From the IMG/VR virus record IMGVR_UViG_3300042946_001661, positions 1-64,000 of that record: a DNA stretch of 64,000 nucleotides. The stretch is one strand, 5' to 3'. A model generated the notes under the pieces. It searched no databases. It had not been told where the DNA came from and was given only the letters and a program-made list of their open reading frames with translations. The position numbers and the translations under genes were made by a program. Every line of letters begins with the position of its first letter. Within the stretch, counting starts at the first letter, position 1. This stretch comes from a virus. This document shows, in pieces, positions 1 to 64,000 of the stretch.

Positions 1-126
1 AGCTACACCAACAGCTACACCAACAGCTACACCAACAGCTACACCAACAGCTACACCAACAGCTACACCAACAGCTACACCAACAGCTACACCAACAGCT
101 ACACCAACAGCTACACCAACAGCTAC
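1..126 (+). repeat. 12-bp tandem repeat coding for ATPT units
   Basis: The unit agctacaccaac is repeated about ten times without visible variation and runs off the left edge of the window. It encodes the Thr-Pro-Ala tract of the overlapping gene. Perfect short repeats like this are prone to slippage and to recombination with the other Thr-Pro tracts nearby. Confidence 0.95.
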
Positions 127-373
127 TTTACCTCCACCAACTCCAACAGCTACTACCGTAATAGATTGCGGATATGCATTGTGGAATTGCACTGGATTAA
201 ACACTTGGACTCCTGTAAATATTTGTCCAGTATATGGAGATGCTCAATGTAGCGGAGGATGTGATGATTGTGTATCTTTGAATCCTAGTACTGGCGGTCC
301 TGGCGGCGGTGCTCAAGTTTGTGGACCAGAAGAAAATAATCCCTATTTAATTCCATGTGTTCAAAGAACTTAA
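2..373 (+). CDS. Thr-Pro-Ala repeat virion/fibre-like protein, 3' part
   Basis: The frame is open from the window edge, so the start lies upstream. About the first 41 visible residues are an A-T-P-T unit repeated roughly ten times, encoded by a 12-bp tandem DNA repeat. A proline-rich linker (LPPPTPT) follows, then a cysteine-rich tail of about 70 residues with a Gly-rich run. Similar Thr-Pro tracts recur in five other genes of this window, two of them next to fibre-type domains, so a surface or tail-fibre protein is the likely role. That is inference: the cysteine-rich tail matches no family I recognise. The gene converges on a short minus-strand ORF and overlaps its stop by 4 nt. Confidence 0.6.
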   Translation, partial: ATPTATPTATPTATPTATPTATPTATPTATPTATPTATPTATLPPPTPTATTVIDCGYALWNCTGLNTWTPVNICPVYGDAQCSGGCDDCVSLNPSTGGPGGGAQVCGPEENNPYLIPCVQRT

Positions 374-483
374 ACACTTGTTGGTGTTGGTGTTGGTGTT
401 GGTGTTGGTGTTGGTGTTGGTGTAGAAGACGGAATAGGAGTTGAACCTAAACAAAAAATGTTGCTATAGCAGTCTATTGTCAT
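370..483 (-). CDS. Small Thr-Pro tail peptide (37 aa)
   Basis: This is an uninterrupted ORF starting ATG at 483: MTIDCYSNIFCLGS, then a Thr-Pro repeat, ending TSV. The DNA repeat is a 6-bp unit (ggtgtt on the plus strand) at about 380-423. No Shine-Dalgarno sequence is visible; the upstream bases are an A/T run (tatatatt about 9 nt away). It lies downstream of, and on the same strand as, the two fibre genes at 512-1572. It may be a real short gene or a detached repeat-bearing remnant of a fibre gene. The repeat itself argues for relation to the other Thr-Pro proteins, but expression is uncertain. Confidence 0.4.
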   Translation of the reverse strand: MTIDCYSNIFCLGSTPIPSSTPTPTPTPTPTPTPTSV

Positions 484-511
484 AATATAATATATATTAA
501 ATATGTTTAAA

Positions 512-1207
512 TTAAATAGGAGTTGGAGTTGGAGTTGGAGTTGGAGTTGGTGGAGGTAAAGTTGGAGTTGGAGTTGGAGTTGGAGTTGGTGGAGGTAAAG
601 TTGGAGTTGGAGTTGGTGGAGGTAAAGTTGGAGTTAGAGTTGGAGTTGGAGCCAAAGTAAATAATATGCCATTAATAATAACATATCCTTTATGTATTTC
701 TGCTGTGCTAGGACTTACCACAGATGCAATAATAGTAAAACCTTCCTCTGCTCCATTTTTAGGATCTTCTATTATGTGTCTTGCCCCTAAATCATTAATA
801 GAAACAAATGTCTCTTGATAATATAAACTATCGTTAAATTGATTGCCAATTTTGATAGAAGGAGTTTCATCTTTTAAATATAATTTAGTTGTAAGTATTT
901 CCATACTATTAATAAAAAACATAGAATTTTCTGGAACAGAGAATATCTCTGTTGAACCAGAGATTGTGAAATCTATTTCTGGGCTTCTTATTGAAGTGTT
1001 GTTTAAAAAATTTCCATCACTATCAAGTCTTATAGGGGAGTACAAAGATTGAACGCCTAGCTCAGTCCATGTTTTAACTCCATCTCCGACTTTTAAAACA
1101 TTATTTGTTGTTTCATAGCCAAGTTCTCCAAGACTTAATATAGGGTCTATAGAGATCCACTCTTGTTCAGTACCTCTGCGTATTTTTATATTTGTTATTC
1201 TGGGCAT
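512..1207 (-). CDS. Tail-fibre-like protein, Mtd-N-type domain plus Thr-Pro tail
   Basis: 231 residues. Residues 5-50 (KIRRGTEQEWISIDP, GELGYE, KVGDGVKTWTELG) match the short N-terminal domain found on many phage fibres and on the major tropism determinant, with the order R-G-T, P-x-L, G-E-x-G-Y and G-D-G-x-x-x-W. A middle region of about 140 residues is unassigned. The last 45 residues are PTPTPTLPPP repeats from a 6-bp DNA repeat at 519-650. The start is fixed by a GGAGGG site and by a TAATG junction with the upstream gene, a one-base overlap that suggests coupled translation. It is likely a host-contact or structural appendage protein. Confidence 0.7.
   Translation of the reverse strand: MPRITNIKIRRGTEQEWISIDPILSLGELGYETTNNVLKVGDGVKTWTELGVQSLYSPIRLDSDGNFLNNTSIRSPEIDFTISGSTEIFSVPENSMFFINSMEILTTKLYLKDETPSIKIGNQFNDSLYYQETFVSINDLGARHIIEDPKNGAEEGFTIIASVVSPSTAEIHKGYVIINGILFTLAPTPTLTPTLPPPTPTPTLPPPTPTPTPTPTLPPPTPTPTPTPTPI
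519..650 (-). repeat. 6-bp (ggagtt) repeat array coding for Thr-Pro tract
   Basis: Runs of ggagtt (aactcc on the coding strand) are interrupted three times by a ggaggtaaa segment coding for LPPP. The array encodes the C-terminal tract of the fibre gene at 512-1207 and reaches almost to its stop codon. Confidence 0.9.
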
Positions 1208-1572
1208 TATGGGGTCCCTCCATCAATATCGCCAAGTAAATTACCTTCTAAAGTAATATTGTTGACAGTTATGCTTCCTCCATTAAAATCAATGTTTTTA
1301 GTATTATCTACAACTAAAACTTTTCCGGCGACTGCCGTTCCTGGAGTGGCATTATGAAGCCTATTCAATTCCTCTACAGTAGCTAATAAGCCCTCTATCT
1401 GCCCGCCTGCGTAAGGCAATTGGGTCCATGTTCTAATTCCATCCCCTAGCTTGAATTTTCCAGTATCTTCTTCGTATCCAGGTTCTCCAGACTCTAAAAC
1501 TGGGTCCTTCTGTACCCATTTTGAAGCTAATCCTCTTTTAAATTGAATCAGTGCTATTAGGTCTTTGTGCAT
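1207..1572 (-). CDS. Tail-fibre-like protein with Mtd-N-type domain
   Basis: 121 residues. The first 55 residues (FKRGLASKWVQKDPVLESG, EPGYEEDTGKFKLGDGIRTW) are the same fold as the N-terminus of the next gene downstream, so the two form a tandem pair of related fibre genes. The remainder resembles the repeat-rich shaft or core of small fibre proteins (LATVEELNRLHN, then Asn- and Gly-rich strands) and ends in GDIDGGTP. The start ATG at 1572 has a GAGG site, and a TATATATT element sits 13 nt upstream. It is shorter than classic tail fibres and may be an adaptor onto which longer fibres assemble. Confidence 0.7.
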   Translation of the reverse strand: MHKDLIALIQFKRGLASKWVQKDPVLESGEPGYEEDTGKFKLGDGIRTWTQLPYAGGQIEGLLATVEELNRLHNATPGTAVAGKVLVVDNTKNIDFNGGSITVNNITLEGNLLGDIDGGTP

Positions 1573-1585
1573 TTTTCCTCTTTTA

Positions 1586-1627
1586 AATATATATTATTTT
1601 TATTTAAAAACAATATTGATATATATT
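1586..1627. promoter_or_regulatory. Divergent pair of TATATATT elements
   Basis: On the minus strand TATATATT (1586-1593) lies 13 nt before the ATG of the fibre gene, with a GAGG site between them. On the plus strand TATATATT (1620-1627) lies 4 nt before the ATG at 1632, with no room for a ribosome site. The element resembles the T4 late promoter core TATAAATA. Promoter function is inferred from position and recurrence. Confidence 0.5.
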
Positions 1628-1631
1628 ATAT

Positions 1632-2150
1632 ATGGATTATTCATATCAATCATCTGGCAAGTTGGACTTTTTTGGATGTCCTATAATTCTAATTCGGAGA
1701 CTTTATCCATCAAAGTTCTCTGTTGGAGAGATACTTTACATTTATAGAAAAGCCAGACTGGGGATATTGGAAAAAATTGCAGTTAAAAAAATTAATTTAA
1801 CATTAATAGGAAATGAACCAATTTTTATTTATAAAGATACATTTAATTCTCTTTATAATGAATCGGAGTTATGTAGATATATTGAAGCACAACAAGAGGT
1901 TGATAGCTTTAGACAATATATTGAGACTTTAATTTTGAGTTCTCATGGCTGTGGTGTTTCAGAATACCTCGTTAATTCAATAAGTTATGGATCACCAACA
2001 AGTATGAGAAAAGCTTTAGTTAATATTAAAAATTTAATAAAAAGATTTTCTTCGAACAATTTTAAAACACAATATTACGATTTTGATGTTAAAGCTAAAG
2101 ATATAATAAAAGAAATCGATAGCATATTATTAGATGGTGGTAGAATATAA
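1632..2150 (+). CDS. Hypothetical protein, late-type start
   Basis: 172 residues, no family recognised. The N-terminal 60 residues are mixed beta with hydrophobic stretches; the C-terminal half is helical and charged, ending LLDGGRI. TATATATT lies 4 nt before the ATG and there is no Shine-Dalgarno sequence. This start type is shared with several probable virion or internal proteins here, so a late structural role is possible. The downstream small gene also ends in a DGG-x-I motif. Confidence 0.6.
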   Translation: MDYSYQSSGKLDFFGCPIILIRRLYPSKFSVGEILYIYRKARLGILEKIAVKKINLTLIGNEPIFIYKDTFNSLYNESELCRYIEAQQEVDSFRQYIETLILSSHGCGVSEYLVNSISYGSPTSMRKALVNIKNLIKRFSSNNFKTQYYDFDVKAKDIIKEIDSILLDGGRI

Positions 2151-2162
2151 GAAAGGACTCTT

Positions 2163-2339
2163 ATGAGAAATGTTCCAAAAAGAATAAAAGATAAAGCTAA
2201 AAGCAACAAAGAAACTACAGAGAACGTCCCATACTGTAGGGGAACTAAAAATTGTAGGGACAACCTCTTAGCATCAGCAGCTCTAAAGAATATATCAAAT
2301 TATAGAAAACGAGTTAAATTTGATGGAGGTCAAATATAA
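2163..2339 (+). CDS. Small basic hypothetical protein (58 aa)
   Basis: The ORF begins MRNVPKRIKDKAKSNKE and ends VKFDGGQI. An AAGGA site lies 7 nt before the ATG and the gene starts 12 nt after the stop of the gene at 1632-2150, so they are probably co-transcribed. It is lysine- and arginine-rich with two cysteines (CRGTKNC). The C-terminal DGGQI echoes the DGGRI end of its neighbour. Function is unknown. Confidence 0.55.
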   Translation: MRNVPKRIKDKAKSNKETTENVPYCRGTKNCRDNLLASAALKNISNYRKRVKFDGGQI

Positions 2340-2340
2340 C

Positions 2341-2892
2341 TCACTCGGCAATTATCTCAATATTGCCAGAAGGATTCTCTATTAGAAGCTTTTCTTCTTG
2401 ATTTTCAATGTTTTCTTCTTTTTGACTCTCTGAGTCTAATTCTACTTTACCAGCTTGAGTGACAACATCGGGCTGGTCTAATACTAGTTTTTCTTTCATT
2501 TTTTTAACCTTTTTGTTTCTTTTACTTTTTTTAGATTTTTTACTTCTTTTACTATTTATCGATCTAGCCTCTTTTTTTTCCTCTTTTTTTTCCTCTTTTT
2601 TTTCCTCTTTTTTTTCTTCTTCGACTACAACTGTGTTGTTTTCAACATCTTCTGTTTTAATTTCTTCTATTAGTCTTAATAGACAAAGAGGAGTCTTTAC
2701 AAGAGACATAAAATAACTATCTCCTGTGAACCTTTTTCTTGGTCCTACTGATTTAAAGCCCTCTGCACTTAATTTAGGAAGAGAGAGATCTGCATCAGTA
2801 TTATTTTCATATAAATACAAACCAGTTCCACTCATTAAATTTTCTAATCTTTGCTTCTTTATTTCTTTCGATTGTTTTTTTGAATATTTCAT
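2341..2892 (-). CDS. Charged low-complexity hypothetical protein
   Basis: 183 residues. The N-terminal 85 residues look globular (GTGLYLYENN, SVGPRKRFTGDSYFMSLVK). They are followed by four EEKK repeats from a 12-bp DNA repeat, a basic Lys/Ser block (KRSKKSKKSKRNKK), and an acidic tail. The alternation of acidic and basic blocks suggests a disordered linker or nucleic-acid-associated tail. No family recognised. It ends 1 nt beyond the stop of the convergent small gene. Confidence 0.6.
   Translation of the reverse strand: MKYSKKQSKEIKKQRLENLMSGTGLYLYENNTDADLSLPKLSAEGFKSVGPRKRFTGDSYFMSLVKTPLCLLRLIEEIKTEDVENNTVVVEEEKKEEKKEEKKEEKKEARSINSKRSKKSKKSKRNKKVKKMKEKLVLDQPDVVTQAGKVELDSESQKEENIENQEEKLLIENPSGNIEIIAE
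2569..2622 (-). repeat. 12-bp repeat coding for EEKK units
   Basis: The plus strand shows ttttttcctctt-type units repeated about four times inside the gene at 2341-2892. It gives an (E-E-K-K)n stretch in the protein. Confidence 0.8.
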
Positions 2893-2905
2893 ATAATTAA
2901 AAGAG

Positions 2906-3337
2906 TTATTCTATCGGAATTATTTTAAATATTCCTGACTTTATTCTTTTTATTTCTTTGCCATCTTTTTTATAGATCTTTTTAATATTATTTAAATAAT
3001 TATATAAGTTAGCTGTAGTAACGTCGCAGTCTTTAAATTTGTCTTTAAGATTTTTAAAATTTAAAAAACTGTTTTTTTCAAAAGAATCTTTTATGTAGTT
3101 TTTAATTTCATTTGATAAGTTAATATTCTTTTTAATTATTTTTTTATCATTAAAAGTATTATCTGTTATTGCTATAGCCAAATTTTTCAAAGAAAGAAGA
3201 ATTTGTTCTTCATATCTAACTTTAGATATCTGTTTGTATAGACAGTTTTTATATGATATTATTTTTTTATAATTTTTAATATCAGTATAAAAATTTCTAT
3301 TGTCAAATGTTTTTATTTTCAAACAGTAGTTAATCAT
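2906..3337 (-). CDS. Hypothetical basic protein, possible winged helix
   Basis: 143 residues, rich in Lys, Asn and Ile, with an AAAGGA site about 7 nt before the ATG at 3337. The last 60 residues (LKDKFKDCDVTTANLYNYLNN, then a KKDGKEIKRIKSGIFKI strand pair) have the spacing of a helix-turn-helix followed by a wing, so DNA binding is possible. This is inference from pattern only; no family identified. Confidence 0.5.
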   Translation of the reverse strand: MINYCLKIKTFDNRNFYTDIKNYKKIISYKNCLYKQISKVRYEEQILLSLKNLAIAITDNTFNDKKIIKKNINLSNEIKNYIKDSFEKNSFLNFKNLKDKFKDCDVTTANLYNYLNNIKKIYKKDGKEIKRIKSGIFKIIPIE

Positions 3338-3382
3338 AATTTTCCTTTCATTAATAATATATCAAAAATCATTTACTAAATC

Positions 3383-3390
3383 AATAAATA
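3383..3390 (+). promoter_or_regulatory. Possible late-type promoter variant (AATAAATA)
   Basis: AATAAATA lies 5 nt before the ATG at 3396, a one-base variant of the T4 late core TATAAATA, and no Shine-Dalgarno site is present. Confidence 0.3.
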
Positions 3391-3395
3391 TAACT

Positions 3396-3848
3396 ATGAA
3401 TAAACACATTCAAGAAACAATTGATAGAATGAAAAGGCTTGGAGAAATGATGGCTTCAAAAACTTTTCCAAATTGCAATCTTGGAGAAGATGAAGATTTA
3501 ATTATTTTAAAATCAACAGAAATTATAATAGATGGGTATACAGTGATTCTTTTTTATTCTGTGTCCGATTATCCTGACCATAGGATAAAAAGTCTACAAA
3601 TATATTCAAAGAATCATAATTTTCTACCATTTAATATTGTTTGTAAAATGGCAAAAAAATTTCTTGGAGAAAAGTACATATCATTGTTAGAAATTTTGTC
3701 TAGTGGTAGGAAAATATATTGCTGGACAGCTATCTGTGATAAGGATGATAATCCGATAATGAATCCTTATAATGAAAATTATATAAAAAAAGAATTTGGA
3801 GACTTTAATTATTATTTAATGGAACCCGATAAAATAAATTTTTATTGA
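3396..3848 (+). CDS. Hypothetical protein
   Basis: 150 residues, unrecognised. A helical N-terminus (IQETIDRMKRLGEMM) precedes alternating beta strands (EIIIDGYTVILFYSVSDY, KSLQIYSKNHNFLPF) and a C-terminal part with KIYCWTAICDKDDNPI. It looks like a compact globular alpha/beta protein. The start is preceded by an A/T element rather than a ribosome site. Confidence 0.55.
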   Translation: MNKHIQETIDRMKRLGEMMASKTFPNCNLGEDEDLIILKSTEIIIDGYTVILFYSVSDYPDHRIKSLQIYSKNHNFLPFNIVCKMAKKFLGEKYISLLEILSSGRKIYCWTAICDKDDNPIMNPYNENYIKKEFGDFNYYLMEPDKINFY

Positions 3849-3926
3849 GAGTTTGAATCAAAAAAATCTTTTGATAGAATGTTTGAATGGTTTTAGGAAA
3901 TTTTTACTTTCTTGAGGAGCAAAAAA

Positions 3927-4178
3927 ATGAAGAACCCAGAAGTTTTTATAAGAGAATACACAAACAATCTTGGTGAAGATGATCTAAAGTTTCTTTTTAC
4001 AAGATTATCTGATAAGTTGCCTGGAGATACTGCTGAGGCTATAAATTTCTTAGATAAAACCGGCGAGTTTTCAAAATGGTTTTATTCCGCCAAGAGTTCA
4101 GATGATTTATACAACATGTTAGATAAAATATCTAAGTGTATTGAAAAGGAACATAACAAAAGATTCCAATTAATCTGA
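3927..4178 (+). CDS. Small hypothetical protein upstream of helicase
   Basis: 83 residues, mainly helical (VFIREYTNNLGEDDLKFLF). I start it at the ATG at 3927 because a strong GAGGAG site lies 7 nt before it. An in-frame TTG at 3912 overlaps that site and is less likely. It ends 11 nt before the helicase gene, which has its own GAGGAG site, so the two are probably one operon. Function unknown. Confidence 0.6.
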   Translation: MKNPEVFIREYTNNLGEDDLKFLFTRLSDKLPGDTAEAINFLDKTGEFSKWFYSAKSSDDLYNMLDKISKCIEKEHNKRFQLI

Positions 4179-4189
4179 GGAGTCTTTTA

Positions 4190-6229
4190 ATGGGTGAATT
4201 AATAAAAATCTCGGATAGCGAAAAGACTATTCCTACAAAAAAATACCCATATGCAAAATGGGATTTTGATAGCTTTAATATAGTCCAATCAACACTTTTG
4301 GATTATTATGAAAAAGATATCAATGGAATTGTTGCCGCAAACACAAGTGCCGGTAAAACGGTATGTTCTGAACTTTTCCTAGCACACGAGATTAGAAAAC
4401 GTGGAGGAAAAGGAATGATGCTGGTGCCTATTAAGGCGTTGGCACAAGAAAGATATGATGATTGGACCAATGAAAATCATCATTTCGGTGATTTAAAAAC
4501 CGTTATCTGTACTGGCGATTACAAGTCTTCTAAAGATGAGGACTTGAATGATGCAGATTTAATAATAATGACTTCCGAAATGCTTAACAGCAAAAGTAGG
4601 AATAAAAAAAATGAATTTATTAAGTCTGTGAAGACACTTGTTATAGATGAAAGCCATCTAATAACAACCCCCGGTCGGGGCGATCATCTTGAAGTTGGAT
4701 TAATTAATTTTTGTGAATTAAATCCAGATGCAAGAATCATTTTGCTTTCGGCAACAATGCCGAATGTTGATGAAATTGCAAATTGGATTCGTCAATTAAT
4801 GCCAAACAAAGACTGTTTTATATTAAACAGTAAGCATCGACCATGTCCACTAAATGTTCATTATGAAATATATTCTGATGGAGCAAAAAACTATGATAAA
4901 AATGAAATGGAAAAAGTTAACAAATCTATTGATATTGTGAACTACTATCCAGATGATAAATTTATCATTTTTGTTCATACTAAAAAAACAGGAGAAAACA
5001 TAAAAAATTATCTCTTAAAAGAAGGCATAGAAACAGAATTTCACAATGCCAATCTAGAAAAAGATAAAAGAGTTAAGTTAGAGGATCGTTTTAAAAATGA
5101 TCCAAAATTTAGAGTAATAGTAGCAACTTCCACTCTTGCTTGTGGGTTAAATCTTCCCGCTCGCAGAGTAATTATTGCTGGCATTCATCGAGGCTTACAA
5201 GAAGTTGAAACATACAATATCATTCAAATGTGTGGCAGGGCTGGGCGTCCAAGATTTGATAAAATGGGGGATGCATATATCCTATTGCCAGAATCTACTT
5301 TTGAACAACACAAAGATAGACTAAGAAAAAAAGAAAAAATAGAATCGCAATTATTGAAAAATGATTATGGTCATTATAAAGTTCTTGCTTTTCATTTAGT
5401 AAATGAAATTAATAATAAATCTATAAAGACCACAGAGGATATATACGATTGGTATAAAAAGACTCTTTGTAATTTTCAGTCTAAAAATTTAAACACAAGC
5501 ATTCTTGAAAAAACAATAGATTCTCTTGTAAAAAGAGGAGTAATTTATAATTTTGAAGATCAATGGAAAACAACAATTGTTGGCAAAATATCTAGCATGT
5601 ATTATTATGCCCCTTTTGATGTTGCTGATTTAAAAAATAATTTAAAAATAGTTGCTGAGAATAATCTTTTTGACAATGATTATGTATTATCGTTTTTGTT
5701 AGGAAATGTTGATTCCTACAGAAGTGGAATAGTATCTAAAGCTGAAAAAGAGGAAATATCTCTATACACTTCAAGAGTAGAAGGTCACCTAAAAGATTGT
5801 AATTTAAAAATATTTAAAACAGATCCTGTGTTTAAATATGGAAGTTGCTATTACAATCTTCTAAATGGACTAAATAGTCAAAATATGAGTTCCATGTTAA
5901 GAAATATACAGATGGATTTCCCTAGAACTTTAGAAGTATTAAAACAAATAAATACAATGGATCTAAAGGAAAACATTAAGCAAGATTTAGAGGTGTTAGG
6001 TTTAAGAATTCAAAATGGAGTTCCAAAATATCTTGTTGGACTGTGTAGAATCAAAAATATTGGCAAGCAAAGAGCTAAAAAATTATATGAATCCAATATC
6101 AAAGATATAAACTCTGTTATAAACACTCCTTTGCAAAAACTAAAAGTTTTATTAAATCTAAAAGAAGATGTAGTAAAAAATATGATAGAAGATGCAAAAA
6201 AATTATCTGCGGAAGAGATTCTTATTTAA
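4190..6229 (+). CDS. Ski2/Hel308-like superfamily 2 DNA helicase
   Basis: 679 residues, the usual length for Hel308-type helicases. Visible motifs in order: Walker A ANTSAGKT (50-57), LVPIKALAQER (78-88), Walker B DESH (153-156), SAT (187-189), and motif VI QMCGRAGRP near residue 350. The C-terminal 70 residues hold a helix-hairpin-helix (LCRIKNIGKQRAKKLYES), as in Hel308. Known members unwind branched DNA at stalled forks using ATP, so a role in phage replication or recombination is likely. The start has a GAGGAG site. Its 3' end overlaps the convergent virion gene by 27 bp. Confidence 0.9.
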   Translation: MGELIKISDSEKTIPTKKYPYAKWDFDSFNIVQSTLLDYYEKDINGIVAANTSAGKTVCSELFLAHEIRKRGGKGMMLVPIKALAQERYDDWTNENHHFGDLKTVICTGDYKSSKDEDLNDADLIIMTSEMLNSKSRNKKNEFIKSVKTLVIDESHLITTPGRGDHLEVGLINFCELNPDARIILLSATMPNVDEIANWIRQLMPNKDCFILNSKHRPCPLNVHYEIYSDGAKNYDKNEMEKVNKSIDIVNYYPDDKFIIFVHTKKTGENIKNYLLKEGIETEFHNANLEKDKRVKLEDRFKNDPKFRVIVATSTLACGLNLPARRVIIAGIHRGLQEVETYNIIQMCGRAGRPRFDKMGDAYILLPESTFEQHKDRLRKKEKIESQLLKNDYGHYKVLAFHLVNEINNKSIKTTEDIYDWYKKTLCNFQSKNLNTSILEKTIDSLVKRGVIYNFEDQWKTTIVGKISSMYYYAPFDVADLKNNLKIVAENNLFDNDYVLSFLLGNVDSYRSGIVSKAEKEEISLYTSRVEGHLKDCNLKIFKTDPVFKYGSCYYNLLNGLNSQNMSSMLRNIQMDFPRTLEVLKQINTMDLKENIKQDLEVLGLRIQNGVPKYLVGLCRIKNIGKQRAKKLYESNIKDINSVINTPLQKLKVLLNLKEDVVKNMIEDAKKLSAEEILI

Positions 6230-8224
6230 GATAATATTTATTTTATCGGTAATAGAATTTTTTACCGCTTTTAATGCAGGATAAGTTGGACATTCGGCAG
6301 CATTATAGCCAATAGGTTTTTTGTAAGCAGGTGCTATCGAATATTCTGGAACGGGTATTATATTACAATCACATTCATCATAAGCTTGAACTAATAGTAT
6401 ATCTCCATCTTTTACATTTTTATAAAAATATTCACCATATTTGTATATTAATGATCCATTTACCCTAACAGTAAACCTTTTACAACATTTAGATGGACTC
6501 TGGCTTATGTTATACAAGTAAATCGCTCCATCACCAACAGCTCTCAATATTTCATTTGATAAATATTCAATACAACATCCAGTTGTGGCTATTTGAAAAT
6601 TTATTTGACAACCAAAAGGAGATGTAGGTGTTGGGGTAGGTGTCGGAGTAACACATGGATTAGAAGTTATTTCCCAATTAAAAGTTGTTCCATCAGCAAC
6701 ATCATTTATTTTTGCAACACCACTACCTGAGCCGAGCAAGCCAGATCCACAAAGACTACCCACACTTCCAGGAGCAGATGTTAGGGTTAAATCAACACAA
6801 ACTCCACCTATTTTTGTTTTATGAGACATATAAATAGCCCCACCATTTCCAGTAACATCTATTGTTTCTATATCAATTGTACTGGGTTTTGAACAGTCAT
6901 TTAACCAATTACCAGTATAGTTATAGCATATAGAAGGATTTATTGTTATCGAATAGTTACCTTCTACAGTATATGGAGAGTCTGGGATAGATCCTATATA
7001 GTTAGATATTTTTAAACATAAATTTTCATTAGCGGGTGATCCACTACAATATGTAGAGCAGGCTGGGGGGAGGGCAAGGCTGGATATTTTTTCTTGGTCG
7101 AGCCCAAAACTTAAAAAATTAGGATTAAAAAAAGGAGTTGGAGCACACGGACTGCCTGTGCAATTAATGGTCAATTGCCAAGCACAAATATTTAAATCAA
7201 TAGGCACAGATAGTGGCGGCTGCTCTACTCTAGCCTTTAGAGTGGTTACACCAGCAGGTTTACAAAATGAATCTCCATTTGGAAAAAATGGTGCATCAAT
7301 TCCAGAAGTTTGAACTACTACATATGTTATAGTCTCATCTTCAGATGAGACCACTACTCTAATAGGAGTACATGAACTAGGTGGCAGTACACGAAAACTT
7401 ACTTCTATTATTTGTTCAATGGATCCGACACTCCATGTTCCTGCATTATAACCACTTCCTGAAAACCAATTATTGCTACATGGAATTGGTGTGGAAACAG
7501 GATTTGTAACAGTAGGTGTAACAGTAGGTGTAACAGTAGGTGTAACAGTGGGTGTGACAGTATTGGTTGGAGTTGGTGTGGGTGTGGGTGTGGGACAAGG
7601 ATTACAGCAAAGTTTTATATTTGTAATTCCATTATCAACACTAGAGTCCAACGATCCTGCTCCTAAGCAGCAGGCTTCATCTGATGTTAAGGCGAACCAT
7701 TTAGTAACATCGGAATGACATAAAGAACCTAAAGAACACTCTAGTTTTACCGGTATTTCTACACAGTCATTATTAATATATTTTAACTTTAAATTATTTA
7801 TAATATTAGAGTTTATATTAACTTCTTGTACAGATAATATTCCCCCAGGTTCTATGCAACAAGGATTCCCATCTGGGTCGTATAAGTCTGGACATGGGTA
7901 GGGGTTAACAGTTTTGGCGTTAGGTCCATATGAATTAAGATTTATATCTGCTAAAAAAACTTTTTTTGAATCATCCCAATCTCCATTACTATCGTATTCC
8001 CCTAAATAGAATTTATATTCTGCAGCATCACACGCATGAATTGCATAAAAAACAAACTTCATTGAACTAAAAGTTGTGCATATTTGATTACAGCTATAAT
8101 AAAATTTAATACGATCCCAACACTCAGGTCTAAAACATCCTGGGGCATTCGGAATATCCTTAAAACTACAATCACACCAACCACCTTTATCGCCGTATTT
8201 ATATGGAGGATTACAGTTTTCCAT
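6203..8224 (-). CDS. Large cysteine-rich virion-like protein with Thr-Pro tracts
   Basis: 673 residues with many cysteines, often paired (CCIEPGG, KLCCNPCP, CCKRF). Two Thr-Pro tracts divide it into three parts. The tract near residue 215 runs into a T-V-T-P repeat encoded by a 12-bp DNA repeat; another lies near residue 545. The blocks between them are predominantly beta with Gly, Asn and Ser, typical of surface adhesin or fibre proteins, but no domain family is certain. No signal peptide is visible, which fits a virion protein better than an exported host protein. It overlaps the upstream small gene by 14 nt, indicating coupled translation. Confidence 0.6.
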   Translation of the reverse strand: MENCNPPYKYGDKGGWCDCSFKDIPNAPGCFRPECWDRIKFYYSCNQICTTFSSMKFVFYAIHACDAAEYKFYLGEYDSNGDWDDSKKVFLADINLNSYGPNAKTVNPYPCPDLYDPDGNPCCIEPGGILSVQEVNINSNIINNLKLKYINNDCVEIPVKLECSLGSLCHSDVTKWFALTSDEACCLGAGSLDSSVDNGITNIKLCCNPCPTPTPTPTPTNTVTPTVTPTVTPTVTPTVTNPVSTPIPCSNNWFSGSGYNAGTWSVGSIEQIIEVSFRVLPPSSCTPIRVVVSSEDETITYVVVQTSGIDAPFFPNGDSFCKPAGVTTLKARVEQPPLSVPIDLNICAWQLTINCTGSPCAPTPFFNPNFLSFGLDQEKISSLALPPACSTYCSGSPANENLCLKISNYIGSIPDSPYTVEGNYSITINPSICYNYTGNWLNDCSKPSTIDIETIDVTGNGGAIYMSHKTKIGGVCVDLTLTSAPGSVGSLCGSGLLGSGSGVAKINDVADGTTFNWEITSNPCVTPTPTPTPTSPFGCQINFQIATTGCCIEYLSNEILRAVGDGAIYLYNISQSPSKCCKRFTVRVNGSLIYKYGEYFYKNVKDGDILLVQAYDECDCNIIPVPEYSIAPAYKKPIGYNAAECPTYPALKAVKNSITDKINIILNKNLFRR
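7503..7560 (-). repeat. 12-bp repeat coding for T-V-T-P units
   Basis: Plus-strand unit aacagtaggtgt is repeated four to five times, followed by a ggtgtg-type hexamer run to about 7592. It encodes the central Thr-Pro/Thr-Val linker of the large cysteine-rich protein. Confidence 0.85.
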
Positions 8225-8453
8225 CAGTTTCCTTAAAAAAATCTTCTGGATATTCTATCTTTACTACATTTTTGCCATTTTCTTGATCTTCAAACCATCT
8301 AACTTGTTCGACTGGAATCTGGAGTTCTTCTAGGTGGCAAAAATCTTCTGGGGACACGGGCATATTTCTATGCACTCCTTCTATTAATATAGCAACTTTA
8401 CACTCCATTTTTTTTCTATTAAAAAGAAAACAATTTTTACATTTGTGTTCCAT
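8211..8453 (-). CDS. Small Cys-motif hypothetical protein
   Basis: 80 residues. Four cysteines occur as CKNC near the N-terminus, C at about 18 and C at about 39 (the last in DFCHLEE), compatible with a small zinc-binding knuckle. The C-terminal half is acidic. It precedes and overlaps the large cysteine-rich virion gene. No function assigned. Confidence 0.6.
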   Translation of the reverse strand: MEHKCKNCFLFNRKKMECKVAILIEGVHRNMPVSPEDFCHLEELQIPVEQVRWFEDQENGKNVVKIEYPEDFFKETDGKL

Positions 8454-8502
8454 AATGTTTTTTGCTAAAATTAGTTTACAAACTTAATAAGAGTTAATAA
8501 AA

Positions 8503-9465
8503 ATGATAATATCAATTTCTGGAAGAAAAAGTAGCGGAAAAACAATCCTTGCTAATGAAGTTGTCAAAAGAGGATTTAAAAAAATAAGTTTTGCAGACAA
8601 GCTTAAAAAAGTAACTGCTGAGTTAGTTGGATGTTGTATTGAGGACCTTTGTGACCCTCAACTAAAAGAAGAAAAGTTTGATAAACCTATTTTCTGGCTC
8701 GATATACAGTCTAAACTTGAATCCATATTAGGTAAAAAAATAAATAAGGAAATAGAAAATAAATTGCTTTATAACAGAAGGGATGCCCTACAATTTTTAG
8801 GAACAGAAGTTCTTAGAGAAGTAGATCCAGAATTTCATATAAACTCTTTAAAAGAACAAATAGAACCAAATAAAGATTATGTTTTAGATGACACAAGGTT
8901 TCTAAATGAGTTAGATATACTTAATAGTTTAAATGCAACATGTGTATTTATTATAAGACCATATTATCTAAAATATAGCAATCATAAAAGTGAAACAGAA
9001 TTAAATAGAAAAAATTTTAAAAATGTAATAATAAACAATAAATCTCAAGAAAGTCTTCTTAAACATTTTAATCATTTTTTAGATAATAAAATAGATTTAA
9101 AAAATAATGTAACAAGTAGAATGGGCGGCAATCTATCAGAGTTTTTCCTTACTGAAACACCTACTTCCTGTTACATTGCAGGAATGATATACGCTTCTTC
9201 TAAAATGGTGTTTGAAAATAACACTATGCTTTTAGCGTTAGATAAAAAGCTAGAGTTTTCTCAAAGCCATCCGATAGACTTAATATCAATATGCAATGAA
9301 ATTAAAATGATTGATCATCAGATATATCTAGATGACTTTAAACGATGGGATATTATTCAAGATGATAAATGCATGTACTCATACCCAAAAATATTAAAAG
9401 ATAAAAAAGATCTACAAGCTCATTGGTTTAGTGGAATCAAACAAGGATTAATCTCCAAAAAATGA
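8503..9465 (+). CDS. Deoxynucleoside monophosphate kinase with extra C-terminal domain
   Basis: 320 residues. Residues 1-200 match the T4 gp1-type kinase that phosphorylates dNMPs for phage DNA synthesis: P-loop GRKSSGKT (7-14), FADKLKK, RRDALQFLGTEVLRE, and DYVLDDTRFLNE. T4 gp1 has 241 residues; here about 110 residues follow. These contain CYIAGMIYA and LQAHWFSGIKQGLI separated by about 80 residues, the spacing and flanks of a LAGLIDADG homing endonuclease whose acidic residues have been replaced. A fusion to a dead endonuclease module is inferred. The last 18 bp overlap the convergent nuclease gene. Confidence 0.8.
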   Translation: MIISISGRKSSGKTILANEVVKRGFKKISFADKLKKVTAELVGCCIEDLCDPQLKEEKFDKPIFWLDIQSKLESILGKKINKEIENKLLYNRRDALQFLGTEVLREVDPEFHINSLKEQIEPNKDYVLDDTRFLNELDILNSLNATCVFIIRPYYLKYSNHKSETELNRKNFKNVIINNKSQESLLKHFNHFLDNKIDLKNNVTSRMGGNLSEFFLTETPTSCYIAGMIYASSKMVFENNTMLLALDKKLEFSQSHPIDLISICNEIKMIDHQIYLDDFKRWDIIQDDKCMYSYPKILKDKKDLQAHWFSGIKQGLISKK

Positions 9466-10131
9466 ATTAAAAGTTCCTTTATTTTTAGCAGCAACTTTTA
9501 ATTTTCCTATTCCTCTTTCTGTCATGACGACAAACTTCCACCCTCTATCTTGGCAATAAAGCTCACAACTTGCCCATTTAGCATGATTTTTTGGTAAATC
9601 TGTTTGATTGCTCGGTTTTATTTCCCAAACTTCAGTATGGCCATCTATAAAATGAATTATTAAGTCTGGGTTGTAGTTATGAGCCTGTCCTTCGAATAAG
9701 TATGGAACTTTAAACGGCTCAACATCGTAAGATAAAACTTCATCTATAGATTCAAGAGACTCATATACTTCACATTCATAGCCACTTCTATAATGCATTT
9801 CTCTTCCATTTTTTAAACTAACCATATAGCCTTCTCTAAAATTGGGCTTTCTGGTCTTTTTTTCTCCTTTTCCATTAAAGTCTCTCCAAATAGTAGCTTT
9901 TGTTTGGGGAACTTTTGGCAAAACCTCGTTAGGATGATGAACTTTAAAATGAGTTTTTACACACCTTACGGGGAAATTACATCTTTGTAAAGGACAAATT
10001 ACGTAATCTCTTCCAAGCTCATGATTGTTAATTATGTGTTGTCTATATTCTTCTGGATTTAGAATTGATATTCCACAAACAAAACAAACATATTTTCTAA
10101 CATTTTGATTATTAAAAAAGTCTAAATTCAT
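9448..10131 (-). CDS. PD-(D/E)XK nuclease (T4 gp4/TnsA-like) with zinc fingers
   Basis: 227 residues. Residues 16-70 hold two zinc-finger-like units (CFVCGISI with HIINNH; CPLQRCNFP with HFKVHH). The C-terminal 120 residues carry the nuclease fold: an upstream glutamate (YRSGYECEVYESLE), NPDLIIHF, then VWEIKP, and the trailing HAKWASCELYCQDRGWKF pattern. This pattern is shared by T4 gp4-like head-completion nucleases and TnsA-type endonucleases. Zinc fingers are also common on free-standing homing endonucleases, so either head completion or a selfish nuclease is possible. I favour nuclease activity without choosing a role. Confidence 0.65.
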   Translation of the reverse strand: MNLDFFNNQNVRKYVCFVCGISILNPEEYRQHIINNHELGRDYVICPLQRCNFPVRCVKTHFKVHHPNEVLPKVPQTKATIWRDFNGKGEKKTRKPNFREGYMVSLKNGREMHYRSGYECEVYESLESIDEVLSYDVEPFKVPYLFEGQAHNYNPDLIIHFIDGHTEVWEIKPSNQTDLPKNHAKWASCELYCQDRGWKFVVMTERGIGKLKVAAKNKGTFNSFFGD

Positions 10132-10136
10132 ATTAA

Positions 10137-10499
10137 TTATTTCTTAAGATAATCTGTGGTTTTTTCTATCTTTTTAACCACATCATCCTTATCTAAATTT
10201 TTAATTTTTTTTAATTCTTTAAAACCAAAGTATCTTGAAGTTTCTTCTCCGGATAAACTTGGAATTAATTTAACACCTAAAAACTTAAGATCTGTTTTCC
10301 AATCAGAAGGAAGATCGTCATCTCTACATTTAATTTTAGAAAAAACCAGTCTGCTGTCTTCATTTGCTGCATATATTTCATTTTCGTATTCAAAAAAAAA
10401 TGTATATTCTTTCTCATCTAAGTATGAGCTTATCTTTGAAAGTCTTTCTTGTTTTTCAACAAAAAAATAAAACGATATATTATTAAATTTATTTAGCAT
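10137..10499 (-). CDS. Hypothetical protein, divergent late-type start
   Basis: 120 residues, unrecognised; acidic and lysine-rich with a beta-rich centre (YTFFFEYENEIYAA) and a helical tail. Its ATG is separated from the divergent ATG at 10512 by only 12 A/T bases, so its transcript can have almost no leader unless a promoter lies inside the neighbouring gene. It is followed 5 nt later by the zinc-finger nuclease gene. Confidence 0.55.
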   Translation of the reverse strand: MLNKFNNISFYFFVEKQERLSKISSYLDEKEYTFFFEYENEIYAANEDSRLVFSKIKCRDDDLPSDWKTDLKFLGVKLIPSLSGEETSRYFGFKELKKIKNLDKDDVVKKIEKTTDYLKK

Positions 10500-10511
10500 A
10501 TATATATTTAA
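10500..10511. promoter_or_regulatory. 12-bp bidirectional A/T promoter candidate
   Basis: The entire intergenic region between two divergent start codons is atatatatttaa. On the plus strand it gives TATATATT with a 3-nt gap to the ATG; on the minus strand it gives TAAATATA with a 3-nt gap. There is no room for a ribosome site on either side. Confidence 0.5.
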
Positions 10512-10871
10512 ATGTATTTATCAAATTTTAAAAAGTTTTTTGAAGATAATAATCCTGATTATTTTCAAACAGGATTGGGCAATGAACTCGGAATGAGTTG
10601 GGATGATATCGTAAAGGTTTTAGAAAAAGAGCCTTGGGTAACATCTAATTTATCTCTGGGCAGTAGCTCTTATAAGACTGGTCTTTGGGAGATAGTTCCT
10701 GGATCTTTAACACCGTATGGTGCTAATATACGCATGAAAAAAAATAACAAAGGTTATTTAAAAGATAAAGCTCTTGATAAGACTGATGGTGATGATTCAA
10801 TTTATCAATTAGACAGGGATCAGTTAATATCATTTCTTACACAGGGCTGGACTCCTACACAGCCTTCTTGA
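10512..10871 (+). CDS. Putative internal head protein (capsid-targeting-like N-terminus)
   Basis: 119 residues. It begins MYLSNFKKFFEDN, one of about eleven proteins in this window sharing an F-K-x-F/W start like the T4 internal-protein capsid-targeting sequence. The rest looks globular (GLGNELGMSWDDIVKVLEKE; a strand-rich middle; LDRDQLISFLTQGW). TATATATT lies 3 nt before the ATG. A late, head-packaged protein is inferred; the biochemical role is unknown. Confidence 0.5.
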   Translation: MYLSNFKKFFEDNNPDYFQTGLGNELGMSWDDIVKVLEKEPWVTSNLSLGSSSYKTGLWEIVPGSLTPYGANIRMKKNNKGYLKDKALDKTDGDDSIYQLDRDQLISFLTQGWTPTQPS

Positions 10872-10898
10872 AGAAATGTCTTAATAGAAAGAAATAAA

Positions 10899-11459
10899 AT
10901 GGAAAACTTTTATGAAGATTCTGAGGAACAGTTTGTAGATGATATACTATCGAACAAACAAAGTAAAAAAATAAATTCAAAAAAAAAGGGAAATAGAAAC
11001 GAATTAGAGCTGGCAAAGATTTTAACTAAAAGATTCAATAAAGGATTTTCTAGAAGTGTAGGTAGCGGTAACAGATGGTCACAAACAGCCTTTTTACCTA
11101 AACATGCTCAGAAAGTTTTTTCTTCTGATCTTATTGTTCCGTTAAATTTTAAATTTTGCCTAGAGGTCAAGGGCGGCTATAACGGAATAGATTTAAATTC
11201 TATTTTTACAAGAGGAAATAGTGATTTAGATAAATTCTTAGTTCAAGTTTATAAAGACGCCAAAAGAGCTGAGAAAAAACCGCTTTTAGCCTGGAAAAAA
11301 GATAGAAAACCTTGGCTAGTTTTTGTTTTAAATAAAGAAGTTGAAAACTTAGATTTTAAATATAAATTACTCTACAACAAATGGGCAGCAATAGCATTAA
11401 GTGAATTTATAAAATTAAACGATAAATTTTTCTTTGAAGAAAATGAAGAGTCAGAGTAA
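10899..11459 (+). CDS. PD-(D/E)XK nuclease, Holliday-junction-resolvase-like
   Basis: 186 residues. Motifs typical of Hjc/RecB-like resolvases are visible: KGNRNELELAKIL (upstream Glu), FSRSVGSGNRW, SDLIVP and CLEVKGG forming the D...E-x-K catalytic set, then a lysine-rich helix. An acidic N-terminus of about 35 residues precedes the fold. Such enzymes cut branched DNA before packaging or during recombination, which suits a phage with SbcCD and UvsW-like proteins. A general PD-(D/E)XK nuclease is the safer call. It overlaps the convergent RmlC gene by 9 bp. Confidence 0.6.
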   Translation: MENFYEDSEEQFVDDILSNKQSKKINSKKKGNRNELELAKILTKRFNKGFSRSVGSGNRWSQTAFLPKHAQKVFSSDLIVPLNFKFCLEVKGGYNGIDLNSIFTRGNSDLDKFLVQVYKDAKRAEKKPLLAWKKDRKPWLVFVLNKEVENLDFKYKLLYNKWAAIALSEFIKLNDKFFFEENEESE

Positions 11460-11960
11460 AACTTCTGACGCTCTGTCTTTTTCAGAAATAATTAATTTAT
11501 CTTCATTTATACCCCAATTTATTGCTAATATTGGACTGTCGTATCTTATAGATTTTTCTTCTTTAGGAATATAAAAGCCATCTTGCATATAAATTACACT
11601 AGTATTTTCTTCAAGACTTAAAAAAGCGTGACCACAGTTTTCTGGTATTAGTATTTGTTGTTCTGAGTTGGATAATTCTATTTTAAAGTGCTTTAAATAA
11701 GTTGGAGAATTTTCTCTAAAATCGACGCACACATCTATTATTCTTCCGGCAATACAAGATACTACTTTTTTAAATGGAGCAATATGAATTCCCCTCAAAG
11801 AATACTTAAAATTAAAAGAATGATTAATTTGAATTGGATTAAAACTTATCGTTTTAAATAATCCAGAATGATAAAATTCTTGAAAAAAACCTCTGTTGTC
11901 TCTGTATTGATTATGATTTATAATCATACAGCCCTCTATTGGAGTTGGTATTGTTTTCAT
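11451..11960 (-). CDS. rmlC: dTDP-4-dehydrorhamnose 3,5-epimerase (RmlC)
   Basis: 169 residues, slightly shorter than the usual 180. Family signatures are clear: RGFFQEFY, SLRGIHI with the catalytic His, GRIIDVCVDFR, SPTY, and IPENCGHAFLSLEE. The enzyme epimerises dTDP-4-keto-6-deoxyglucose at C3 and C5 on the way to dTDP-rhamnose. RmlB is encoded 1.5 kb away; RmlA and RmlD are not in the window. The start ATG directly abuts the ATG of the divergent HNH gene (CATATG), with no intergenic base, so its promoter must lie in coding DNA. Likely role: surface or virion glycan modification. Confidence 0.85.
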   Translation of the reverse strand: MKTIPTPIEGCMIINHNQYRDNRGFFQEFYHSGLFKTISFNPIQINHSFNFKYSLRGIHIAPFKKVVSCIAGRIIDVCVDFRENSPTYLKHFKIELSNSEQQILIPENCGHAFLSLEENTSVIYMQDGFYIPKEEKSIRYDSPILAINWGINEDKLIISEKDRASEVLL

Positions 11961-12521
11961 ATGGAAAATTTTGTTGTATTAGTTTTAAATAAAAATTTCA
12001 TACCAGTAGATATCGCTCACTATAAGAGAGCAATATCTTTGATATTTTTAAATAAAGCAAAAATTGTTGAGTCAAAATCTTTTTCTATTCATACATGGGA
12101 TGAATGGATGAATCTAGATTTACCCGAATATAAAACAATAAAAGGAACATCAAAAGATTATAAAATACCAGAAATAATAATTTTATCTAAATATGATCGT
12201 CTTAAAAAAAGAAAATTTAATGCAAATAAAAAAAATATTTACAAAAGAGACAACGCAGAGTGTCAATATTGTTCTATTCCACTTACTTACGAACAATGCT
12301 CTATTGATCATATACATCCTAAAAGTAAAAATGGAATATTAAGTTGGGAAAATTGTGTTTTATCTTGTAAAAAATGTAATCACAAAAAAGCTGATAGAAG
12401 CTTAAAAGAGGCTGGGATGGTTTTAAAAAATCAACCAAAGCAACCCCACTCAGATATTTTTTATCTTTATTCAAAAGACATGCCAGAGTCTTGGAAACTA
12501 TTTGTAAAGGATAAAAAATGA
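11961..12521 (+). CDS. HNH endonuclease
   Basis: 186 residues from the ATG at 11961, chosen because the family begins VLVLN-x-x-x-x-P as here (VVLVLNKNFIPVDI). The HNH core is RDNAECQYCSIPL, CSIDHIHPKSKNG, WENCVLSCKKCNHKK, with two CxxC pairs binding structural zinc and DH supplying the catalytic His. The C-terminus (QPHSDIFY) also matches the family. Such genes are common in bacteria and phages as homing or restriction-type nucleases. An in-frame ATG at 11868 would extend it through the RmlC start and is unlikely. It overlaps the next gene by 4 nt (ATGA). Confidence 0.85.
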   Translation: MENFVVLVLNKNFIPVDIAHYKRAISLIFLNKAKIVESKSFSIHTWDEWMNLDLPEYKTIKGTSKDYKIPEIIILSKYDRLKKRKFNANKKNIYKRDNAECQYCSIPLTYEQCSIDHIHPKSKNGILSWENCVLSCKKCNHKKADRSLKEAGMVLKNQPKQPHSDIFYLYSKDMPESWKLFVKDKK

Positions 12522-13084
12522 AAATAGATCTATCTTCTTGCACCTTATTCTGTGCTGATAACAAAAATAATATTAACTATATATTAAATTCTATTTTAAC
12601 CAACATAGAATTTAATTCAATTATAATTGAAAGAAATATAAAATCAATAAAAGAATATAACTATTTTATAGTTAAAAAATTAAATAAATTAATAAAAACT
12701 GATCATTGTATGATAATACAGCATGATGGGTATCCTTTAAATTATTCTGCGTGGGATAGCAGATGGCTAAACTTAGATTATATAGGTGCTCCTTGGATAA
12801 ACTATCCTTGGGTTCGAGAACTGTCCGTTGGTAATGGGGGTTTTTCACTAAGAAGCAAAAAACTTTTAAATAGAATATCAGAATTTAATTATAATGGTGA
12901 AGAGCCTGAAGATGCTTTTATTTGTAGAACCAAAGGTCCTATTTTAAAGAAAGAGGGATATAAGTTTGCGACTATAGAAGATGCTTATAATTTTTCTATT
13001 GAGAACACATATTATAAAGGACAGTTTGGATTTCACGGAAAAGGAACAATTTTAATGAATATTAAAGCAGGAATATTTCGATAA
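12518..13084 (+). CDS. DUF5672-like putative glycosyltransferase
   Basis: 188 residues. CMIIQHDGYPLN, WDSRWLNLDYIGAPW, SVGNGGFSLRSKKL and EPEDAFICR are the conserved blocks of the DUF5672 family, often encoded beside sugar-modifying genes and thought to be glycosyltransferase-related. Together with RmlB, RmlC and the other transferases here it may decorate virion proteins or host surface glycans. The ATGA overlap with the HNH gene shows tight coupling. Confidence 0.7.
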   Translation: MKIDLSSCTLFCADNKNNINYILNSILTNIEFNSIIIERNIKSIKEYNYFIVKKLNKLIKTDHCMIIQHDGYPLNYSAWDSRWLNLDYIGAPWINYPWVRELSVGNGGFSLRSKKLLNRISEFNYNGEEPEDAFICRTKGPILKKEGYKFATIEDAYNFSIENTYYKGQFGFHGKGTILMNIKAGIFR

Positions 13085-13092
13085 ATATAAGA

Positions 13093-13100
13093 TATATATT
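13093..13100 (+). promoter_or_regulatory. TATATATT late-type element
   Basis: TATATATT is followed by 3 nt (tat) and the ATG at 13104. No Shine-Dalgarno sequence is present. Confidence 0.5.
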
Positions 13101-13103
13101 TAT

Positions 13104-13241
13104 ATGAAAAACAAAAGAAGCTTTATAACAACATCTACATTTTTTGTTTCTGCTTTATGTGGGGTTATAACAGGAACATTTAGTTTTTTAACAAATTTTG
13201 TATTAGGCAAACTTTTAAATAAAAACAAAGGACGTAAATGA
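13104..13241 (+). CDS. Small single-span membrane protein (45 aa)
   Basis: MKNKRSFITTSTFFVSALCG begins a basic N-terminus followed by a hydrophobic segment (about residues 8-36) and a basic tail (LLNKNKGRK). The layout is that of a small inner-membrane protein. It overlaps the next gene by 4 nt (ATGA) and has a late-type TATATATT start. A lysis or virion membrane role cannot be decided from sequence. Confidence 0.5.
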   Translation: MKNKRSFITTSTFFVSALCGVITGTFSFLTNFVLGKLLNKNKGRK

Positions 13242-13480
13242 AATCTTTTTATGAAATGTTAAAAATAATTGAAGTAGGAACAGCAACACCAGTATCACCA
13301 ACACCACTAACCTCAGCATCAAATCCAGCTCCAACTGCACAAGCAAACCCTACAGGAGCACAACAAACCGCTCAAAATAAAGTTAATATAGCACAAGCAG
13401 CACAAGATAAAAAAAATAAAGAAGCTTTTATAAAACAATTAAAAGATTTATTGAAAAAAAGCCTTGGAATAACAGCTTAA
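13238..13480 (+). CDS. Small Ala/Thr/Pro-rich putative internal protein
   Basis: 80 residues. It begins MKSFYEMLKIIEVG, similar to the capsid-targeting-like starts of other proteins here, with an I-I-E site suitable for a prohead-type protease. A low-complexity Ala/Thr/Pro/Gln middle follows, then a lysine-rich helix (KKNKEAFIKQLKDLLKKS). It is co-transcribed with the small membrane protein upstream. Role unknown. Confidence 0.5.
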   Translation: MKSFYEMLKIIEVGTATPVSPTPLTSASNPAPTAQANPTGAQQTAQNKVNIAQAAQDKKNKEAFIKQLKDLLKKSLGITA

Positions 13481-14529
13481 ATTATCCACCAAGGATGATC
13501 TAGTGTCCATTTAACAATATTTTCTAGACCTTCAAAAAATTCAACAGGTTTTTTCCAACCCATAGAATCTAATTTTCCTGGTTTTAAAGCATACCTTTTA
13601 TCATATCCAGGTCTTGCAGACTCTGATGGAATAAAATTAGGAATAAGATTTTTTCCCATAATTTTAGCAACTGCTTCTGCCATCTCTAGGTTGTTGAGTT
13701 CTATTTCTCCTACAATATTATATCTATCCGGAAGATTATCTCCCTTAGAGTATTCTGATATTGGTTTATCAATCAAGAATTTAAACACATCGGCGTGATT
13801 TTCACAATGTAAATATCTACGACTACCTATGGTTCTTTTGCCATTTTCATCATAATCAACATAAATGTCCATAGGTTGATTTGTAGCTATTTTCCATATT
13901 ATCTTTGGCAAGAATTTTTCTTTATCCTGCATAGAGCCTATACAATTCATACAGTTGCTTAAAACAACAGGCACTCCGTAGCTTCTCCAATAAGAGATTG
14001 CTAAAGCCTCCTGAGCAGCTTTAGAAGCCGCATAAGGGTTAGATGGCGATATAACATCCCATTCATGGTGTCCCTCTGAGATTGAAGGGCAATCGCCATA
14101 AACCTCATCCGAACTAATCTGATAGAAAACTCTAGGCTTTAACCTTCTTGCTAATTCTAAAACATTAAGTATAAGTTCACAATTATTTCTCCAGCAATAT
14201 GCTGGGTCTATGACAGACCTTTCTACAGCAGAATCTGAAGCTAAATTTATAATAGCATCTAATTTTTCATCTACTATAGAGCCTTTTTCATCTATTTTTC
14301 TTGACATAATCAAATTCTCTAATTGAGTGTCAATAGGAACTGATAAGTCATGCTTAAGAAGAGTAAATCGTTTTTCATCAATCTCTATTTCATTGAGTCT
14401 GGAGTATGTTCCTTTGTGGCGAAAAGAATCTAATCCTATTATGTGCCAATCTGTATTTTTAAGGTAATATTTAAGAAAATGTACACCAATAAATCCGCCT
14501 ACACCCGTTAACAAAATTCTTTTGCTCAT
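13477..14529 (-). CDS. rmlB: dTDP-glucose 4,6-dehydratase (RmlB)
   Basis: 350 residues, full length. It is an extended short-chain dehydrogenase: NAD-binding GVGGFIGVHF near the start, SSDEVYG, the catalytic pair in YAASKAAQ, and the substrate-binding RRYLHCENHADV region. The enzyme makes dTDP-4-keto-6-deoxyglucose, the substrate of the RmlC encoded 1.5 kb away. The two enzymes are a partial dTDP-rhamnose pathway; the first and last steps would have to come from the host or elsewhere in the phage. Its end overlaps the convergent small gene by 4 bp. Confidence 0.9.
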   Translation of the reverse strand: MSKRILLTGVGGFIGVHFLKYYLKNTDWHIIGLDSFRHKGTYSRLNEIEIDEKRFTLLKHDLSVPIDTQLENLIMSRKIDEKGSIVDEKLDAIINLASDSAVERSVIDPAYCWRNNCELILNVLELARRLKPRVFYQISSDEVYGDCPSISEGHHEWDVISPSNPYAASKAAQEALAISYWRSYGVPVVLSNCMNCIGSMQDKEKFLPKIIWKIATNQPMDIYVDYDENGKRTIGSRRYLHCENHADVFKFLIDKPISEYSKGDNLPDRYNIVGEIELNNLEMAEAVAKIMGKNLIPNFIPSESARPGYDKRYALKPGKLDSMGWKKPVEFFEGLENIVKWTLDHPWWII

Positions 14530-14724
14530 TTAAAATAACCTTTTAGAATTAACCCAACAATTTTTCTTTTCACTCCAAATAATCGGATATTTATTAGGAA
14601 AAGAGTGCAATATATCAAATAATTCTACATCTTTTTTAGAATGTTCAACTGATCTGTGGACGATCAGTGGGTGTAAATCTTTATATCTTTCTTTTAAACT
14701 ATCTACTATTTTTTTACTTAGCAT
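14530..14724 (-). CDS. Small hypothetical protein (64 aa)
   Basis: A basic, helical N-terminus (MLSKKIVDSLKERYKDL) is followed by HPLIVHRSVEHSKKDV and a Trp-containing end. It lies between the RmlB gene (immediately downstream) and a membrane protein gene it overlaps by 11 nt, so it is probably translated in the same operon. No family recognised. Confidence 0.5.
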   Translation of the reverse strand: MLSKKIVDSLKERYKDLHPLIVHRSVEHSKKDVELFDILHSFPNKYPIIWSEKKNCWVNSKRLF

Positions 14725-14968
14725 TTAAATATTTTTGCCATAAAAACAAGAAAATAACTCCGCCTAATACAGATAGCAGAAATCCGCCCGGTCTAAAAAC
14801 ATCTAAATTTGAAGATAATAAATAATATATAAAGCCGCCCACATAAGAACCTGCTATGCCTATCAACATAGTTGAAATCCATCCAGTTGGTTCATCTCCT
14901 TTGTATATCAGTTTGGCTAAAAATCCGACTATTAACCCATAAATTAACCAAGTTAGTAAAAAAAACAT
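14714..14968 (-). CDS. GlsB/YeaQ/YmgE-like small membrane protein
   Basis: 84 residues with three hydrophobic spans. The pattern WLIYGLIVGFLAKLIYKGD, GWISTMLIGIAGSYVGGF and GGFLLSVLGGVIFLFLWQ matches the YeaQ/YmgE family of stress-related inner-membrane proteins. An AAAGGAG site lies 6 nt before the ATG. The function of this family is poorly known; in a phage it might alter the host membrane or its stress response. Confidence 0.75.
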   Translation of the reverse strand: MFFLLTWLIYGLIVGFLAKLIYKGDEPTGWISTMLIGIAGSYVGGFIYYLLSSNLDVFRPGGFLLSVLGGVIFLFLWQKYLNAK

Positions 14969-14979
14969 ATTAACTCCTT

Positions 14980-15846
14980 TTATTTCTTTTTAACATCAAT
15001 ATACCTGTCTGGAACCTTGTTTTCTTTTAGTTCCTTAAACAGGTCTCTACAATATCTATTGTATGTGTTATTAAAATCTTCAGGAGTAAACTTGTAAATA
15101 AATCCTAGTGAGTCCTCTTTTGTTTTGTTGCTATTCATGAAATTCAAAAATTTATTTTCTCCAAACTCTTTCTTTAACATTAAACATAAAATCAAAGACT
15201 TAATATCAAAATCTTTTTTTTCTTCAATTTTCATCTTTTTTAATTTTTCTTCATCAATAGAAAACAACTTTGTTACTTTAGACTCTAAGTTTACATCTTC
15301 TCTTTTTATATTTTTAATATTATTTATTGATTTATTTAATAAAGACATTCCATTCATCAAAACTAAATTATATTTAAGATTATTTTTATAATTAAGTTCT
15401 ATAAGCGAGCACATTGTAACAAAATAAGGAACTTCATCGACCAAATCTTCTTCCGAGTCTATTAAAAGCCAAACGACTAGAATCTCTAATTCATCTTTAT
15501 TTTTTCTAATTTCATATTTAGACTCTGTTAAGTTGAATAATTTTTTAAATAGCTCCTTGTTTGGAACAACCATTATTCTACACTCTTTTTCAAATTTAAA
15601 CTTATTTAAACCCCATCTTTTTAAACACCAAGATCTTATATTTTCTATATTTGAATATAACCATTTTCCTTGAGTGTTATCAATACTTAAAATTGTAAAA
15701 TTTTCAGTTGTGTATCTGTTCCAAGTTAAATCTTTAAAATCATCTTTAGCAACAGAGCTAATCTGATCCGATGGAGTAATTATTTCATCTTGACTAAATG
15801 CTGAAAAAGCAAAAAAAGATGCAAACAATATTATAAAAATTTTCAT
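14980..15846 (-). CDS. Secreted hypothetical protein
   Basis: 288 residues with a clear signal peptide (MKIFIILFASFFAFSAFS, cleavage expected before QDE). I start it at 15846 because GAGG lies 6 nt upstream; the in-frame ATG at 15858 overlaps that site. The mature part starts with a peptidase-MA-like pattern (WNRYTTENFTILS, WCLKRWGL) but no HExxH zinc motif is visible, so peptidase activity is not supported. The C-terminal half is helical. It is likely periplasmic. Confidence 0.6.
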   Translation of the reverse strand: MKIFIILFASFFAFSAFSQDEIITPSDQISSVAKDDFKDLTWNRYTTENFTILSIDNTQGKWLYSNIENIRSWCLKRWGLNKFKFEKECRIMVVPNKELFKKLFNLTESKYEIRKNKDELEILVVWLLIDSEEDLVDEVPYFVTMCSLIELNYKNNLKYNLVLMNGMSLLNKSINNIKNIKREDVNLESKVTKLFSIDEEKLKKMKIEEKKDFDIKSLILCLMLKKEFGENKFLNFMNSNKTKEDSLGFIYKFTPEDFNNTYNRYCRDLFKELKENKVPDRYIDVKKK

Positions 15847-15892
15847 TTTAAACCTCATATATTTAATAATAGAGAAAAAACAATTTATATTT

Positions 15893-17401
15893 TCAATAGT
15901 CTATTGTTTTTCTTGTTATTAAATTTGGATCATAATTTTCTGTTATTCTTATGTAAATTTCAGGATTTTTAAACCAATGATTATTTGCAAACAATCCAAT
16001 ATTATCATAAAAAACAAAATCATCTCTAAAATAATTTATATTTGTAAACAAAGTATTTTTGATAACATTAAAATTAAAATTAAAAATAAATTCTGAGTTG
16101 TAGCCGCAAACATATTCTCCAGGAACCGTTATACTAAGCTTAGAGTTTAATGCAACTCCACTTTCTATCTTTTTAAACAGCATTAAAAACTTCCAATAGT
16201 ACTGAAGCTCTGTTCCTTCTGTGTAACCTAAACTGAAAGAAACATTCCATATTGTATTATTATTGCTATAATAAAAGTTTTTAATCCAAGAATTAGTATT
16301 TTTTGAATAAATTAAACTAAAATTAGAATCAAACTCTTGACCATTATTTAAAATAAAATTAGAAAAAGATCCTAAATTAATAAGATTACCTGCACAATAT
16401 AACCTTGAAGACAGTGTGCTGAATTTAGAGCAATTGATATAAACTAGAGGTATTGGTATGTTGAGTTCGTCTAGATCTGCGGATATATCAAAGGATGGCG
16501 GGCGGGGAGTTGGAGTTGGTGTAGGAGGATAAGTAAATCCAGGTGTGGTGGGGGTTGGCGTAGGAGTTAAAGTTTGTGTAGGAGTTGGAGCTATGGACTC
16601 TCCAGGAATTATTGCAATATCAACATACATTTTTAATTTTATTTTCATATTTATTTCCTGAGAAACACCTAAAGCTAGGCATTCAGGAAGATCGATGAAT
16701 GGAACTTCTTGTAAAAAATTACACTCACTGTTCACCGAATCTACATATAAATTCTCTGCAGGTTTGGACCACCTCTTGACGCTACATAACTCCCAATTCC
16801 AATTATTATCTAGTAATTGTTGGCAAACATCTTCTGTGGAGGATGCTAAAATAGTTTGAACAAAAAAAGACTTTTTATAATTACAGGTATTGTCATCTGT
16901 TTTAAATGGACGACAATCACTTGGTGTTGATTCTGTTGGTATAGGATCTGGAGCTAGTGTTAGGTAAACATTTCCATCACTAAAAACTCCAGAATACCTT
17001 GATCCCTGATATATGAGGATGAAGCCCTTGCCTGAGTAGCTTGGTGCCGCATTAAAAATACCTATTTGTATTGAGTCTATGTAGATATACATTGTTAGCT
17101 CAACATTTAAATCATTGATATAATTAAATTTTAAAGTACAAGGAAAATTAAAGCTCGTTACGTTGAGTCCGTATGTTTCTACAAAATAAAATTCTAAGTC
17201 TGGGTCCAATATTGTTGTTAGGCTTGTGTCGTATTCACTTGTTTCATCTACTGGTGTTTGGGGCGAAGATCCGACATTTTTACAACAACCAACAACTTGA
17301 TACCAATATGATGATAAATTTCCTGTTTTCCATAAAAATTCTTTATAGAAACTAACATTGTATTTATATTTAAATTCTTTTTTAATAAGCAAATTGCTCA
17401 T
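15893..17401 (-). CDS. Virion-like protein with Thr-Pro linkers
   Basis: 502 residues. The N-terminal half is beta-rich with paired cysteines (VVGCCKNVG). A proline/threonine linker near residues 270-300 (QTLTPTPTPTTP, TYPPTPTPTPRPP) joins it to a C-terminal half rich in Asn, Tyr and Phe that looks like beta-sandwich strands. The design of globular blocks joined by Thr-Pro tracts is the same as in the 6203-8224 gene, so a fibre or decoration role is inferred. No specific family recognised. Confidence 0.6.
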   Translation of the reverse strand: MSNLLIKKEFKYKYNVSFYKEFLWKTGNLSSYWYQVVGCCKNVGSSPQTPVDETSEYDTSLTTILDPDLEFYFVETYGLNVTSFNFPCTLKFNYINDLNVELTMYIYIDSIQIGIFNAAPSYSGKGFILIYQGSRYSGVFSDGNVYLTLAPDPIPTESTPSDCRPFKTDDNTCNYKKSFFVQTILASSTEDVCQQLLDNNWNWELCSVKRWSKPAENLYVDSVNSECNFLQEVPFIDLPECLALGVSQEINMKIKLKMYVDIAIIPGESIAPTPTQTLTPTPTPTTPGFTYPPTPTPTPRPPSFDISADLDELNIPIPLVYINCSKFSTLSSRLYCAGNLINLGSFSNFILNNGQEFDSNFSLIYSKNTNSWIKNFYYSNNNTIWNVSFSLGYTEGTELQYYWKFLMLFKKIESGVALNSKLSITVPGEYVCGYNSEFIFNFNFNVIKNTLFTNINYFRDDFVFYDNIGLFANNHWFKNPEIYIRITENYDPNLITRKTIDY

Positions 17402-17439
17402 ACTGATCTATCTATAGAACTTTAGTAAGAAAATAAAGT

Positions 17440-18177
17440 CTATTTTTTTGCTTGATTATATTCAAAAGAATCTAGTCTGCTTATTATTTTACAAATAATA
17501 GGATTTCTTATTATGTCTTCAGACGTTAGTTTTGATGAACCTATTCCTTCCACACCGTCTAGGGCTTCAATCATATTGTAAAATCCACCTTGATTATACC
17601 TTGGAAGATCAGATTGGTTTAAATCTCCAGTCAAAACCATTTTGCTGTTATTTCCAACCCTTGTAAGCAACATTTTTAATTGTTCGTATGTAGAATTTTG
17701 ACATTCATCGGCAACAATAAACGCATTATGAAAACTTCGACCTCTCATCAATCCAAGAGGACATATTTCTATCTTATTTTCTGCCTTTAACAGGCTATAT
17801 TGAGACATGGATATGAAATGAGCAACTTCATCTAGAATTGGCAAAAGATATGGATGTAGTTTTTCTTCTTTATCTCCAGGAAGAAATCCTATTTTTTCTC
17901 CTGCTTCAACAATAGGTCTAGTTATTACTATTTTCTTAACTTTTTCATCTAGTAGATATTGTATCGCCATACCAACCGCAATGTGAGTCTTTCCTGCCCC
18001 TGGATTTCCTTCACAAAAAGTTATAGTATTTTCTGCGATCGTTCTAATGTAATCTCTCTGATTTATAGTTTTAGGCTTAAGAGGATTTCTGTAATGTAGA
18101 GGTGTGTTTAAGGGTTTGGTTGCATCTAGCGTTTTATTTTTTCGACCGGCAATCTTGTTGTTATTTTTTTTTCTCAA
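17440..18177 (-). CDS. phoH: PhoH-like ATPase
   Basis: 245 residues. Walker A is EGNPGAGKTH (about residues 55-64) and Walker B is AFIVADECQN; ITRPIVEAGEKIGFLPGD, GLMRGRSF and LTGDLNQSDL are typical PhoH blocks. PhoH-like proteins are very common in marine and other large phages; their exact role (RNA- or phosphate-related ATPase/helicase) is unsettled. The start is a TTG with an AAGGGA site about 8 nt upstream; no ATG is available before the ATPase core. Confidence 0.88.
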   Translation of the reverse strand: MRKKNNNKIAGRKNKTLDATKPLNTPLHYRNPLKPKTINQRDYIRTIAENTITFCEGNPGAGKTHIAVGMAIQYLLDEKVKKIVITRPIVEAGEKIGFLPGDKEEKLHPYLLPILDEVAHFISMSQYSLLKAENKIEICPLGLMRGRSFHNAFIVADECQNSTYEQLKMLLTRVGNNSKMVLTGDLNQSDLPRYNQGGFYNMIEALDGVEGIGSSKLTSEDIIRNPIICKIISRLDSFEYNQAKK

Positions 18178-18208
18178 ATAATTCCCTTATTTTAGTTATT
18201 GAATATAA

Positions 18209-18216
18209 TATATATT
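18209..18216 (+). promoter_or_regulatory. TATATATT late-type element
   Basis: TATATATT is followed by catt and the ATG at 18221. No Shine-Dalgarno sequence is present. Confidence 0.5.
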
Positions 18217-18220
18217 CATT

Positions 18221-18676
18221 ATGGATATAAAATTTAATTTCAAAAACTTTTTTGAAAATGAAGAAAAAGATGGATTAATAAAAACTTTAGATAAAGTTCC
18301 AAAAAAACATAGAGAATTAATTCATAACTTTGAAATAAAATATAAAAATGGCACAACTTTAGACAAAGAAAATGTAGGGCTTAAGTGTGGAAAAAAAATT
18401 CAAATATCAAGTCCTTGGCACTACAGTAAAGAATTTGTTACATTACATGAGCTTGGGCATGTAGTCTATGAAAAGATGAGCTTAAAAAATAAAAATAAAT
18501 GGAAAAAATTATTAAAAAATACAATTAAAAATCAAAGAGAAAAAACAAACTCTAAAGATTCTCTAAAACAATCACAAGAAGAAATATTTTGTATGGCTTA
18601 TGCCTCAACTTATTGCAAGCACGCTCCAAACACATATGTTAATAAAGATTGGCAAAACTTTATTAAAACTATTTAA
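18221..18676 (+). CDS. Zinc metallopeptidase-like protein with capsid-targeting-like start
   Basis: 151 residues. LHELGH at 75-80 is a perfect HExxH zinc motif, and a helix with QEEIFCMAYASTY about 45 residues later can supply the third ligand. This layout is seen in small gluzincin/ImmA-type peptidases. The N-terminus MDIKFNFKNFFENEE resembles the internal-protein starts found in other genes here, and TATATATT lies 4 nt before the ATG. A protease packaged in the head and possibly delivered with the DNA is an inference. It overlaps the convergent glycosyltransferase by 8 bp. Confidence 0.65.
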   Translation: MDIKFNFKNFFENEEKDGLIKTLDKVPKKHRELIHNFEIKYKNGTTLDKENVGLKCGKKIQISSPWHYSKEFVTLHELGHVVYEKMSLKNKNKWKKLLKNTIKNQREKTNSKDSLKQSQEEIFCMAYASTYCKHAPNTYVNKDWQNFIKTI

Positions 18677-19403
18677 TAGGTCTAGCCTGTATCTCGGTTA
18701 GTAGTTTTGGAAGGACGGCAACAGCATCTTCTGTAAGTTTTTCATATTCATTTATATCTAAACTAAATATCTGATAATGGTGGCATATAGGATTTTTCAT
18801 AACTTGAGGGTTATATCCTTTGCTTTGAGTTTTAAGAGTCATATAAAAACTCATTCCTACTTGAGGCAAGGTTTCATTCCATGGACCACAATCATCCCAA
18901 CAATCTCTTGTAATTAAACAAAGATATTCTTGTAAAAACTCAACTTTCTGTCCGCCCATTTCATAGCTGGCGAAGTCAACTCCAACCATTCCCGATTTAT
19001 TGTTGTTTGCAACATTCACAAGTAAATCTAGCCATGCTGGATTAAGTATCGCCACATCACAATGCATAAAAATAAAATATTTTGAATTTTTGTCAGCAGC
19101 TTTTACACCTTTATTGGCTGCCGAAGACCAATATTCGTTTTTCTGAAGGCGAACCAATTTAACTTCATCTTTTATATCATCTAAAAAAGCTTGAGAGTCT
19201 TCTCCGCTACCGTTGTCTACAACTACTATTTCATAATTATTATTAAAACTAGTTACAGCTATACTCTGTAAGCATATATTTAAAAATTCTGGTTTGTCTT
19301 TGTGAACAACGATAATGCTTATCTGATCTTCTACTACATCATGTAGTGGTATTGAGAGTTCAGGTTTTTTCCCGCCCTCTAATGGGTTGTGTGTTTTATT
19401 CAT
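18669..19403 (-). CDS. Family 2 glycosyltransferase
   Basis: 244 residues. A GT-A fold is indicated by ISIIVVHKDKPEFLNICLQS, YEIVVVDNGSGEDS, ANKGVKAA and the metal-binding HCDVAIL (D-x-D-like), followed by NPAWLDLL. Family 2 enzymes move a sugar from a nucleotide donor to glycans or proteins. Together with RmlB, RmlC, HldE and the DUF5672-like gene it points to glycan modification by the phage. The final domain is short, so the acceptor cannot be predicted. Confidence 0.85.
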   Translation of the reverse strand: MNKTHNPLEGGKKPELSIPLHDVVEDQISIIVVHKDKPEFLNICLQSIAVTSFNNNYEIVVVDNGSGEDSQAFLDDIKDEVKLVRLQKNEYWSSAANKGVKAADKNSKYFIFMHCDVAILNPAWLDLLVNVANNNKSGMVGVDFASYEMGGQKVEFLQEYLCLITRDCWDDCGPWNETLPQVGMSFYMTLKTQSKGYNPQVMKNPICHHYQIFSLDINEYEKLTEDAVAVLPKLLTEIQARPIK

Positions 19404-19421
19404 AATATTTATTATAGCAAA

Positions 19422-19634
19422 TTATTCTTCAACTTCAACTTCAAAAAAACCTCTTGAACACATACACTCTACAGAAAATCCATTTGAATTTTGAACTAGG
19501 TCTTTGTAGTTGCTTTCAACAGAATTTAAATAATTTTTCGCAACAGTATCATCTTTAAAAGCTTTTTCCATTCTAACAAATATAAATTCTCCATTAATTT
19601 GTCTTGCAACATTAACAATAATATAAGCTTTCAT
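19422..19634 (-). CDS. Small hypothetical protein (70 aa)
   Basis: A compact beta-alpha-beta pattern (KAYIIVNVARQINGEFIFV, then KDDTVAKNYLNSVE, then RGFFEVEVEE). It overlaps the upstream gene by 4 nt (ATGA), indicating an operon with it. No family recognised. Confidence 0.55.
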   Translation of the reverse strand: MKAYIIVNVARQINGEFIFVRMEKAFKDDTVAKNYLNSVESNYKDLVQNSNGFSVECMCSRGFFEVEVEE

Positions 19635-19930
19635 TCTGGGAACTCCAATTCGTCTTTTTTGTTTAGAGCAATATCTTTTTTATTCTCTTTGGTTATAGTT
19701 TTATCTAAGTTAATCAAAAACATATTTAAAGCTTGATGTGGATAGTTTTTAGCTTTTTCTTTAATTTTATTTTTTAAATCATCAGATATTGTTTTCTTGT
19801 CAATTGCTTCAAAAACATTTTTTAATGTTATTTTCCTAAAACTATTTCTTGATGCATTTTGTTGTCCATAAGATAAACTCATATTCAAATTTTGAGCTTC
19901 ATTCATTATTTGTTGATTCCTTTTCTTCAT
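19631..19930 (-). CDS. Small hypothetical protein (up to 99 aa)
   Basis: Helical, Lys/Asn-rich protein ending KKDELEFPE. Two starts are possible: ATG at 19930, inside the upstream gene, or ATG at 19906, which has an AAAAGGA site about 11 nt upstream and leaves less overlap. The region from SFRKITLKNVFEAI onward is probably the folded part. Function unknown. Confidence 0.5.
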   Translation of the reverse strand: MKKRNQQIMNEAQNLNMSLSYGQQNASRNSFRKITLKNVFEAIDKKTISDDLKNKIKEKAKNYPHQALNMFLINLDKTITKENKKDIALNKKDELEFPE

Positions 19931-20216
19931 CTTTATTTACATCAAATTTATTATATTTTTTAATAAAATTATTATTATTAATATCTCTAAGTATAGAAGA
20001 AACACTACTGTTTATAGTTACATCTCCTTGAAAATCTTTAACTGCTGAGGTGTCAACTTTTCTTAATATTTCTTTTTCCAACTTTATTTTTAACTCTGCA
20101 TCGTCGGGCTCATTTAAAAAATATAGATTACCTGACCCGTAGTCCACCATACAAAAATAATTTTTATTATTAAAAACAACAAGTAATGGTACTAAATATT
20201 TAACGGACATTTCCAT
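19899..20216 (-). CDS. Hypothetical protein
   Basis: 105 residues: a beta-rich N-terminus (VKYLVPLLVVFNNKNYFCMVDYG) and a charged, disordered C-terminus (DVNKDEEKESTNNE). It is first in a run of three overlapping small genes on the minus strand. Unrecognised. Confidence 0.5.
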   Translation of the reverse strand: MEMSVKYLVPLLVVFNNKNYFCMVDYGSGNLYFLNEPDDAELKIKLEKEILRKVDTSAVKDFQGDVTINSSVSSILRDINNNNFIKKYNKFDVNKDEEKESTNNE

Positions 20217-20239
20217 ATAGCTATTAAAGTAATATCAAT

Positions 20240-20506
20240 ATGAATTTTAAAAATTTTTTAAACTTACCAGAAATAGAAAAAGAAGGAGTAATAAAAAAAA
20301 TAGAAAGGAACAAAAATCCTATATCAATAAAGATTGATGACTCAACAGTTGAAGGAACAGAAGTATTTCTATCTCCTTCAGAGTACAGAAGATATAAAAA
20401 AACAGGAAGATTAGAAATTGGATCAAAAGTTAAAATCTATTTACAAAAGCATCCATTAGATCAAGGAAAGGGACCCTTTCAGATATCAAGGGTAAAATTT
20501 ATATGA
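20240..20506 (+). CDS. Small putative internal protein upstream of protease
   Basis: 88 residues. MNFKNFLNLPEIEKEG is a capsid-targeting-like start with an L-P-E site. The remainder is a small beta-rich domain (SIKIDDSTVEGTEVFLSP, LEIGSKVKIYLQKHP). It overlaps the protease gene by 4 nt (ATGA), so the two proteins are made together. Function unknown. Confidence 0.5.
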   Translation: MNFKNFLNLPEIEKEGVIKKIERNKNPISIKIDDSTVEGTEVFLSPSEYRRYKKTGRLEIGSKVKIYLQKHPLDQGKGPFQISRVKFI

Positions 20507-21240
20507 AAATATTTTTATTGATATTTATAGTATTACTTAATACTACAGCTACTTTTGGAGGAACAAGAGATCCAAACACCCCAGATTCTAAATATCTTGA
20601 GTATGGAAAAAAACATAAATGTGTAATTAAAATTACAACTATAACAAAAGAAGATAAAAAAGCATACGGCTCTGCTGTGGCGATAGATCCATATTGGGTG
20701 CTAACAGCGGCACATCTTGTTAAAGATTCAATTAATGCAAAAATTATTTTAGACAACAAAGAAATAGCTATAGATGAAATATTTATTCCAGATGAATATG
20801 ATGAAAAAAAAATAGGACTGTCTGATATAGCTTTATGCAAACTAAATGAAGGTTTAGATTTAAACTTTTATCCAGAATTATATGAAAAAGAAGATGAAGT
20901 TGGAAAAGTTTGCAGCATATCTGGATTTGGTGTTACCGGAACATTTTCTTCAAAAGAAAGAATTGATGATGGAATTAGAAGGGCAGGATCTAATCAAATA
21001 GATAATATAGAAAAACACCTACTAATATGTACTCCAGGAATAAAAAATAAAACAGAATTAGAATTTTCAATATCTCATGGTGATAGCGGAGGAGGACTAT
21101 TTATAGACAGAAAGCTTGCTGGTATAAATTCTTGTGTAATGGCTGCAGATAAAAACCCAAACTCTAGCTATGGTGATGAATGTGGACACACAAGAGTCTC
21201 AATACACAGGAATTGGATTATAAATATAATTAAAAAATAA
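20503..21240 (+). CDS. Secreted trypsin-like serine protease
   Basis: 245 residues. The signal peptide is residues 1-19 (MKIFLLIFIVLLNTTATFG). The chymotrypsin-fold catalytic triad is complete: His71 in LTAAH, Asp108 in SDIAL, Ser195 in GDSGGG. RDP at the processed N-terminus does not look like a classical zymogen. The protease would act in the periplasm or outside the cell; targets are unknown. Acquisition from a cellular trypsin-like gene is plausible. Translation is coupled to the upstream 88-residue protein. Confidence 0.85.
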   Translation: MKIFLLIFIVLLNTTATFGGTRDPNTPDSKYLEYGKKHKCVIKITTITKEDKKAYGSAVAIDPYWVLTAAHLVKDSINAKIILDNKEIAIDEIFIPDEYDEKKIGLSDIALCKLNEGLDLNFYPELYEKEDEVGKVCSISGFGVTGTFSSKERIDDGIRRAGSNQIDNIEKHLLICTPGIKNKTELEFSISHGDSGGGLFIDRKLAGINSCVMAADKNPNSSYGDECGHTRVSIHRNWIINIIKK

Positions 21241-21321
21241 ATTATGGAGCACTGTTTGGTATTGATCAGCCAAATTACCAAGGTATAAAATGCTCAATAA
21301 CCAAAAAAATAAAAAACTAAG

Positions 21322-21403
21322 CACAAGAGATAGGACTCGAACCTATAGTTGCTTTTGGCGGAAGATTAACAATCTTCTGGGTCTACCATTCCCCCACTCT
21401 TGT
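21322..21403 (-). tRNA. tRNA-Asn (GUU) with long variable arm
   Basis: A cloverleaf folds by eye. Acceptor ACAAGAG pairs with CTCTTGT; discriminator G; D-stem GGG/CCC with AATGGTAGA loop; anticodon stem GAAGA/TCTTC with loop TTGTTAA giving anticodon GTT; T-stem ATAGG/CCTAT with loop TTCGAGT. The GUU anticodon and G73 discriminator both fit asparagine. The odd part is a variable region of 14 nt (usually 4-5 for Asn), making the gene 82 nt without CCA. CCA is not encoded. It sits just downstream of the IF-3 gene on the same strand. Confidence 0.85.
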
Positions 21404-21476
21404 GTGATTGTAAACTATTAATACTTTCAAAAGCGTCTGAATTTAAAGCTCAAAAAAGCCTGGAAATTTATTTAAA

Positions 21477-21752
21477 TCACTTAGCTCTATATTCTCCCCA
21501 GACTGCTTCCCATTCATCTGTTTTGGGCATTAACATAGCATCTATGTCAACTTTATCTGGATCTATGCCTGGTCCGTATGGGCTTGGTGAGTATTCCTTT
21601 TGTAGTTTTTTGATCATAGCATCTGCTATGTTGTCGTAATGATTTTGAATTGCAAGATTTATAATCTTATTTGAAAACATCAATGTAAAAAATATCAAAA
21701 AACTAAGAATCAATATAACCCAAACTAATTTTTTATCTAATAAGTCTTTCAT
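21477..21752 (-). CDS. Small N-terminally anchored membrane protein
   Basis: 91 residues. One transmembrane span (VWVILILSFLIFFTLMF, about residues 10-26) is followed by a soluble tail with SPSPYGPGIDPDKVDIDAM and ending AVWGEYRAK. An AAGGAG site precedes the ATG by 6 nt. It is probably an inner-membrane protein with the tail in the periplasm. Role unknown. Confidence 0.6.
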   Translation of the reverse strand: MKDLLDKKLVWVILILSFLIFFTLMFSNKIINLAIQNHYDNIADAMIKKLQKEYSPSPYGPGIDPDKVDIDAMLMPKTDEWEAVWGEYRAK

Positions 21753-21784
21753 TTTTTCTCCTTAATAATATTATAGTAGAATGT

Positions 21785-22342
21785 TTAGTTTTTAGGACAA
21801 AGTTTACAAATTATTTGATTTGAGGTAATAAATGGTTTTTTCTCAATTAAAAAAATATCTTCTCCAAGTTTATCTATAAACTTGTTCATCAACTCAAATC
21901 CTTTTTCTTTATTTGATAATTCTCTATTTGATTTAAATTTTAAAGTTATTTGTAGTTTTTTACCATTTTTTAAAAATTCTTTAGCATGATTTATTTTTGT
22001 GTTTAAATCGTGTTCTTCTATGCATGATTTAAATCTTATTTCTTTTGATTCTAGTGCTTTTGAATTTTTTTTCTTATCTTTTTCTTTTATTTTTTCTTGA
22101 TATGAGTACTTTTGATAGTCTAGAATATGGCAGACAGGGGGTTTTGCATTAGGTACAATTTCAACTAAATCTAAGCTTTTTTCTTGAGCAACACGAACAG
22201 CAGAATCAAGGCTCATAACTCCAAGTTGCTGTCCCTCAAAAATTACCCTTATAGGGCTGATTTTAATAGCATAATTGATTCTATGCTTAGGAAGAGGTTT
22301 GTTGGAAGAAAACCCAAATTTATTTCTGTACTTGTAACTCAT
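21785..22342 (-). CDS. infC: Translation initiation factor IF-3
   Basis: 185 residues, the bacterial length (about 180). The N-domain (RINYAIKISPIRVIFEGQQL, LDLVEIVPNAKPPVCHILDY) and the linker (QKYSYQEKIKEKDKKK) match the family closely. The C-domain (KEIRFKSCIEEHDLNTKINH, LQITLKFKSNREL) is clear but has lost several arginines that E. coli IF-3 uses to contact the 30S subunit. IF-3 controls subunit joining, start-codon choice and leaderless mRNA use. No Shine-Dalgarno site precedes its ATG. The neighbouring tRNA and bS21 suggest a translation-control cluster. Phage IF-3 genes have been reported in huge phages but are rare. Confidence 0.92.
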   Translation of the reverse strand: MSYKYRNKFGFSSNKPLPKHRINYAIKISPIRVIFEGQQLGVMSLDSAVRVAQEKSLDLVEIVPNAKPPVCHILDYQKYSYQEKIKEKDKKKNSKALESKEIRFKSCIEEHDLNTKINHAKEFLKNGKKLQITLKFKSNRELSNKEKGFELMNKFIDKLGEDIFLIEKKPFITSNQIICKLCPKN

Positions 22343-22387
22343 TTATAATAATAAAAGTGTGTTGTTAAAATTATTATAGAGTAAAAG

Positions 22388-23023
22388 CTAGTAAGTTTCA
22401 AGGTTGTTATCCAAAATATTGATAAATATTCCTTCTTTCTCTTCAGGATATTTTCTACTAGAGATGATCTCATCATCTTCGTTTTTTTCTATAACTTTAA
22501 ATTCAAGATAATACTCTCCTGGAACCCGTGTGTCATCCAAGAACCAATTGTAAACCAAATAGCTTTCTACTAAAACGTTTTGTTCGACCGTTCCATTTAG
22601 CTTTATAACATCTTCACGAACTAAGTCGTAAGTCGCACTAGAGTTCATTATTTTTATAATTTTTATATTAGTTCCTTTTTTCCAACTAGCCGGCGTAGTG
22701 CTGAAATAACCTCTAGTTACCATAATGCTGTTGTTTATTATTGTGGAAACCTGCATTAATTCATGATTGGTGCTATTTTTAAACAGAATAATATCATCTG
22801 GAACAACGGAGCTAAGACCTACGTTATCTGCTAGAAGTATTTCAAACTCACTATCGTCTATATCTTTTTTAAGCTTTGCGTCCGCCCACATACTGGCTGT
22901 TATTTCTTTACCTGTTAAGTCTATTGGGCTCATATCACAATCATATATTTTAAGCCTAACAGAGGGTTGTGTGCTATTTCTTTTTATAATGAAATCATAT
23001 TCATATTTTTTGCAGTTTGCCAT
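22388..23023 (-). CDS. Putative virion structural protein
   Basis: 211 residues, mostly beta. The pattern (YDFIIKRNSTQPSVRLKIYD, PIDLTGKEITASMW, TRGYFSTTPASWKKGT, PGEYYLEFKVI) resembles the BppU-type N-terminal domain of baseplate and fibre-attachment proteins, in which T-Q-P-x-x-x-x-L and an I-D-L-T-G turn are typical. It has a TATATATT element 3 nt before the ATG, consistent with late expression. Assignment to a structural role is moderate. Confidence 0.55.
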   Translation of the reverse strand: MANCKKYEYDFIIKRNSTQPSVRLKIYDCDMSPIDLTGKEITASMWADAKLKKDIDDSEFEILLADNVGLSSVVPDDIILFKNSTNHELMQVSTIINNSIMVTRGYFSTTPASWKKGTNIKIIKIMNSSATYDLVREDVIKLNGTVEQNVLVESYLVYNWFLDDTRVPGEYYLEFKVIEKNEDDEIISSRKYPEEKEGIFINILDNNLETY

Positions 23024-23026
23024 AAT

Positions 23027-23034
23027 AATATATA
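23027..23034 (-). promoter_or_regulatory. TATATATT late-type element
   Basis: On the minus strand TATATATT is followed by att and the ATG at 23023. The same 17-bp arrangement (aataatatatattatta) recurs almost identically before the ATG at 52033. Confidence 0.5.
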
Positions 23035-23037
23035 TTA

Positions 23038-23382
23038 TTATCTATTAACATTTATTTTTCTAATATCTCCAGATATTTTAATCTTACCAGATTCTAGTTC
23101 GGCAAGCATTTCTAAATTTATATTTTTCTTATAAAGAGAATGTAGGAATATCAAATCTTTATATTTTTTTTCAAGTTGCTTGAGCCACCTGTTTTGACAA
23201 CACAAACCTGTGTGGTCTACAAAATTTTTATATTCACCAAAAAATATAAAATATCTTAAAAAACACCTTTGAATTTTTCCTTTAAAGTATTTTAAAAGAA
23301 ACTTTTTATCTTTAGGTATTTCTAAGAATAAAAATCTCATTCCTATAAACAAACAATCATGATCCAAAATAAATTCCCTCAC
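23038..23382 (-). CDS. Hypothetical protein
   Basis: Up to 114 residues, rich in Phe, Leu and Lys, with three cysteines (GLCCQNRWL and RCFLRYF). It overlaps the upstream acidic gene by 26 nt if started at 23382; an internal ATG (MRFLFLEIPKD) gives a start with less overlap. Basic and probably helical; unrecognised. Confidence 0.45.
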   Translation of the reverse strand: MREFILDHDCLFIGMRFLFLEIPKDKKFLLKYFKGKIQRCFLRYFIFFGEYKNFVDHTGLCCQNRWLKQLEKKYKDLIFLHSLYKKNINLEMLAELESGKIKISGDIRKINVNR

Positions 23383-23857
23383 AAAACTCTAAACACAAAA
23401 TCATCATTCCGCCTGCAAACTGTTGTGGAACCCCAGCTTTGTATAAACTTTTTAATGTTTCATTAACCATTTTAATCTCTTTTGTTACATCTCCGTCTTT
23501 TTTTGCTTTATTTATATCTTCTTGAGTTATAACAATGCATTTTTCAAGAGCTTCATATGCTTTTTGAACACCTAATATTATATTAGTATTTACAACTGTA
23601 TAAATTTTATCTTTATTAAATAAACTAGATTTATCTATATTTGTATTAGGATGTGCAGATTTTTCTTCAAAAAATAATTTTATATAGTATTCTGCCAGTC
23701 CCATAGCATCTTTTCTAAAATCATCAATAGATGATATTTCTATATTTTTTAGCAAATTAATTGCTATTAGTTCTTCTGGTTCGTCTTCTATTTCATCAAA
23801 ATCATCAAAATCATCATAATAATCATCTTCGTATTTTTCCATAATTTGTTTTTTCAT
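23357..23857 (-). CDS. Hypothetical protein with acidic N-terminus
   Basis: 166 residues. Residues 8-30 are almost all Asp, Glu and Tyr (DDYYDDFDDFDEIEDEPEE); the rest is helical (DDFRKDAMGLAEYYIKLFFE, ETLKSLYKAGVPQQFAGGMM). An AAGGAG site lies 9 nt before the ATG. It could be a DNA-mimic or virion-associated protein, but nothing specific is recognised. Confidence 0.6.
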   Translation of the reverse strand: MKKQIMEKYEDDYYDDFDDFDEIEDEPEELIAINLLKNIEISSIDDFRKDAMGLAEYYIKLFFEEKSAHPNTNIDKSSLFNKDKIYTVVNTNIILGVQKAYEALEKCIVITQEDINKAKKDGDVTKEIKMVNETLKSLYKAGVPQQFAGGMMILCLEFCEGIYFGS

Positions 23858-23886
23858 TTTTGAAATGCTCCTTAATACATAACTGT

Positions 23887-24348
23887 ATGTTTAAAAAATT
23901 CTTTTTGGTTTTTTTGTTTTTAACTTTATTTTCTGGTTGTGGTGGAAATCTAAGTCCACGAAACAAACAGAATATAAATAATCCTAACGGAGATGTTCAG
24001 AATAATCAACAAGGGTTTTTGTTGGAATTAGGAAAAATGAGACAAGAAGTCGACATTATAGGAAGCAGATTAAGAGAAGTCCAAGAAGGTTTGATTAACA
24101 TAAATTCTGCTATCTCTAGGAATGAAAATTCAGGAATTCAAATTCTACAAGGAGACGGGGCTCTTTTTCTTGTGTTTAGTTGTGTTGCTCTTGTTTTTAT
24201 TTTCTATTACAAAAATAGAGAGAACGAAAAACTTCTTAAAACAGTTACAAACAAAATTGCTGAGATTAATGATGAAAATCTAACAAACAAAGTAATAGAT
24301 TCTGTCGAGCCTGCTCAAGCAAGAAAACTTATTAAGATGTTAAAATAG
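23887..24348 (+). CDS. Lipoprotein with C-terminal membrane span (possible spanin)
   Basis: 153 residues from the ATG at 23887. The first 20 residues are a lipoprotein signal ending in a lipobox (LFSGC). A soluble region of about 65 residues includes a coiled-coil-like stretch (LGKMRQEVDIIGSRLREVQE). A transmembrane span (ALFLVFSCVALVFIFYY, about residues 92-109) is followed by a 45-residue helical cytoplasmic tail. A lipid anchor plus an inner-membrane span is the topology of a one-piece spanin, which fuses the two membranes at lysis, but those normally end soon after the span. An upstream in-frame TTG at 23860 is an unlikely start. Confidence 0.55.
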   Translation: MFKKFFLVFLFLTLFSGCGGNLSPRNKQNINNPNGDVQNNQQGFLLELGKMRQEVDIIGSRLREVQEGLININSAISRNENSGIQILQGDGALFLVFSCVALVFIFYYKNRENEKLLKTVTNKIAEINDENLTNKVIDSVEPAQARKLIKMLK

Positions 24349-24362
24349 GCGGCGTCTGGAAT

Positions 24363-24536
24363 TTATTCTGAGGGTTTATTTCTTCTTTGCAATTCTTTTT
24401 TTAGTAGAGACGTTAATCCAGGTTCATTAACTATTTCCATTTCTGGCTTAACTTCTTTGAAGATTGATTCTACTTCTTCTGTGGGTAATCCAGCTCTCTT
24501 GCTGACTTCTTCTAAATCTTCTTTGGACATTTTCAT
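24363..24536 (-). CDS. Small helical hypothetical protein (57 aa)
   Basis: MKMSKEDLEEVSKRAGLPTE begins a helix-turn-helix-like pattern, followed by a charged helix. I place the start at 24536 because TGAGG lies 6 nt and AGGAGG 11 nt upstream; an in-frame GTG at 24548 overlaps these sites. It is one of three small genes between the lipoprotein and bS21. Function unknown. Confidence 0.55.
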   Translation of the reverse strand: MKMSKEDLEEVSKRAGLPTEEVESIFKEVKPEMEIVNEPGLTSLLKKELQRRNKPSE

Positions 24537-24567
24537 TTTGAGCCTCACCTCCTGGGGTCACTCGACT

Positions 24568-24801
24568 CTATCTCAGATAAAAGCCTTCACAGTTATCTGC
24601 AGTTGGAAGACACAACCTATCCGGTTCTATTTTATTTTTTTCACAAAAATGAAAAAAATCTTTAACTTCTTGGTCTATTAATTGTTTTTTTAAAGTTTTT
24701 TTTAAACAATAATAATTATTATTGTTCTCGCCCAAATATCTGCATGTTTTTGAGTTGTGTCCAGCCAAACAAACTTCATCTATTTGTTTTTTTGTTAACA
24801 T
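24568..24801 (-). CDS. Small cysteine-rich hypothetical protein (77 aa)
   Basis: Five cysteines and two histidines in the order CLAGHNSKTCRYL, YYCLKK, FHFCEKNK, LPTADNCEGFY suggest a zinc-stabilised mini-domain. It lies directly downstream of the bS21 gene on the same strand and may be co-transcribed with it. No ribosome site is obvious. Confidence 0.55.
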   Translation of the reverse strand: MLTKKQIDEVCLAGHNSKTCRYLGENNNNYYCLKKTLKKQLIDQEVKDFFHFCEKNKIEPDRLCLPTADNCEGFYLR

Positions 24802-24856
24802 TTTTAATAGTCTTATTTGATGAAGCGAATTTTATCAAGGCGTAAGAATTTGTCAA

Positions 24857-25087
24857 TCAAAAATTTTCAGGTTTTGAATTTTTCTTTCTTATTAAATTCA
24901 TCTCTTTTTTCTTTCTTCTTCTTTTTTCTCCAGGACTTTCATAAAATTCTCTTTTTTTAACTTCCTGAAGAACTCCGCTATCTGATATTACTTTCTTAAA
25001 AATATTCAAACCTCTTTTGAACAAATCTTCCTTTTCTCTTTGAGAAAGATTGTGATGACCATCTTCTTTTAATATTCTAATTTTCAT
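24857..25087 (-). CDS. rpsU: Ribosomal protein bS21
   Basis: 76 residues. The conserved core is plain: LFKRGLNIFKKVISDSGVLQ followed by EVKKREFYESPGEKRRRKKK, matching the bacterial S21 pattern (F-K-R, G-V-L-x-E-x-x-x-R-x-F-Y-E-x-P, then a basic helix). bS21 sits beside the anti-Shine-Dalgarno end of 16S rRNA and affects mRNA selection at initiation. Phage copies are known and are thought to replace the host protein on ribosomes. A strong AAGGAG site lies 8 nt before the ATG. The IF-3 gene is 2.5 kb away on the same strand. Confidence 0.9.
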   Translation of the reverse strand: MKIRILKEDGHHNLSQREKEDLFKRGLNIFKKVISDSGVLQEVKKREFYESPGEKRRRKKKEMNLIRKKNSKPENF

Positions 25088-25114
25088 TTAAAGTCTCCTT
25101 CTAATAATAGAGTT

Positions 25115-26257
25115 TCATTCTTTTGGAATTTTTATAAATCTTGTTCCAAATTTTTTATTTTTGATTTTTCTAACATCTTCTATAATTACTTTTTTATTAA
25201 ACTCAGATGTTGTGTTCCAAGTATCTCTGTCTAAGTACGGTAAAAAATTCATTAAATTATTTTTAATATTAACAAAAATGTCATTTTTCCAAGAACTCAA
25301 ATTTCCATTAACTATACTGTTTGTGAAGTAGAATTGAATTTTATTCGGTGTTTCTATTGCTGTGTAGTTGTATAATTCATTTTCCTTTGTATTAAAGTAT
25401 CTTGTTCTCTCATCAAAAATCAAAGATGGTGTTCTTGATAATTTTGATAGCCAAGATAAATCATTAAACAAGTCTAGGGTGCATCCCGTTAGTCTTATAG
25501 AAGATAAAACTTTAGATATATCATATTCATTTACAAATATACAATCTGTTTTATTTGTAAATTCATTTGTTAAATCAAACCCTGTTGGGTGATTCCATAT
25601 AACAGGAAAAATATTTTCACTCTTCAAATATTTTATTAATTCTATATAAAAATCCTTATTAGATCTAACTTTTATATTTCTTCCATCCGCCCAAGAGTTC
25701 AAATAAATAGAAGGATGAAGAAAAACCTTATACCCAGAATTTTCATTTATTGACCTGAGGGTGTCTTTTCCTAAGATTGCAGAACTTGGAATCATAGGAA
25801 AGTTTAATATAATATCTTCGTATTCTTTCCAAAATTTTTCTTTAAAACCATTTTTATAATACAAATTAAAAGTGCTCGAATTAATTACGTTTCTATAATT
25901 TTCATTGAAGCTTCTTAATAATTCTAAATATGTTTTTGATTTATTTTCAAATTCATTTGAATTTTCATAAATATTTTTAAAAAATTTGAAATCAGATAAA
26001 CTCCAATACTCGTCTGCCTCTTTAAACAAGTGTGAGAATCCTGGGTAGGAACAGACTATAATATATTTTGAATTTTTTGTTTTATTTTTATAGTGATCAA
26101 ATAGTATTGATGAAAAAATAAAAGAATGTTTAAAATCACAAAATATAGGTATAAAAAGAAGATTGTCTAAGTCTGTTGGAACTTTTGAATCAAAAAAAAC
26201 TTCTCTTTTAAAGCCTATTCTTTCTGAGGAAACATTCAAGAAATTAATAGTGTTCAT
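25115..26257 (-). CDS. Glycosyltransferase-like protein (GT-B type, putative)
   Basis: 380 residues. Alternating hydrophobic strands and helices (NLLFIPIFCDFKHSFIFSSI, YIIVCSYPGFSHLF, KVFLHPSIY, FPVIWNHPTGFDL, LSSIRLTGCTLDLFNDLSWL) suggest two Rossmann-like halves as in GT-B transferases of the heptosyltransferase type. No catalytic motif is certain. Together with the next gene, of similar length and layout, it may form a pair acting on surface or virion glycans. Confidence 0.4.
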   Translation of the reverse strand: MNTINFLNVSSERIGFKREVFFDSKVPTDLDNLLFIPIFCDFKHSFIFSSILFDHYKNKTKNSKYIIVCSYPGFSHLFKEADEYWSLSDFKFFKNIYENSNEFENKSKTYLELLRSFNENYRNVINSSTFNLYYKNGFKEKFWKEYEDIILNFPMIPSSAILGKDTLRSINENSGYKVFLHPSIYLNSWADGRNIKVRSNKDFYIELIKYLKSENIFPVIWNHPTGFDLTNEFTNKTDCIFVNEYDISKVLSSIRLTGCTLDLFNDLSWLSKLSRTPSLIFDERTRYFNTKENELYNYTAIETPNKIQFYFTNSIVNGNLSSWKNDIFVNIKNNLMNFLPYLDRDTWNTTSEFNKKVIIEDVRKIKNKKFGTRFIKIPKE

Positions 26258-26260
26258 AAA

Positions 26261-27379
26261 TCACCAGTTCAACAATCCCTTTTTATCTAAAGCGTGTTTT
26301 ACCATATTTTTATCTTCAGTTAAATCTAAAACATAGTCCCAATTATCTTTTTTTATTTCATGTATAGACTTTTCTATAGATAACAAGCCTTTTTCTGTAT
26401 CATTTAAAAATGATACATAATTAGATATTATTATCTTTTTTTTGTTAAAATCAGAACTAGCTGCTATTCTACTTCCTTCTTGTCCTCTAAGAGCCAACTG
26501 ATCTGCGGATTCTACGAGTATAAAAGGAGTTTTTACAATTGAACTCAATCTTGTCGATGCTGTCCAGAGTTGAATGCTAAACTCTACACAACTTAATACA
26601 GCCAATGTAAATTCTAAATTTTTTACCATAGCAGTGTTAGAAAAATCAATACAATTTTCCATTTTTAAACTTGATACATTTTCTCCAAGATAAACAGGAG
26701 TAAAATCATTAGAAACCAAAATTTTATTTAATTTATAATAAAAATCTTTAGGTAAATTTCTACCATATGTTTTTCTGTTTCTTGCAAAAACAGCAACTGC
26801 TTTATTTGGAACTATTTTTTTAATTTCATTTAAATAATCTTCTTTTGGTTTTGGAATACTTCTTGAAAATTTTTTATTTTGTATATCTCCTAATAAAGGA
26901 GGGGAGATATTTTTATTACCACATCTTGGACATAAATCAAAAAAAGCATAGCTCGAATGAAAACATTTTTTACAAACATATGTGATTAAAAAATTGCCAA
27001 GATATTGACTTTTAAAAAGTATGCCTATTTTTTTTAGTTCTTTCTCTAATAAATCTATGTTTTTAGACCTAGTCCAAAAAGCATTACAAGAATCTTTTAA
27101 CCAATAATCATCTTCTTTTAATTCCCAAAACTCATCAACTAAATGTCTATAAAAATATTCCCTTCCAGTCCATCCAACTAATATTATATAATATCCATTA
27201 AAAATATTTAATAATTGTGGTATAGAATAATTACAAGCTAAAGTTTCTACTCCCAATTCACAAAAATTAGTAATAATTAAAATCTTATCTAGTTTTTTCT
27301 TTTTTGTAAATTTATAGACATTAAAACAAAAATTATCTATTTTTTTTTCTTTGATATGCTTGTTTTTAATAAAAAGCAT
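26261..27379 (-). CDS. Glycosyltransferase-like protein with zinc-ribbon insertion
   Basis: 372 residues. A zinc ribbon (CKKCFHSSYAFFDLCPRCGN, about residues 135-154) is inserted between two Rossmann-like halves. The second half has AVAVFARNRKTYGRNLP, DFYYKLNKILVSNDFTPVYL and FSIQLWTASTRLSSIVKTPF, resembling GT9/GT-B donor-binding domains. It lies 3 nt upstream of the similar gene at 25115-26257. Confidence in enzymatic activity is modest. Confidence 0.45.
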   Translation of the reverse strand: MLFIKNKHIKEKKIDNFCFNVYKFTKKKKLDKILIITNFCELGVETLACNYSIPQLLNIFNGYYIILVGWTGREYFYRHLVDEFWELKEDDYWLKDSCNAFWTRSKNIDLLEKELKKIGILFKSQYLGNFLITYVCKKCFHSSYAFFDLCPRCGNKNISPPLLGDIQNKKFSRSIPKPKEDYLNEIKKIVPNKAVAVFARNRKTYGRNLPKDFYYKLNKILVSNDFTPVYLGENVSSLKMENCIDFSNTAMVKNLEFTLAVLSCVEFSIQLWTASTRLSSIVKTPFILVESADQLALRGQEGSRIAASSDFNKKKIIISNYVSFLNDTEKGLLSIEKSIHEIKKDNWDYVLDLTEDKNMVKHALDKKGLLNW

Positions 27380-27385
27380 TTTATA

Positions 27386-27913
27386 TCATTTAGGTTCCGG
27401 TGTGAATCTTAGTGCACCTATCTGATCGCTAATTTTGTCAATCATAGATGCTACTTTTCCCATCTCTTTTTTAATAGAGTCTAATTCTTTTTCTTTAACA
27501 CCCATCGCATGTTTAGATAAAAATTGAACCTCTAAGTCGTATAGTTTTTTCTTCAATTCATTAAGTTTATCTAAACTTTCACCTTCAGTCCAATCGTCTG
27601 TTGGTTTATTTTTTGCATCTCTACCCAAATTTGAATAATCTACTGGGTTGCTACTTTTTGCTACCTTAGATGTTTTATTTTCATTTAATAGTTGAGCTTC
27701 TGAATAATTTGCAATATCATTCCAATAAGAGACACCATCTTGTTCTGGATCTAATTCTGAATCTTTGATATTAATCTGTCCGAAGAAATTAGATTTTCCG
27801 TCCTCTATTTCTTTGGGTTTTAGGTCAGACTTTGGAAATAAACCATCTTTTAATGCTTTATCCCATTGTTGTGTCCACTTATCGAACTGATCTTCCATGT
27901 TATTGTTGCTCAT
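27386..27913 (-). CDS. Hypothetical acidic protein with C-terminal coiled coil
   Basis: 175 residues. The first 110 residues are polar and acidic with little predicted structure; residues 112-165 form a heptad-like helix (LDKLNELKKKLYDLEVQFLS, KELDSIKKEMGKVASMIDKI). It has a TATATATA element 6 nt before the ATG, so late expression and a structural or scaffold role are possible. Unrecognised. Confidence 0.55.
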   Translation of the reverse strand: MSNNNMEDQFDKWTQQWDKALKDGLFPKSDLKPKEIEDGKSNFFGQINIKDSELDPEQDGVSYWNDIANYSEAQLLNENKTSKVAKSSNPVDYSNLGRDAKNKPTDDWTEGESLDKLNELKKKLYDLEVQFLSKHAMGVKEKELDSIKKEMGKVASMIDKISDQIGALRFTPEPK

Positions 27914-27919
27914 AATAAT

Positions 27920-27927
27920 TATATATA
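27920..27927 (-). promoter_or_regulatory. TATATATA late-type element
   Basis: On the minus strand TATATATA lies 6 nt before the ATG at 27913, with no Shine-Dalgarno site. Confidence 0.4.
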
Positions 27928-27942
27928 CTTAAGTTTTTAATT

Positions 27943-28380
27943 TTAGCAACCTAAAACTATTCTTAATGTTAAGCTAATCGCTTGTAAACTTGAAATTAAT
28001 ACAGGATTTGGGAATTTATAATACCATATTACAGAATCAGAATTATTAACAATATAATATCCATATATTGTACTTTCTACAATATCGCTGCATCCCCAGA
28101 CCAGAACTTCATCGTAATAAGAAACAACATCCCCTGATTCTACTGTTGCTGCACTCCAGTTATTCTTATCCAGTTCTTTAGAGGAATATCCATCAAAAGT
28201 ACATTCGGTAAACGACAAATTGTTTTCATTCAAGTTGTTCTTAAACAACTTTATCACATAATCATTACAAGAAAGTAGGCTGTCTAAATAGTCCGGCTTT
28301 GAACTTGGAACAGGCTGTGCGACTCCTAATATTGGCGTTGGCGTTGGAGTTGGAGTTGGAGTTGGGGTTGGAGTTGACAT
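27943..28380 (-). CDS. Virion-like protein with N-terminal Thr-Pro tract
   Basis: 145 residues. It starts with eight Thr-Pro repeats (MSTPTPTPT...), then a PVPSSKPDYLDSLL linker, then a beta-rich domain ending LTLRIVLGC. Here the Thr-Pro tract is N-terminal, unlike in the other genes of this family. An exact T4-like late core TATAAATA lies 6 nt before the ATG. Structural or fibre role inferred. Confidence 0.6.
   Translation of the reverse strand: MSTPTPTPTPTPTPTPILGVAQPVPSSKPDYLDSLLSCNDYVIKLFKNNLNENNLSFTECTFDGYSSKELDKNNWSAATVESGDVVSYYDEVLVWGCSDIVESTIYGYYIVNNSDSVIWYYKFPNPVLISSLQAISLTLRIVLGC
28329..28377 (-). repeat. 6-bp repeat coding for Thr-Pro tract
   Basis: Plus-strand ggcgtt/ggagtt/gggtt-type hexamers are repeated about eight times at the 5' end of the gene at 27943-28380. 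Confidence 0.85.
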
Positions 28381-28386
28381 ATAGTT

Positions 28387-28394
28387 TATTTATA
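28387..28394 (-). promoter_or_regulatory. T4-like late promoter core TATAAATA
   Basis: An exact TATAAATA on the minus strand lies 6 nt before the ATG of the Thr-Pro protein at 28380. This is the canonical T4 late promoter -10 sequence, although the start codon is unusually close. Confidence 0.5.
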
Positions 28395-28842
28395 CATTTT
28401 CAATAATTTTAGATTTTATTAAAATGTTTTTTTCTTTATCTACAAGATCTTCAGAGTTATATGTTTTTAGAGTTGACCAATGAGGGTCATCTTTTGGAAT
28501 ATATTCTTTTTTAGTATAATAAAAAAATTCTGCTATGTATTCGTATTCTTTATTTTCAACTTCATCAACACTCATACCTGAAAGGCGATCATGCAAAATT
28601 TCTTTTAATACTTTTACCGAATCAATCCATCTGGCTTTTGCCATCTTTTGAATAATAGCAAGAGCTGAATACGCATTGTTTTCTAATGCATTTATTACAT
28701 CTTTTTTAAGATCTCCTGGTCCGAATTTTGCTTTTGTTGTATAACATGCAATTACTTCATCTTTGCTAGGTTTATATTTTAAAGAAACATCTTTGAAGTA
28801 TTCTGAAAAATTACTTTCATCAATTATCAACTCTTTGCTCAT
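28390..28842 (-). CDS. Hypothetical protein downstream of DnaE C-terminal piece
   Basis: 150 residues, charged and helical (LKKDVINALENNAYSALAII, YIAEFFYYTKKEYIPKDDPH). It overlaps the end of the DnaE C-terminal piece by 23 nt, so it is probably translated from the same message. It could be a polymerase accessory protein by position only; no family recognised. Confidence 0.5.
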   Translation of the reverse strand: MSKELIIDESNFSEYFKDVSLKYKPSKDEVIACYTTKAKFGPGDLKKDVINALENNAYSALAIIQKMAKARWIDSVKVLKEILHDRLSGMSVDEVENKEYEYIAEFFYYTKKEYIPKDDPHWSTLKTYNSEDLVDKEKNILIKSKIIENV

Positions 28843-30517
28843 CTTTTTCCTTTTTTCTAAGAACTACTATTCTGTAGTCGTCTTCTTTATTAACAGTACT
28901 TTTTTTGAAAAAATTTCTTGGTCCAGTGCTAGCTATTGTGTATGTCTTGAAGCCTTTGCTTGGGGCACTTAATCTTACTCTAAGCAAACTTCCAGGAACT
29001 AATTCATTTTGAAAATTAGCATAATCATCTTTCCATACATTTATAAGACCTTCATCACAATTACAATCTTCTGCTTTTACCTGATAGTATTCTGCCTTTT
29101 TACCTTTCTTTTTACTACAAGATATTACCTCTATTTCCACAGGAAGAGTATCTCCAGAATCAGGCTCTAGTGTGTCGAAGGTTAATCCTCCCCTATAATC
29201 CGGACTGTCCTTTACATTACTGTGCCAAGCAAATCCATAATACTTCTTTTCACAGGCTACTAAATCATCAAATTCTTTTTTCAAGTTTTTATCAATTTTA
29301 GAATCATCAATAACAAAACCTTCTAGTCTAGGTTTCTCCAAATCTTCTTTATCTTCATATCTTTTTTTGGCAGTCTGTATCTTGTTAATCATTTTACATA
29401 TGTTTTTCCAAGCATCTTTGTTATTAATAATAAGTTTTAAATATCTCTTTTTCCAATCATCACATGATTTACTGCCAATTTTCAAAGAATCTAAATCAAT
29501 ATAGTCTATCTCCCCACTAACTACTTTATTTTTAATAAAATCAGTATTCTCTGCCTCCTTGATCATTGAATAAAGAATCTCTTTATTTTTTTTTGCTGTA
29601 TTTGCATACCTTTTTTTTCTATCTTGATTTTTCTTTATATAATCTTTATATTTTTCAGAGAACATAAAAAGAGTGTAAGGATCCGAATCGGAGAAGCACC
29701 TAAGAGAAAGTAATGGCTTTAATACACTAGAATCTGTTCCGAATCTTTCAACAAAATCTTCAAAGTTTTTATATGGCTGTCTCTTTACTATTTCTTTTGC
29801 TATAGGCTCTCCTATTCCTTTTATATTAGAAAAACCAAAATAAATATCATCTCCTATAAGGCTGAAGTTTTCTTTAGACAAATTAATATCAACAGGCTTT
29901 AAATCTATTTTATGCTTAGTTATTTCTTTTCTATATTCTTTAATTTTATCGGCATCATTTTCACATGTTAAAATTGCAGTATAAAACTCATGAGGAAAAT
30001 GAGACTTTAAATATAAAAGTCTTGAACTAATATGAGTATAACATACTGCATGACTTTTATTGAAGCCATATTCTGCAAAACTTTCAATAAGTTTCCATAA
30101 ATTTTCTAATTCTTCTTCAGAAGAATCCAAGTTCTTTTTTCCATTATTAATAAATGTTTCTTTGTATTTAATAAACTGTTCTACTTTTTTCTTACTAATA
30201 GCCTTTCTTACAGCTTCAACATCTCTCATTGGAATATTTCCAACCATGTTCAATATTTTCATTACTTGTTCTTGGTATACAATTACCCCATAAGTATCTT
30301 TTAATATTTCGTTTAAAATAGGATGTAATTTATATTCTTCTCTGCCTCTTTTTCTTTCTATGAATCTTTCATGCATTTTACAGTTATGAACAACAATATC
30401 TTGAGCAATAAAATTAGGCTCATCGATATAAAGATCATCTTCAATGATTAAAGAAATATCATAACATTCATCTTCGTCAACTTTTTCTATAGAAATTATT
30501 TCATCATAATCAATCAT
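28820..30517 (-). CDS. dnaE: DNA polymerase III alpha (DnaE), C-terminal piece led by C-intein
   Basis: 565 residues. The first 45 residues are the C-terminal half of a split intein, ending IVVHN before a Cys. From there the DnaE sequence resumes mid-domain: CKMHERFIERKRG, YGVIVYQEQVMKILNMVGN, YGFNKSHAVCYTHIS (fingers), a helix-hairpin-helix stretch (FSNIKGIGEPIAKEIVKRQP), and a C-terminal OB-fold-like region (LPVEIEVISCS, ELVPGSLLRVRLS). It lacks the PHP and catalytic palm, which are on the other two pieces, so it should work only after trans-splicing with the product of 31562-32875. Confidence 0.9.
   Translation of the reverse strand: MIDYDEIISIEKVDEDECYDISLIIEDDLYIDEPNFIAQDIVVHNCKMHERFIERKRGREEYKLHPILNEILKDTYGVIVYQEQVMKILNMVGNIPMRDVEAVRKAISKKKVEQFIKYKETFINNGKKNLDSSEEELENLWKLIESFAEYGFNKSHAVCYTHISSRLLYLKSHFPHEFYTAILTCENDADKIKEYRKEITKHKIDLKPVDINLSKENFSLIGDDIYFGFSNIKGIGEPIAKEIVKRQPYKNFEDFVERFGTDSSVLKPLLSLRCFSDSDPYTLFMFSEKYKDYIKKNQDRKKRYANTAKKNKEILYSMIKEAENTDFIKNKVVSGEIDYIDLDSLKIGSKSCDDWKKRYLKLIINNKDAWKNICKMINKIQTAKKRYEDKEDLEKPRLEGFVIDDSKIDKNLKKEFDDLVACEKKYYGFAWHSNVKDSPDYRGGLTFDTLEPDSGDTLPVEIEVISCSKKKGKKAEYYQVKAEDCNCDEGLINVWKDDYANFQNELVPGSLLRVRLSAPSKGFKTYTIASTGPRNFFKKSTVNKEDDYRIVVLRKKEKDEQRVDN
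30383..30517 (-). other. C-terminal half of split intein in DnaE
   Basis: 45 residues. Block F is ECYDISLIIEDDLYIDEPNF and block G is VVHN followed by the +1 extein cysteine. It starts its own ORF with an ATG, as expected for a C-intein. It pairs with the N-half at 31565-31849. Confidence 0.88.
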
Positions 30518-31523
30518 TTTTTATACTTTCAAAAAAATTAATAACCCTTTTGTCGTTGCGAAACTTTTTTCTACTCATGTTACAATCATTGAACTGCCAG
30601 TAATGAAAAAGAAAATTATTTTCTATCGCATAACTTTCACCAGCCTTTAATTTTGCTTCAGATTTTTCGGCATCAATTTGATAAACATATCCTGATTTTA
30701 ACTCTACTAAAAATTTTTCATTAATTAAAAAATCCGGAAAATATTTTTTATTTTTGCCGCAATAATTATAAGCAATACAACAAGGTGTTGCAAACCAAGA
30801 TTTAACATATGGGGAATCATCTAGTAGTTCGGAGAGCCATAATTCAAGTCTCGATCTAAGAAAAAAATCACAATTCATTTTTTTTGAATAGAATGACTTG
30901 CCTGTGCTACTAAATACATAGTCAGGATGAACTTTTCGATAATTATTATTACAGTCTTTAGAGCAAAATTTAATTTTAGGTCTTGGCTTTCCTCCAACCC
31001 ATATAATAATTTGTTTATCACAAAATGCACAATTACTATATTTGGCTTTGCCTTTAGCCAAAGGGTATAATCTCTGGTAGTCTTCGGGTGTCCGCTTTTC
31101 TCTCAATTGTTTAAGCTTTTCATTCCCGGCAGATGTGAAAGCAAATAATAATTTTTTTCTTTCTTCGGGAGAAACAGATTTAACCTTACTAACCCAAGCG
31201 TCTGACGCCATTTTAACAACTTTTTTTCTAGTCTCTGGTTTGAGGATATCTCCTTTTTCATATGCTTTTTTCATACGCTCAGATCTATTTTTTTTAACAT
31301 GTGCTTGATTGCTATAATCTTTGACTTTTTTAGCAATTGAAAATACAGTCTCATTAGATTCTTTGGTTTCACCTTTATTCCAAACATCGGGTATTTGATT
31401 TTTATATTCTTCTGTTTGCTCGGGAAACATTTGCAAATACTTCGTTTTTTTAATTTTATGAGACGAGTTTAAATGTCTGTAAAATTTGTCTGAAATTTCT
31501 CTATTGCATAATTTACATATCAT
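30510..31523 (-). CDS. PD-(D/E)XK homing endonuclease between intein halves
   Basis: 337 residues. An N-terminal zinc finger (CKLCNREISDKFYRHLNSSH) and helical repeats like NUMOD-type DNA-binding modules (RSERMKKAYEKG, KPETRKK) are followed by a four-cysteine knot (CAFCDKQ, FCSKDC). The C-terminal nuclease fold has RSRLELWLSELL, YFPDFLI and LVELKSG giving the E, D and E-x-K residues. It lies between, and overlaps by 8 nt, the halves of a split-intein gene. That is the published 'fractured gene' arrangement in which a Vsr-related free-standing nuclease separates split-intein coding halves. Confidence 0.8.
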   Translation of the reverse strand: MICKLCNREISDKFYRHLNSSHKIKKTKYLQMFPEQTEEYKNQIPDVWNKGETKESNETVFSIAKKVKDYSNQAHVKKNRSERMKKAYEKGDILKPETRKKVVKMASDAWVSKVKSVSPEERKKLLFAFTSAGNEKLKQLREKRTPEDYQRLYPLAKGKAKYSNCAFCDKQIIIWVGGKPRPKIKFCSKDCNNNYRKVHPDYVFSSTGKSFYSKKMNCDFFLRSRLELWLSELLDDSPYVKSWFATPCCIAYNYCGKNKKYFPDFLINEKFLVELKSGYVYQIDAEKSEAKLKAGESYAIENNFLFHYWQFNDCNMSRKKFRNDKRVINFFESIKND

Positions 31524-31561
31524 TGTAGCCTCCAGGACTATTCAATAATATGTAGGAGATT

Positions 31562-32875
31562 TTATTTTAATTTTTTAGCAATTTTTTGCCCAACAGATAA
31601 TTTTTCGGCTTCAATAAATTCATCTTTATCGGTAAGGATTTTATGTTCATTTGAACACAAAATTACTTTTCCAGATTTAGTTTTAATTTTTAATAATTTT
31701 TTATAACCAGTTTTTATTAAAATAAATTTTTCAGTATATTTAATTTTCTTTTTTTTACTTAAATAGGCAATTTTATCTAACCCAGGCTTCAAATCTTTTA
31801 TTTTTTTATATCCAAGATTTGTATTAACTTTTACATCTTTTTGAAGACAATTCAAAGGACCTGGACGATATAATGATGAGTAGGCAACAAGATCTTCAAA
31901 TCTTGTAACACCACCAGCTTTAGCTAATGATCTAATACCTGGGCTATCAAACTGAAAGATACATTTAAGGTCTCCTTCATTAGCCATTTCTAGGGATTTT
32001 AAATCATTCCTATACTCATCTATGTTGCTCCAATTGCCTTGACCAGGAAATGCACATATTTTATCAATACCTTTTCTATCTTTTATAAGCTTACAACACT
32101 TTGCAATCTGAAGAAGATTACTGATCACAAGCAAATCAAATTTAACAAGTCCTACTGGCTGTAGATCTTGTCCATGAAGACCTTCTACCCAAGCACTTGC
32201 CTGAGGGCTATCTTTTCTTTTTATAAGAGGAACAAGATCGGTTAAAGGAATAGAGCTTACAATCAAACCTCCAGCATGTATACCTGTCCCTCTGTTTCTA
32301 TTAATTAGTTTTTGAGCAGCCTTTGCTATATCTGGGTGTTCTTCGCAGTATTTCTTAAGCATAGGATCAGTTTTCATAGCTGAATCCCATGTGAGAACTT
32401 TTCCTTCATCATCTTTTGTTTGAAGATTTGTTGTTAAAGCGAGTATTTCTCCTCTTTCTTCTCCGTGAACTCTAACCATATCGATAAGAGAGGATTTAAT
32501 ACCAAAAGTAGTATAGTTTCCTATATTACAGACATATTGCTCTCCAAATGTTTTAGGAGCCCATTCATTCTTTAAAAAATCACGAACAGCAGGAATAAAA
32601 TCCACATCGATATCCGGAGAATCACCTTGTACATAATTTGGATCTTTTTCTATATCAAAATTTGGTACTATTTCTAGTAGCCAACACACCAAAAGATTAT
32701 TTTCATTATCTGGATAATTTACATTTCTGGTCACCATATCTAGAAAGTAATTTTCCTTATTTTGAGAAATTATCTCTTGTTTTTCCCATTCTAATCTTTT
32801 TTGATATCTTTTATCTTCATACAATCCTTTTTCTTTTAATTTTTCTTCACAAATTTTAAATATGTTTGATTTCAT
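31562..32875 (-). CDS. dnaE: DnaE middle (catalytic) piece ending in N-intein
   Basis: 437 residues: 342 of DnaE then 95 of intein. All three catalytic aspartates are here: two in SPDIDVDFIP and one in LVKFDLL. Other DnaE blocks are NRGTGIHAGGLIVS, CIFQFDSPGIRSLAKAGGVT and YSSLYRPGPLN, where the extein stops. Splicing would join PGPLN to CKMHERF on the C-terminal piece, rebuilding the usual DnaE sequence. A promoter-like TATATAAT lies upstream. The piece starts about 2.5 kb away from the PHP-domain piece, with opposite-strand genes between. Confidence 0.9.
   Translation of the reverse strand: MKSNIFKICEEKLKEKGLYEDKRYQKRLEWEKQEIISQNKENYFLDMVTRNVNYPDNENNLLVCWLLEIVPNFDIEKDPNYVQGDSPDIDVDFIPAVRDFLKNEWAPKTFGEQYVCNIGNYTTFGIKSSLIDMVRVHGEERGEILALTTNLQTKDDEGKVLTWDSAMKTDPMLKKYCEEHPDIAKAAQKLINRNRGTGIHAGGLIVSSIPLTDLVPLIKRKDSPQASAWVEGLHGQDLQPVGLVKFDLLVISNLLQIAKCCKLIKDRKGIDKICAFPGQGNWSNIDEYRNDLKSLEMANEGDLKCIFQFDSPGIRSLAKAGGVTRFEDLVAYSSLYRPGPLNCLQKDVKVNTNLGYKKIKDLKPGLDKIAYLSKKKKIKYTEKFILIKTGYKKLLKIKTKSGKVILCSNEHKILTDKDEFIEAEKLSVGQKIAKKLK
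31565..31849 (-). other. N-terminal half of split intein in DnaE
   Basis: 95 residues. Block A is CLQKDVKVNTNLGYKKIKDL with Cys1; block B is KTKSGKVILCSNEHKILT with the conserved His. The half ends at a natural stop codon after AKKLK, and no endonuclease domain is fused. The insertion point (PGPLN/C) differs from that of the well-known cyanobacterial DnaE split intein. Confidence 0.88.
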
Positions 32876-32934
32876 AAAAATATTTTTATTACTCTATATT
32901 ATATATAGATTATCTACTCACATCAAGGACATAT

Positions 32935-34029
32935 ATGAAAAAATCAATGAAAAAAGCAATTCTTATTTACAAAGAAGGAAAATCAATAGAAAAGTCCGCA
33001 GCTGAAGCGGAAGTATCTTTTCAAGGACTTCAATATCAACTTAAAAAACTTGGTTTAACAAGAAGTGCCGAAGAAGCCGCTCACAAGAGCTATACATCAG
33101 AGAGTTTAAAAGAAGCATTGAGTCTTTACGAAAATGGAAAAAGTTTAAATGAAGTTAATAAAATAACAAAGGTTTCTCTACACACATTGAGAAAAGAAAT
33201 AAAAAGATTAAAAATATCAAAAAAGAAAATTATTAAATATGATCATATATTAGAAAAATCAATAGATTTATACTTATCAGGATTATCCACCATAAAGGTA
33301 AAAAATATAACTGGTATAGGGCTTGGCAAGTTAACAAAAAATCTTAAAAAAAGAGGGCTTATTCGTAGTAATAAAATAAATTCAAGAAAATATCATGTAA
33401 ATTATGATTTTTTTAAAAATATAGATAATGAACACAAAGCGTATTGGCTTGGTTTTATTTATGCTGACGGTTACATTAGCCGAATAAATAAAAATAAAAA
33501 AATTGGAATATCATTAAACATAAAAGATATGGATCATCTAGAGGTTTTTAAAAAACAAATTAATGCTACATATCCAATAAATATTTATAAGTCGAAGTCT
33601 TTTGGAGGAGTAGAAATAGAATATTGCAGACTACTTATTACTTCAGATCAATTGTTTGATGATTTAATTGACAAAGGAGTTTTCGAAAAAAAGACATTAA
33701 TATTAAAATTTCCAAATGAATCTATAGTTCCAAAAAACTTACAACATCATTTTATAAGAGGATATTTTGATGGTGATGGATCTTTCAAAAAAAGTAATGG
33801 TAAATATTATGTTTTTAATCTATGTGGTACAAAAGAATTTCTACTAAAATGTCAAGAAATACTTCATAAAAATACAAAACTAGAAAAAAGGCACAAGGAT
33901 AATAAAAACAACTATAGTTTTTCGATAGGAGGCAGATTACAAGCCAAAAAAATAGGTGATTACTTATACAAGAATGCTACTGTATACTTAGAAAGAAAAT
34001 ATAACAGATATAAAGAAATGTGTTTTTAA
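32935..34029 (+). CDS. LAGLIDADG homing endonuclease with helix-turn-helix repeats
   Basis: 364 residues. Residues 1-145 contain three helix-turn-helix repeats (AILIYKEGKSIEKSAAEAEV, ALSLYENGKSLNEV, SIDLYLSGLSTIKV). The C-terminal 225 residues hold two LAGLIDADG motifs, YWLGFIYADGYI and HFIRGYFDGDGSF, both with intact acidic residues, so an active single-chain endonuclease is likely. An AAGGA site precedes the ATG. It occupies the gap between two pieces of the DnaE gene, on the opposite strand. Confidence 0.88.
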   Translation: MKKSMKKAILIYKEGKSIEKSAAEAEVSFQGLQYQLKKLGLTRSAEEAAHKSYTSESLKEALSLYENGKSLNEVNKITKVSLHTLRKEIKRLKISKKKIIKYDHILEKSIDLYLSGLSTIKVKNITGIGLGKLTKNLKKRGLIRSNKINSRKYHVNYDFFKNIDNEHKAYWLGFIYADGYISRINKNKKIGISLNIKDMDHLEVFKKQINATYPINIYKSKSFGGVEIEYCRLLITSDQLFDDLIDKGVFEKKTLILKFPNESIVPKNLQHHFIRGYFDGDGSFKKSNGKYYVFNLCGTKEFLLKCQEILHKNTKLEKRHKDNKNNYSFSIGGRLQAKKIGDYLYKNATVYLERKYNRYKEMCF

Positions 34030-34053
34030 TTAAATAAAATTTTAGTACAGATG

Positions 34054-34061
34054 TATAAATA
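34054..34061 (+). promoter_or_regulatory. T4-like late promoter core TATAAATA
   Basis: An exact TATAAATA is followed by a typical AGGAG site and the ATG at 34078. This is a conventional late-promoter layout and shows the phage uses this core sequence. Confidence 0.55.
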
Positions 34062-34077
34062 TAATCAAAGGAGTAAA

Positions 34078-34251
34078 ATGAAAGTAGACAAGAAAAACGC
34101 CATGATTGGCGGAGTCTGTGCTGGTTTGTCGGATTCAACTGGGATACCGACTGCGGTTTTTAGGCTTGCTTTTCTATTTGCATTTTTACTTGCTGGGATG
34201 GGTCCTATAATTTATATCATTTTATGGATCATGATGCAAACAAAAGAATAA
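34078..34251 (+). CDS. PspC-domain small membrane protein
   Basis: 57 residues from the ATG at 34078, chosen because AGGAG lies 5 nt upstream; an in-frame ATG at 34051 lies before the promoter and ribosome site. The pattern is the PspC domain: AMIGGVCAGLSDSTGIPTAV, then a hydrophobic span (LAFLFAFLLAGMGPIIYIIL). In bacteria PspC is a membrane sensor of the phage-shock response, so a phage copy might interfere with envelope-stress signalling. It shares an operon with the acidic repeat gene that follows. Confidence 0.8.
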   Translation: MKVDKKNAMIGGVCAGLSDSTGIPTAVFRLAFLFAFLLAGMGPIIYIILWIMMQTKE

Positions 34252-34261
34252 TGGAGAAAAA

Positions 34262-35209
34262 ATGCCTTTCAAAAAATTTAATGAATTCTTAAACGAACAA
34301 AAGAAAAATAAGAAGACTAAAAAAAGTGATAAAAAGGCATTAGGAATTAGTGGCGATAAGTCTCTTGTTTATAAACCAAAAGTTCATAAATATGATAAAA
34401 TTAAAGACAAGGGACTCGGAAATATTGGAGATGAAAAAAACATCTACGAACCAGACACAGGTCCAGAGCTACAGAAAAAAGCTCCAGAATGGCATAAAAC
34501 AAACATTAAAGAATGGTTAAACAAAACAAAAAAATTATCTGTTTCTGAATTTGCAAAAAAAATTCAAGAAGAAAAAAGTGTAAAAGTAAATATTAATAAA
34601 ATAAAAAATGCTGAAGATCTTATTGGCAATTTTGTAGAAACATTAAAAAGCAATCCAAAATTAATAGAGGTTGCATCAAGAGAGTTTAACAGATCCGGAT
34701 TACTTGAAGGTTTTATTGTAGAGCTCAGTAAAATAAAAAGATCAAAAAGAATACACGAATCAATTAGTGAGCCTGTTGGGTTTGAAGACGAAGAAGGCAT
34801 GGAAGGCATGGAAGATGAAGAAGGCATGGAAGGCATGGAAGATGAAGAAGGCATGGAAGATGAAGAAGGCATGGAAGATGAAGAAGGCATGGAAGACGAA
34901 GAAGGCATGGAAGACGAAGAAGGCATGGAAGACGAAGAAGGCATGGAAGACGAAGAAGGCATGGAAGACGAAGAAGGCATGGAAGACGAAGAAGAAGGTT
35001 ATAGACGCCATCGTCATCGTCACCATCATCATGACGAAGAAGATGATGAGTTTGGGGACGAAGAAATGGAAGATGAAGATGATAGCGAAAATTTAGATAG
35101 CGATGATCTTGAGGATCATGGTTATAATAAAAACCAAGATATGGAAGATGATTCGCCCCTAGGGAGAAGATCTGGCATGCGTAGGGATTATTTTTCAGAC
35201 GAAATTTAA
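34262..35209 (+). CDS. Acidic-repeat putative internal protein
   Basis: 315 residues. It starts MPFKKFNEFLNEQKK, a capsid-targeting-like sequence with an L-N-E site. Residues 1-165 are a lysine-rich helical region (WLNKTKKLSVSEFAKKIQEE). Then come about eleven E-D-E-E-G-M repeats from an 18-bp DNA repeat, a His/Arg cluster (YRRHRHRHHHHDEE), and another acidic stretch. A basic head plus strongly acidic tail could bind DNA or counter-ions in the capsid. That role is inference. Confidence 0.6.
   Translation: MPFKKFNEFLNEQKKNKKTKKSDKKALGISGDKSLVYKPKVHKYDKIKDKGLGNIGDEKNIYEPDTGPELQKKAPEWHKTNIKEWLNKTKKLSVSEFAKKIQEEKSVKVNINKIKNAEDLIGNFVETLKSNPKLIEVASREFNRSGLLEGFIVELSKIKRSKRIHESISEPVGFEDEEGMEGMEDEEGMEGMEDEEGMEDEEGMEDEEGMEDEEGMEDEEGMEDEEGMEDEEGMEDEEGMEDEEEGYRRHRHRHHHHDEEDDEFGDEEMEDEDDSENLDSDDLEDHGYNKNQDMEDDSPLGRRSGMRRDYFSDEI
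34784..34992 (+). repeat. 18-bp tandem repeat coding for acidic hexapeptides
   Basis: Unit gaagaaggcatggaagac (gat in early copies) is repeated about eleven times, with extra ggcatggaa insertions in the first copies. It is coding in the plus frame; antisense and shifted frames are also open only because the repeat lacks stops. Confidence 0.9.
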
Positions 35210-35212
35210 AAA

Positions 35213-35236
35213 ATAAACAATTAACAATTAACAATT
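35213..35236 (+). repeat. Short aacaatt direct repeats
   Basis: Three tandem copies of aacaatt(a) lie in the gap before the ATG at 35244, next to TATAAT. They may be a promoter-proximal binding site or simple A/T repeat. Confidence 0.5.
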
Positions 35237-35243
35237 ATAATTT

Positions 35244-35423
35244 ATGAAAAGTTTTAAACAATTCAAAGAAGAAAAAGAAAAAGAAGAACTAAAAAATAAT
35301 GATAGGGTAGCAAAAGCTATAAAAATGGGAAATGCCGCGGGCAGTCTTCCACTTAGCTCTCATAAAGAACGAAACGAACGAAGAAAAGACAACATCCCGT
35401 CGAAGTACTACAAAGGAAAGTGA
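35244..35423 (+). CDS. Small putative internal protein (59 aa)
   Basis: It begins MKSFKQFKEEKEKEELKNND, one of the clearest capsid-targeting-like starts in the window, and continues as a basic, polar peptide (HKERNERRKDN, SKYYKGK). TATAAT lies 3 nt before the ATG and there is no Shine-Dalgarno site. Probably late and head-associated by analogy with its siblings. Confidence 0.5.
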   Translation: MKSFKQFKEEKEKEELKNNDRVAKAIKMGNAAGSLPLSSHKERNERRKDNIPSKYYKGK

Positions 35424-35437
35424 AATAATTTACTAAA

Positions 35438-36826
35438 TTAATCCTTAAATTCTAAAATCATACTTCTCCCACCTCTAGATTCTGAAAGAAATCTAGAGAA
35501 TAGTAAGTCTTCTTTTATAGGATCAACATCCGTTATTCCTAGACAGTAGCATACGAGAGAACCTCCAGCACTCCCTCGACCCGGTCCTACTGCATCGCTT
35601 CCATCGCCCCATCCTAATATTTCAGGACAAACTCGTCGGGCTTCATCTGTCATCATTTTTTGAATAAGAAAATAACTACTAAATCCTTTTCTCTTGATTA
35701 ATGATATCTCTTCTTTTATTCTTGAAGAATATACTTTTGTTTTTGGTAAATTTCTTTTATTAAAACCTTGTACGACCAAATCTCTTAATTTGTCATCAGA
35801 ATTTTCAATATTAGGCAGCTTTAAACTTCTATCGAAGGTCACACCTTTTGCCATTTCGCATATTTTAACTGTATTCTTTTTAGCTTCTTGAAACAATTCA
35901 TATGGAATAATATCTTTGTAATCACTTAACCATTTTTCATTAAGCTCTTCTTCACTCTTCATCCAAAGATTAGCATCTTGAAGCTCAAAAAAATCAACCA
36001 TTGCATCTTTTTGTTTTGCTTCTTCTATCTCCTTTAAAGTTCTATTTGTTTGAATCATCAACATTAATCTTTGATAATGACTATCTTCTTTTTTGCAATA
36101 ATGAACATCACAACTTACGATCAAAGGTAATTTATATCTTTCATGACACTTGATTATAAAAGCGTCATAAGCAAACTGTTTTTTAAAGTCTAGTAGCATT
36201 AATTCTAAATAATAATGCTCTCTACCAAACATTTCCAAATGCTTTTCAAGCATTTGGAATCCAGCTTCTTCTCCACCCTTGTCAAAAGCTCTACCTATCT
36301 CGCTATTATAGCAACAGCTTGTAAAAATAAGACCTTCTCTATGCTTTTTTAATTGTTCGTAATTGACTCTAGGCTTTCTATAGAAGCCTTTAGTCCAACC
36401 CCAACTAGTTAAACGTACTAAATTTTTATAGCCCTCTAAATTGTACGCTATAGCCAGCAAGTGAGGACTAGCTTTAAAAACATCCATCTCATCTGGAGAT
36501 AATTCTTTTGTAAAATCTTGAAGATCCTCAAGACCAGAACTTTCTGGTTGTAATGAATTTATATATAATTCTGAAGCAAATATTGGGGATAATTTATTTT
36601 TATCTTTATGTTTATCACATATCTTATCGCATATTTTAATTTGTCTGGGTACAGCTCCTAACATTCCGTGATCTGAAACTGTTAAGAATTTTTGATTAAT
36701 TTCAACGGCGCGATTACCTGCTTCCTCAACGGTTTGAAAACCATCAAGCAAAGAATAGTCTGTATGGAGGTGAAGATGTTCAAATCCAACAATTTCTACC
36801 TTATCTTTCATGCAACAACTTTCCAT
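35438..36826 (-). CDS. dnaE: DnaE N-terminal piece (PHP domain)
   Basis: 462 residues. The PHP domain shows HLHTDYSLLDG and VSDHGMLGAV near the start. Later blocks are YCKKEDSHYQRLMLMIQTNR, RIKEEISLIKRKGFSSYFLI and GPGRGSAGGSLVCYCLGITD, ending LLFSRFLSESRGGRSMILEF. The piece stops just before the catalytic PDIDVDF segment, which is on the piece at 31562-32875. No intein-like sequence is seen at this end, so N and middle pieces probably associate without splicing. PHP domains of DnaE can have proofreading or structural roles. Confidence 0.88.
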   Translation of the reverse strand: MESCCMKDKVEIVGFEHLHLHTDYSLLDGFQTVEEAGNRAVEINQKFLTVSDHGMLGAVPRQIKICDKICDKHKDKNKLSPIFASELYINSLQPESSGLEDLQDFTKELSPDEMDVFKASPHLLAIAYNLEGYKNLVRLTSWGWTKGFYRKPRVNYEQLKKHREGLIFTSCCYNSEIGRAFDKGGEEAGFQMLEKHLEMFGREHYYLELMLLDFKKQFAYDAFIIKCHERYKLPLIVSCDVHYCKKEDSHYQRLMLMIQTNRTLKEIEEAKQKDAMVDFFELQDANLWMKSEEELNEKWLSDYKDIIPYELFQEAKKNTVKICEMAKGVTFDRSLKLPNIENSDDKLRDLVVQGFNKRNLPKTKVYSSRIKEEISLIKRKGFSSYFLIQKMMTDEARRVCPEILGWGDGSDAVGPGRGSAGGSLVCYCLGITDVDPIKEDLLFSRFLSESRGGRSMILEFKD

Positions 36827-36993
36827 TCTTTACCAGTAAAAATGTATAACACGTTAAGATTATTGTTAAAATAAAGATCCCCAACTTTTAAATTTTTTGG
36901 AGGTAATCCTACATACACCCCACTATACTGTTTTTTCGAAGTTTTATTTATAAAAGATTCAAATAATTTATTTTTTTCTTTTTTTATAGCCAT
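36808..36993 (-). CDS. Small hypothetical protein upstream of DnaE N-piece
   Basis: 61 residues from the ATG at 36993; an in-frame ATG at 37029 would add 12 residues. Basic start (MAIKKEKNKLFESFINKTSK), then a beta-rich end (VYVGLPPKNLKVGDLYFNNN, LYIFTGKEWKVV) like the small domain found on phage fibre proteins. It overlaps the DnaE start by 19 nt. Role unknown. Confidence 0.5.
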   Translation of the reverse strand: MAIKKEKNKLFESFINKTSKKQYSGVYVGLPPKNLKVGDLYFNNNLNVLYIFTGKEWKVVA

Positions 36994-37068
36994 GAATATA
37001 ATTCTAGCAGAAGGCTGCTGATTTAGCAATCTATTGACTTTTTTAAAAATTTTTGTATCATAAATTAC

Positions 37069-37602
37069 ATGAACAGATTAAAAAATCAAAGAGCTTATCT
37101 TGCAGGAGCTATAGATCGTTGTCCAAATTTAGGAATTGCCTGGAGAGAATCCATAACTCCTTTTTTAAAAGAAAAAGGAGTTACTGTTTTAAATCCAATG
37201 AAAAAATCTATAAATCTTGGCAATGAAACAGGTGAATCTAGAGATCATAGGCTTAAACTTAAAGAGTCTGAAAACTATGATCAACTAAGTGTTATGATGA
37301 AAGAAATAAGAAATATTGATCTTAGAATGGTTGATATAAGTGATTTTTTGATAGTTAATATAGATTTAGATATACACCCATGCGGCACCTACGAGGAAAT
37401 TTTTATAGCAAACAGATCAAAAAAACCAATAATAATTCACATGGAACAAGGAAAAATCAAAACTCCAGACTGGTTATTTGGAACATTACCTCATAGCATG
37501 TTTTTTTCTACATGGGAAGATATTAAAAAATATTTAACACATGTAGATAGCGAAGAATTTATAGAAACTAAAAACAGATGGAAATTTTTTAATTTATGTT
37601 AG
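37069..37602 (+). CDS. Nucleoside 2-deoxyribosyltransferase-like protein
   Basis: 177 residues. AYLAGAIDRC at the N-terminus, RNIDLRMVDISDFLIVNID and HPCGTYEEIFIANRSKKPII are the blocks of this family. Members cleave or exchange the base of deoxynucleosides, salvaging nucleotides, or act on related nucleotides. It fits the nucleotide-metabolism content (ThyX, dUTPase, Nrd, dNMP kinase). It overlaps the next gene by 7 nt. Confidence 0.75.
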   Translation: MNRLKNQRAYLAGAIDRCPNLGIAWRESITPFLKEKGVTVLNPMKKSINLGNETGESRDHRLKLKESENYDQLSVMMKEIRNIDLRMVDISDFLIVNIDLDIHPCGTYEEIFIANRSKKPIIIHMEQGKIKTPDWLFGTLPHSMFFSTWEDIKKYLTHVDSEEFIETKNRWKFFNLC

Positions 37603-37868
37603 AATACAGAATAAGTTGTGGACATATTCAAGGAGGTTGGTGTTCAAGCTGTATAGAGCTTTGGAGAGAAGCATATGATAAAGGAAAAAAAGATGCGTCT
37701 ATTGCTAAAAAAGGCTATATGTGCAAAACAGAATATGAATGTGAATTAGGAATTGCTTCTGGTGGTTGTAGAGTTTTTTCTAGTATCGAGGATATCAAGA
37801 ATCATAAATCGTGTTGGAAAGACTGTGGCATAGTAGAGGTAGAAATCAATTATAAAGGCATATTATAA
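37596..37868 (+). CDS. Small cysteine-rich hypothetical protein (90 aa)
   Basis: Eight cysteines (ISCGHIQGGWCSSC, KGYMCKTEYECELG, GGCRVFSS, SCWKDCG) suggest one or two zinc sites. It overlaps the deoxyribosyltransferase-like gene and is followed by a terminator hairpin, so it ends that operon. Unrecognised. Confidence 0.6.
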   Translation: MLEYRISCGHIQGGWCSSCIELWREAYDKGKKDASIAKKGYMCKTEYECELGIASGGCRVFSSIEDIKNHKSCWKDCGIVEVEINYKGIL

Positions 37869-37880
37869 TTTTAATAAAAA

Positions 37881-37912
37881 AAAGCACCCAAAGTTATTTT
37901 GGGTGCTTTTTT
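37881..37912. terminator. Bidirectional intrinsic terminator
   Basis: aaagcacccaaa pairs with ttttgggtgcttt around a short gtta loop, flanked by A and T runs. It lies between plus genes ending at 37868 and the minus gene ending at 38020, so it can stop transcription from both sides. It is the clearest terminator in the window. Confidence 0.9.
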
Positions 37913-38019
37913 ATTTTTTCTAATCTAAGTTATTATACAATCAAATTTTTTCTATCACCCCCTTTCTGTGTATTAACTTAAGATTTTTTCTATTATTATT
38001 CATAAATAAACTAAGCTTT

Positions 38020-38652
38020 TTAGCTCCTGTTGGGTTCACATAAAAAATACATACATTCTATCTGACTAGAACAATGAAAACCTGCTACCTTAGAAAAGGT
38101 GGCATTTAGATAGTTTTCAAATTCTTTAAAATCCCATTCTCTAACGTGAGCGGGATTAATTGGCGGTCCTTGCCAAGACTTTTCTCCATAATTCATGAAT
38201 CTACTTCTTAATATTTCTCTGTCTGGTGTGGATATTACTAAATAATTATAGTCAAAAGAATTAATATATTCAATAAGATTATCTGGATCTATTATATGTT
38301 CAATTACATCTGCACAGATTATTATATCACATTTCTTATTAAAATTTGGAAAACTTTCTTCTGATTTTCCGCTATTAATCCACTCTCTATCTGGATAGTT
38401 GTTCTTGAGAAAAGAGAAACATGGTTCAGTTTCAATTCCAATTGTCCAGTTTTTTTCAAAATATTTTATTAATTTATATCCAGAACCACAACCTATATCA
38501 ATTACTGTGTTCAGGCTATTTTCATCTAAAAAACTTTTTGCAAATCTATATACCTCATCTTGAGCTTCATCAGAATAACTTCTATCATCATGATGTGTGG
38601 GATTAGGATTTATTTTATAATCTTTGTAAATAAAATAATTTTGTTTATTCAT
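38020..38652 (-). CDS. Class I SAM-dependent methyltransferase
   Basis: 210 residues. SAM-binding motif I is VIDIGCGSGYKLIKYF; IIICADVIEHIIDPDNLIEY (motif for UbiE/COQ3-type enzymes) and LVISTPDREILRS follow. The substrate is unknown; sugar or O-antigen methylation would fit the FkbM-type neighbour and the surface-sugar genes. It overlaps the next gene by 4 nt. Confidence 0.8.
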   Translation of the reverse strand: MNKQNYFIYKDYKINPNPTHHDDRSYSDEAQDEVYRFAKSFLDENSLNTVIDIGCGSGYKLIKYFEKNWTIGIETEPCFSFLKNNYPDREWINSGKSEESFPNFNKKCDIIICADVIEHIIDPDNLIEYINSFDYNYLVISTPDREILRSRFMNYGEKSWQGPPINPAHVREWDFKEFENYLNATFSKVAGFHCSSQIECMYFLCEPNRS

Positions 38653-39290
38653 AATGGAAAAAAGTTTGGATTGGTAAAAAAAACATTAATTTCATTGAAA
38701 TTAGAAACATCTATTGGCTCCCAAGTTTCTGGTCTTGGTCCCCAATCACTCGGTGCCATTTTTTCTATAATAAACCCTTTGTCAAACATCCATTTTTTAA
38801 CATCTTCAAGAGTATATTGATCTTTGTATAAGGTATTATTTTTGTAGTTTACAGTCTCCAAGACACCAGCTTTAACAATTTTATAAAAATTATTGAGACC
38901 AATTAAAACATTTAAATCATGACCTTGTGCATCACAATGAAGCCAATCTATTCTTTTTATATTATTTTCAATTATAAAGTTTTCTAGGGTTATTACATCT
39001 ACCTCTATTTTATCTATATTATCTAATTTAACATTATTCCAATTATTTTTTTCATTAATATCTGACAGAGAACTACAATCTTCAGATTTTAAAATATTAA
39101 ATGAATGTCTCCCAGAAAAATCACTTACTGCTTTACATGTTAAAGTATAATTAGGCAAATTTTTTATTTTTGAATTAATTATATTACAAAATCCTGGGTG
39201 TGGTTCAAAAGCAAAAACAAAATCGCCATTCATGGCTCTCCATATAGAATCTTCCCCATCATTTGCACCTATATCAAATACTATATTCAT
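38649..39290 (-). CDS. FkbM-family methyltransferase
   Basis: 213 residues from the ATG at 39290, chosen because the family begins at the SAM motif (IVFDIGANDGEDSIW) and the upstream in-frame ATG at 39347 would run deep into the previous gene. FAFEPHPGFCNIINSKIKN, VDVITLENFI and IDWLHCDAQGHDLNVLIG are typical FkbM blocks. Such enzymes methylate sugars or small molecules. It pairs with the methyltransferase at 38020-38652. Confidence 0.82.
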   Translation of the reverse strand: MNIVFDIGANDGEDSIWRAMNGDFVFAFEPHPGFCNIINSKIKNLPNYTLTCKAVSDFSGRHSFNILKSEDCSSLSDINEKNNWNNVKLDNIDKIEVDVITLENFIIENNIKRIDWLHCDAQGHDLNVLIGLNNFYKIVKAGVLETVNYKNNTLYKDQYTLEDVKKWMFDKGFIIEKMAPSDWGPRPETWEPIDVSNFNEINVFFTNPNFFPL

Positions 39291-39295
39291 ATTAA

Positions 39296-39559
39296 TTAAA
39301 TTTGATCTTCGCCCAACTTCTGTGTACTGGCTTGGGATTTTTTCCATTGCTCAAATTCTTCATAGATACTCTTAGCTTGATTATCAAGCTGTTTTAGTTC
39401 TTGTTGAGTTTTTTCATAAACTTGCTTAAAAGCTTCTTTTTTCTTTTTCTTTTCAGTATGTATTTCTGCAATTTTTTCAGAAAATTCTTGAAAATTATCA
39501 GTCAAAAGAAATTCTAGTTGCTTGTCAACTTCATCTTTCTTCTTTGGAAGATCTGTCAT
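39296..39559 (-). CDS. Small coiled-coil protein (87 aa)
   Basis: Highly charged helix throughout (KKKDEVDKQLEFLLTDNFQE, EAFKQVYEKTQQELKQLDNQ) with an AGGAG site before the ATG. It ends 6 nt before the FkbM gene start. Probably a structural or regulatory oligomerising peptide; no family recognised. Confidence 0.55.
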   Translation of the reverse strand: MTDLPKKKDEVDKQLEFLLTDNFQEFSEKIAEIHTEKKKKKEAFKQVYEKTQQELKQLDNQAKSIYEEFEQWKKSQASTQKLGEDQI

Positions 39560-39581
39560 AGCCTACTCCTGAGTATAGTTG

Positions 39582-39830
39582 TTAGAAAATAAAAATTCTA
39601 CGAACATTAGAATTGTTTATATCATTTATTTTTGGAATCTTCAATGATATATTCATTACTTTGTCTGTTATATCTAATCCAGAATCAACTAGTTTTAGTT
39701 TGTAAAATATTTTTAATTCATCATCAGACAACATTGACATTAAATCTCCAAACGTTTTATCTTCAGTCCATGTTTCTACTACTTTATTGTCAATACTATT
39801 AAATATATTTATTAAATTTTCAATTTTCAT
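39582..39830 (-). CDS. Small hypothetical protein (82 aa)
   Basis: MKIENLINIFNSIDNKVVET starts a helical acidic protein with FGDLMSMLSDDELKIFYKL. I start it at 39830, 4 nt after the stop of the zinc-ribbon gene. The longer frame extending to 40070 is out-of-frame shadow of that gene. Translation is probably coupled. Function unknown. Confidence 0.55.
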   Translation of the reverse strand: MKIENLINIFNSIDNKVVETWTEDKTFGDLMSMLSDDELKIFYKLKLVDSGLDITDKVMNISLKIPKINDINNSNVRRIFIF

Positions 39831-39834
39831 AAAA

Positions 39835-40131
39835 TCAATCTGCTTCTCCATATATGTCTTTAGCAGTTCCCATTTTTGAATTTCTTTCTGCGATTCTTCG
39901 CTCTGTTTTTGCTTTTTCCATATTGTAGCCCGCCCTGTAACTAAAACTATCCCATTTGCTAGTGTCTCCGGGCGATGTAAAAGTTGTTCCAAAACTTGAT
40001 GGAATCTTTTCTTTAGATTTACTTCCACAAAATTCACATGCCACACCCTTATATTGATTTTTCGGATCATGACTCGTTAGGACTTCATATCTTTTTTTAC
40101 ATTTCTTACAAGAAAATTCGTAAATTGGAAT
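39835..40131 (-). CDS. FmdB-like zinc-ribbon protein, apparent AUU start
   Basis: 98 residues if initiated at the ATT at 40131. The N-terminus then reads (M)PIYEFSCKKCKKRYEVLTS, with CEFCGS about 20 residues later, exactly the FmdB-type zinc ribbon. An in-frame stop lies one codon upstream (TGA ATT ATT CCA), so no ATG, GTG or TTG can start the full domain. The only other start, GTG at 40044, would delete the first CxxC. AGG lies 6 nt before the ATT. AUU starts are known for bacterial infC and are repressed by IF-3, which this phage encodes. FmdB proteins are small putative regulators. Confidence 0.75.
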   Translation of the reverse strand: MPIYEFSCKKCKKRYEVLTSHDPKNQYKGVACEFCGSKSKEKIPSSFGTTFTSPGDTSKWDSFSYRAGYNMEKAKTERRIAERNSKMGTAKDIYGEAD

Positions 40132-40138
40132 AATTCAC

Positions 40139-40414
40139 CTACTCTTTCATCTCTAGTGTTTCTATTAAAAACTTATATGTGTTTTTAATTTTATTTAATT
40201 TATATTCTTCTGAATAAAAAAACCAGAAAATATTACTTTTACAAAATTTAAAACATTCAAATAATATTTTTGATTTTAAATTTTGTTCTAAAATATGAAG
40301 ATGAAAACCATCAATTGCAGTCTGTTGAGAAAGTATGCTTTCATATTCTCCTTCATCTATAAATCGATCATCATCTTCATATTCATCATCATCGTTATCG
40401 TCTATAAATCTCAT
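40139..40414 (-). CDS. Small acidic hypothetical protein (91 aa)
   Basis: The first 27 residues are nearly all acidic (RFIDDNDDDEYEDDDRFIDE), followed by a helical region with aromatic residues (SNIFWFFYSEEYKLNKI). It overlaps the upstream gene by 4 nt (ATGA) and ends 7 nt before the zinc-ribbon start. Unrecognised. Confidence 0.55.
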   Translation of the reverse strand: MRFIDDNDDDEYEDDDRFIDEGEYESILSQQTAIDGFHLHILEQNLKSKILFECFKFCKSNIFWFFYSEEYKLNKIKNTYKFLIETLEMKE

Positions 40415-40926
40415 TTTTTTTTCCTTGTAAAATCGGAATGATCTTTCAGTTTTAAATGTTTTTTAGCAAGAAAGTAAACATGTTTTAAAAATTGTTTAGG
40501 AGTTTTGATGTTTGAATCCAAATACTCTGGAGATATCTGGAATGCAAAGTTTTCTACACTTTCGTCCCAAATTACACAAACAATATCTTTTTTAGATAAT
40601 TCTTGTAAAACATTAGAACAAACTCTTATGCTTAAATCTCTAACTATTTGAGAAAATTCTTCAAACTTTATAACTTGTCCTACGTGGGTTTCATGTATAA
40701 AACCTTTAAAAATAACATCCGATTCTTTTTCTGGAAGGAGGTATTTTAACTCATCTTTAAATTTTTTAGTAGCTTTAAACTTATCGTTATCTAGATTTGG
40801 AAGTTTTTTATTGTTATTAGTGTATATAAAATGCCAATAAGCTATATGTCTTATTTTTTCGTGAACTAAATCGTAGTCGTCTATAACTATGACTTTTTCA
40901 TCTTCCTCATCCTCTTCGTCAAACAT
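40411..40926 (-). CDS. Hypothetical protein
   Basis: 171 residues from the ATG at 40926, which has an AAGGAAA site; the longer frame to 41037 runs back into the preceding gene. An acidic start (MFDEEDEEDEKVIVIDDYDL) precedes a helical body (IRHIAYWHFIYTNNNKKLPN, FSQIVRDLSIRVCSNVLQEL). It forms an operon with the acidic gene that follows. No family recognised. Confidence 0.55.
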   Translation of the reverse strand: MFDEEDEEDEKVIVIDDYDLVHEKIRHIAYWHFIYTNNNKKLPNLDNDKFKATKKFKDELKYLLPEKESDVIFKGFIHETHVGQVIKFEEFSQIVRDLSIRVCSNVLQELSKKDIVCVIWDESVENFAFQISPEYLDSNIKTPKQFLKHVYFLAKKHLKLKDHSDFTRKKK

Positions 40927-40942
40927 AAAATTTATTTCCTTA

Positions 40943-41599
40943 TCAATTATTAGAGATAATTTTATTAAAATTTTCAGATAATTCTTTATAAGGAGCAAAA
41001 ATTTTATTTTTGTCCAATCCTTTATAAAAAGGTCCATAAATAAAATCAGAAATCAAATAAGCTTGAATTTCATCTTTTAATACTTTTTTACAATATCCCA
41101 TTGATAATAAATTTTTACACATATTATTAAATGTTTTTTTATCTATTTTTGATATAATTTTATTTACTTCTTTTTTATAAGAAGAATTTAAATAATAAAA
41201 AGCATGACACATTTCATGTTTATAATCACACTTTTTACTTTCATCTATTCCTATTATGTAAGCTTTTTTATCTTTTATTGTATCTTTAATATTATTAATT
41301 ATTTCTTTAAAAACTTCATCATAAACATTTTCTACTTTGTTCAATTCATAGCAGTTCTCAGCAACCTCTAGAGGAAAGTTGTAACCAGACCAATCAAATG
41401 GATATGTAAATCCATTATACTCTCTGCTATACCATTCGATGTAGTCCCATATACTAAATATTTTATTTCTAAACTTAAAGTTAGGAGATTCATAATATTC
41501 TTGAACTCTACAAAATAACATTCCTCTATCATATCTATCTTTTACAGATATCATGAACACACAAGGCTTAACTTGTTTTATTTTAAATTTAATTGTCAT
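40943..41599 (-). CDS. Putative zincin-type metalloprotein
   Basis: 218 residues. HEMCH at 128-132 is an HExxH motif in a helix (YKHEMCHAFYYLNSSY), and KDEIQAYLIS (Glu177) about 45 residues later could be the third ligand. The N-terminal half (ISVKDRYDRGMLFCRVQEYY, FSIWDYIEWYS, YPFDWSGYNFPLEVAENCYE) is distinctive and recalls a family of uncharacterised phage and bacterial proteins. Peptidase activity is inferred from the motif only. It overlaps the HldE gene by 4 nt. Confidence 0.6.
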   Translation of the reverse strand: MTIKFKIKQVKPCVFMISVKDRYDRGMLFCRVQEYYESPNFKFRNKIFSIWDYIEWYSREYNGFTYPFDWSGYNFPLEVAENCYELNKVENVYDEVFKEIINNIKDTIKDKKAYIIGIDESKKCDYKHEMCHAFYYLNSSYKKEVNKIISKIDKKTFNNMCKNLLSMGYCKKVLKDEIQAYLISDFIYGPFYKGLDKNKIFAPYKELSENFNKIISNN

Positions 41600-42954
41600 A
41601 GTAGTTTTATTTTTTCAGTTGTTGATATACATTCTTTTGTAGGACATATAACAACTTCTGAAATTCCATATCCAACAACGTCTTCTGGTTTATAGTCTCC
41701 ACCCTTAACTATAGTATCAGGTTTTATTGATTTAATCAAATCTATTGGTGTTTCTTCTTTAAAGCTTAAAATAAAATCTACACATTCTATTGATGACAAA
41801 ATGTCTATCCTGTCATCTAGGCGTAGTATTGGTCTATTTTCACCTTTTAAATTTCTAACACTCTCATCACTATTCAAAGCAACTACAAGTTTATCTCCTT
41901 GAGATTTTGCAAATTTTAAACACTCTATATGTCCGGCTGTTAATCCTGCATCGAAGCAGCCATTTGTAAAAACAAGTTTAAAATCTCTTTGAGATAACAA
42001 ATCTTTATCAACAACTTTAGTGTTTAAAATTTTATAAAAATCTAAATATGATAAATTAGAATTATTGTTTTTTGTTACATAAAAATAGCTTATGTTAAAA
42101 CTTATTTCTGCTGCTTGGTGTATAGTAAATCCTAAAAGGAGTCCAAGTGTTAAATAGCTTATAAAACAATCTCCTCCTCCAATTACGCTAACTTTTGATT
42201 CTTTTTTTCCACTTTCATATTTAAAAAAATTATTTTCATGATCCATTCCATAAAAACCATTATAGGAATCTGTTATCAGTACATTTTTACAGTATAAATT
42301 TTCTTTAAAATATTTACATTGTAAAAATGGATCTTTTTGTTTACTTAAACTTAACGCCTCACTTCTATTTGGCTTAAATACATCGCAATTTATCCATTTT
42401 TCTAGTGGTCCGTGTTTAGGATCTACAATTGATAGTGCATATTTATAATTAATATTATTTGAAAAAACTCCTTTAGAATAATCAGAAAAAATGCAAGCAT
42501 CTGCCCCACTATTTTTCAATCTCTTCAATAGTTTGTCTTGATAAAAACCTATATTCTCTATTCCGAAATTATTTTGTTCTACATCCCATCTAAACAAAGG
42601 AAATGAATTGTTATAAAATCTTTTTTTTCTTGGAATTTTATTTGGATGAGGTATGACTATGCAGCTTTCAACATCTATTTTATTTTTTACATATTGTTCG
42701 TATGCAAAACCATCAAGAAGACTATAGAACAATACTTTTATATTATTAAAATTTAATAATTGTCTACAAACATTTCCTGCTCCTCCTGGTAGTATTGTTT
42801 CTGGATCATCACTTGCTGTTAAACTTACTGGGATAGGAAACTCTGGGCTGATTCTATTACTCACCACATTATAGTATTCATCAAGAATACTATCTCCGAA
42901 AACAGCTATTTTAAGATTAGATTTTCTAAGTTTATTAAAAAATTCTTGAATCAT
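41596..42954 (-). CDS. hldE: Bifunctional heptose-7-phosphate kinase/nucleotidyltransferase (HldE-like)
   Basis: 452 residues (E. coli HldE 477). The kinase half has FGDSILDEY, PGGAGNVC and the anion-hole/catalytic VIGGGDCF. The transferase half has FTNGCFD, AGHIECLKFAKSQGDKLVVA, LNSDESVRNLKGENRPILRL and VKGGDYKPEDVVG. Together they make ADP- (or other NDP-) heptose for LPS cores. The HxGH motif reads T-A-G-H with one extra residue before it, so the second activity may be altered. The presence of this gene suggests a Gram-negative host and phage-made heptose. Overlaps both neighbours by 4 nt. Confidence 0.85.
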   Translation of the reverse strand: MIQEFFNKLRKSNLKIAVFGDSILDEYYNVVSNRISPEFPIPVSLTASDDPETILPGGAGNVCRQLLNFNNIKVLFYSLLDGFAYEQYVKNKIDVESCIVIPHPNKIPRKKRFYNNSFPLFRWDVEQNNFGIENIGFYQDKLLKRLKNSGADACIFSDYSKGVFSNNINYKYALSIVDPKHGPLEKWINCDVFKPNRSEALSLSKQKDPFLQCKYFKENLYCKNVLITDSYNGFYGMDHENNFFKYESGKKESKVSVIGGGDCFISYLTLGLLLGFTIHQAAEISFNISYFYVTKNNNSNLSYLDFYKILNTKVVDKDLLSQRDFKLVFTNGCFDAGLTAGHIECLKFAKSQGDKLVVALNSDESVRNLKGENRPILRLDDRIDILSSIECVDFILSFKEETPIDLIKSIKPDTIVKGGDYKPEDVVGYGISEVVICPTKECISTTEKIKLL

Positions 42955-43604
42955 ATATTCCAGTCTTGATCAAAGCCTCCTAATGCTTCAGCAACTGTTG
43001 GTAGTTGTTCGCAAAAAATTTGCTTACACTCTTTTGCAATAACCATGTGTTCTTTTTGAGTTCCATTTTTTTCTCTAAGCGAGATGTATGTTATCCAACT
43101 ACGAATAGTAGCGTTTGCATAAAGCCTTGTTGGTGTTGCTAAAGGTAAAACAAATCTAGCACACTCTTTGGCTATTCCGTCTTCTATCATCCCGTCATAT
43201 ATTGCTTTAGATTTAGCTAGATGTTCTCTGATTTTTGTATTCCATTTTGATTTAATCTCGTCACTTACATCATCTATACTATTTTGACGGTTTTTATTAT
43301 CTTGACTACGTAATTCAAAAAGTGGAATATCATCACACAATAATGTTGTGTCCGAATATCTTTGGCTAAATTCTTGGAAATTCATGCTTCTATGTCTTAG
43401 AATTTGAGCAGCTAATCCTCTTGTTGTGTTAATTTCTAAACACATGTTAGCCATTTCAAATATACTCCAATGTCTATTTTTTATACAATAAGATAATAGT
43501 TTAGAATAATTTTCATTATCTTGGTTGTTTGGATTGCTTACCCTCGCACAATAAGCCATTATTTTTTCAGCATCGGGAGTTATTGTTTTAAATTTTACAA
43601 TCAT
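42951..43604 (-). CDS. thyX: Flavin-dependent thymidylate synthase ThyX
   Basis: 217 residues from the ATG at 43604, which has GGAG 7 nt upstream; an ATG at 43637 overlaps the site. The ThyX signature RHRSMNFQEFSQRY is present, with WSIFEMANMCLEI before it and LPLATPTRLYANATIRSW after it. The enzyme methylates dUMP using folate, NADPH and FAD. It works with the dUTPase and dCMP deaminase encoded here to make dTMP. It overlaps HldE by 4 nt. Confidence 0.93.
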   Translation of the reverse strand: MIVKFKTITPDAEKIMAYCARVSNPNNQDNENYSKLLSYCIKNRHWSIFEMANMCLEINTTRGLAAQILRHRSMNFQEFSQRYSDTTLLCDDIPLFELRSQDNKNRQNSIDDVSDEIKSKWNTKIREHLAKSKAIYDGMIEDGIAKECARFVLPLATPTRLYANATIRSWITYISLREKNGTQKEHMVIAKECKQIFCEQLPTVAEALGGFDQDWNI

Positions 43605-43641
43605 TTTTTGCTCCATTGTTAAATGCAATTGTAGCAAAAAA

Positions 43642-44169
43642 TTATATTACGTTCAAAGTTCTTGATCCATCTCCAGCCATAGGTGGGGCGTTGTAATTAT
43701 CTACTCCTGTTTCCATTCCTGGATTTACTGGGTCCGCCTCTTTCATATTGGAAGATTGCTTTTTTAAATCATTGTTTATTGAATCTTCTGGTTTGGGTAG
43801 TCCATCTTCTTGCTTTTGGTTAACCTTATTTAAGGTTGATCCCTTTCCAGAAACTAAACTTTCTAGCTCTTTAATACAACTCATTATTAAAGCTTTTGTG
43901 TCTATGTTAAAAGTTGGAGTTTGAGGATCTAAATATTTCATTAGATTTATAGCAATTTTTTGAACAGTTTTTAAATATACAGGATTTGCTTTTGTTTTTA
44001 ACAAAGGTCTCATTCTATTTACAACATTCATTAAATAATCATCGGTATCTTTTTTACTCATAACTCCAGAATCTTCATATATTGTTTGAAGAGCTGTAAG
44101 TATGTCTCCAACCTTAACAATAAAATAATTTTCATTATTTTCTTTTAATAAAAATTCTTTAAATCTCAT
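43642..44169 (-). CDS. Putative internal head protein with capsid-targeting-like start
   Basis: 175 residues. MRFKEFLLKENNENY is a capsid-targeting-like start with an L-K-E cleavage-type site. A helical domain follows (DILTALQTIYEDSGVMSKKD, VYLKTVQKIAINLMKYLDPQ), then a polar disordered tail. TATATATT lies 3 nt before the ATG. Late, head-packaged protein inferred. Confidence 0.55.
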   Translation of the reverse strand: MRFKEFLLKENNENYFIVKVGDILTALQTIYEDSGVMSKKDTDDYLMNVVNRMRPLLKTKANPVYLKTVQKIAINLMKYLDPQTPTFNIDTKALIMSCIKELESLVSGKGSTLNKVNQKQEDGLPKPEDSINNDLKKQSSNMKEADPVNPGMETGVDNYNAPPMAGDGSRTLNVI

Positions 44170-44172
44170 AAA

Positions 44173-44180
44173 AATATATA
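44173..44180 (-). promoter_or_regulatory. TATATATT late-type element
   Basis: On the minus strand TATATATT is followed by ttt and the ATG at 44169. No Shine-Dalgarno site is present. Confidence 0.5.
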
Positions 44181-44186
44181 TACCTA

Positions 44187-44201
44187 CAGGAATATTTCCT
44201 G
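44187..44201 (-). other. Perfect 6-bp inverted repeat
   Basis: CAGGAA-TAT-TTCCTG lies between the dUTPase stop and the late-type element at 44173. It could be a weak terminator for dUTPase or a protein-binding site for the promoter. No U-run follows it directly. Confidence 0.4.
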
Positions 44202-44210
44202 CCAGGATTT

Positions 44211-44630
44211 TTATTTGCCTGTTGATCCAAAACCACCAGAACCTCTATTTGTTTCTTGTAATTTATCCGATAATTCAAATTCAAAATTATAATGTGCTTC
44301 AATTATTAATTGAGCTATTTTATCTCCAATATTGACAACATATTCTTTATTATCTGTATTAAATAGTATCACTCCTAATTCTCCTCTATAGGAGCTATCG
44401 ATTACTCCAGCAAGAACATCAATTCCATTTTTAAAAGCAAGTCCAGATCTAGGAGCTATTCTTCCATAATAATTTTCTGGAATTTCTATGGATACCCCAG
44501 TTTTTACCAATGCTCTTGATAAAGATGGAATTAAAACTTTTTCTACCGAATATAAATCTGCCCCCGCATCTGTTGCGTTTGCCCGACTTGGAATCTTAGC
44601 CAGTTCATGTAGTTTTTTAACTTTTATCAT
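44211..44630 (-). CDS. dut: dUTPase
   Basis: 139 residues, a complete trimeric-type dUTPase with all five motifs: ATDAGADLYS, APRSGLAFKNGI, GVIDSSYRGELGV, GDKIAQLII and RGSGGFGSTG. It hydrolyses dUTP to dUMP, limiting uracil in DNA and feeding ThyX. It starts 6 nt after the stop of the small gene upstream. Confidence 0.95.
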   Translation of the reverse strand: MIKVKKLHELAKIPSRANATDAGADLYSVEKVLIPSLSRALVKTGVSIEIPENYYGRIAPRSGLAFKNGIDVLAGVIDSSYRGELGVILFNTDNKEYVVNIGDKIAQLIIEAHYNFEFELSDKLQETNRGSGGFGSTGK

Positions 44631-44636
44631 TTTAAA

Positions 44637-44804
44637 TTACTCCTTGTTTAATTTCCGAATCTCTATTGTTTTTTTAAAATCAATTTCATGCTTAGCTAAA
44701 AGCGAATTAACAACAACGTGATAATTATTTGCAAATGCATACCCTAGTCTATAGCCTTCTATGTGGGCTTGTTTTAATAAATTTTCAATTTCTTCTTTAT
44801 TCAC
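44637..44804 (-). CDS. Small helical hypothetical protein (55 aa)
   Basis: Helical (EEIENLLKQAHIEGYRLGYA). I prefer a GTG start at 44804, with GGAG and AGG sites upstream and 8 nt overlap with the membrane gene. An ATG at 44849 gives 70 residues but no ribosome site and a 53-nt overlap. Function unknown; operon with dUTPase. Confidence 0.5.
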   Translation of the reverse strand: MNKEEIENLLKQAHIEGYRLGYAFANNYHVVVNSLLAKHEIDFKKTIEIRKLNKE

Positions 44805-45126
44805 TTTTTTTATTCCTACTCCCTCGTTTCCGGTAGCTCCTTTTATCATTTAACTTTTTATCTAGAAGCATGGTTATATTATACAAACCTATACCTGCAA
44901 ATAAAAATAAAATAGGAATTGTTATCTTCCAAAATATTAAAATATAAATAAAAATCCAAGCTAGTAGTGGGAATTCATCAAGATTTCCAGCAGCGTCTAG
45001 TGTTAGGGCTATAATAGGAAACAAAATAATAAAAGGAAGAACAATATAATTAAAAATTTTTATTAAAAATTTAAAAAACAACCTCAACATTGAAGCTAGA
45101 TCGGCTATAAAATCAGATAGTTTCAT
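44797..45126 (-). CDS. Small membrane protein (two spans)
   Basis: 109 residues. Hydrophobic segments at about 26-44 (YIVLPFIILFPIIALTL) and 56-85 (LAWIFIYILIFWKITIPILF) indicate two or three membrane passes, with a basic tail (DKRSYRKRGSRNKKSE). It overlaps the preceding gene by 14 nt. A role in the envelope is likely but unspecified. Confidence 0.6.
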   Translation of the reverse strand: MKLSDFIADLASMLRLFFKFLIKIFNYIVLPFIILFPIIALTLDAAGNLDEFPLLAWIFIYILIFWKITIPILFLFAGIGLYNITMLLDKKLNDKRSYRKRGSRNKKSE

Positions 45127-45610
45127 TAAAAATTTTCCATTCTTTTAATTTTTGTTTTTTTAATATGTAGTTTAAAGGTCCTCCATGCCTTAAAAATCTT
45201 TTTTCAGCTTGTTTTACCTTATCTTTTGAAGCCCAACCTACAATCTCTACCAATCTTAAATTAATTTCAGGATTATAAGCACAAAGAACATAGCCTTGAG
45301 CATTCTCATTAAAGTGATGGACTTCCACTCTTAGATAAGGATCATTAAGATATGTGGTAGTTTTTACACTCCATTTTCCATCAGGCAAATCAATTCCATC
45401 ATCTCCATGATTATCAAATATTCTAGTGTCTATTTCAACACCAATACTTTTAGCCACAGCATATTCGCCAGCTAAGCCAATAAAATGAGCTCTTGCACTT
45501 CCTTGCTTTCCTCCATATGTCATAGATCCAAATCTATGTTTTTTTTCATTTCTTTGCTTTGTGATATCTCTAAGAAAATAGAGATCATAATTTTTAAGAT
45601 TAATAATCAT
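45113..45610 (-). CDS. Putative PD-(D/E)XK-like nuclease or DNA-binding protein
   Basis: 165 residues. AHFIGLAGEYAVAKSIGVEI supplies a possible upstream Glu; GDDGIDLPDGKWSVKTTTYL has the Asp and the (S)-V-K-T strand of restriction-endonuclease-like folds, but the usual second acidic residue is replaced by Ser. It may be an inactive or variant nuclease. It starts 3 nt after the NrdA stop. Confidence 0.45.
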   Translation of the reverse strand: MIINLKNYDLYFLRDITKQRNEKKHRFGSMTYGGKQGSARAHFIGLAGEYAVAKSIGVEIDTRIFDNHGDDGIDLPDGKWSVKTTTYLNDPYLRVEVHHFNENAQGYVLCAYNPEINLRLVEIVGWASKDKVKQAEKRFLRHGGPLNYILKKQKLKEWKIFNETI

Positions 45611-45612
45611 AA

Positions 45613-47268
45613 TTATGATTCACAACTTGAACAGGTTAAAATAGATCTGGCTAATTCTTGGGCTGGGTTTGCACTTCTTTGATAGTAGAAAGTTTTAATC
45701 CCCATCTCCCAACCCTCTATTAATAGGGAATTAACTTCCTTTGGAGGTGTGTTAGGAGGAATCATTAAGTTTAAAGATTGAGACTGGTCGATGTATTTTT
45801 GTCTTTGAGAAGCTTGGATGACTATTTCTTTTTGACTAATTTCTCCAAAAGTCTTAAAAACATCTTTTTCTTCTTGGGTAAGAAAATCTAAATGTTGTAC
45901 TGATCCACCTCTAATCAAGATAGTCTTCCATGTATCATCATTATGTTGATCATATTTTTTAAGAATTTCTTTCAAATATGGATTTTTATAAGTAAACTTT
46001 CCTTTTGCAAGATTTTTAACAAAATAGTTACTATTTAAAGGCTCTATACTGGGGCTTACCTGCCCTAGTATAAAGCTACTTGAAGTTGTAGGGGCAACAG
46101 CCAAAGTGGTCACATTTCGTCTACCATAGCCTTTAAGAAGATCTGGTTCTCCGTATTCCTTAGCCATATCTTCTGTAGCCTTATCTGCTCTTTGTCTAAT
46201 AGTTTTCCAAATTTCAACATTAAGAAGCTTGGCTTGCATCGACTCGAATGCAATCATTTTAGATTGCAAAAATGAATGCCAACCTAAAACGCCCATCCCT
46301 AATGCTCTTTGGTTTTTTGCGAAATTATGGGCAGCCTCCATATATTTCACACCTTCAGTTTTTTGAACAAATTCCTCATTAACAGCATCAAGAAAATAAA
46401 CCAATGTTTCTACAGCATCGGTATCTTTGATTTCATCCCAATGAAGTAAATTAAGACTGGATAAAACACATACAAAAGAGTTGTTTTCATCAGATACAAG
46501 ACTTATTTCAGAGCACAAATTACTACTTTTTATCTTTAGTTTATTATCTTTATAAACTTTTGGTGCTGCTTTGTTTACATTATCAGTAAACATTATATAA
46601 GGATAACCTGTTTCAAATCTTTTCTGTATTACTTTAGCCCAAATTTTTCTTTTGTCTTTGTCTCCATCAACAAGATCTTTCATGAATTTATCAGTAACAG
46701 TAACACCAATACTCATATTTTGAATAGAATGTCCTTCAGATCTAATCTGGAGGAACTCTTCGATATCGGTGTGCTCTACAGGAAGATAAGCTGCAAAACT
46801 TCCTCTGCGTGCTGACCCTTGACTAACTACATTTGCAACCTTGTCAAATATTTCCATAAAATGAACAGCACCACTAGATTCTCCGCCAACACTAATAGGA
46901 GTCCCTCTGGCTCTTAGATCTCCGAAATATCCGCTGGTTCCTCCTCCTAATTTAGACATCATTCCCACTTCAGCAGTTTTAGTGAGAATAGACTCCATAG
47001 TATCAGATACATGCGAGTTAAAACAACTTACAGGCAATCCTCTTTTATTTCCAAAATTGGTCCATATTGGTGTTGCAAGACTATAAAAGCCTTTTGACAT
47101 ATAGTTTTGGAATTTTTCAGAAAATCCTTTTATTTTAAGTATTTTCTCTGCATTGTCTGCTATTTGTTTGATTCTTTCTTCAGGTGATACACCTTCTTCC
47201 AGGTAACCTCTTTCGAGAAATAATCGACTATGGGAATTGAGCCAATAATAATCTTTGTTTGCTGTCAT
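45613..47268 (-). CDS. nrdA: Ribonucleotide reductase, large (alpha) subunit
   Basis: 551 residues, short because the ATP-cone is absent, as in many phage enzymes. Catalytic residues are visible: Cys in PVSCFNSH, the N-x-C-x-E radical site NLCSEIS, the second redox Cys in FVCVLSSLNLL, and a C-terminal shuttle pair CSSC. GMMSKLGGGTSGYFGDLRAR and RALGMGVLGWHSFLQ are also typical. It reduces NDPs with the beta subunit encoded 45 nt upstream. Together they feed dNTP synthesis during infection. Confidence 0.93.
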   Translation of the reverse strand: MTANKDYYWLNSHSRLFLERGYLEEGVSPEERIKQIADNAEKILKIKGFSEKFQNYMSKGFYSLATPIWTNFGNKRGLPVSCFNSHVSDTMESILTKTAEVGMMSKLGGGTSGYFGDLRARGTPISVGGESSGAVHFMEIFDKVANVVSQGSARRGSFAAYLPVEHTDIEEFLQIRSEGHSIQNMSIGVTVTDKFMKDLVDGDKDKRKIWAKVIQKRFETGYPYIMFTDNVNKAAPKVYKDNKLKIKSSNLCSEISLVSDENNSFVCVLSSLNLLHWDEIKDTDAVETLVYFLDAVNEEFVQKTEGVKYMEAAHNFAKNQRALGMGVLGWHSFLQSKMIAFESMQAKLLNVEIWKTIRQRADKATEDMAKEYGEPDLLKGYGRRNVTTLAVAPTTSSSFILGQVSPSIEPLNSNYFVKNLAKGKFTYKNPYLKEILKKYDQHNDDTWKTILIRGGSVQHLDFLTQEEKDVFKTFGEISQKEIVIQASQRQKYIDQSQSLNLMIPPNTPPKEVNSLLIEGWEMGIKTFYYQRSANPAQELARSILTCSSCES

Positions 47269-47313
47269 TTTTGTGCTTTCTGGGTGTTTTATTATACCGT
47301 AGATTATTTAAAA

Positions 47314-48285
47314 TTAAAACAGATCTTCTTCAGAAAAACTTTGAGATTTTTTAGAGTACTCTGTCACTCTTGAATGAAAAAAATCTGTGGAGTTGTTTCC
47401 TAAAACCTGCTCTTCAAACCAAGTTGTTTTTGAAAGCACTTCTTTATCAACATCAAATATTTTATTATAACCAATTTGTTTTAAAGAATCATTCATTCTA
47501 TTTTTCACAAACTCTTTTAATATATTTGAATTTAATTTTTCAGAAACATATCCATTCACAATCCACTCTATTATTTGCATTTCATATTTTACAGCTTCTT
47601 TAGATTCACTTAATATTTTTTCTTCAAGCTCTTTATCAAATAATTCTGGGTGTTCTTTTCTTATTACATTGATGATCTTCATTCCTATCATTGCATGAAG
47701 ATTTTCTTCTCTTGAAGTATATTCTACTTGTTTATTAGTATCCTTTAATAAATTTTTATACCTACCGAACCAACTTATAGTATAAAACTGGGAGAAAAGA
47801 GCTATATTCTCAACAAATAAAGTGAAAAGTATTAAAGAATAAATAAATTGTTTTTTATTATCTGAGTGGAATCTACGCAGATGTTTTCTTAGATAATTAA
47901 CTCTTCCTTTAATAATATCTAATTCTAAAATATTATCAAAAGCATCATCTATTCCAAGAACTTCAAGAAGACGCTCATAAGCATCTCCATGAATTACCTC
48001 TGTGTTTGCCATAACGTAACCCATATCGTTAATGCTGGGGTGGGGTAGGTTATCACCTAATTTAGCCCAAAACTTCTTAACGCTTATTTCAAGTTGTCCA
48101 ATTGTAGCCAAGGCTCTTGTGATTATTTCTCTTTCTTGTTCAGTAAGAGAAACCTTAAAATCTTGTATGTCGCTTTGAAAATTAAATTCTTTATCTGTCC
48201 AGAACCCATTATGCATACTAGCAATAAAATCTTGTGTCCATGGATAATGATCTGGCTTCCTGCTAATTTGTTCGTCGAATATCAT
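47314..48285 (-). CDS. nrdB: Ribonucleotide reductase, small (beta) subunit
   Basis: 323 residues. Iron ligands and the radical Tyr have class Ia spacing: Glu96, His99 and Tyr103 in NTEVIHGDAYERLLE, then Glu and His in SREENLHAMIGMKI, with the first acidic ligand in GQLEISVKKFW. An AGGAG site lies 10 nt before the ATG. It is transcribed ahead of the alpha subunit. Confidence 0.93.
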   Translation of the reverse strand: MIFDEQISRKPDHYPWTQDFIASMHNGFWTDKEFNFQSDIQDFKVSLTEQEREIITRALATIGQLEISVKKFWAKLGDNLPHPSINDMGYVMANTEVIHGDAYERLLEVLGIDDAFDNILELDIIKGRVNYLRKHLRRFHSDNKKQFIYSLILFTLFVENIALFSQFYTISWFGRYKNLLKDTNKQVEYTSREENLHAMIGMKIINVIRKEHPELFDKELEEKILSESKEAVKYEMQIIEWIVNGYVSEKLNSNILKEFVKNRMNDSLKQIGYNKIFDVDKEVLSKTTWFEEQVLGNNSTDFFHSRVTEYSKKSQSFSEEDLF

Positions 48286-48417
48286 AATAAAAATCTCCTA
48301 GTTTTTCTCTTAGCAGTTATCTAATGTTCTAAGTGTTAAAAATTTTTTTTATTAATTTTTGCCTTAAAAATAGATATTTTTAACGGTTCAGGATTATACA
48401 ATTTTATAAGATTCTGA

Positions 48418-50424
48418 TCAATCGGATGATTTATTTTCATCGACTTCTAGTTTTGATATTCCGTTTTCCATTTTTAATTTAATAGTATCACAACCAGAAA
48501 GCATGTTTAATAGATCTATATCATGGGTGGTTATAAAAATTTGTCTTTGTTCCGATAGTTCGCAAATCATATTGTATATTCCTTGAACTCCCACTGGATC
48601 TATGTTAGTCGTAACCTCATCTAAAAAACATAAACTTGGACAAGTGTTGTTGACCAACATCATTATGTGTGCAAAACTTTGACTAACAGCTAGATTTAGC
48701 CTTCTTTTTTGACCCGCACTCATTGTGTAGTAGAAAAATTCTACATTTTCTTCTAAGTTTTTGTGTATGGTTTCTTCTAGTTCGTTATTAAATTCAATTT
48801 TAATTCTATTGTCGTCCAACACTTGCATCCAGTATTCTAGCCTACTGTTTAATGCTGGAATAATGCTGTCTACGACCCATTTTCTGATTCCGGAGTCTCC
48901 AAAAGCTTCTGTCCAGAATTCGTAATATGGAATATGCTTTTCTATATCTTTTATGTTTTTTTGTTTTTTTTCTAAATTATCTTTAGATTTGTCTAAGTCG
49001 TTTTTCAATTCATTTATTATATCTTTGTAGGGACTATTTTCATAAATTTCTTTATACTTTTTAGCTTCCTCTTTCATCAATTCTATTTCTTTTTCTATTA
49101 CATTTTTAGAATTATTGGACTCAGGTTCTTTTACAGAACTTAATTTTATAAATTCACTTCTAAGTTTTGATATAGAAGATTCAAGATCCTTTTCTTTTTT
49201 ACAAATATCTTTAAAAGAAGTTTCTTTTTCTTTTAAAGATTCGCTTTCCTTAGAAAAATCTAATTCTAAAATATCTTTCAATATTTTATCAATTTCAGAT
49301 TGAATAGACTCATTTGATTTTTCATATTTTTTAATTACACCCTTATAATTTTCTGGGTTTATTTCACCATAACAGTTTTTACAAACTTGACCTGTCTTGT
49401 TGCTTTTTAACAATAATATTTCTTTATTATTTTTTTCAACTTCTGTTGTTTTTACACGCTTATCAAATTCAAGATTTTTTATATTTTCTTTGTTAGAATT
49501 TATTTTTTTATTAAGAGAGTCAATATCAATTTTTAAATTATTCTTTTGCTCAGATATTTTTTTAAACTCTAAACTTTCTGTTTCTATTTTTTTATTTACT
49601 TCTACAGATTTGGACCTAGATACTTGATAATTTTTTAACTCTTCATCATCATTTAAATTTTCAAGTAATTTTTCTTTTTCTTTTATTTTAGATATTATGT
49701 TTTTGATTTCGTTTTGTCTATCTAATTTCCACTTTTTTTCAGTCTGTAAAGAGTTTTCTATTTTATTTTCAATAGATTTATTGTTATTTAATATTAGTTC
49801 ATATTCATTAGAAAGTTGTTTTAAATTAGATTTATTTTCTTTTAATAATATCTTACTGTTTTCAAATCTTTGTTTATAAACAGAAAGAGAAAGTAAATCT
49901 TCAATTATTTCTCTTTTTTCGGGAACCGTTGCCTCTAGAAAACAATTTACTTGATCATCGGTAAACACTGAAGTGCTTAAAAATGATTCATAAGATAAAC
50001 CTATTATCTCTTCTATTCTTTGTTGTGTGTCCTGACTTTTCCCTTGTGTGTATTCATCCCATTTATCACCATCAAATTCCCATAATTTAAGATAATCTGG
50101 TGATCTTCCTCTTTGAATTTTATATTTATCAAAGACAACTTCGGTCTTGCAACCTTTTTTATAAATGTTGTGAATTACATCATTTTTATTAAGTTTTTTT
50201 GGATTTTTAATAGTTTTTCCATACAAAGTCCAAACTATTATTTCTTGGATACTACTTTTACCAGAACCATTGCTACTTTCTTTGGTGTTGGCATCTTTGT
50301 AGTCTATATTTTCTCCCTTAATCAATATTATATTTCCTAGTGACTCAAAATCTATTTTTATTCCCTCTGGTCCGAATGGGAGGAAGTTTTGAGCCGATGC
50401 ACTTTTAAATTTTAAATTTTTCAT
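48418..50424 (-). CDS. SbcC/Rad50-like ATPase (T4 gp46-type)
   Basis: 668 residues. Walker A (SSNGSGKSS), a long coiled coil interrupted near the middle by a zinc hook (QVCKNCYGE), the ABC signature (MSAGQKRRLNLA) and Walker B (LCFLDEVTTNID) are all present. With the SbcD-like nuclease it processes DNA ends for recombination-dependent replication. It overlaps its partner gene by 4 nt. Confidence 0.93.
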   Translation of the reverse strand: MKNLKFKSASAQNFLPFGPEGIKIDFESLGNIILIKGENIDYKDANTKESSNGSGKSSIQEIIVWTLYGKTIKNPKKLNKNDVIHNIYKKGCKTEVVFDKYKIQRGRSPDYLKLWEFDGDKWDEYTQGKSQDTQQRIEEIIGLSYESFLSTSVFTDDQVNCFLEATVPEKREIIEDLLSLSVYKQRFENSKILLKENKSNLKQLSNEYELILNNNKSIENKIENSLQTEKKWKLDRQNEIKNIISKIKEKEKLLENLNDDEELKNYQVSRSKSVEVNKKIETESLEFKKISEQKNNLKIDIDSLNKKINSNKENIKNLEFDKRVKTTEVEKNNKEILLLKSNKTGQVCKNCYGEINPENYKGVIKKYEKSNESIQSEIDKILKDILELDFSKESESLKEKETSFKDICKKEKDLESSISKLRSEFIKLSSVKEPESNNSKNVIEKEIELMKEEAKKYKEIYENSPYKDIINELKNDLDKSKDNLEKKQKNIKDIEKHIPYYEFWTEAFGDSGIRKWVVDSIIPALNSRLEYWMQVLDDNRIKIEFNNELEETIHKNLEENVEFFYYTMSAGQKRRLNLAVSQSFAHIMMLVNNTCPSLCFLDEVTTNIDPVGVQGIYNMICELSEQRQIFITTHDIDLLNMLSGCDTIKLKMENGISKLEVDENKSSD

Positions 50425-51476
50425 TGAACCTTATACTCACAGATTTTTTTACCAATTTTAACAAGCAAGTCTTTGTCTAAACTTACTTTAGATTGACTAA
50501 CATATTTCTCAAGCATTTCTTTTTCATCATACACAACATCTTTAATATCTTCTGTAGGTTTGTTTTTCTTGGAAATATTTTGTTTTATTTTAAAATCAAC
50601 TATTTTATTTTCGTTTAACAAATCTTTCTTCAACTTTATTATATCAACATTAGACATATCATCAACGAGAAGGTGTACAAAATTTCCGTTTAAGTCATAC
50701 TTTTTAACATCTTCTTTTGTTAATATAAAATGCTTTGGACTAAAATCATTTTTGATATATTTTTTCTTTCTTGTTTTAGAGTCTAACAATATTAGATGCT
50801 TATCCTCAAAAGCTTCTCCAAAACTTAATTGTAATGGGGAGCCAATATATTCTACTTTAGCATTAACTTTTTGTTCAGAATGAAAATGTCCTAAAAATAC
50901 TTGTTCATATTCCATGAAAAGATCAGTGTCTACTGAAACCATATCTCCTTCATGCTCAACAACAATATCGCTAGAATATTTACCTACATGCATTTTTGCT
51001 TGATTTAAAGCAATATGTCCAATTAAACATTGTTTTTCACCTTCAAGTGAATTTAATGTTTTCAAACTACTTACTGGATTTTGGGTAAAAGGAAGAAAAT
51101 CCCAATTTAAACCATCTATTTCGAACCTAGAGGGTTTTGAGATTACTTTAACACCTTTGATTGATGAAAATGGATGGACGCTACTTATATCTGTGTTTTC
51201 ATAAAACCAAAGATCATGATTTCCAAGTAAAAACCAAATATTAATATTGGTATCTTTTATGCTATTTTTAAGAGTATCATAAGCTCTGTGGTATGTGTAG
51301 ATATCAATTTTCTGACGATCATGAAAAAAATCTCCACCAAATAATATATTTTTTACATTATTTTCTTTAGCTACATTAAAGACCCAGGGTATTATTTTTA
51401 AACAATCCTCAAGTCTTTCTAAGCTTTTTTTATGAGGATGAATATGAAGATCGCTAAACAACAATATATTTGCCAT
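50421..51476 (-). CDS. SbcD/Mre11-like nuclease (T4 gp47-type)
   Basis: 351 residues. Metallophosphoesterase motifs appear in order: SDLHIHPH, GGDFFHDRQ, LLGNHDLW, IGHIALNQ and LGHFHSEQ. The C-terminal 100 residues form the capping/regulatory region. It forms the end-processing complex with the gp46-like protein encoded immediately downstream. Confidence 0.93.
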   Translation of the reverse strand: MANILLFSDLHIHPHKKSLERLEDCLKIIPWVFNVAKENNVKNILFGGDFFHDRQKIDIYTYHRAYDTLKNSIKDTNINIWFLLGNHDLWFYENTDISSVHPFSSIKGVKVISKPSRFEIDGLNWDFLPFTQNPVSSLKTLNSLEGEKQCLIGHIALNQAKMHVGKYSSDIVVEHEGDMVSVDTDLFMEYEQVFLGHFHSEQKVNAKVEYIGSPLQLSFGEAFEDKHLILLDSKTRKKKYIKNDFSPKHFILTKEDVKKYDLNGNFVHLLVDDMSNVDIIKLKKDLLNENKIVDFKIKQNISKKNKPTEDIKDVVYDEKEMLEKYVSQSKVSLDKDLLVKIGKKICEYKVQ

Positions 51477-51527
51477 GAAATTTTTATATCATGTTTCAAA
51501 CTTAAATTCCAGTATTATTTTTGATCA

Positions 51528-51659
51528 TCATTCTGAAAACATCTTCTCAGCCAACTTGACCCAAAGACAGATCAAATACAGCATTAACGGCACCCAAATA
51601 GGGACGAGCAATAAAATAACAAACCACCACGGAACACCGAACACAAGAATTGGCATCAT
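51528..51659 (-). CDS. Very small hydrophobic membrane protein (43 aa)
   Basis: The sequence MMPILVFGVPWWFVILLLVP continues hydrophobic to about residue 33, then a short charged end (KLAEKMFSE). GAGGAGGG lies directly before the ATGATG start, and the start overlaps the stop of the upstream Pro/Gly-rich gene (ATGA). A plus-strand frame across the same bases looks like its shadow. Holin-like size and topology are possible but unproven. Confidence 0.55.
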   Translation of the reverse strand: MMPILVFGVPWWFVILLLVPIWVPLMLYLICLWVKLAEKMFSE

Positions 51660-52033
51660 CCCTCCTCATATTCTTTTTGTTTTTGATCTTTTTGATCTTT
51701 TTTATCCTCTTCTTTTGATCCTCCTAAAATTCTTTCTAATACATCCCAAATATTGTTACTTTTCAAACCTTGTGGTTTCATACCAGCAGCACCAGTTGCA
51801 CCAGGTCCACCTAAACCACCTAAATCCATTGAAGGTCCACCGGGAGGTCCGCCCATTCCCATAGGTGGTCCTCCACTAAAACCTGGGGGCGGTCCTCCAG
51901 CACCTAAATCAGGAATTGAACCTAAATCTCCTGCGGGAGCGGCTGGGGCTGATCCTCCGGGTGATCCTCCAGATGGAGGAGGTGGAGCAGCATCTGCTTC
52001 TTTTAAAAGTTTGTATTTTGAATATGAAATCAT
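51656..52033 (-). CDS. Pro/Gly/Ala-rich putative internal protein
   Basis: 125 residues. MISYSKYKLLKEADAAPPPP starts with a capsid-targeting-like motif and an L-K-E site. It continues as a Pro/Gly/Ala/Ser-rich disordered region (residues 15-85), then a helix (NIWDVLERILGGSK) and a charged tail. Its base composition is visibly richer in G and C than its neighbours. TATATATT lies 3 nt before the ATG. Late structural or internal role inferred. Confidence 0.55.
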   Translation of the reverse strand: MISYSKYKLLKEADAAPPPPSGGSPGGSAPAAPAGDLGSIPDLGAGGPPPGFSGGPPMGMGGPPGGPSMDLGGLGGPGATGAAGMKPQGLKSNNIWDVLERILGGSKEEDKKDQKDQKQKEYEEG

Positions 52034-52051
52034 AATAATATATATTATATT
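52034..52051. promoter_or_regulatory. 18-bp bidirectional TATATATT promoter candidate
   Basis: The whole gap between the divergent ATGs is aataatatatattatatt. It gives TATATATT 3 nt before the minus ATG and overlapping TATATATT 5 nt before the plus ATG. Neither gene has room for a Shine-Dalgarno site. Confidence 0.55.
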
Positions 52052-52459
52052 ATGAAAAGTTTTAAAACTTGGCTTGAAGAAGAACAACCAATATCAATTC
52101 AACCTGGACTTGTCGGTGGTCCTCTTGACACTCCAAAAAAATCTTGGAGTGGAAAGAAAAAAGAAATAATAAATTTTTGGAAAGCACTGCCAGAAATGCC
52201 ATTGTTGGTTACTCCTATTCCTAATATTCATAAAGGATCTACATTCGCTGAGGACGGCATCAGAATTACTGGAAGTCCTAACTATATTTATAGCGTTTTA
52301 ACTCGTTTAAAAGATTTTTTACCATTGGAGTCCGATACAACCAAGCTTCAACTTTTGTTTAGAGAATCAGATAAAATTAATCCAAACCGTCCAAATAAAA
52401 AATCTTATGCTTTTTATATACAAGTAAAACAAAGAGGCGGAAAAACCCAGCAATCTTAG
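52052..52459 (+). CDS. Putative internal head protein with capsid-targeting-like start
   Basis: 135 residues. MKSFKTWLEEEQPIS is one of the closest matches to the T4 internal-protein start (M-K-T-Y-Q-E-F-I-A-E), with an L-E-E site. The rest is a compact domain (SWSGKKKEIINFWKALPEMP, GIRITGSPNYIYSVLTRLKD) ending in a basic tail. It has a shared late-type promoter with the divergent Pro/Gly-rich gene. Confidence 0.55.
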   Translation: MKSFKTWLEEEQPISIQPGLVGGPLDTPKKSWSGKKKEIINFWKALPEMPLLVTPIPNIHKGSTFAEDGIRITGSPNYIYSVLTRLKDFLPLESDTTKLQLLFRESDKINPNRPNKKSYAFYIQVKQRGGKTQQS

Positions 52460-52513
52460 TATTTCTATTTTACTCTCAAGAGGCTATAATGAGTTTTTTG
52501 AGAAAATATTTTT

Positions 52514-53575
52514 ATGATAGAAATAACCAATGAGCAAAAAGATGTCATTAGAGGAGTTTTAAAAGATTTAAAAAACAAACAATACGTCACACTGGGTGGT
52601 TATGCTGGGACTGGTAAAAGCACAATAATAAACATACTTAAAAACAAATTAAGTAATTTTGCAGTAGGAGCATACACAGGAAAAGCTGCAAATGTTTTGC
52701 GTCTTAAAGGAATGGGTGATGCCAGAACAATTCACAATTTAATTTATTATCCTGTAAAAGAGGAAGAAGAAACCATTTGGCTAAAATGTCCTTATGTAGA
52801 ATTTGATGGATTCATAATTGACGAAGCAAGCATGGTCAGCAGAGAGATTCATGAAGATTTAATGAGTTATAGAAAACCAATTATTTATATTGGAGATCAT
52901 GGACAACTAGAGCCTATCGGAAGCAAATTTAATTTAATGCAAAATCCAGATTATAGACTGGAAACAATCCATAGAAATGCTGGAGATATAGCCTATTTTG
53001 CCGATCATCTTAGGCAAGGAAACTGTCCTAAGAAATTTGAATCTTCAAATAAAGTTAAAATAATTAATAAATCTATCATAGAAGATGATCATTTATTAAA
53101 AGCAGAGCAAGTAATATGTGCTTTTAATAAAACAAGAGTTTCAATAAATAATAGGGTTAGAAATTCTCTAAATCTACAAGAAGTAATAAATATAGGCGAA
53201 AAAATAATTTGCCTTAGAAATAATAGAAAGCTACAACTTTTTAATGGAATGCAAGGCATAGTCACAGAGCTTCACAAATTTCATAGATTTAGTTTTATAT
53301 CTGGCGATGCTCTGTACTCTAACATGCTTTATGATTATAATCAATTTGGTAAAGAAAAGAATGAGTTTGAATTTTTAAGTGATGAAAATCCTTTTGATTA
53401 TGCTTATGCTATCACAACACACAAGAGTCAAGGCGATAGCTTTAATTCAGTGATAGTTTTTGAAGAAAAATGCGACAAATGGTGCCATAAAAGATGGAGT
53501 TATACGGCAGCAAGCAGAGCGAAAAAATTACTTATTTGGGCAATTTCAGAAAGATATAAACCGAGTTATTTATGA
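52514..53575 (+). CDS. Dda-like superfamily 1B DNA helicase
   Basis: 353 residues (T4 Dda 439). Motifs: Walker A GGYAGTGKSTII (about 29-40), GAYTGKAANVLR, Walker B GFIIDEASMV, IYIGDHGQLEPIG, and YAITTHKSQGDSF with TAASRAKKLL at the C-terminus. Such 5'-3' helicases clear proteins and start replication forks. It is coupled to the UvsW-like gene by a 4-nt overlap. Confidence 0.88.
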   Translation: MIEITNEQKDVIRGVLKDLKNKQYVTLGGYAGTGKSTIINILKNKLSNFAVGAYTGKAANVLRLKGMGDARTIHNLIYYPVKEEEETIWLKCPYVEFDGFIIDEASMVSREIHEDLMSYRKPIIYIGDHGQLEPIGSKFNLMQNPDYRLETIHRNAGDIAYFADHLRQGNCPKKFESSNKVKIINKSIIEDDHLLKAEQVICAFNKTRVSINNRVRNSLNLQEVINIGEKIICLRNNRKLQLFNGMQGIVTELHKFHRFSFISGDALYSNMLYDYNQFGKEKNEFEFLSDENPFDYAYAITTHKSQGDSFNSVIVFEEKCDKWCHKRWSYTAASRAKKLLIWAISERYKPSYL

Positions 53576-54987
53576 CAAAACTTATTTTACAAAATGATTT
53601 TAGCTACCTAGTTTCAGAAGACAATAGTTTAAAAAGTTTGCTATCTAGTAGTTTGAAATTTAGAGAAAAAAATTATTTTCATAACAGAAGATATAAAATG
53701 AAAATATGGGATGGATATGTAGATTTCTTTCAAAAAGAAAATGGAAAGTTTCTTACTGGGTTGCTTCCAGAAATTAAAGCAGTTCTTAAAAAGAAAGATA
53801 TAAACTATGAAATAGAAGACAAAAGAACAAAAATAAATTTTTTATATGACTCTGTTGATAATAAGTTCGGCAGTAGGTGGGTTAAAAATAAAAAAATAGA
53901 TTTATATGATTATCAAGTCGATTTTATAAATCAAGTTATAAAACATAATAGAGGAGTAATATTTGCTCCTACGAGCAGTGGCAAGTCTGCCACTATGGTT
54001 GGAATACTTAAAACAATAATACCCGGAACTAAAATTTTAGTTTTGCAAAACAGACTTAGTCTAGCTGTACAAAACTATGAAGAGATATGTAATTGGGGCT
54101 TTGAAAATGTTGGAAGATTGTGGTCAGGAAAAAATGAACCCAATATAATAACAGTGGCTAATGTTCAGAGTATAATAAAAATAGAAAAACAACTTTCTGA
54201 TGTTGAAGTTTTAATTGTTGATGAAATTCACGATATGATGAGTAAACTTCCAAAGGCGGTCTATAGGCGATTAAAAAATTGTTCTGTTCGTGTTGCGATG
54301 AGTGCAACTCCATTCAAATTTGGAGAAACAGATAAAGTCCAAAAATATTATGTTAAGGGATTTTTTGGACCTGTTTTAAAAACAACAACAACAGAAAACG
54401 GTATTCTTACTACTCAAGAATTGCAAAATAGAAATATTTTATCAAAAAGTAAATGTATATTTTATGAAATAAATGATCCTAAAGATATACAATACGATAT
54501 ATATATCGATGCTGTTACTCGTGGAATAGCTGAAAATCACAACTTCCACAAAATTGTTAAAAATTTAGTTAGTTCTTTAAGTGGAAGAACGTTAGTTCTT
54601 GTCGATAGAATTGCCCATGGAGATATGTTAAAAACTTTAATGCCCGACAGTATTTGGGTTCAAGGTAAAGATAATATAAAAACAAGAAAAGAAGCAATAG
54701 AAATATTAAAAAAGAGTAAAACCGACGTAACCATTTTAGCAACACAACAAATTTTTAATACTGGCGTTAGTTTCTTTTGTCATAATTTAATCAATGCTGC
54801 TGGTGGTCAAGCAGATCACATGATAGTTCAAAGAATGGGAAGAGGACTAAGAACAGCAGATGATAAAGAAATATTGAATTACTTCGACTTTTTATTTAGA
54901 ACAAATAAATATTTGGAAAAACACAGCGAAAAAAGAATAAAAATTCTAAGAAAAGAAGGACATGAGGTAGAGATTAAAAGCTTATGA
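53572..54987 (+). CDS. UvsW-like superfamily 2 helicase
   Basis: 471 residues. An N-terminal UvsW-type domain (FREKNYFHNRRYKMKIWDGY) precedes the helicase core: Walker A APTSSGKSA, NRLSLAVQNYEE, DEIHD, AMSATPF, and VQRMGRGLR. T4 UvsW drives branch migration and the switch to recombination-dependent replication. It fits with the SbcCD-like pair and the UvsY-like candidate. Confidence 0.88.
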   Translation: MTKLILQNDFSYLVSEDNSLKSLLSSSLKFREKNYFHNRRYKMKIWDGYVDFFQKENGKFLTGLLPEIKAVLKKKDINYEIEDKRTKINFLYDSVDNKFGSRWVKNKKIDLYDYQVDFINQVIKHNRGVIFAPTSSGKSATMVGILKTIIPGTKILVLQNRLSLAVQNYEEICNWGFENVGRLWSGKNEPNIITVANVQSIIKIEKQLSDVEVLIVDEIHDMMSKLPKAVYRRLKNCSVRVAMSATPFKFGETDKVQKYYVKGFFGPVLKTTTTENGILTTQELQNRNILSKSKCIFYEINDPKDIQYDIYIDAVTRGIAENHNFHKIVKNLVSSLSGRTLVLVDRIAHGDMLKTLMPDSIWVQGKDNIKTRKEAIEILKKSKTDVTILATQQIFNTGVSFFCHNLINAAGGQADHMIVQRMGRGLRTADDKEILNYFDFLFRTNKYLEKHSEKRIKILRKEGHEVEIKSL

Positions 54988-55379
54988 AACTCGACACAAC
55001 ATCAAGAGATAGTGATGAAAAGCTCCCAGAATGGGCAGTAATGTATTTTAACCAAGAAAGAGTTGTAGAATACCTTATAATACCTTGTATTGATGGTCTT
55101 GGAAATGAATTTTTTGCAGCTGGAGCTACTATGAGAATAGGAAGAAAAGAAAGAAGTCGTACTGATTACGATACCATGCCAGGCAGTGATTCCATCAAGT
55201 TTTTAAGCAAATTAAGACATAAGTCAAAAGAGAATGCAATATTAGAAATTGAAGAACATATAATATCTTACAGAGAAAAAGATGTTAAGCCTAAAACAAA
55301 AGAAATAGAAAAAGTTTCAATATCTGATTTTAAATCAAAAAAATTAAAACTTTTAACTTTTGAAAATCAATCTAGCTAA
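54984..55379 (+). CDS. Hypothetical protein downstream of UvsW-like helicase
   Basis: 131 residues. WAVMYFNQERVVEYLIIPCI, EFFAAGATMRIGRKERSRTD and a charged C-terminus are visible; no family recognised. It overlaps the helicase gene by 4 nt and belongs to that operon. Confidence 0.55.
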   Translation: MKLDTTSRDSDEKLPEWAVMYFNQERVVEYLIIPCIDGLGNEFFAAGATMRIGRKERSRTDYDTMPGSDSIKFLSKLRHKSKENAILEIEEHIISYREKDVKPKTKEIEKVSISDFKSKKLKLLTFENQSS

Positions 55380-55626
55380 CAGCTCTAACTAAATCCCCCA
55401 CAGTTTGATTGTTAGATAATATTACTTTTTCTAAACTATCTTTTGCTATATCAGATAACTCATCATAAAAATTACTATCTTTTATTTTTCTTAATAAACT
55501 TTTCTTGTTAAAGGTGTCTAGAGCCATCGATAATCCTTGATTTTTATCTAGATCTAGGTAGCTTATAAAAAAATCTTTATTTTTATCAAATTCTTTGTCT
55601 TCCACCCATAATTTAAATCTTTTCAT
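55372..55626 (-). CDS. Small putative internal protein
   Basis: 84 residues from the ATG at 55626, where MKRFKLWVEDKEF gives a capsid-targeting-like start and TATATATT lies 3 nt upstream. A longer frame to 55671 would cross the divergent promoter and is unlikely. The rest is helical and acidic (KKSLLRKIKDSNFYDELSDI). Late role inferred. Confidence 0.5.
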   Translation of the reverse strand: MKRFKLWVEDKEFDKNKDFFISYLDLDKNQGLSMALDTFNKKSLLRKIKDSNFYDELSDIAKDSLEKVILSNNQTVGDLVRAVS

Positions 55627-55645
55627 ATTAATATATATAAAATAT
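55627..55645. promoter_or_regulatory. 19-bp bidirectional A/T promoter candidate
   Basis: The gap attaatatatataaaatat lies between divergent ATGs. Minus: TATATATT with a 3-nt gap. Plus: TATATATA with a 6-nt gap. No Shine-Dalgarno site fits. Confidence 0.5.
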
Positions 55646-56452
55646 ATGGAAAATAAATTAGAGTTTAACAATTGGTATAAATTACAAGAATATGCAGACT
55701 ATGGATTCTCGGATATTTCAACGAGAATAATAGAAAAAGATACAAATTTTAAACCTAAGATTACAAATGTAATGTTTAAAGTTGACGAATTCTTAGATAG
55801 ACTAACTCAAATATTGAACGGAGAAAGTAAAAAAATAGTAAGAAAATGGGCTGAAGAGATAATTTGGACAGATAATAATCATTTAATGGAAACAAATGTA
55901 AACCCATTTGGATCTCTTAGGATAACAACAAGAAAGTATATCAAAGATTTAAATGGAGATGTTACACCAATTTGTAAAGATGTTTTTGATATAGATGAAA
56001 AACATAACGGAAAAGAATATGATATAGCAGAAGTTCTTTATGAACGAATTAAAAAAATAAGACAACAAAATTTTGACTATCCATTGAAAGAATATAAAGA
56101 TATTGAAAATTTAGCAGTAAACTTATATAAAGCATGTTTAAATGAATATCCTTCATATATTATGTTTCCAAAAGGTCTTAAAAAAATAAAAGAAAATTAT
56201 TATAAAGTATTTTTTGAATTTAAAGGATCTGGTGCCGGAGCACCCGGTAGTATTAGGGCAGAGCAGTTTAATATAGATTTAGCATTTGATGAAAATAAAG
56301 GTTTACTGAAGTGCTGGGGCTATAACATAGATAGCCCGATGAAACAAAGATTGTTTATAGCACAGCCTAGTGAATGGTATGAATATTTTTCTCCAAAAGA
56401 AGATAAAAATAAAATCATAAAATGCATAATCAAAACACTGATGACATATTAA
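55646..56452 (+). CDS. Hypothetical protein, late-type start
   Basis: 268 residues from the ATG at 55646; an earlier in-frame start at 55595 would read through the promoter. The N-terminus MENKLEFNNWYKLQEYAD is a looser version of the capsid-targeting-like motif with an L-Q-E site. The body is mixed alpha/beta (ITNVMFKVDEFLDRLTQIL, VFFEFKGSGAGAPGSIRAEQ, YNIDSPMKQRLFIAQPSEWY). Function unknown. Confidence 0.55.
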   Translation: MENKLEFNNWYKLQEYADYGFSDISTRIIEKDTNFKPKITNVMFKVDEFLDRLTQILNGESKKIVRKWAEEIIWTDNNHLMETNVNPFGSLRITTRKYIKDLNGDVTPICKDVFDIDEKHNGKEYDIAEVLYERIKKIRQQNFDYPLKEYKDIENLAVNLYKACLNEYPSYIMFPKGLKKIKENYYKVFFEFKGSGAGAPGSIRAEQFNIDLAFDENKGLLKCWGYNIDSPMKQRLFIAQPSEWYEYFSPKEDKNKIIKCIIKTLMTY

Positions 56453-56453
56453 T

Positions 56454-56930
56454 ATGAAAAATTATTTAAATAAATTTTTTCCGATAGTTGTTGTTATTTT
56501 ACTCATCGCTATTCAAAATAAACAAAATTATTATAAAATAGAGAATAAAAAAGAAAATCAAAATATAAACATAAGTGAAACATATTTGAGCTTAGAAGAA
56601 GCCAAAGTTGCATCAAAAGAACTTAAAAAAGATATACTTATAATATTTGAAACAGAATGGTGTGGAACTTGTAGAAAATTTAAAGAAAGTGTTTTTGATA
56701 CAAAAGAATTAGAAAAATATATTGTATGTTTTTTAGATATAGATAAAGAAAAAGAATTAGCGGATTCTTATATAGTTAAAAGTTTACCTTATTATGTAAT
56801 TGTTAATAGTGATGGCATTGTAAAAAAAAGAGGTAGTGGATATAAGTCAAAAATTATATTTTTAAATTGGCTAAATAATAAGACTTTTAAAAACAACTTC
56901 TCTACTAGGAGCCATATCAATGGAAAATGA
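56454..56930 (+). CDS. Membrane-anchored thioredoxin-like protein
   Basis: 158 residues. An N-terminal hydrophobic segment (FFPIVVVILLIAI) anchors or exports it; the thioredoxin fold has ETEWCGTCRKFKESVF, VCFLDIDKEKELAD and SLPYYVIVNSDG with the cis-Pro. WCGTC is a CxxC redox site, so disulfide chemistry in the periplasm is likely. The phage's cysteine-rich virion proteins could be clients, but that is speculation. The last bases overlap a small signal-peptide ORF (ATGA). Confidence 0.75.
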   Translation: MKNYLNKFFPIVVVILLIAIQNKQNYYKIENKKENQNINISETYLSLEEAKVASKELKKDILIIFETEWCGTCRKFKESVFDTKELEKYIVCFLDIDKEKELADSYIVKSLPYYVIVNSDGIVKKRGSGYKSKIIFLNWLNNKTFKNNFSTRSHINGK

Positions 56931-57139
56931 ATAATTTTCTATTGATATTGTTTTTATTATTTCAAAACTCAACTCTATGTTTAGCTGATAGTCGCAGCTT
57001 GAAACTATTTCAATCATTTTTTTCTCCTGTAAATGGTGATTCTTTAAATATTTTAAAATACAACTCTTTAATTCTATCATTGGTTCTTTCTAAATACAAG
57101 ATAGGATCTATTTTAAAATTTTTTCTAATGTATTCATAG
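56927..57139 (+). CDS. Possible small exported peptide (70 aa)
   Basis: MNNFLLILFLLFQNSTLCLA is a convincing signal peptide and the ATG overlaps the thioredoxin stop (ATGA). The second half overlaps the convergent gene at 57010-57723 by 130 bp and is rich in Leu, Ser and Lys, so it may be a shadow. Only the coupled start supports it. Confidence 0.3.
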   Translation: MNNFLLILFLLFQNSTLCLADSRSLKLFQSFFSPVNGDSLNILKYNSLILSLVLSKYKIGSILKFFLMYS

Positions 57140-57723
57140 TCATAATTGTTGTTAATATTTTTATTTAATATTATAAAATATGGATTTATTTTTCTAAGAT
57201 TAAACCAAACGATAATACTTTCTATATTTGCTTTTAAACTTTCTTCATCTATATTTTCAATATTATCTTTTAAAAAGTCTTTAGTATTATTTAATTCTTT
57301 TTCTAGTTTATATAAATTTGGAAAAGAAACATAAGTATTGACACTATCATTTTTAGTTTTTATTAACCTAATCTTGTATGCCTGCCATCTTTTCCAAGCT
57401 TTATCCCCACATATACAATTTGCATCAACTACTAATTCTCTATTGTATTTTTGAGATAAATATTTTAATATTATAAGCTGTGCTCTTATGTAGTTTTCAT
57501 AGTTTTTTTCTTCTAGCGGATTTTCTCTTTGTAATTTGTAACAATACCGGAAAATTGTAAGACTTCTTGGATCTTTATTTTCATTAAATTTACCATGACG
57601 CATATCAGGAAATATTTTTCTTATATTTATAATCCAATAATAATAAAGAGTCAACGCTCTTATTTCTTGTTTATCTTCTATATTATATTTTTTAATTATA
57701 TTAAAAATATAGTTTTCAGACAT
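57010..57723 (-). CDS. Hypothetical protein
   Basis: 237 residues, helical and basic, with LVVDANCICGDKAWKRWQAY in the middle. No family recognised. It converges with the thioredoxin operon; divergent from the primase-like gene. Confidence 0.55.
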   Translation of the reverse strand: MSENYIFNIIKKYNIEDKQEIRALTLYYYWIINIRKIFPDMRHGKFNENKDPRSLTIFRYCYKLQRENPLEEKNYENYIRAQLIILKYLSQKYNRELVVDANCICGDKAWKRWQAYKIRLIKTKNDSVNTYVSFPNLYKLEKELNNTKDFLKDNIENIDEESLKANIESIIVWFNLRKINPYFIILNKNINNNYDYEYIRKNFKIDPILYLERTNDRIKELYFKIFKESPFTGEKND

Positions 57724-57797
57724 AAACTATCATAGCAAAGAAAAAAACTTTTTACAATATTGCTGAAAGTTGAAAAATTCACTATATTAGTAGCAAC

Positions 57798-59081
57798 ATG
57801 CCTAAAAAAGAATCAGTAGAAATAATTTGGCTTAAAGAAAGAATAAGCCGAATAGCCTATGGAGAAAAAACAGACGTAGGCATAAGACCAAACATTTCAA
57901 AAAAATTATTAATAAAAAATAATAAACTTCTAATTAGAAGACTTCCAAATAAAAAAATTCTAGAGCATGTGGAGAATAAAAACACAGTATATTATTATGG
58001 GAATGGAAAAACTAATAGCGAAGAAACATTAGTGATGATAGATGTAGATGTTCAAAAAAAGAATAATTTAGGAAGTACTCAAGGTGCTTTAGATTTCATA
58101 AATCACTTAAAAACAAAGTTTCCAAAATTATATTATGAATCATCAACAAATGGAAAAGGTATTCATGCATATTTTATACTAAAAAAACCAAACATCAGTG
58201 CAAGAACAGTCAATAAAACACTTAAAAATTTTGAAAATTGGCTTAAAAAAGAAGCGGAAGAGACGAAAGCAGATATTGAAATAGTAGAAATAAAAGGATT
58301 GTGTCCCGAAATATTATATAAAGAAAATAAAATAACAAATATAAAATATGGAACTCTTGCAAAAATTCCAAGAAATCTTAATGTATTATCTTCTATGGAT
58401 AATCAATTTTTATCTATAAAAGATATAGAAAAAGAATACAGTGTTGAAATAAAGATTAAAAATAAAAAAGAAGGAAGCATATCAAACAAACTATTTTCGG
58501 AAGAAGATATTAAAAAATTAGATAAATATAAAGAGATATTCAAAGATCTTACCGATAATCATAAATTAAAAGCAAGGAATCATGTAGTTACAGAAGATGA
58601 TTTTGCTATAGCACTATTAATACTTCTTTTTATAAATAAAAATCCTAATAAAGATGGATCTATACCTACAGAAAGAGTTAAACAATTATGGATAAGTTTA
58701 TTTAAATTTAATAATGTTAAAAGAAACTGGAATCATCATAGATGGAAGGTAATTAGAGATTTATTATCTATGAAAAACTTAATTGATTGGACTGATAACA
58801 AGTATGAATTTGGTAACAAATTAAACAATCAAAAAGGAGTAGCATGTAAATGGAGTTTATCAAATAAATTGCTTAGAAAAGTAAATAACCTAGTGTCAGA
58901 CGCCCATGATGCCCAAAAGACAGAGAGAGCATCCTTGATGGACACTAATATTACAATAATAGATAAAACAAAAGAAGATAATAGGTATTTAACACCTATT
59001 TTGAGATTTTTAAGAACAATTAATTATGAAGATATGCTTACAAGGATGTTTTCTAGAATGGAAACACTGTGTACAGTTTAA
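57798..59081 (+). CDS. Archaeo-eukaryotic-type primase-like protein
   Basis: 427 residues. The AEP catalytic core is suggested by MIDVDVQ (D-x-D) and YYESSTNGKGIHAYFIL (the S-x-x-G-K-G-x-H motif), with helices in between. A long C-terminal part (about 220-427) has a winged-helix-like segment (WKVIRDLLSMKNLIDWTDNK). AEP primases make RNA or DNA primers; here it lies just upstream of a family A polymerase and a replicative helicase. Confidence in primase fold is moderate. Confidence 0.65.
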   Translation: MPKKESVEIIWLKERISRIAYGEKTDVGIRPNISKKLLIKNNKLLIRRLPNKKILEHVENKNTVYYYGNGKTNSEETLVMIDVDVQKKNNLGSTQGALDFINHLKTKFPKLYYESSTNGKGIHAYFILKKPNISARTVNKTLKNFENWLKKEAEETKADIEIVEIKGLCPEILYKENKITNIKYGTLAKIPRNLNVLSSMDNQFLSIKDIEKEYSVEIKIKNKKEGSISNKLFSEEDIKKLDKYKEIFKDLTDNHKLKARNHVVTEDDFAIALLILLFINKNPNKDGSIPTERVKQLWISLFKFNNVKRNWNHHRWKVIRDLLSMKNLIDWTDNKYEFGNKLNNQKGVACKWSLSNKLLRKVNNLVSDAHDAQKTERASLMDTNITIIDKTKEDNRYLTPILRFLRTINYEDMLTRMFSRMETLCTV

Positions 59082-59132
59082 TTTTAACAGAACAATTTGT
59101 TTCAGACCGAAAATCTTGTATAGTTTAAAACA

Positions 59133-60425
59133 ATGTTAGAAGAAGAACTATTAAAGTATTTATCCGAGATATCCTCAGATAACACTATTTATATAAAAAC
59201 AGACCCAGAATACATAGACTTTACAGATAAAAATTTTCAATTTAATATAGAAATATATTCAAGAAGTAAAAAGCTTACAAAACTAGTGGACAACAGTAAT
59301 TTCGATACACTTAACAGCATTTTGAAAGTTGCGTTATTTTTAAATAATAAAAAAATAATAACTTGGAATATAAAAAATTACTTTAGTTACTATAAAAACA
59401 AAACAGGTAAAGATTTAGACACTGAGTGTCAGATATTGGATTTAAAAATACTGGAAAGATTATGTGGTATTTATTCTGAAAAGGCTCCCATCTCTTTTAA
59501 AGAGGCTATAGAGAGGTTTTCTGTGATATACCCATCTAAGTGGAGTAGAATAAGCAATTTGTATAAAGAAATTTACTGTCCTTTATTTTTAAAAGTTATT
59601 CCATCGATAGAAAACAAAGGAATAGTAGACATAGAAGAAAGAAATATAAAATACTGTTACTACGAGATAGAAGGGCAAGAGAACGGTAGGTTAAGTTCTT
59701 TTAATTGTTTTAAAAATGGATTTATGCCATTAAATTTAAAAAAAGAAGATAAACAAAAATATAGACCGTTAAATCAAGATGATTTATTTTTACTTTTCGA
59801 TTACAAAAATATGGAAGTCAGTGTTTTAGAATATTTAACTAAAGACAAGGCTTTGAAAGATGTTTTAAATGAAGGGGATGATTTTTATGAATCTTTGTAT
59901 AAAAAGATAATAAACCCTAATAATTTCGATCAAGAAAAAAGAAAAAAAATGAAAATGATTTTTTTACCTTTCATATATGGAGCTGGAATTAAAAAAATCA
60001 GCGAATCATGTAAAATAGAATCTTCTAAGGTTGAAGTTATTACAAAAAGAATAAAAGAAACATTCCCAAAAACTTTTACATGGTTGGATAATTTTTCTAA
60101 AAATAATCAAGATGGGTATTATATAAATACTTTTGGAAAAATAAGAAAAATTGATCAATCCTACAAAAGTATTAATTTTATAGTACAGTCTACTGCAAGC
60201 ATATTCTGCTTAGATAAACTCATAGATTTATATTATGTTTATAAAAAGTCTATGTGTTTTTATGTTCACGATGCTTATTGTTTATATTCAAGTAAAAAAG
60301 AACTTGAATCAAACATAGAAATGATTAAAAATATCCTTTTACAAGATAGCAAGTTTTTGAATAATATTCATTTAAGTGTTAGTTGTAAATACGGAGAAAA
60401 TTTGAATGAAATGAAAGAATTTTAA
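59133..60425 (+). CDS. Family A DNA polymerase
   Basis: 430 residues, short, with an N-terminal region of about 160 residues that shows no intact 3'-5' exonuclease motif. Polymerase motifs: GRLSSFNCFKNGFMP; motif A LFDYKNMEVSVLEYL with catalytic Asp and Glu; motif B RKKMKMIFLPFIYG with canonical R and K and Leu at the E. coli 762 position; motif C YVHDAYCLY with Ala in place of the usual Glu. It likely acts beside the DnaE polymerase, in repair or lagging-strand work. Confidence 0.85.
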   Translation: MLEEELLKYLSEISSDNTIYIKTDPEYIDFTDKNFQFNIEIYSRSKKLTKLVDNSNFDTLNSILKVALFLNNKKIITWNIKNYFSYYKNKTGKDLDTECQILDLKILERLCGIYSEKAPISFKEAIERFSVIYPSKWSRISNLYKEIYCPLFLKVIPSIENKGIVDIEERNIKYCYYEIEGQENGRLSSFNCFKNGFMPLNLKKEDKQKYRPLNQDDLFLLFDYKNMEVSVLEYLTKDKALKDVLNEGDDFYESLYKKIINPNNFDQEKRKKMKMIFLPFIYGAGIKKISESCKIESSKVEVITKRIKETFPKTFTWLDNFSKNNQDGYYINTFGKIRKIDQSYKSINFIVQSTASIFCLDKLIDLYYVYKKSMCFYVHDAYCLYSSKKELESNIEMIKNILLQDSKFLNNIHLSVSCKYGENLNEMKEF

Positions 60426-60436
60426 AAGGAGAAAAA

Positions 60437-60994
60437 ATGAAAGATATTTGCAATAACTTCCCAATAACAAACATAGAGTATTATGAATTAAATAAGAAGT
60501 TTGGAAAATTATGTTACTACGCAGCACATCAATTAAAGAAAAAAAATTCTAGGAACAACGTAGCAGAAGATATTGAAGATATTAATCAAGAATTACAAAT
60601 GTCAATTATAAGAGCTGGATCATATTATAAAAGACAAGTCTATATAGAAAAATGTATTAAATTAAGTAAAATTTATGTTAAAAGTTTATTCGCTAGTAAG
60701 GTCGTGGAAAGCTTAGATACTTTGTGGGAAAATAGAACCAAGCATGGAGCGAATAGACAGAAATTCGGTGATTATCAAGAATTTATATTAGAAAAAATAG
60801 TAAAAGACTGCATCCCAGAAGAAAACAGACCTAATAAAGAAGATGTTTTAAAAATTGACTGTAAATTTTCCACATACTGTAAAGCTATTGTTTGGAATGG
60901 TCAAAAATCTATGGGTAAAAAAATAACTAAAGAAAAAAACATAAGATCCGGTCTATGTAGCTTGAGTGAGTATGATTATTTGGTTACTGGTTGA
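60437..60994 (+). CDS. Hypothetical protein, possible sigma-factor-like
   Basis: 185 residues with an AAAAGGAG site. Residues 20-75 (FGKLCYYAAHQLKKKNSRNN, VAEDIEDINQELQMSIIRAG) recall sigma-70 region 2, where a D-x-x-Q-E-x-x-x-x-L-I-x-A helix binds core RNA polymerase. A T4-like late promoter needs such a factor (gp55, also 185 residues), but no clear homology to gp55 is visible. The remainder is helical and basic. The call is tentative. Confidence 0.35.
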   Translation: MKDICNNFPITNIEYYELNKKFGKLCYYAAHQLKKKNSRNNVAEDIEDINQELQMSIIRAGSYYKRQVYIEKCIKLSKIYVKSLFASKVVESLDTLWENRTKHGANRQKFGDYQEFILEKIVKDCIPEENRPNKEDVLKIDCKFSTYCKAIVWNGQKSMGKKITKEKNIRSGLCSLSEYDYLVTG

Positions 60995-61045
60995 TAAAAA
61001 TTCCTTTTTGCTATAGAATAGCCTAAACACTTAAAATAAAGCAAA

Positions 61046-62614
61046 ATGACAGAACTCACAAAAGATGAACAAAATCGCTTGGCTCAGATTATTTCTGAAG
61101 AAGATAATAATCAAATATCAAAGTTTAGTTGGGACGACAGCTTCCAAACCAGATTAGTTGGAATGCTTTTGACGGATAGATATTTTTTAGTTCAATCTCT
61201 TGATAAAGTAAAACCAAATTACTTTTCTAAAGAAATACATGTTCAAATAGTTAACTTTCTTTATTCATATTTTGATAAGTATAAAACTTTACCTGAAAAA
61301 TGGTTCTTAAAGGAAGAAATTTCCAAAGAATATAAAGACAGAGCAGCAGAAATTCAAATAGCGTCACTTGCTGAAATTGAAAAAGTGTACGACTTCTATA
61401 TCCCAGGAGTAGACACGAGAGAAGCACTAATAGATAAAATAACTTATTTTGCAAAGGTTCAATCTGTTAAAATCGCATTTCATAAATGTTTGGATAAAAT
61501 GACTAAAGCCCCTGAAGATGAGGCTACTTGGAATTATATTTATGATCAAATGAGACAGACAATGCTCATAGATAGAAATTATGAGCCTGGATTTGAATAT
61601 TTTAAAAATATCGAAGAAATGTTTGAAAGGATGAAAAAAACATATGAAGGTGTGGATACCTTCACAACAGGCTTTGCTGGCATAGATGATGCTTTAACTG
61701 GAGGTGGCTTACAAATAGGAAATATCGGAGCTTGGATAGCACTCCCAGGTACAGGTAAATCTCTTGCTATGTGTCGAGCTTCTGTTGAAAATGTAAAAAG
61801 GGGAAAAAAGGTTCTCTACATAACAATGGAGATGGACGAGCTAGGAATAAGCCAGAGATTTACAAGCCAATGGGTTAAATGTGATATTAATGATTTAATG
61901 AGCAACAAGCAAAGAATTATAAGTCATGTAGAAGCTTTTAAAGAAGATAAATTAGATTCTAATATGCTTATAGTAAAACAATTTCCAGGCGGAACAATGG
62001 ACGTCAATGGAATCAAAGCATACTATGCTCAATTAGTAATGAGAGGATTCAAACCAGATTTACTTGTTGTTGATTATGTTGGCGAAATGAAAGATGACCC
62101 TAGCTTACAAAAATATGAAAGTGCATATAGAATATTAAGAGATTTAAGAGCATTTGGTATAGAACAAAAACACTGCACAATAACATGTGTTCAGCCAAAC
62201 TCAAGTGCGAGCAAGCTTGACCAAGGGCAATATATTGATGAAAGTAACATAGGAACAAGCTTTGATCAGTTTAAACCTTTAGATTGTTTCTGGAGCATCA
62301 ATCAACAACCAATTGAAAAAGATGCAGGTGTAGCTAGATTGTTTGTTATAAAACATAGAAATGGAAAAAGCCGTTTTCCATTATATGTTAATTTTGATTA
62401 TGAAATGGGAACTCTGGATATAAATGAAATAAGCCACGAGTCATATAAACAAAAAATGAACCTTGTAAATCAAAAGAAATCTGATACAATAATGGACAAC
62501 AAAGATTCTATTACAAAAGATTCAAATAGTAAAGGTAAAGGTAAAGGTAAAAAAGGAAAAAGTAAAATTCTTTTTGACCCAACAGATGAATCTAACATTG
62601 ACACATTTGAATAA
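61046..62614 (+). CDS. Replicative DNA helicase (DnaB/T4 gp41-like)
   Basis: 522 residues. The N-domain (VGMLLTDRYFLVQSLDKVKP) is linked to a RecA-like ATPase: Walker A ALPGTGKSLA, YITMEMDELGISQRF, LLVVDYVGEM (Walker B), CVQPNSSASK, and FVIKHRNGKSRFPL with the arginine finger. A lysine/glycine-rich tail (KGKGKGKKGKSK) follows. It unwinds DNA at the fork and probably works with the primase-like protein and polymerases. Confidence 0.92.
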   Translation: MTELTKDEQNRLAQIISEEDNNQISKFSWDDSFQTRLVGMLLTDRYFLVQSLDKVKPNYFSKEIHVQIVNFLYSYFDKYKTLPEKWFLKEEISKEYKDRAAEIQIASLAEIEKVYDFYIPGVDTREALIDKITYFAKVQSVKIAFHKCLDKMTKAPEDEATWNYIYDQMRQTMLIDRNYEPGFEYFKNIEEMFERMKKTYEGVDTFTTGFAGIDDALTGGGLQIGNIGAWIALPGTGKSLAMCRASVENVKRGKKVLYITMEMDELGISQRFTSQWVKCDINDLMSNKQRIISHVEAFKEDKLDSNMLIVKQFPGGTMDVNGIKAYYAQLVMRGFKPDLLVVDYVGEMKDDPSLQKYESAYRILRDLRAFGIEQKHCTITCVQPNSSASKLDQGQYIDESNIGTSFDQFKPLDCFWSINQQPIEKDAGVARLFVIKHRNGKSRFPLYVNFDYEMGTLDINEISHESYKQKMNLVNQKKSDTIMDNKDSITKDSNSKGKGKGKKGKSKILFDPTDESNIDTFE

Positions 62615-62626
62615 AAAGGAAAAACT

Positions 62627-63097
62627 ATGAACGCACCAATTGATGTTGTTAAAGTTAATGTTAATGGTAAAGAGGTAACTCTTGATGCAAAAAATATGGA
62701 ATTTTCAGATAATACTCTTAATGAGTATATGGAAAATGAGTACGGATGGGTAGATTATTTTGGAAAACAATTAGAACACGCTCAGAAAGAAAGATTAGAT
62801 GCGGAAATAGATGCAGAAGCTATTTTTAGTCAAAAATATATAGAGGCTAAAGACGAGGGCGGAACAGAGCAATATGCAAAAGCAAAAGCTAATGCTAATC
62901 CAGATGTTATTTCTGCAAAGAAAAAAGTTGTTGAACTGATAGAAGTTGTAGGACAAATAAAAGCTCATCTAAAGGCGTGGGATAGAAATCATGATAATGC
63001 TCAAAATCGTGGTTATACCCTAAGAAAAGAAATAGATAAGCTTAACAAAGATGTTTATAAAATGTCTGATATTGATCGTTTTGTATCTGAGGCATGA
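62627..63097 (+). CDS. UvsY-like recombination mediator candidate
   Basis: 156 residues, helical. WVDYFGKQLEHAQKERLDAE, then KANANPDVISAKKKVVELIE and LKAWDRNHDNAQNRGYTLRK resemble the layout of T4 UvsY (middle A-x-x-D-x-x-V helix and a final R-G-x-x-x-(R/K) segment). UvsY loads UvsX recombinase on gp32-coated DNA. The match is by layout, not certain homology. AAAAGGA precedes the ATG; the stop overlaps the next start by 4 nt. Confidence 0.4.
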   Translation: MNAPIDVVKVNVNGKEVTLDAKNMEFSDNTLNEYMENEYGWVDYFGKQLEHAQKERLDAEIDAEAIFSQKYIEAKDEGGTEQYAKAKANANPDVISAKKKVVELIEVVGQIKAHLKAWDRNHDNAQNRGYTLRKEIDKLNKDVYKMSDIDRFVSEA

Positions 63098-63675
63098 CCA
63101 TGATCTATAAGATAGACCCAGACAATTGTACAGATTTCAGTCTAGATAAAAATGGATTAGAGCTCCATATTTTATTCTGGATATTTGCAGCTGGAAAGAA
63201 TGGACACACAGCATCAAGGTGCTTAAACAACATTCTTCAAGAGTATAGTAGAAAAACAAATTTAGAAAGTCCGTTTGATATTTTTAAAAATATAGAAGAT
63301 TTGCCTCAAGAGTTAAAGAAATTTGGAGTAGGTTGCTTTAACAATAAAAGTAAGTGTGTAAAAAATTTAATAAGTAAAAATTTTGATTTATCAAAATGTA
63401 CTATCGAAGATTTAGAAAGTGTTTGGGGGCTTGGACCAAAAAGTGTTAGGTGCTTCTTGATACACACGAGAAAAAATCAACAGCTTGCCGGTCTAGATAG
63501 ACATGTTTTAAGATATCTATCAGAACTAGGTTATAAAGTTCCTAAGTCTACTCCCAATAAAAAACAATATTTAGAAATTGAAAAAATATTTATTGAATTG
63601 GCAAAAAGTGTCGGTAAGACCATAAGTGAATTTGATTTAGAAATATGGACGAAATACAGAAAAAAGACCGCATGA
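63094..63675 (+). CDS. HhH-GPD DNA glycosylase (endonuclease III-like)
   Basis: 193 residues. A helix-hairpin-helix (LESVWGLGPKSVRCFLIHT) is followed by GLDRHVLRYL with the catalytic-type Asp. No iron-sulfur cysteine cluster is visible at the C-terminus. Such enzymes remove damaged bases; the exact substrate is unknown. It overlaps both neighbours by 4 nt. Confidence 0.7.
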   Translation: MTMIYKIDPDNCTDFSLDKNGLELHILFWIFAAGKNGHTASRCLNNILQEYSRKTNLESPFDIFKNIEDLPQELKKFGVGCFNNKSKCVKNLISKNFDLSKCTIEDLESVWGLGPKSVRCFLIHTRKNQQLAGLDRHVLRYLSELGYKVPKSTPNKKQYLEIEKIFIELAKSVGKTISEFDLEIWTKYRKKTA

Positions 63676-64000
63676 AACCCAGAGATGTTCCAAGCTGGGA
63701 CGAATATTTTTTAGATTTATGTAAAGTAGTAAGTACTAGAAGTAAAGATCCATCTACACAACATGGATCTGTAATAGTGGATAATCAAAACAGAATTGTA
63801 AGTACCGGATACAACGGATCCTCTAGATATATAGATGATAATTATATTGATTGGTCCCGCCCTGCAAAATACCACTTACTCATACACGCAGAGGAAAATA
63901 GCTTGTGGTCAGCAGAAAAAAGAAATTTAGAAGGTTGTATTATTTATGTTACTGGAAAGCCTTGCAGTGGTTGTATGTTGAGGATCTCACACAGTGGAAT
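63672..64000 (+). CDS. Deoxycytidylate deaminase, 5' part
   Basis: The frame continues past the window edge; about 109 residues are visible. MKPRDVPSWDEYFLDLCKVV is the usual start, and STGYNGSSRYI, HAEENSLW (zinc His and catalytic Glu) and GKPCSGCML (two zinc Cys) mark the deaminase fold. It converts dCMP to dUMP for ThyX. The start overlaps the glycosylase stop (ATGA). Confidence 0.9.
   Translation, partial: MKPRDVPSWDEYFLDLCKVVSTRSKDPSTQHGSVIVDNQNRIVSTGYNGSSRYIDDNYIDWSRPAKYHLLIHAEENSLWSAEKRNLEGCIIYVTGKPCSGCMLRISHSG

Follow-up and report, generated by a model that had tools for sequence, protein, structure and literature searches.

Phages that carry the genes for both ribosomal protein bS21 and initiation factor IF-3 are already known, and the locus analysed here belongs to that known kind. 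Al-Shayeb et al. 2020 described huge phages with IF3, bS21 and peptide deformylase within one genome (PMC7162821), and retuning of initiation to redirect host translation has already been proposed for huge phages (PMC7162821, PMC11242549). LR756511 (595 kb) shares the gene order of our locus, with homologues of genes named here by their lower coordinate: the 25115 homologue, bS21, deformylase, the 24568 homologue, the 22388 homologue and IF-3. Compared with LR756511, however, our locus lacks the deformylase and the TPP enzyme. A physical linkage of bS21 and IF-3 was not found described in the main text of PMC7162821, and our literature search found no report of a conserved bS21-IF-3 linkage. 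The Sinorhizobium phages AP-J-162 and Phosso and the Agrobacterium phage Atu_ph07 also have both genes, and the same proposal was made for them (PMC11242549). In these three phages, however, the order is the opposite, with IF-3 upstream of bS21, the neighbours are ClpX and topoisomerase genes, and the IF-3s fall elsewhere in the tree than those of our locus and its relatives. Chen et al. 2022 described freshwater large phages of Bacteroidetes in which the phage bS21 is transcribed late (PMC9723584). Their bS21 genes are located among capsid and terminase genes, unlike ours, and the commonest bS21 neighbours named for 900 phages do not include IF-3 (PMC9723584).

The window, i.e., the whole stretch of 64,000 nucleotides analysed, comes from an 83.6-kb myovirus fragment. 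An earlier note on this DNA had placed tRNA-Asn, IF-3 and bS21 on one strand within 3.8 kb, and this was borne out: all three lie on the minus strand, the coordinates agree to within 1 base, and each identity is far above chance. IF-3 (infC; 21785-22342) has 185 residues and contains the N- and C-terminal IF3 domains in a single protein (E 5e-25 and 5e-21), both above the curated cut-offs (PF05198, 87.8 bits vs 26.9; PF00707, 74.8 bits vs 34.8). It scored 153.4 bits against the NCBIfam infC equivalog TIGR00168 (cut-off 60), and the solved E. coli and Thermus IF-3 structures align over its length. As a lone query, it matched only a second assembly of the same phage. The 76-residue bS21 (rpsU; 24857-25087) scored 45.6 bits against PF01165 (cut-off 27) and 40 bits against TIGR00030 (cut-off 29). 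It has the S21 domain, whose basic REFYE..KRRRK core reads KKREFYESPGEKRRRKKK in the window, and its profile matched solved bS21 chains. Both are genuine genes and belong to a phage that infects bacteria. The tRNA-Asn (anticodon GTT; 21321-21403, minus strand) was found by ARAGORN and by Rfam (53.8 bits, E 1e-9) and has a long variable region. In four related loci the corresponding block contains no tRNA, and an operon including the tRNA was therefore rejected; it is a separate local gene outside the conserved block.

The description of these genes as a cluster was only partly upheld. They do share a strand within 3.8 kb, but the tRNA is not part of the group, and bS21 and IF-3 are noncontiguous, with six called genes between them. 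On the minus strand, a 175-residue conserved block protein (27386-27913) opens the run containing bS21 and is followed by a 372-residue conserved block protein (26261-27379) and a 380-residue protein found immediately 5' of bS21 in all block members (25115-26257), the latter two belonging to no named family. Downstream of bS21 on this strand lie three conserved block ORFs (24568-24801, 77 residues; 23357-23857, preceded by an AAGGAG site; 23038-23382) and a 211-residue protein weakly similar to phage tail proteins (22388-23023), which stands just before IF-3 in every block member. A 91-residue ORF without a named domain, 3' of IF-3 and also on the minus strand (21477-21752), is kept in several members. 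An ORF kept in most members (23887-24348) sits between bS21 and IF-3 on the opposite, plus strand, and one shared transcript for the two genes is therefore unlikely. Scans of this region for sigma-70 and terminator signals gave results near shuffle level.

The collinear order 26261-25115-bS21-[peptide deformylase]-24568-...-22388-IF-3 is shared by 14 distinct contigs with sizes up to 595 kb. Peptide deformylase occupies the slot between bS21 and the 24568 homologue in most of the larger relatives and is absent from the block in the window. Both bS21 and IF-3 were present in 13 of the 13 contigs spanning both block sites, five of which had been recovered with sheath or DnaE queries rather than with bS21 or IF-3, showing that the co-occurrence is non-random. 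The two genes are 2.3-13.7 kb apart among block members, and no broken frame of either was seen in them. Two contigs (G009 and G010) were unusable as pair-negative controls, since the block lies outside them. The block IF-3s formed a single group in the tree (SH-aLRT 92), and the IF-3 tree and that of the neighbouring gene 25115 concur on a supported group containing the window. Thus, the pair is a stable, linked component of a large-phage family. It is also present in separate IF-3 lineages (Atu_ph07, Phosso, LR756501 and LR756504). Neither gene requires the other in all phages, because several IF-3 contigs (G023-G027) have no bS21 and two larger bS21 contigs (G036 and G037) have no IF-3, although these contigs may be incomplete.

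Such conservation bears on the idea that the pair was gained from hosts by chance and retained because the core block rarely breaks. The pair does share its collinear block with many other conserved genes whose function is unknown, as a passenger would. However, neighbouring positions gain and lose genes (deformylase, a TPP enzyme, aldehyde dehydrogenase) while bS21 and IF-3 stay, and the domains are intact even though the block IF-3s are often only about 40% identical and the genomes reach 595 kb. The pair has, in addition, arisen in other IF-3 lineages. We regard chance retention as very improbable.

The account we consider reasonably probable is that phage bS21 and IF-3, supplied by an old, vertically inherited block, bias initiation on the host 30S subunit toward phage mRNAs. 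It starts from the observed identity, linkage and conservation of the genes and from the single grouping of the block IF-3s. The locus would belong to a core block, kept across a clade of large myoviruses, that provides phage bS21, phage IF-3 and, in most larger relatives, peptide deformylase. Late in infection, phage bS21 would displace host bS21 on 30S subunits, phage IF-3 would bind the bS21-exchanged subunits, and the phage-modified initiation complex would favour phage mRNAs; that the proteins bind ribosomes, act late and shift mRNA preference is what we infer to be most likely. In favour of this account, a pelagiphage bS21 incorporates into E. coli 70S ribosomes (PMC6375957), and bS21 transcripts come late in Bacteroidetes phages (PMC9723584). 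Against it, the ribosomes carrying the pelagiphage bS21 retain only about 5% activity, for which the authors suggested a need for further viral or host factors (PMC6375957); the contigs with only one of the two genes and the probable lack of a shared transcript also count against it. The bS21 gene in the window is preceded by a Shine-Dalgarno-like site, AGAAGGAG (25095-25102, minus strand). In Bacteroidota, an exceptionally long, conserved Shine-Dalgarno sequence before rpsU is autoregulatory (PMC9976891). Autoregulation of that type was rejected here, as the extended form of the site is not kept and the relatives have weaker or no sites before bS21.

Identity between the window IF-3 and its best matches in bacteria is about 37-43%. 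At five conserved basic C-domain residues of E. coli IF-3 with a role in 30S binding (R99, R112, R116, R147 and R168), the window protein has K99, N112, E116, K147 and N168, and it keeps R133, E134 and K110. Position 168 is asparagine in 11 of the 14 phage-set sequences vs 3 of 79 bacterial ones; positions 112 and 116 vary in some bacterial copies too. This divergence argues against a role in supply or replacement, in which the phage sustains initiation during host shut-off, or replaces factors removed by defences or shut-off, and leaves mRNA preference unchanged. The changes fall at positions that bacteria mostly keep, and a gene for plain supply has no need of such divergence. On the other hand, the deformylase in the block of the relatives and the wider translation gene sets of huge phages point to general support, and such a role has been proposed for elongation factors and deformylase (PMC7162821). 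We consider plain supply possible but unlikely.

The earlier note had also tied the pair to two classes of gene starts. The classes themselves are real: AGGAG-type sites are found in some genes, and TATATAT-type starts exceed dinucleotide shuffles. The latter class comprised 9 of the 57 first genes in the window, compared to a shuffle mean of 0.7 and a maximum of 3, with a position mode of -11/-12 relative to the ATG. The motif is bimodal, lying either at -14 to -10 without a Shine-Dalgarno site (0 of 66 pooled start-proximal cases, an exclusion that is partly mechanical in that the motif fills the Shine-Dalgarno position) or beyond -20 with one in 58 of 106 cases. The bimodal spacing therefore fits a promoter at two distances, and TATATATT was rejected as a ribosome-binding signal. 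The TATATATT starts are probably promoter elements, with mRNAs beginning at the ATG. TA-led leaderless genes of bacteria likewise lack a Shine-Dalgarno site and have a TA-like hexamer, roughly 12 bp upstream of the start codon (Zheng et al. 2011; PMC3160421). Our class shows the same distance, above shuffles, but it occurs in phage genomes and uses the word TATATA with no -35 signal seen. A predicted promoter of this kind, a TATATATT element (23029-23036, minus strand) that lies 13 bases ahead of the 22388 ATG, could give a leaderless mRNA that runs into IF-3, which has no Shine-Dalgarno site at its start. A TATATATA-type element (27920-27927, minus strand), 14 bases ahead of the 27386 ATG, is predicted to drive the transcription unit that holds bS21. 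Separately, the conserved ORF at 60437-60994 has a sigma-like stretch. As a candidate T4 gp55-like sigma factor, it drew no significant match to any family, PDB entry or fold in searches by sequence and by fold; its models were poor from a single sequence (pLDDT 44) and moderate from eight sequences (72).

The window, G006, G030 and G041 have a clear excess of leaderless-type starts, and G014 a lesser one. This excess raises the reading that the pair serves leaderless mRNAs, with a weakened gatekeeper IF-3 tolerating 5'-terminal AUGs and bS21 altering the platform likewise. It would fit the fact that E. coli IF-3 antagonises leaderless mRNAs (PMC9031893), as well as the changes at the five arginines and the frequency of N168. 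However, a link of the pair to the start classes is not supported: G021 (0 of 88) and G038 (2 of 100) keep the pair without the class, and the class is weak in G016 (7 of 260), which also carries both genes. The R168N change does not track the class either, since G041 shows the class and retains R168, whereas G021 and G038 have N168 without it. Furthermore, the variation at 112 and 116 is shared with certain bacterial IF-3s. A dedicated leaderless role thus seems quite unlikely, and the TATATATT starts are best explained as a neighbouring fact rather than the reason for the pair. For the preferred bias toward phage mRNAs, a more specific, co-evolved form is distinctly doubtful; in it, host 30S subunits modified by phage bS21 would perform badly with host IF-3 but well with the diverged phage IF-3, and would initiate chiefly on phage mRNAs, leaderless ones among them. 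This form includes the deformylase in the relatives.

If true, such co-evolution would account for the near-inactivity of E. coli ribosomes given phage bS21 alone (PMC6375957). Among the further factors suggested in view of the ~5% activity, the IF-3 that such phages themselves encode is a natural candidate. The predicted leaderless class opens the question of whether these phages deliberately mix leaderless and Shine-Dalgarno mRNAs. Phage ribosomal proteins have usually been treated singly. Here, a deep clade of large phages keeps bS21 and IF-3, often with peptide deformylase, in one block, which offers a defined set of parts for joint testing.

We searched for relatives with tail sheath, helicase, bS21, IF-3 and DnaE as queries, and the whole records were then searched for the bS21 and IF-3 families. 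Gene maps showed one collinear block, in the order DnaE, 28390, 27386, 26261, 25115, bS21, (peptide deformylase), 24568, (23887, opposite strand), 23357, 23038, 22388, (thiamine-pyrophosphate enzyme), IF-3 and 21477, where numbers name window ORFs by start coordinate. The block occurred in 14 distinct contigs, namely the window, the related phage contigs G006, G014, G016 (381 kb), G017, G021, G022, G029, G030, G038, G039, G041 and G042, and the huge phage LR756511 (595 kb). Both bS21 and IF-3 were present in 13 of the 13 block contigs covering both sites (G017, which stops before the IF-3 site, was left out), the co-occurrence that the earlier note had proposed to look for; these are related genomes and not independent events, and many block contigs were retrieved with bS21 or IF-3 as the query. 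In a fair subset retrieved with the sheath (G006) or DnaE (G038, G039, G041 and G042), both genes were found in 5/5, and 13 more distant contigs with DnaE (74-162 kb) had neither. IF-3 always lay downstream of bS21 on the same strand in the contigs covering both sites, with a spacing of 2.3-13.7 kb. Peptide deformylase lay between them in nine block contigs and was absent there in the window and its nearest kin. In larger relatives (loci L063 and L061, 22388 homologue to 21477 homologue), the thiamine-pyrophosphate enzyme came directly before IF-3, then aldehyde dehydrogenase and DnaJ.

Outside the block, the arrangement varied: IF-3 without bS21 (G023-G027), bS21 without IF-3 (G036, G037), both genes far apart (LR756501, LR756504), both near each other with IF-3 first (Phosso, Atu_ph07), and both genes in G035 and G028. 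Some "phage" records with IF-3 in the phages collection look bacterial, e.g., OR844993 and MK672802, the latter having threonine-tRNA ligase, IF-3, L35 and L20 in a row, a bacterial arrangement.

The virus record containing the window is 83,588 bases long, and its tail sheath, tail tube, sheath stabiliser, UvsX-like recombinase and single-strand-binding protein genes indicate a myovirus. The same phage was assembled again in another record (60.9 kb, 100% identity across 15.7 kb). The tRNA-Asn (21321-21403), IF-3 with both domains (21785-22342) and bS21 (24857-25087) were all found on the minus strand, where the earlier note had placed them. The 2,514 bases between bS21 and IF-3 hold six called genes, of which 23887-24348 runs on the opposite strand. 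The run containing bS21 begins at 27386, and IF-3 is preceded by 23357, 23038 and 22388; judged only by strand and gaps, the two genes most likely belong to different transcription units. The tRNA-Asn had been counted as a member of a translation cluster, which did not hold: the homologous regions of G006, G014/G015, G016 and G017 yielded no tRNA, and the tRNA-Asn is a local gene outside any conserved translation cluster. Its variable region is well longer than the family consensus, unusual for tRNA-Asn, and a trypsin-like protease gene (20503-21240, plus strand), common to the nearest relatives, adjoins it.

DnaE in the window (28820-36826) is split into pieces at 35438-36826, 31562-32875 and 28820-30517. 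The second has an N-intein-like ending and the third a C-intein-like beginning that ends HN-C, and between these two sits an endonuclease-like ORF (30510-31523). Read by eye, the region resembles a split intein accompanied by a free-standing endonuclease. A homing-endonuclease-like ORF (32935-34029) lies on the opposite strand to the DnaE pieces, and an acidic ORF (34262-35209) carries tandem EDEEGME repeats at 34765-34980.

All 13 block IF-3s fell into one group (SH-aLRT 92) in a tree of 103 IF-3 sequences; the IF-3s of Atu_ph07, Phosso and XaC1, and those of the remaining Al-Shayeb phages, branched elsewhere. The tree of IF-3 and that of gene 25115 agreed in 3/10 splits (random mean 0.27) and shared a supported group of the window, G030 and G006. 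The grouping and this agreement fit a single old gain with vertical descent; the 103-sequence tree did not pick out a bacterial source of the block IF-3s. The E. coli arginines at 99, 112, 116, 147 and 168, which we take to matter for 30S binding, correspond to K99, N112, E116, K147 and N168 in the window (E. coli numbering; the E. coli row matches the solved chain). Among the 13 block members and G028, asparagine occupied position 168 in 11/14 and position 112 in 7/14, versus 3/79 and 4/79 of the bacterial sequences, a set made up of the top 80 matches to the phage profile rather than drawn at random.

The earlier note had further tied the pair to two start classes, genes with an AGGAG site and genes with a TATATA-type word directly ahead of the ATG but lacking that site. 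We counted TATATA at -14 to -10 of the first genes of presumed transcription units, using a simple caller that took the first ATG and kept ORFs of 80 aa or more. The window had 9/57 (shuffle mean 0.7, maximum 3), and the class was also counted in G006 (12/58), G030 (8/88), G002 (8/48), G041 (16/204), G014 (4/75), G009 (9/74) and G010 (6/97); three distant control contigs had no proximal TATATA starts. However, G021 (0/88) and G038 (2/100) carry both bS21 and IF-3 without the class, and it was weak in G016 (7/260). IF-3 of G021 and G038 has N168, whereas G041, with a clear TATATA class, keeps R168. The pair thus appears not to serve the start classes, or not simply.

Pooled over six contigs, TATATA positions peaked at -11/-12, were sparse from -20 to -16 and spread again farther upstream, and Shine-Dalgarno sites accompanied 0/66 proximal versus 58/106 distal cases. 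In bacteria, leaderless genes are marked by a TA-like hexamer ~12 bp before the start (PMC3160421). Because of these positions, the lack of Shine-Dalgarno sites nearby and the published hexamer, TATATATT is best read as a predicted promoter element, and this explanation replaces the link between pair and start classes. Adjoining the ATG, TATATATT would give an mRNA without a leader; farther upstream, it would leave room for a Shine-Dalgarno site. A 185-aa protein (60437-60994), kept in all relatives checked, including contigs not covering the block, has a sigma-like stretch (KFSTYCKAIVW) and is a candidate transcription factor; family and fold searches with it gave no significant match.

The block is real, conserved and phage-borne, and its kind is already known. 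IF1, IF3 and S21 in huge phages, with a proposed role in redirecting host translation, have been published (PMC7162821), and this idea was put forward for AP-J-162 as well, a phage that carries IF-3, S21 and L7/L12 (PMC11242549). E. coli ribosomes take up a phage bS21 and are then ~5% active (PMC6375957). In Bacteroidetes phages, bS21 transcripts are late, and the common bS21 neighbours named there do not include IF-3 (PMC9723584). We found no description of the bS21/IF-3 linkage or its clade-wide conservation in the main texts of the papers searched. What stands out most is that a deep clade has retained bS21 and IF-3 together, and this makes the two good candidates for a test as partners.
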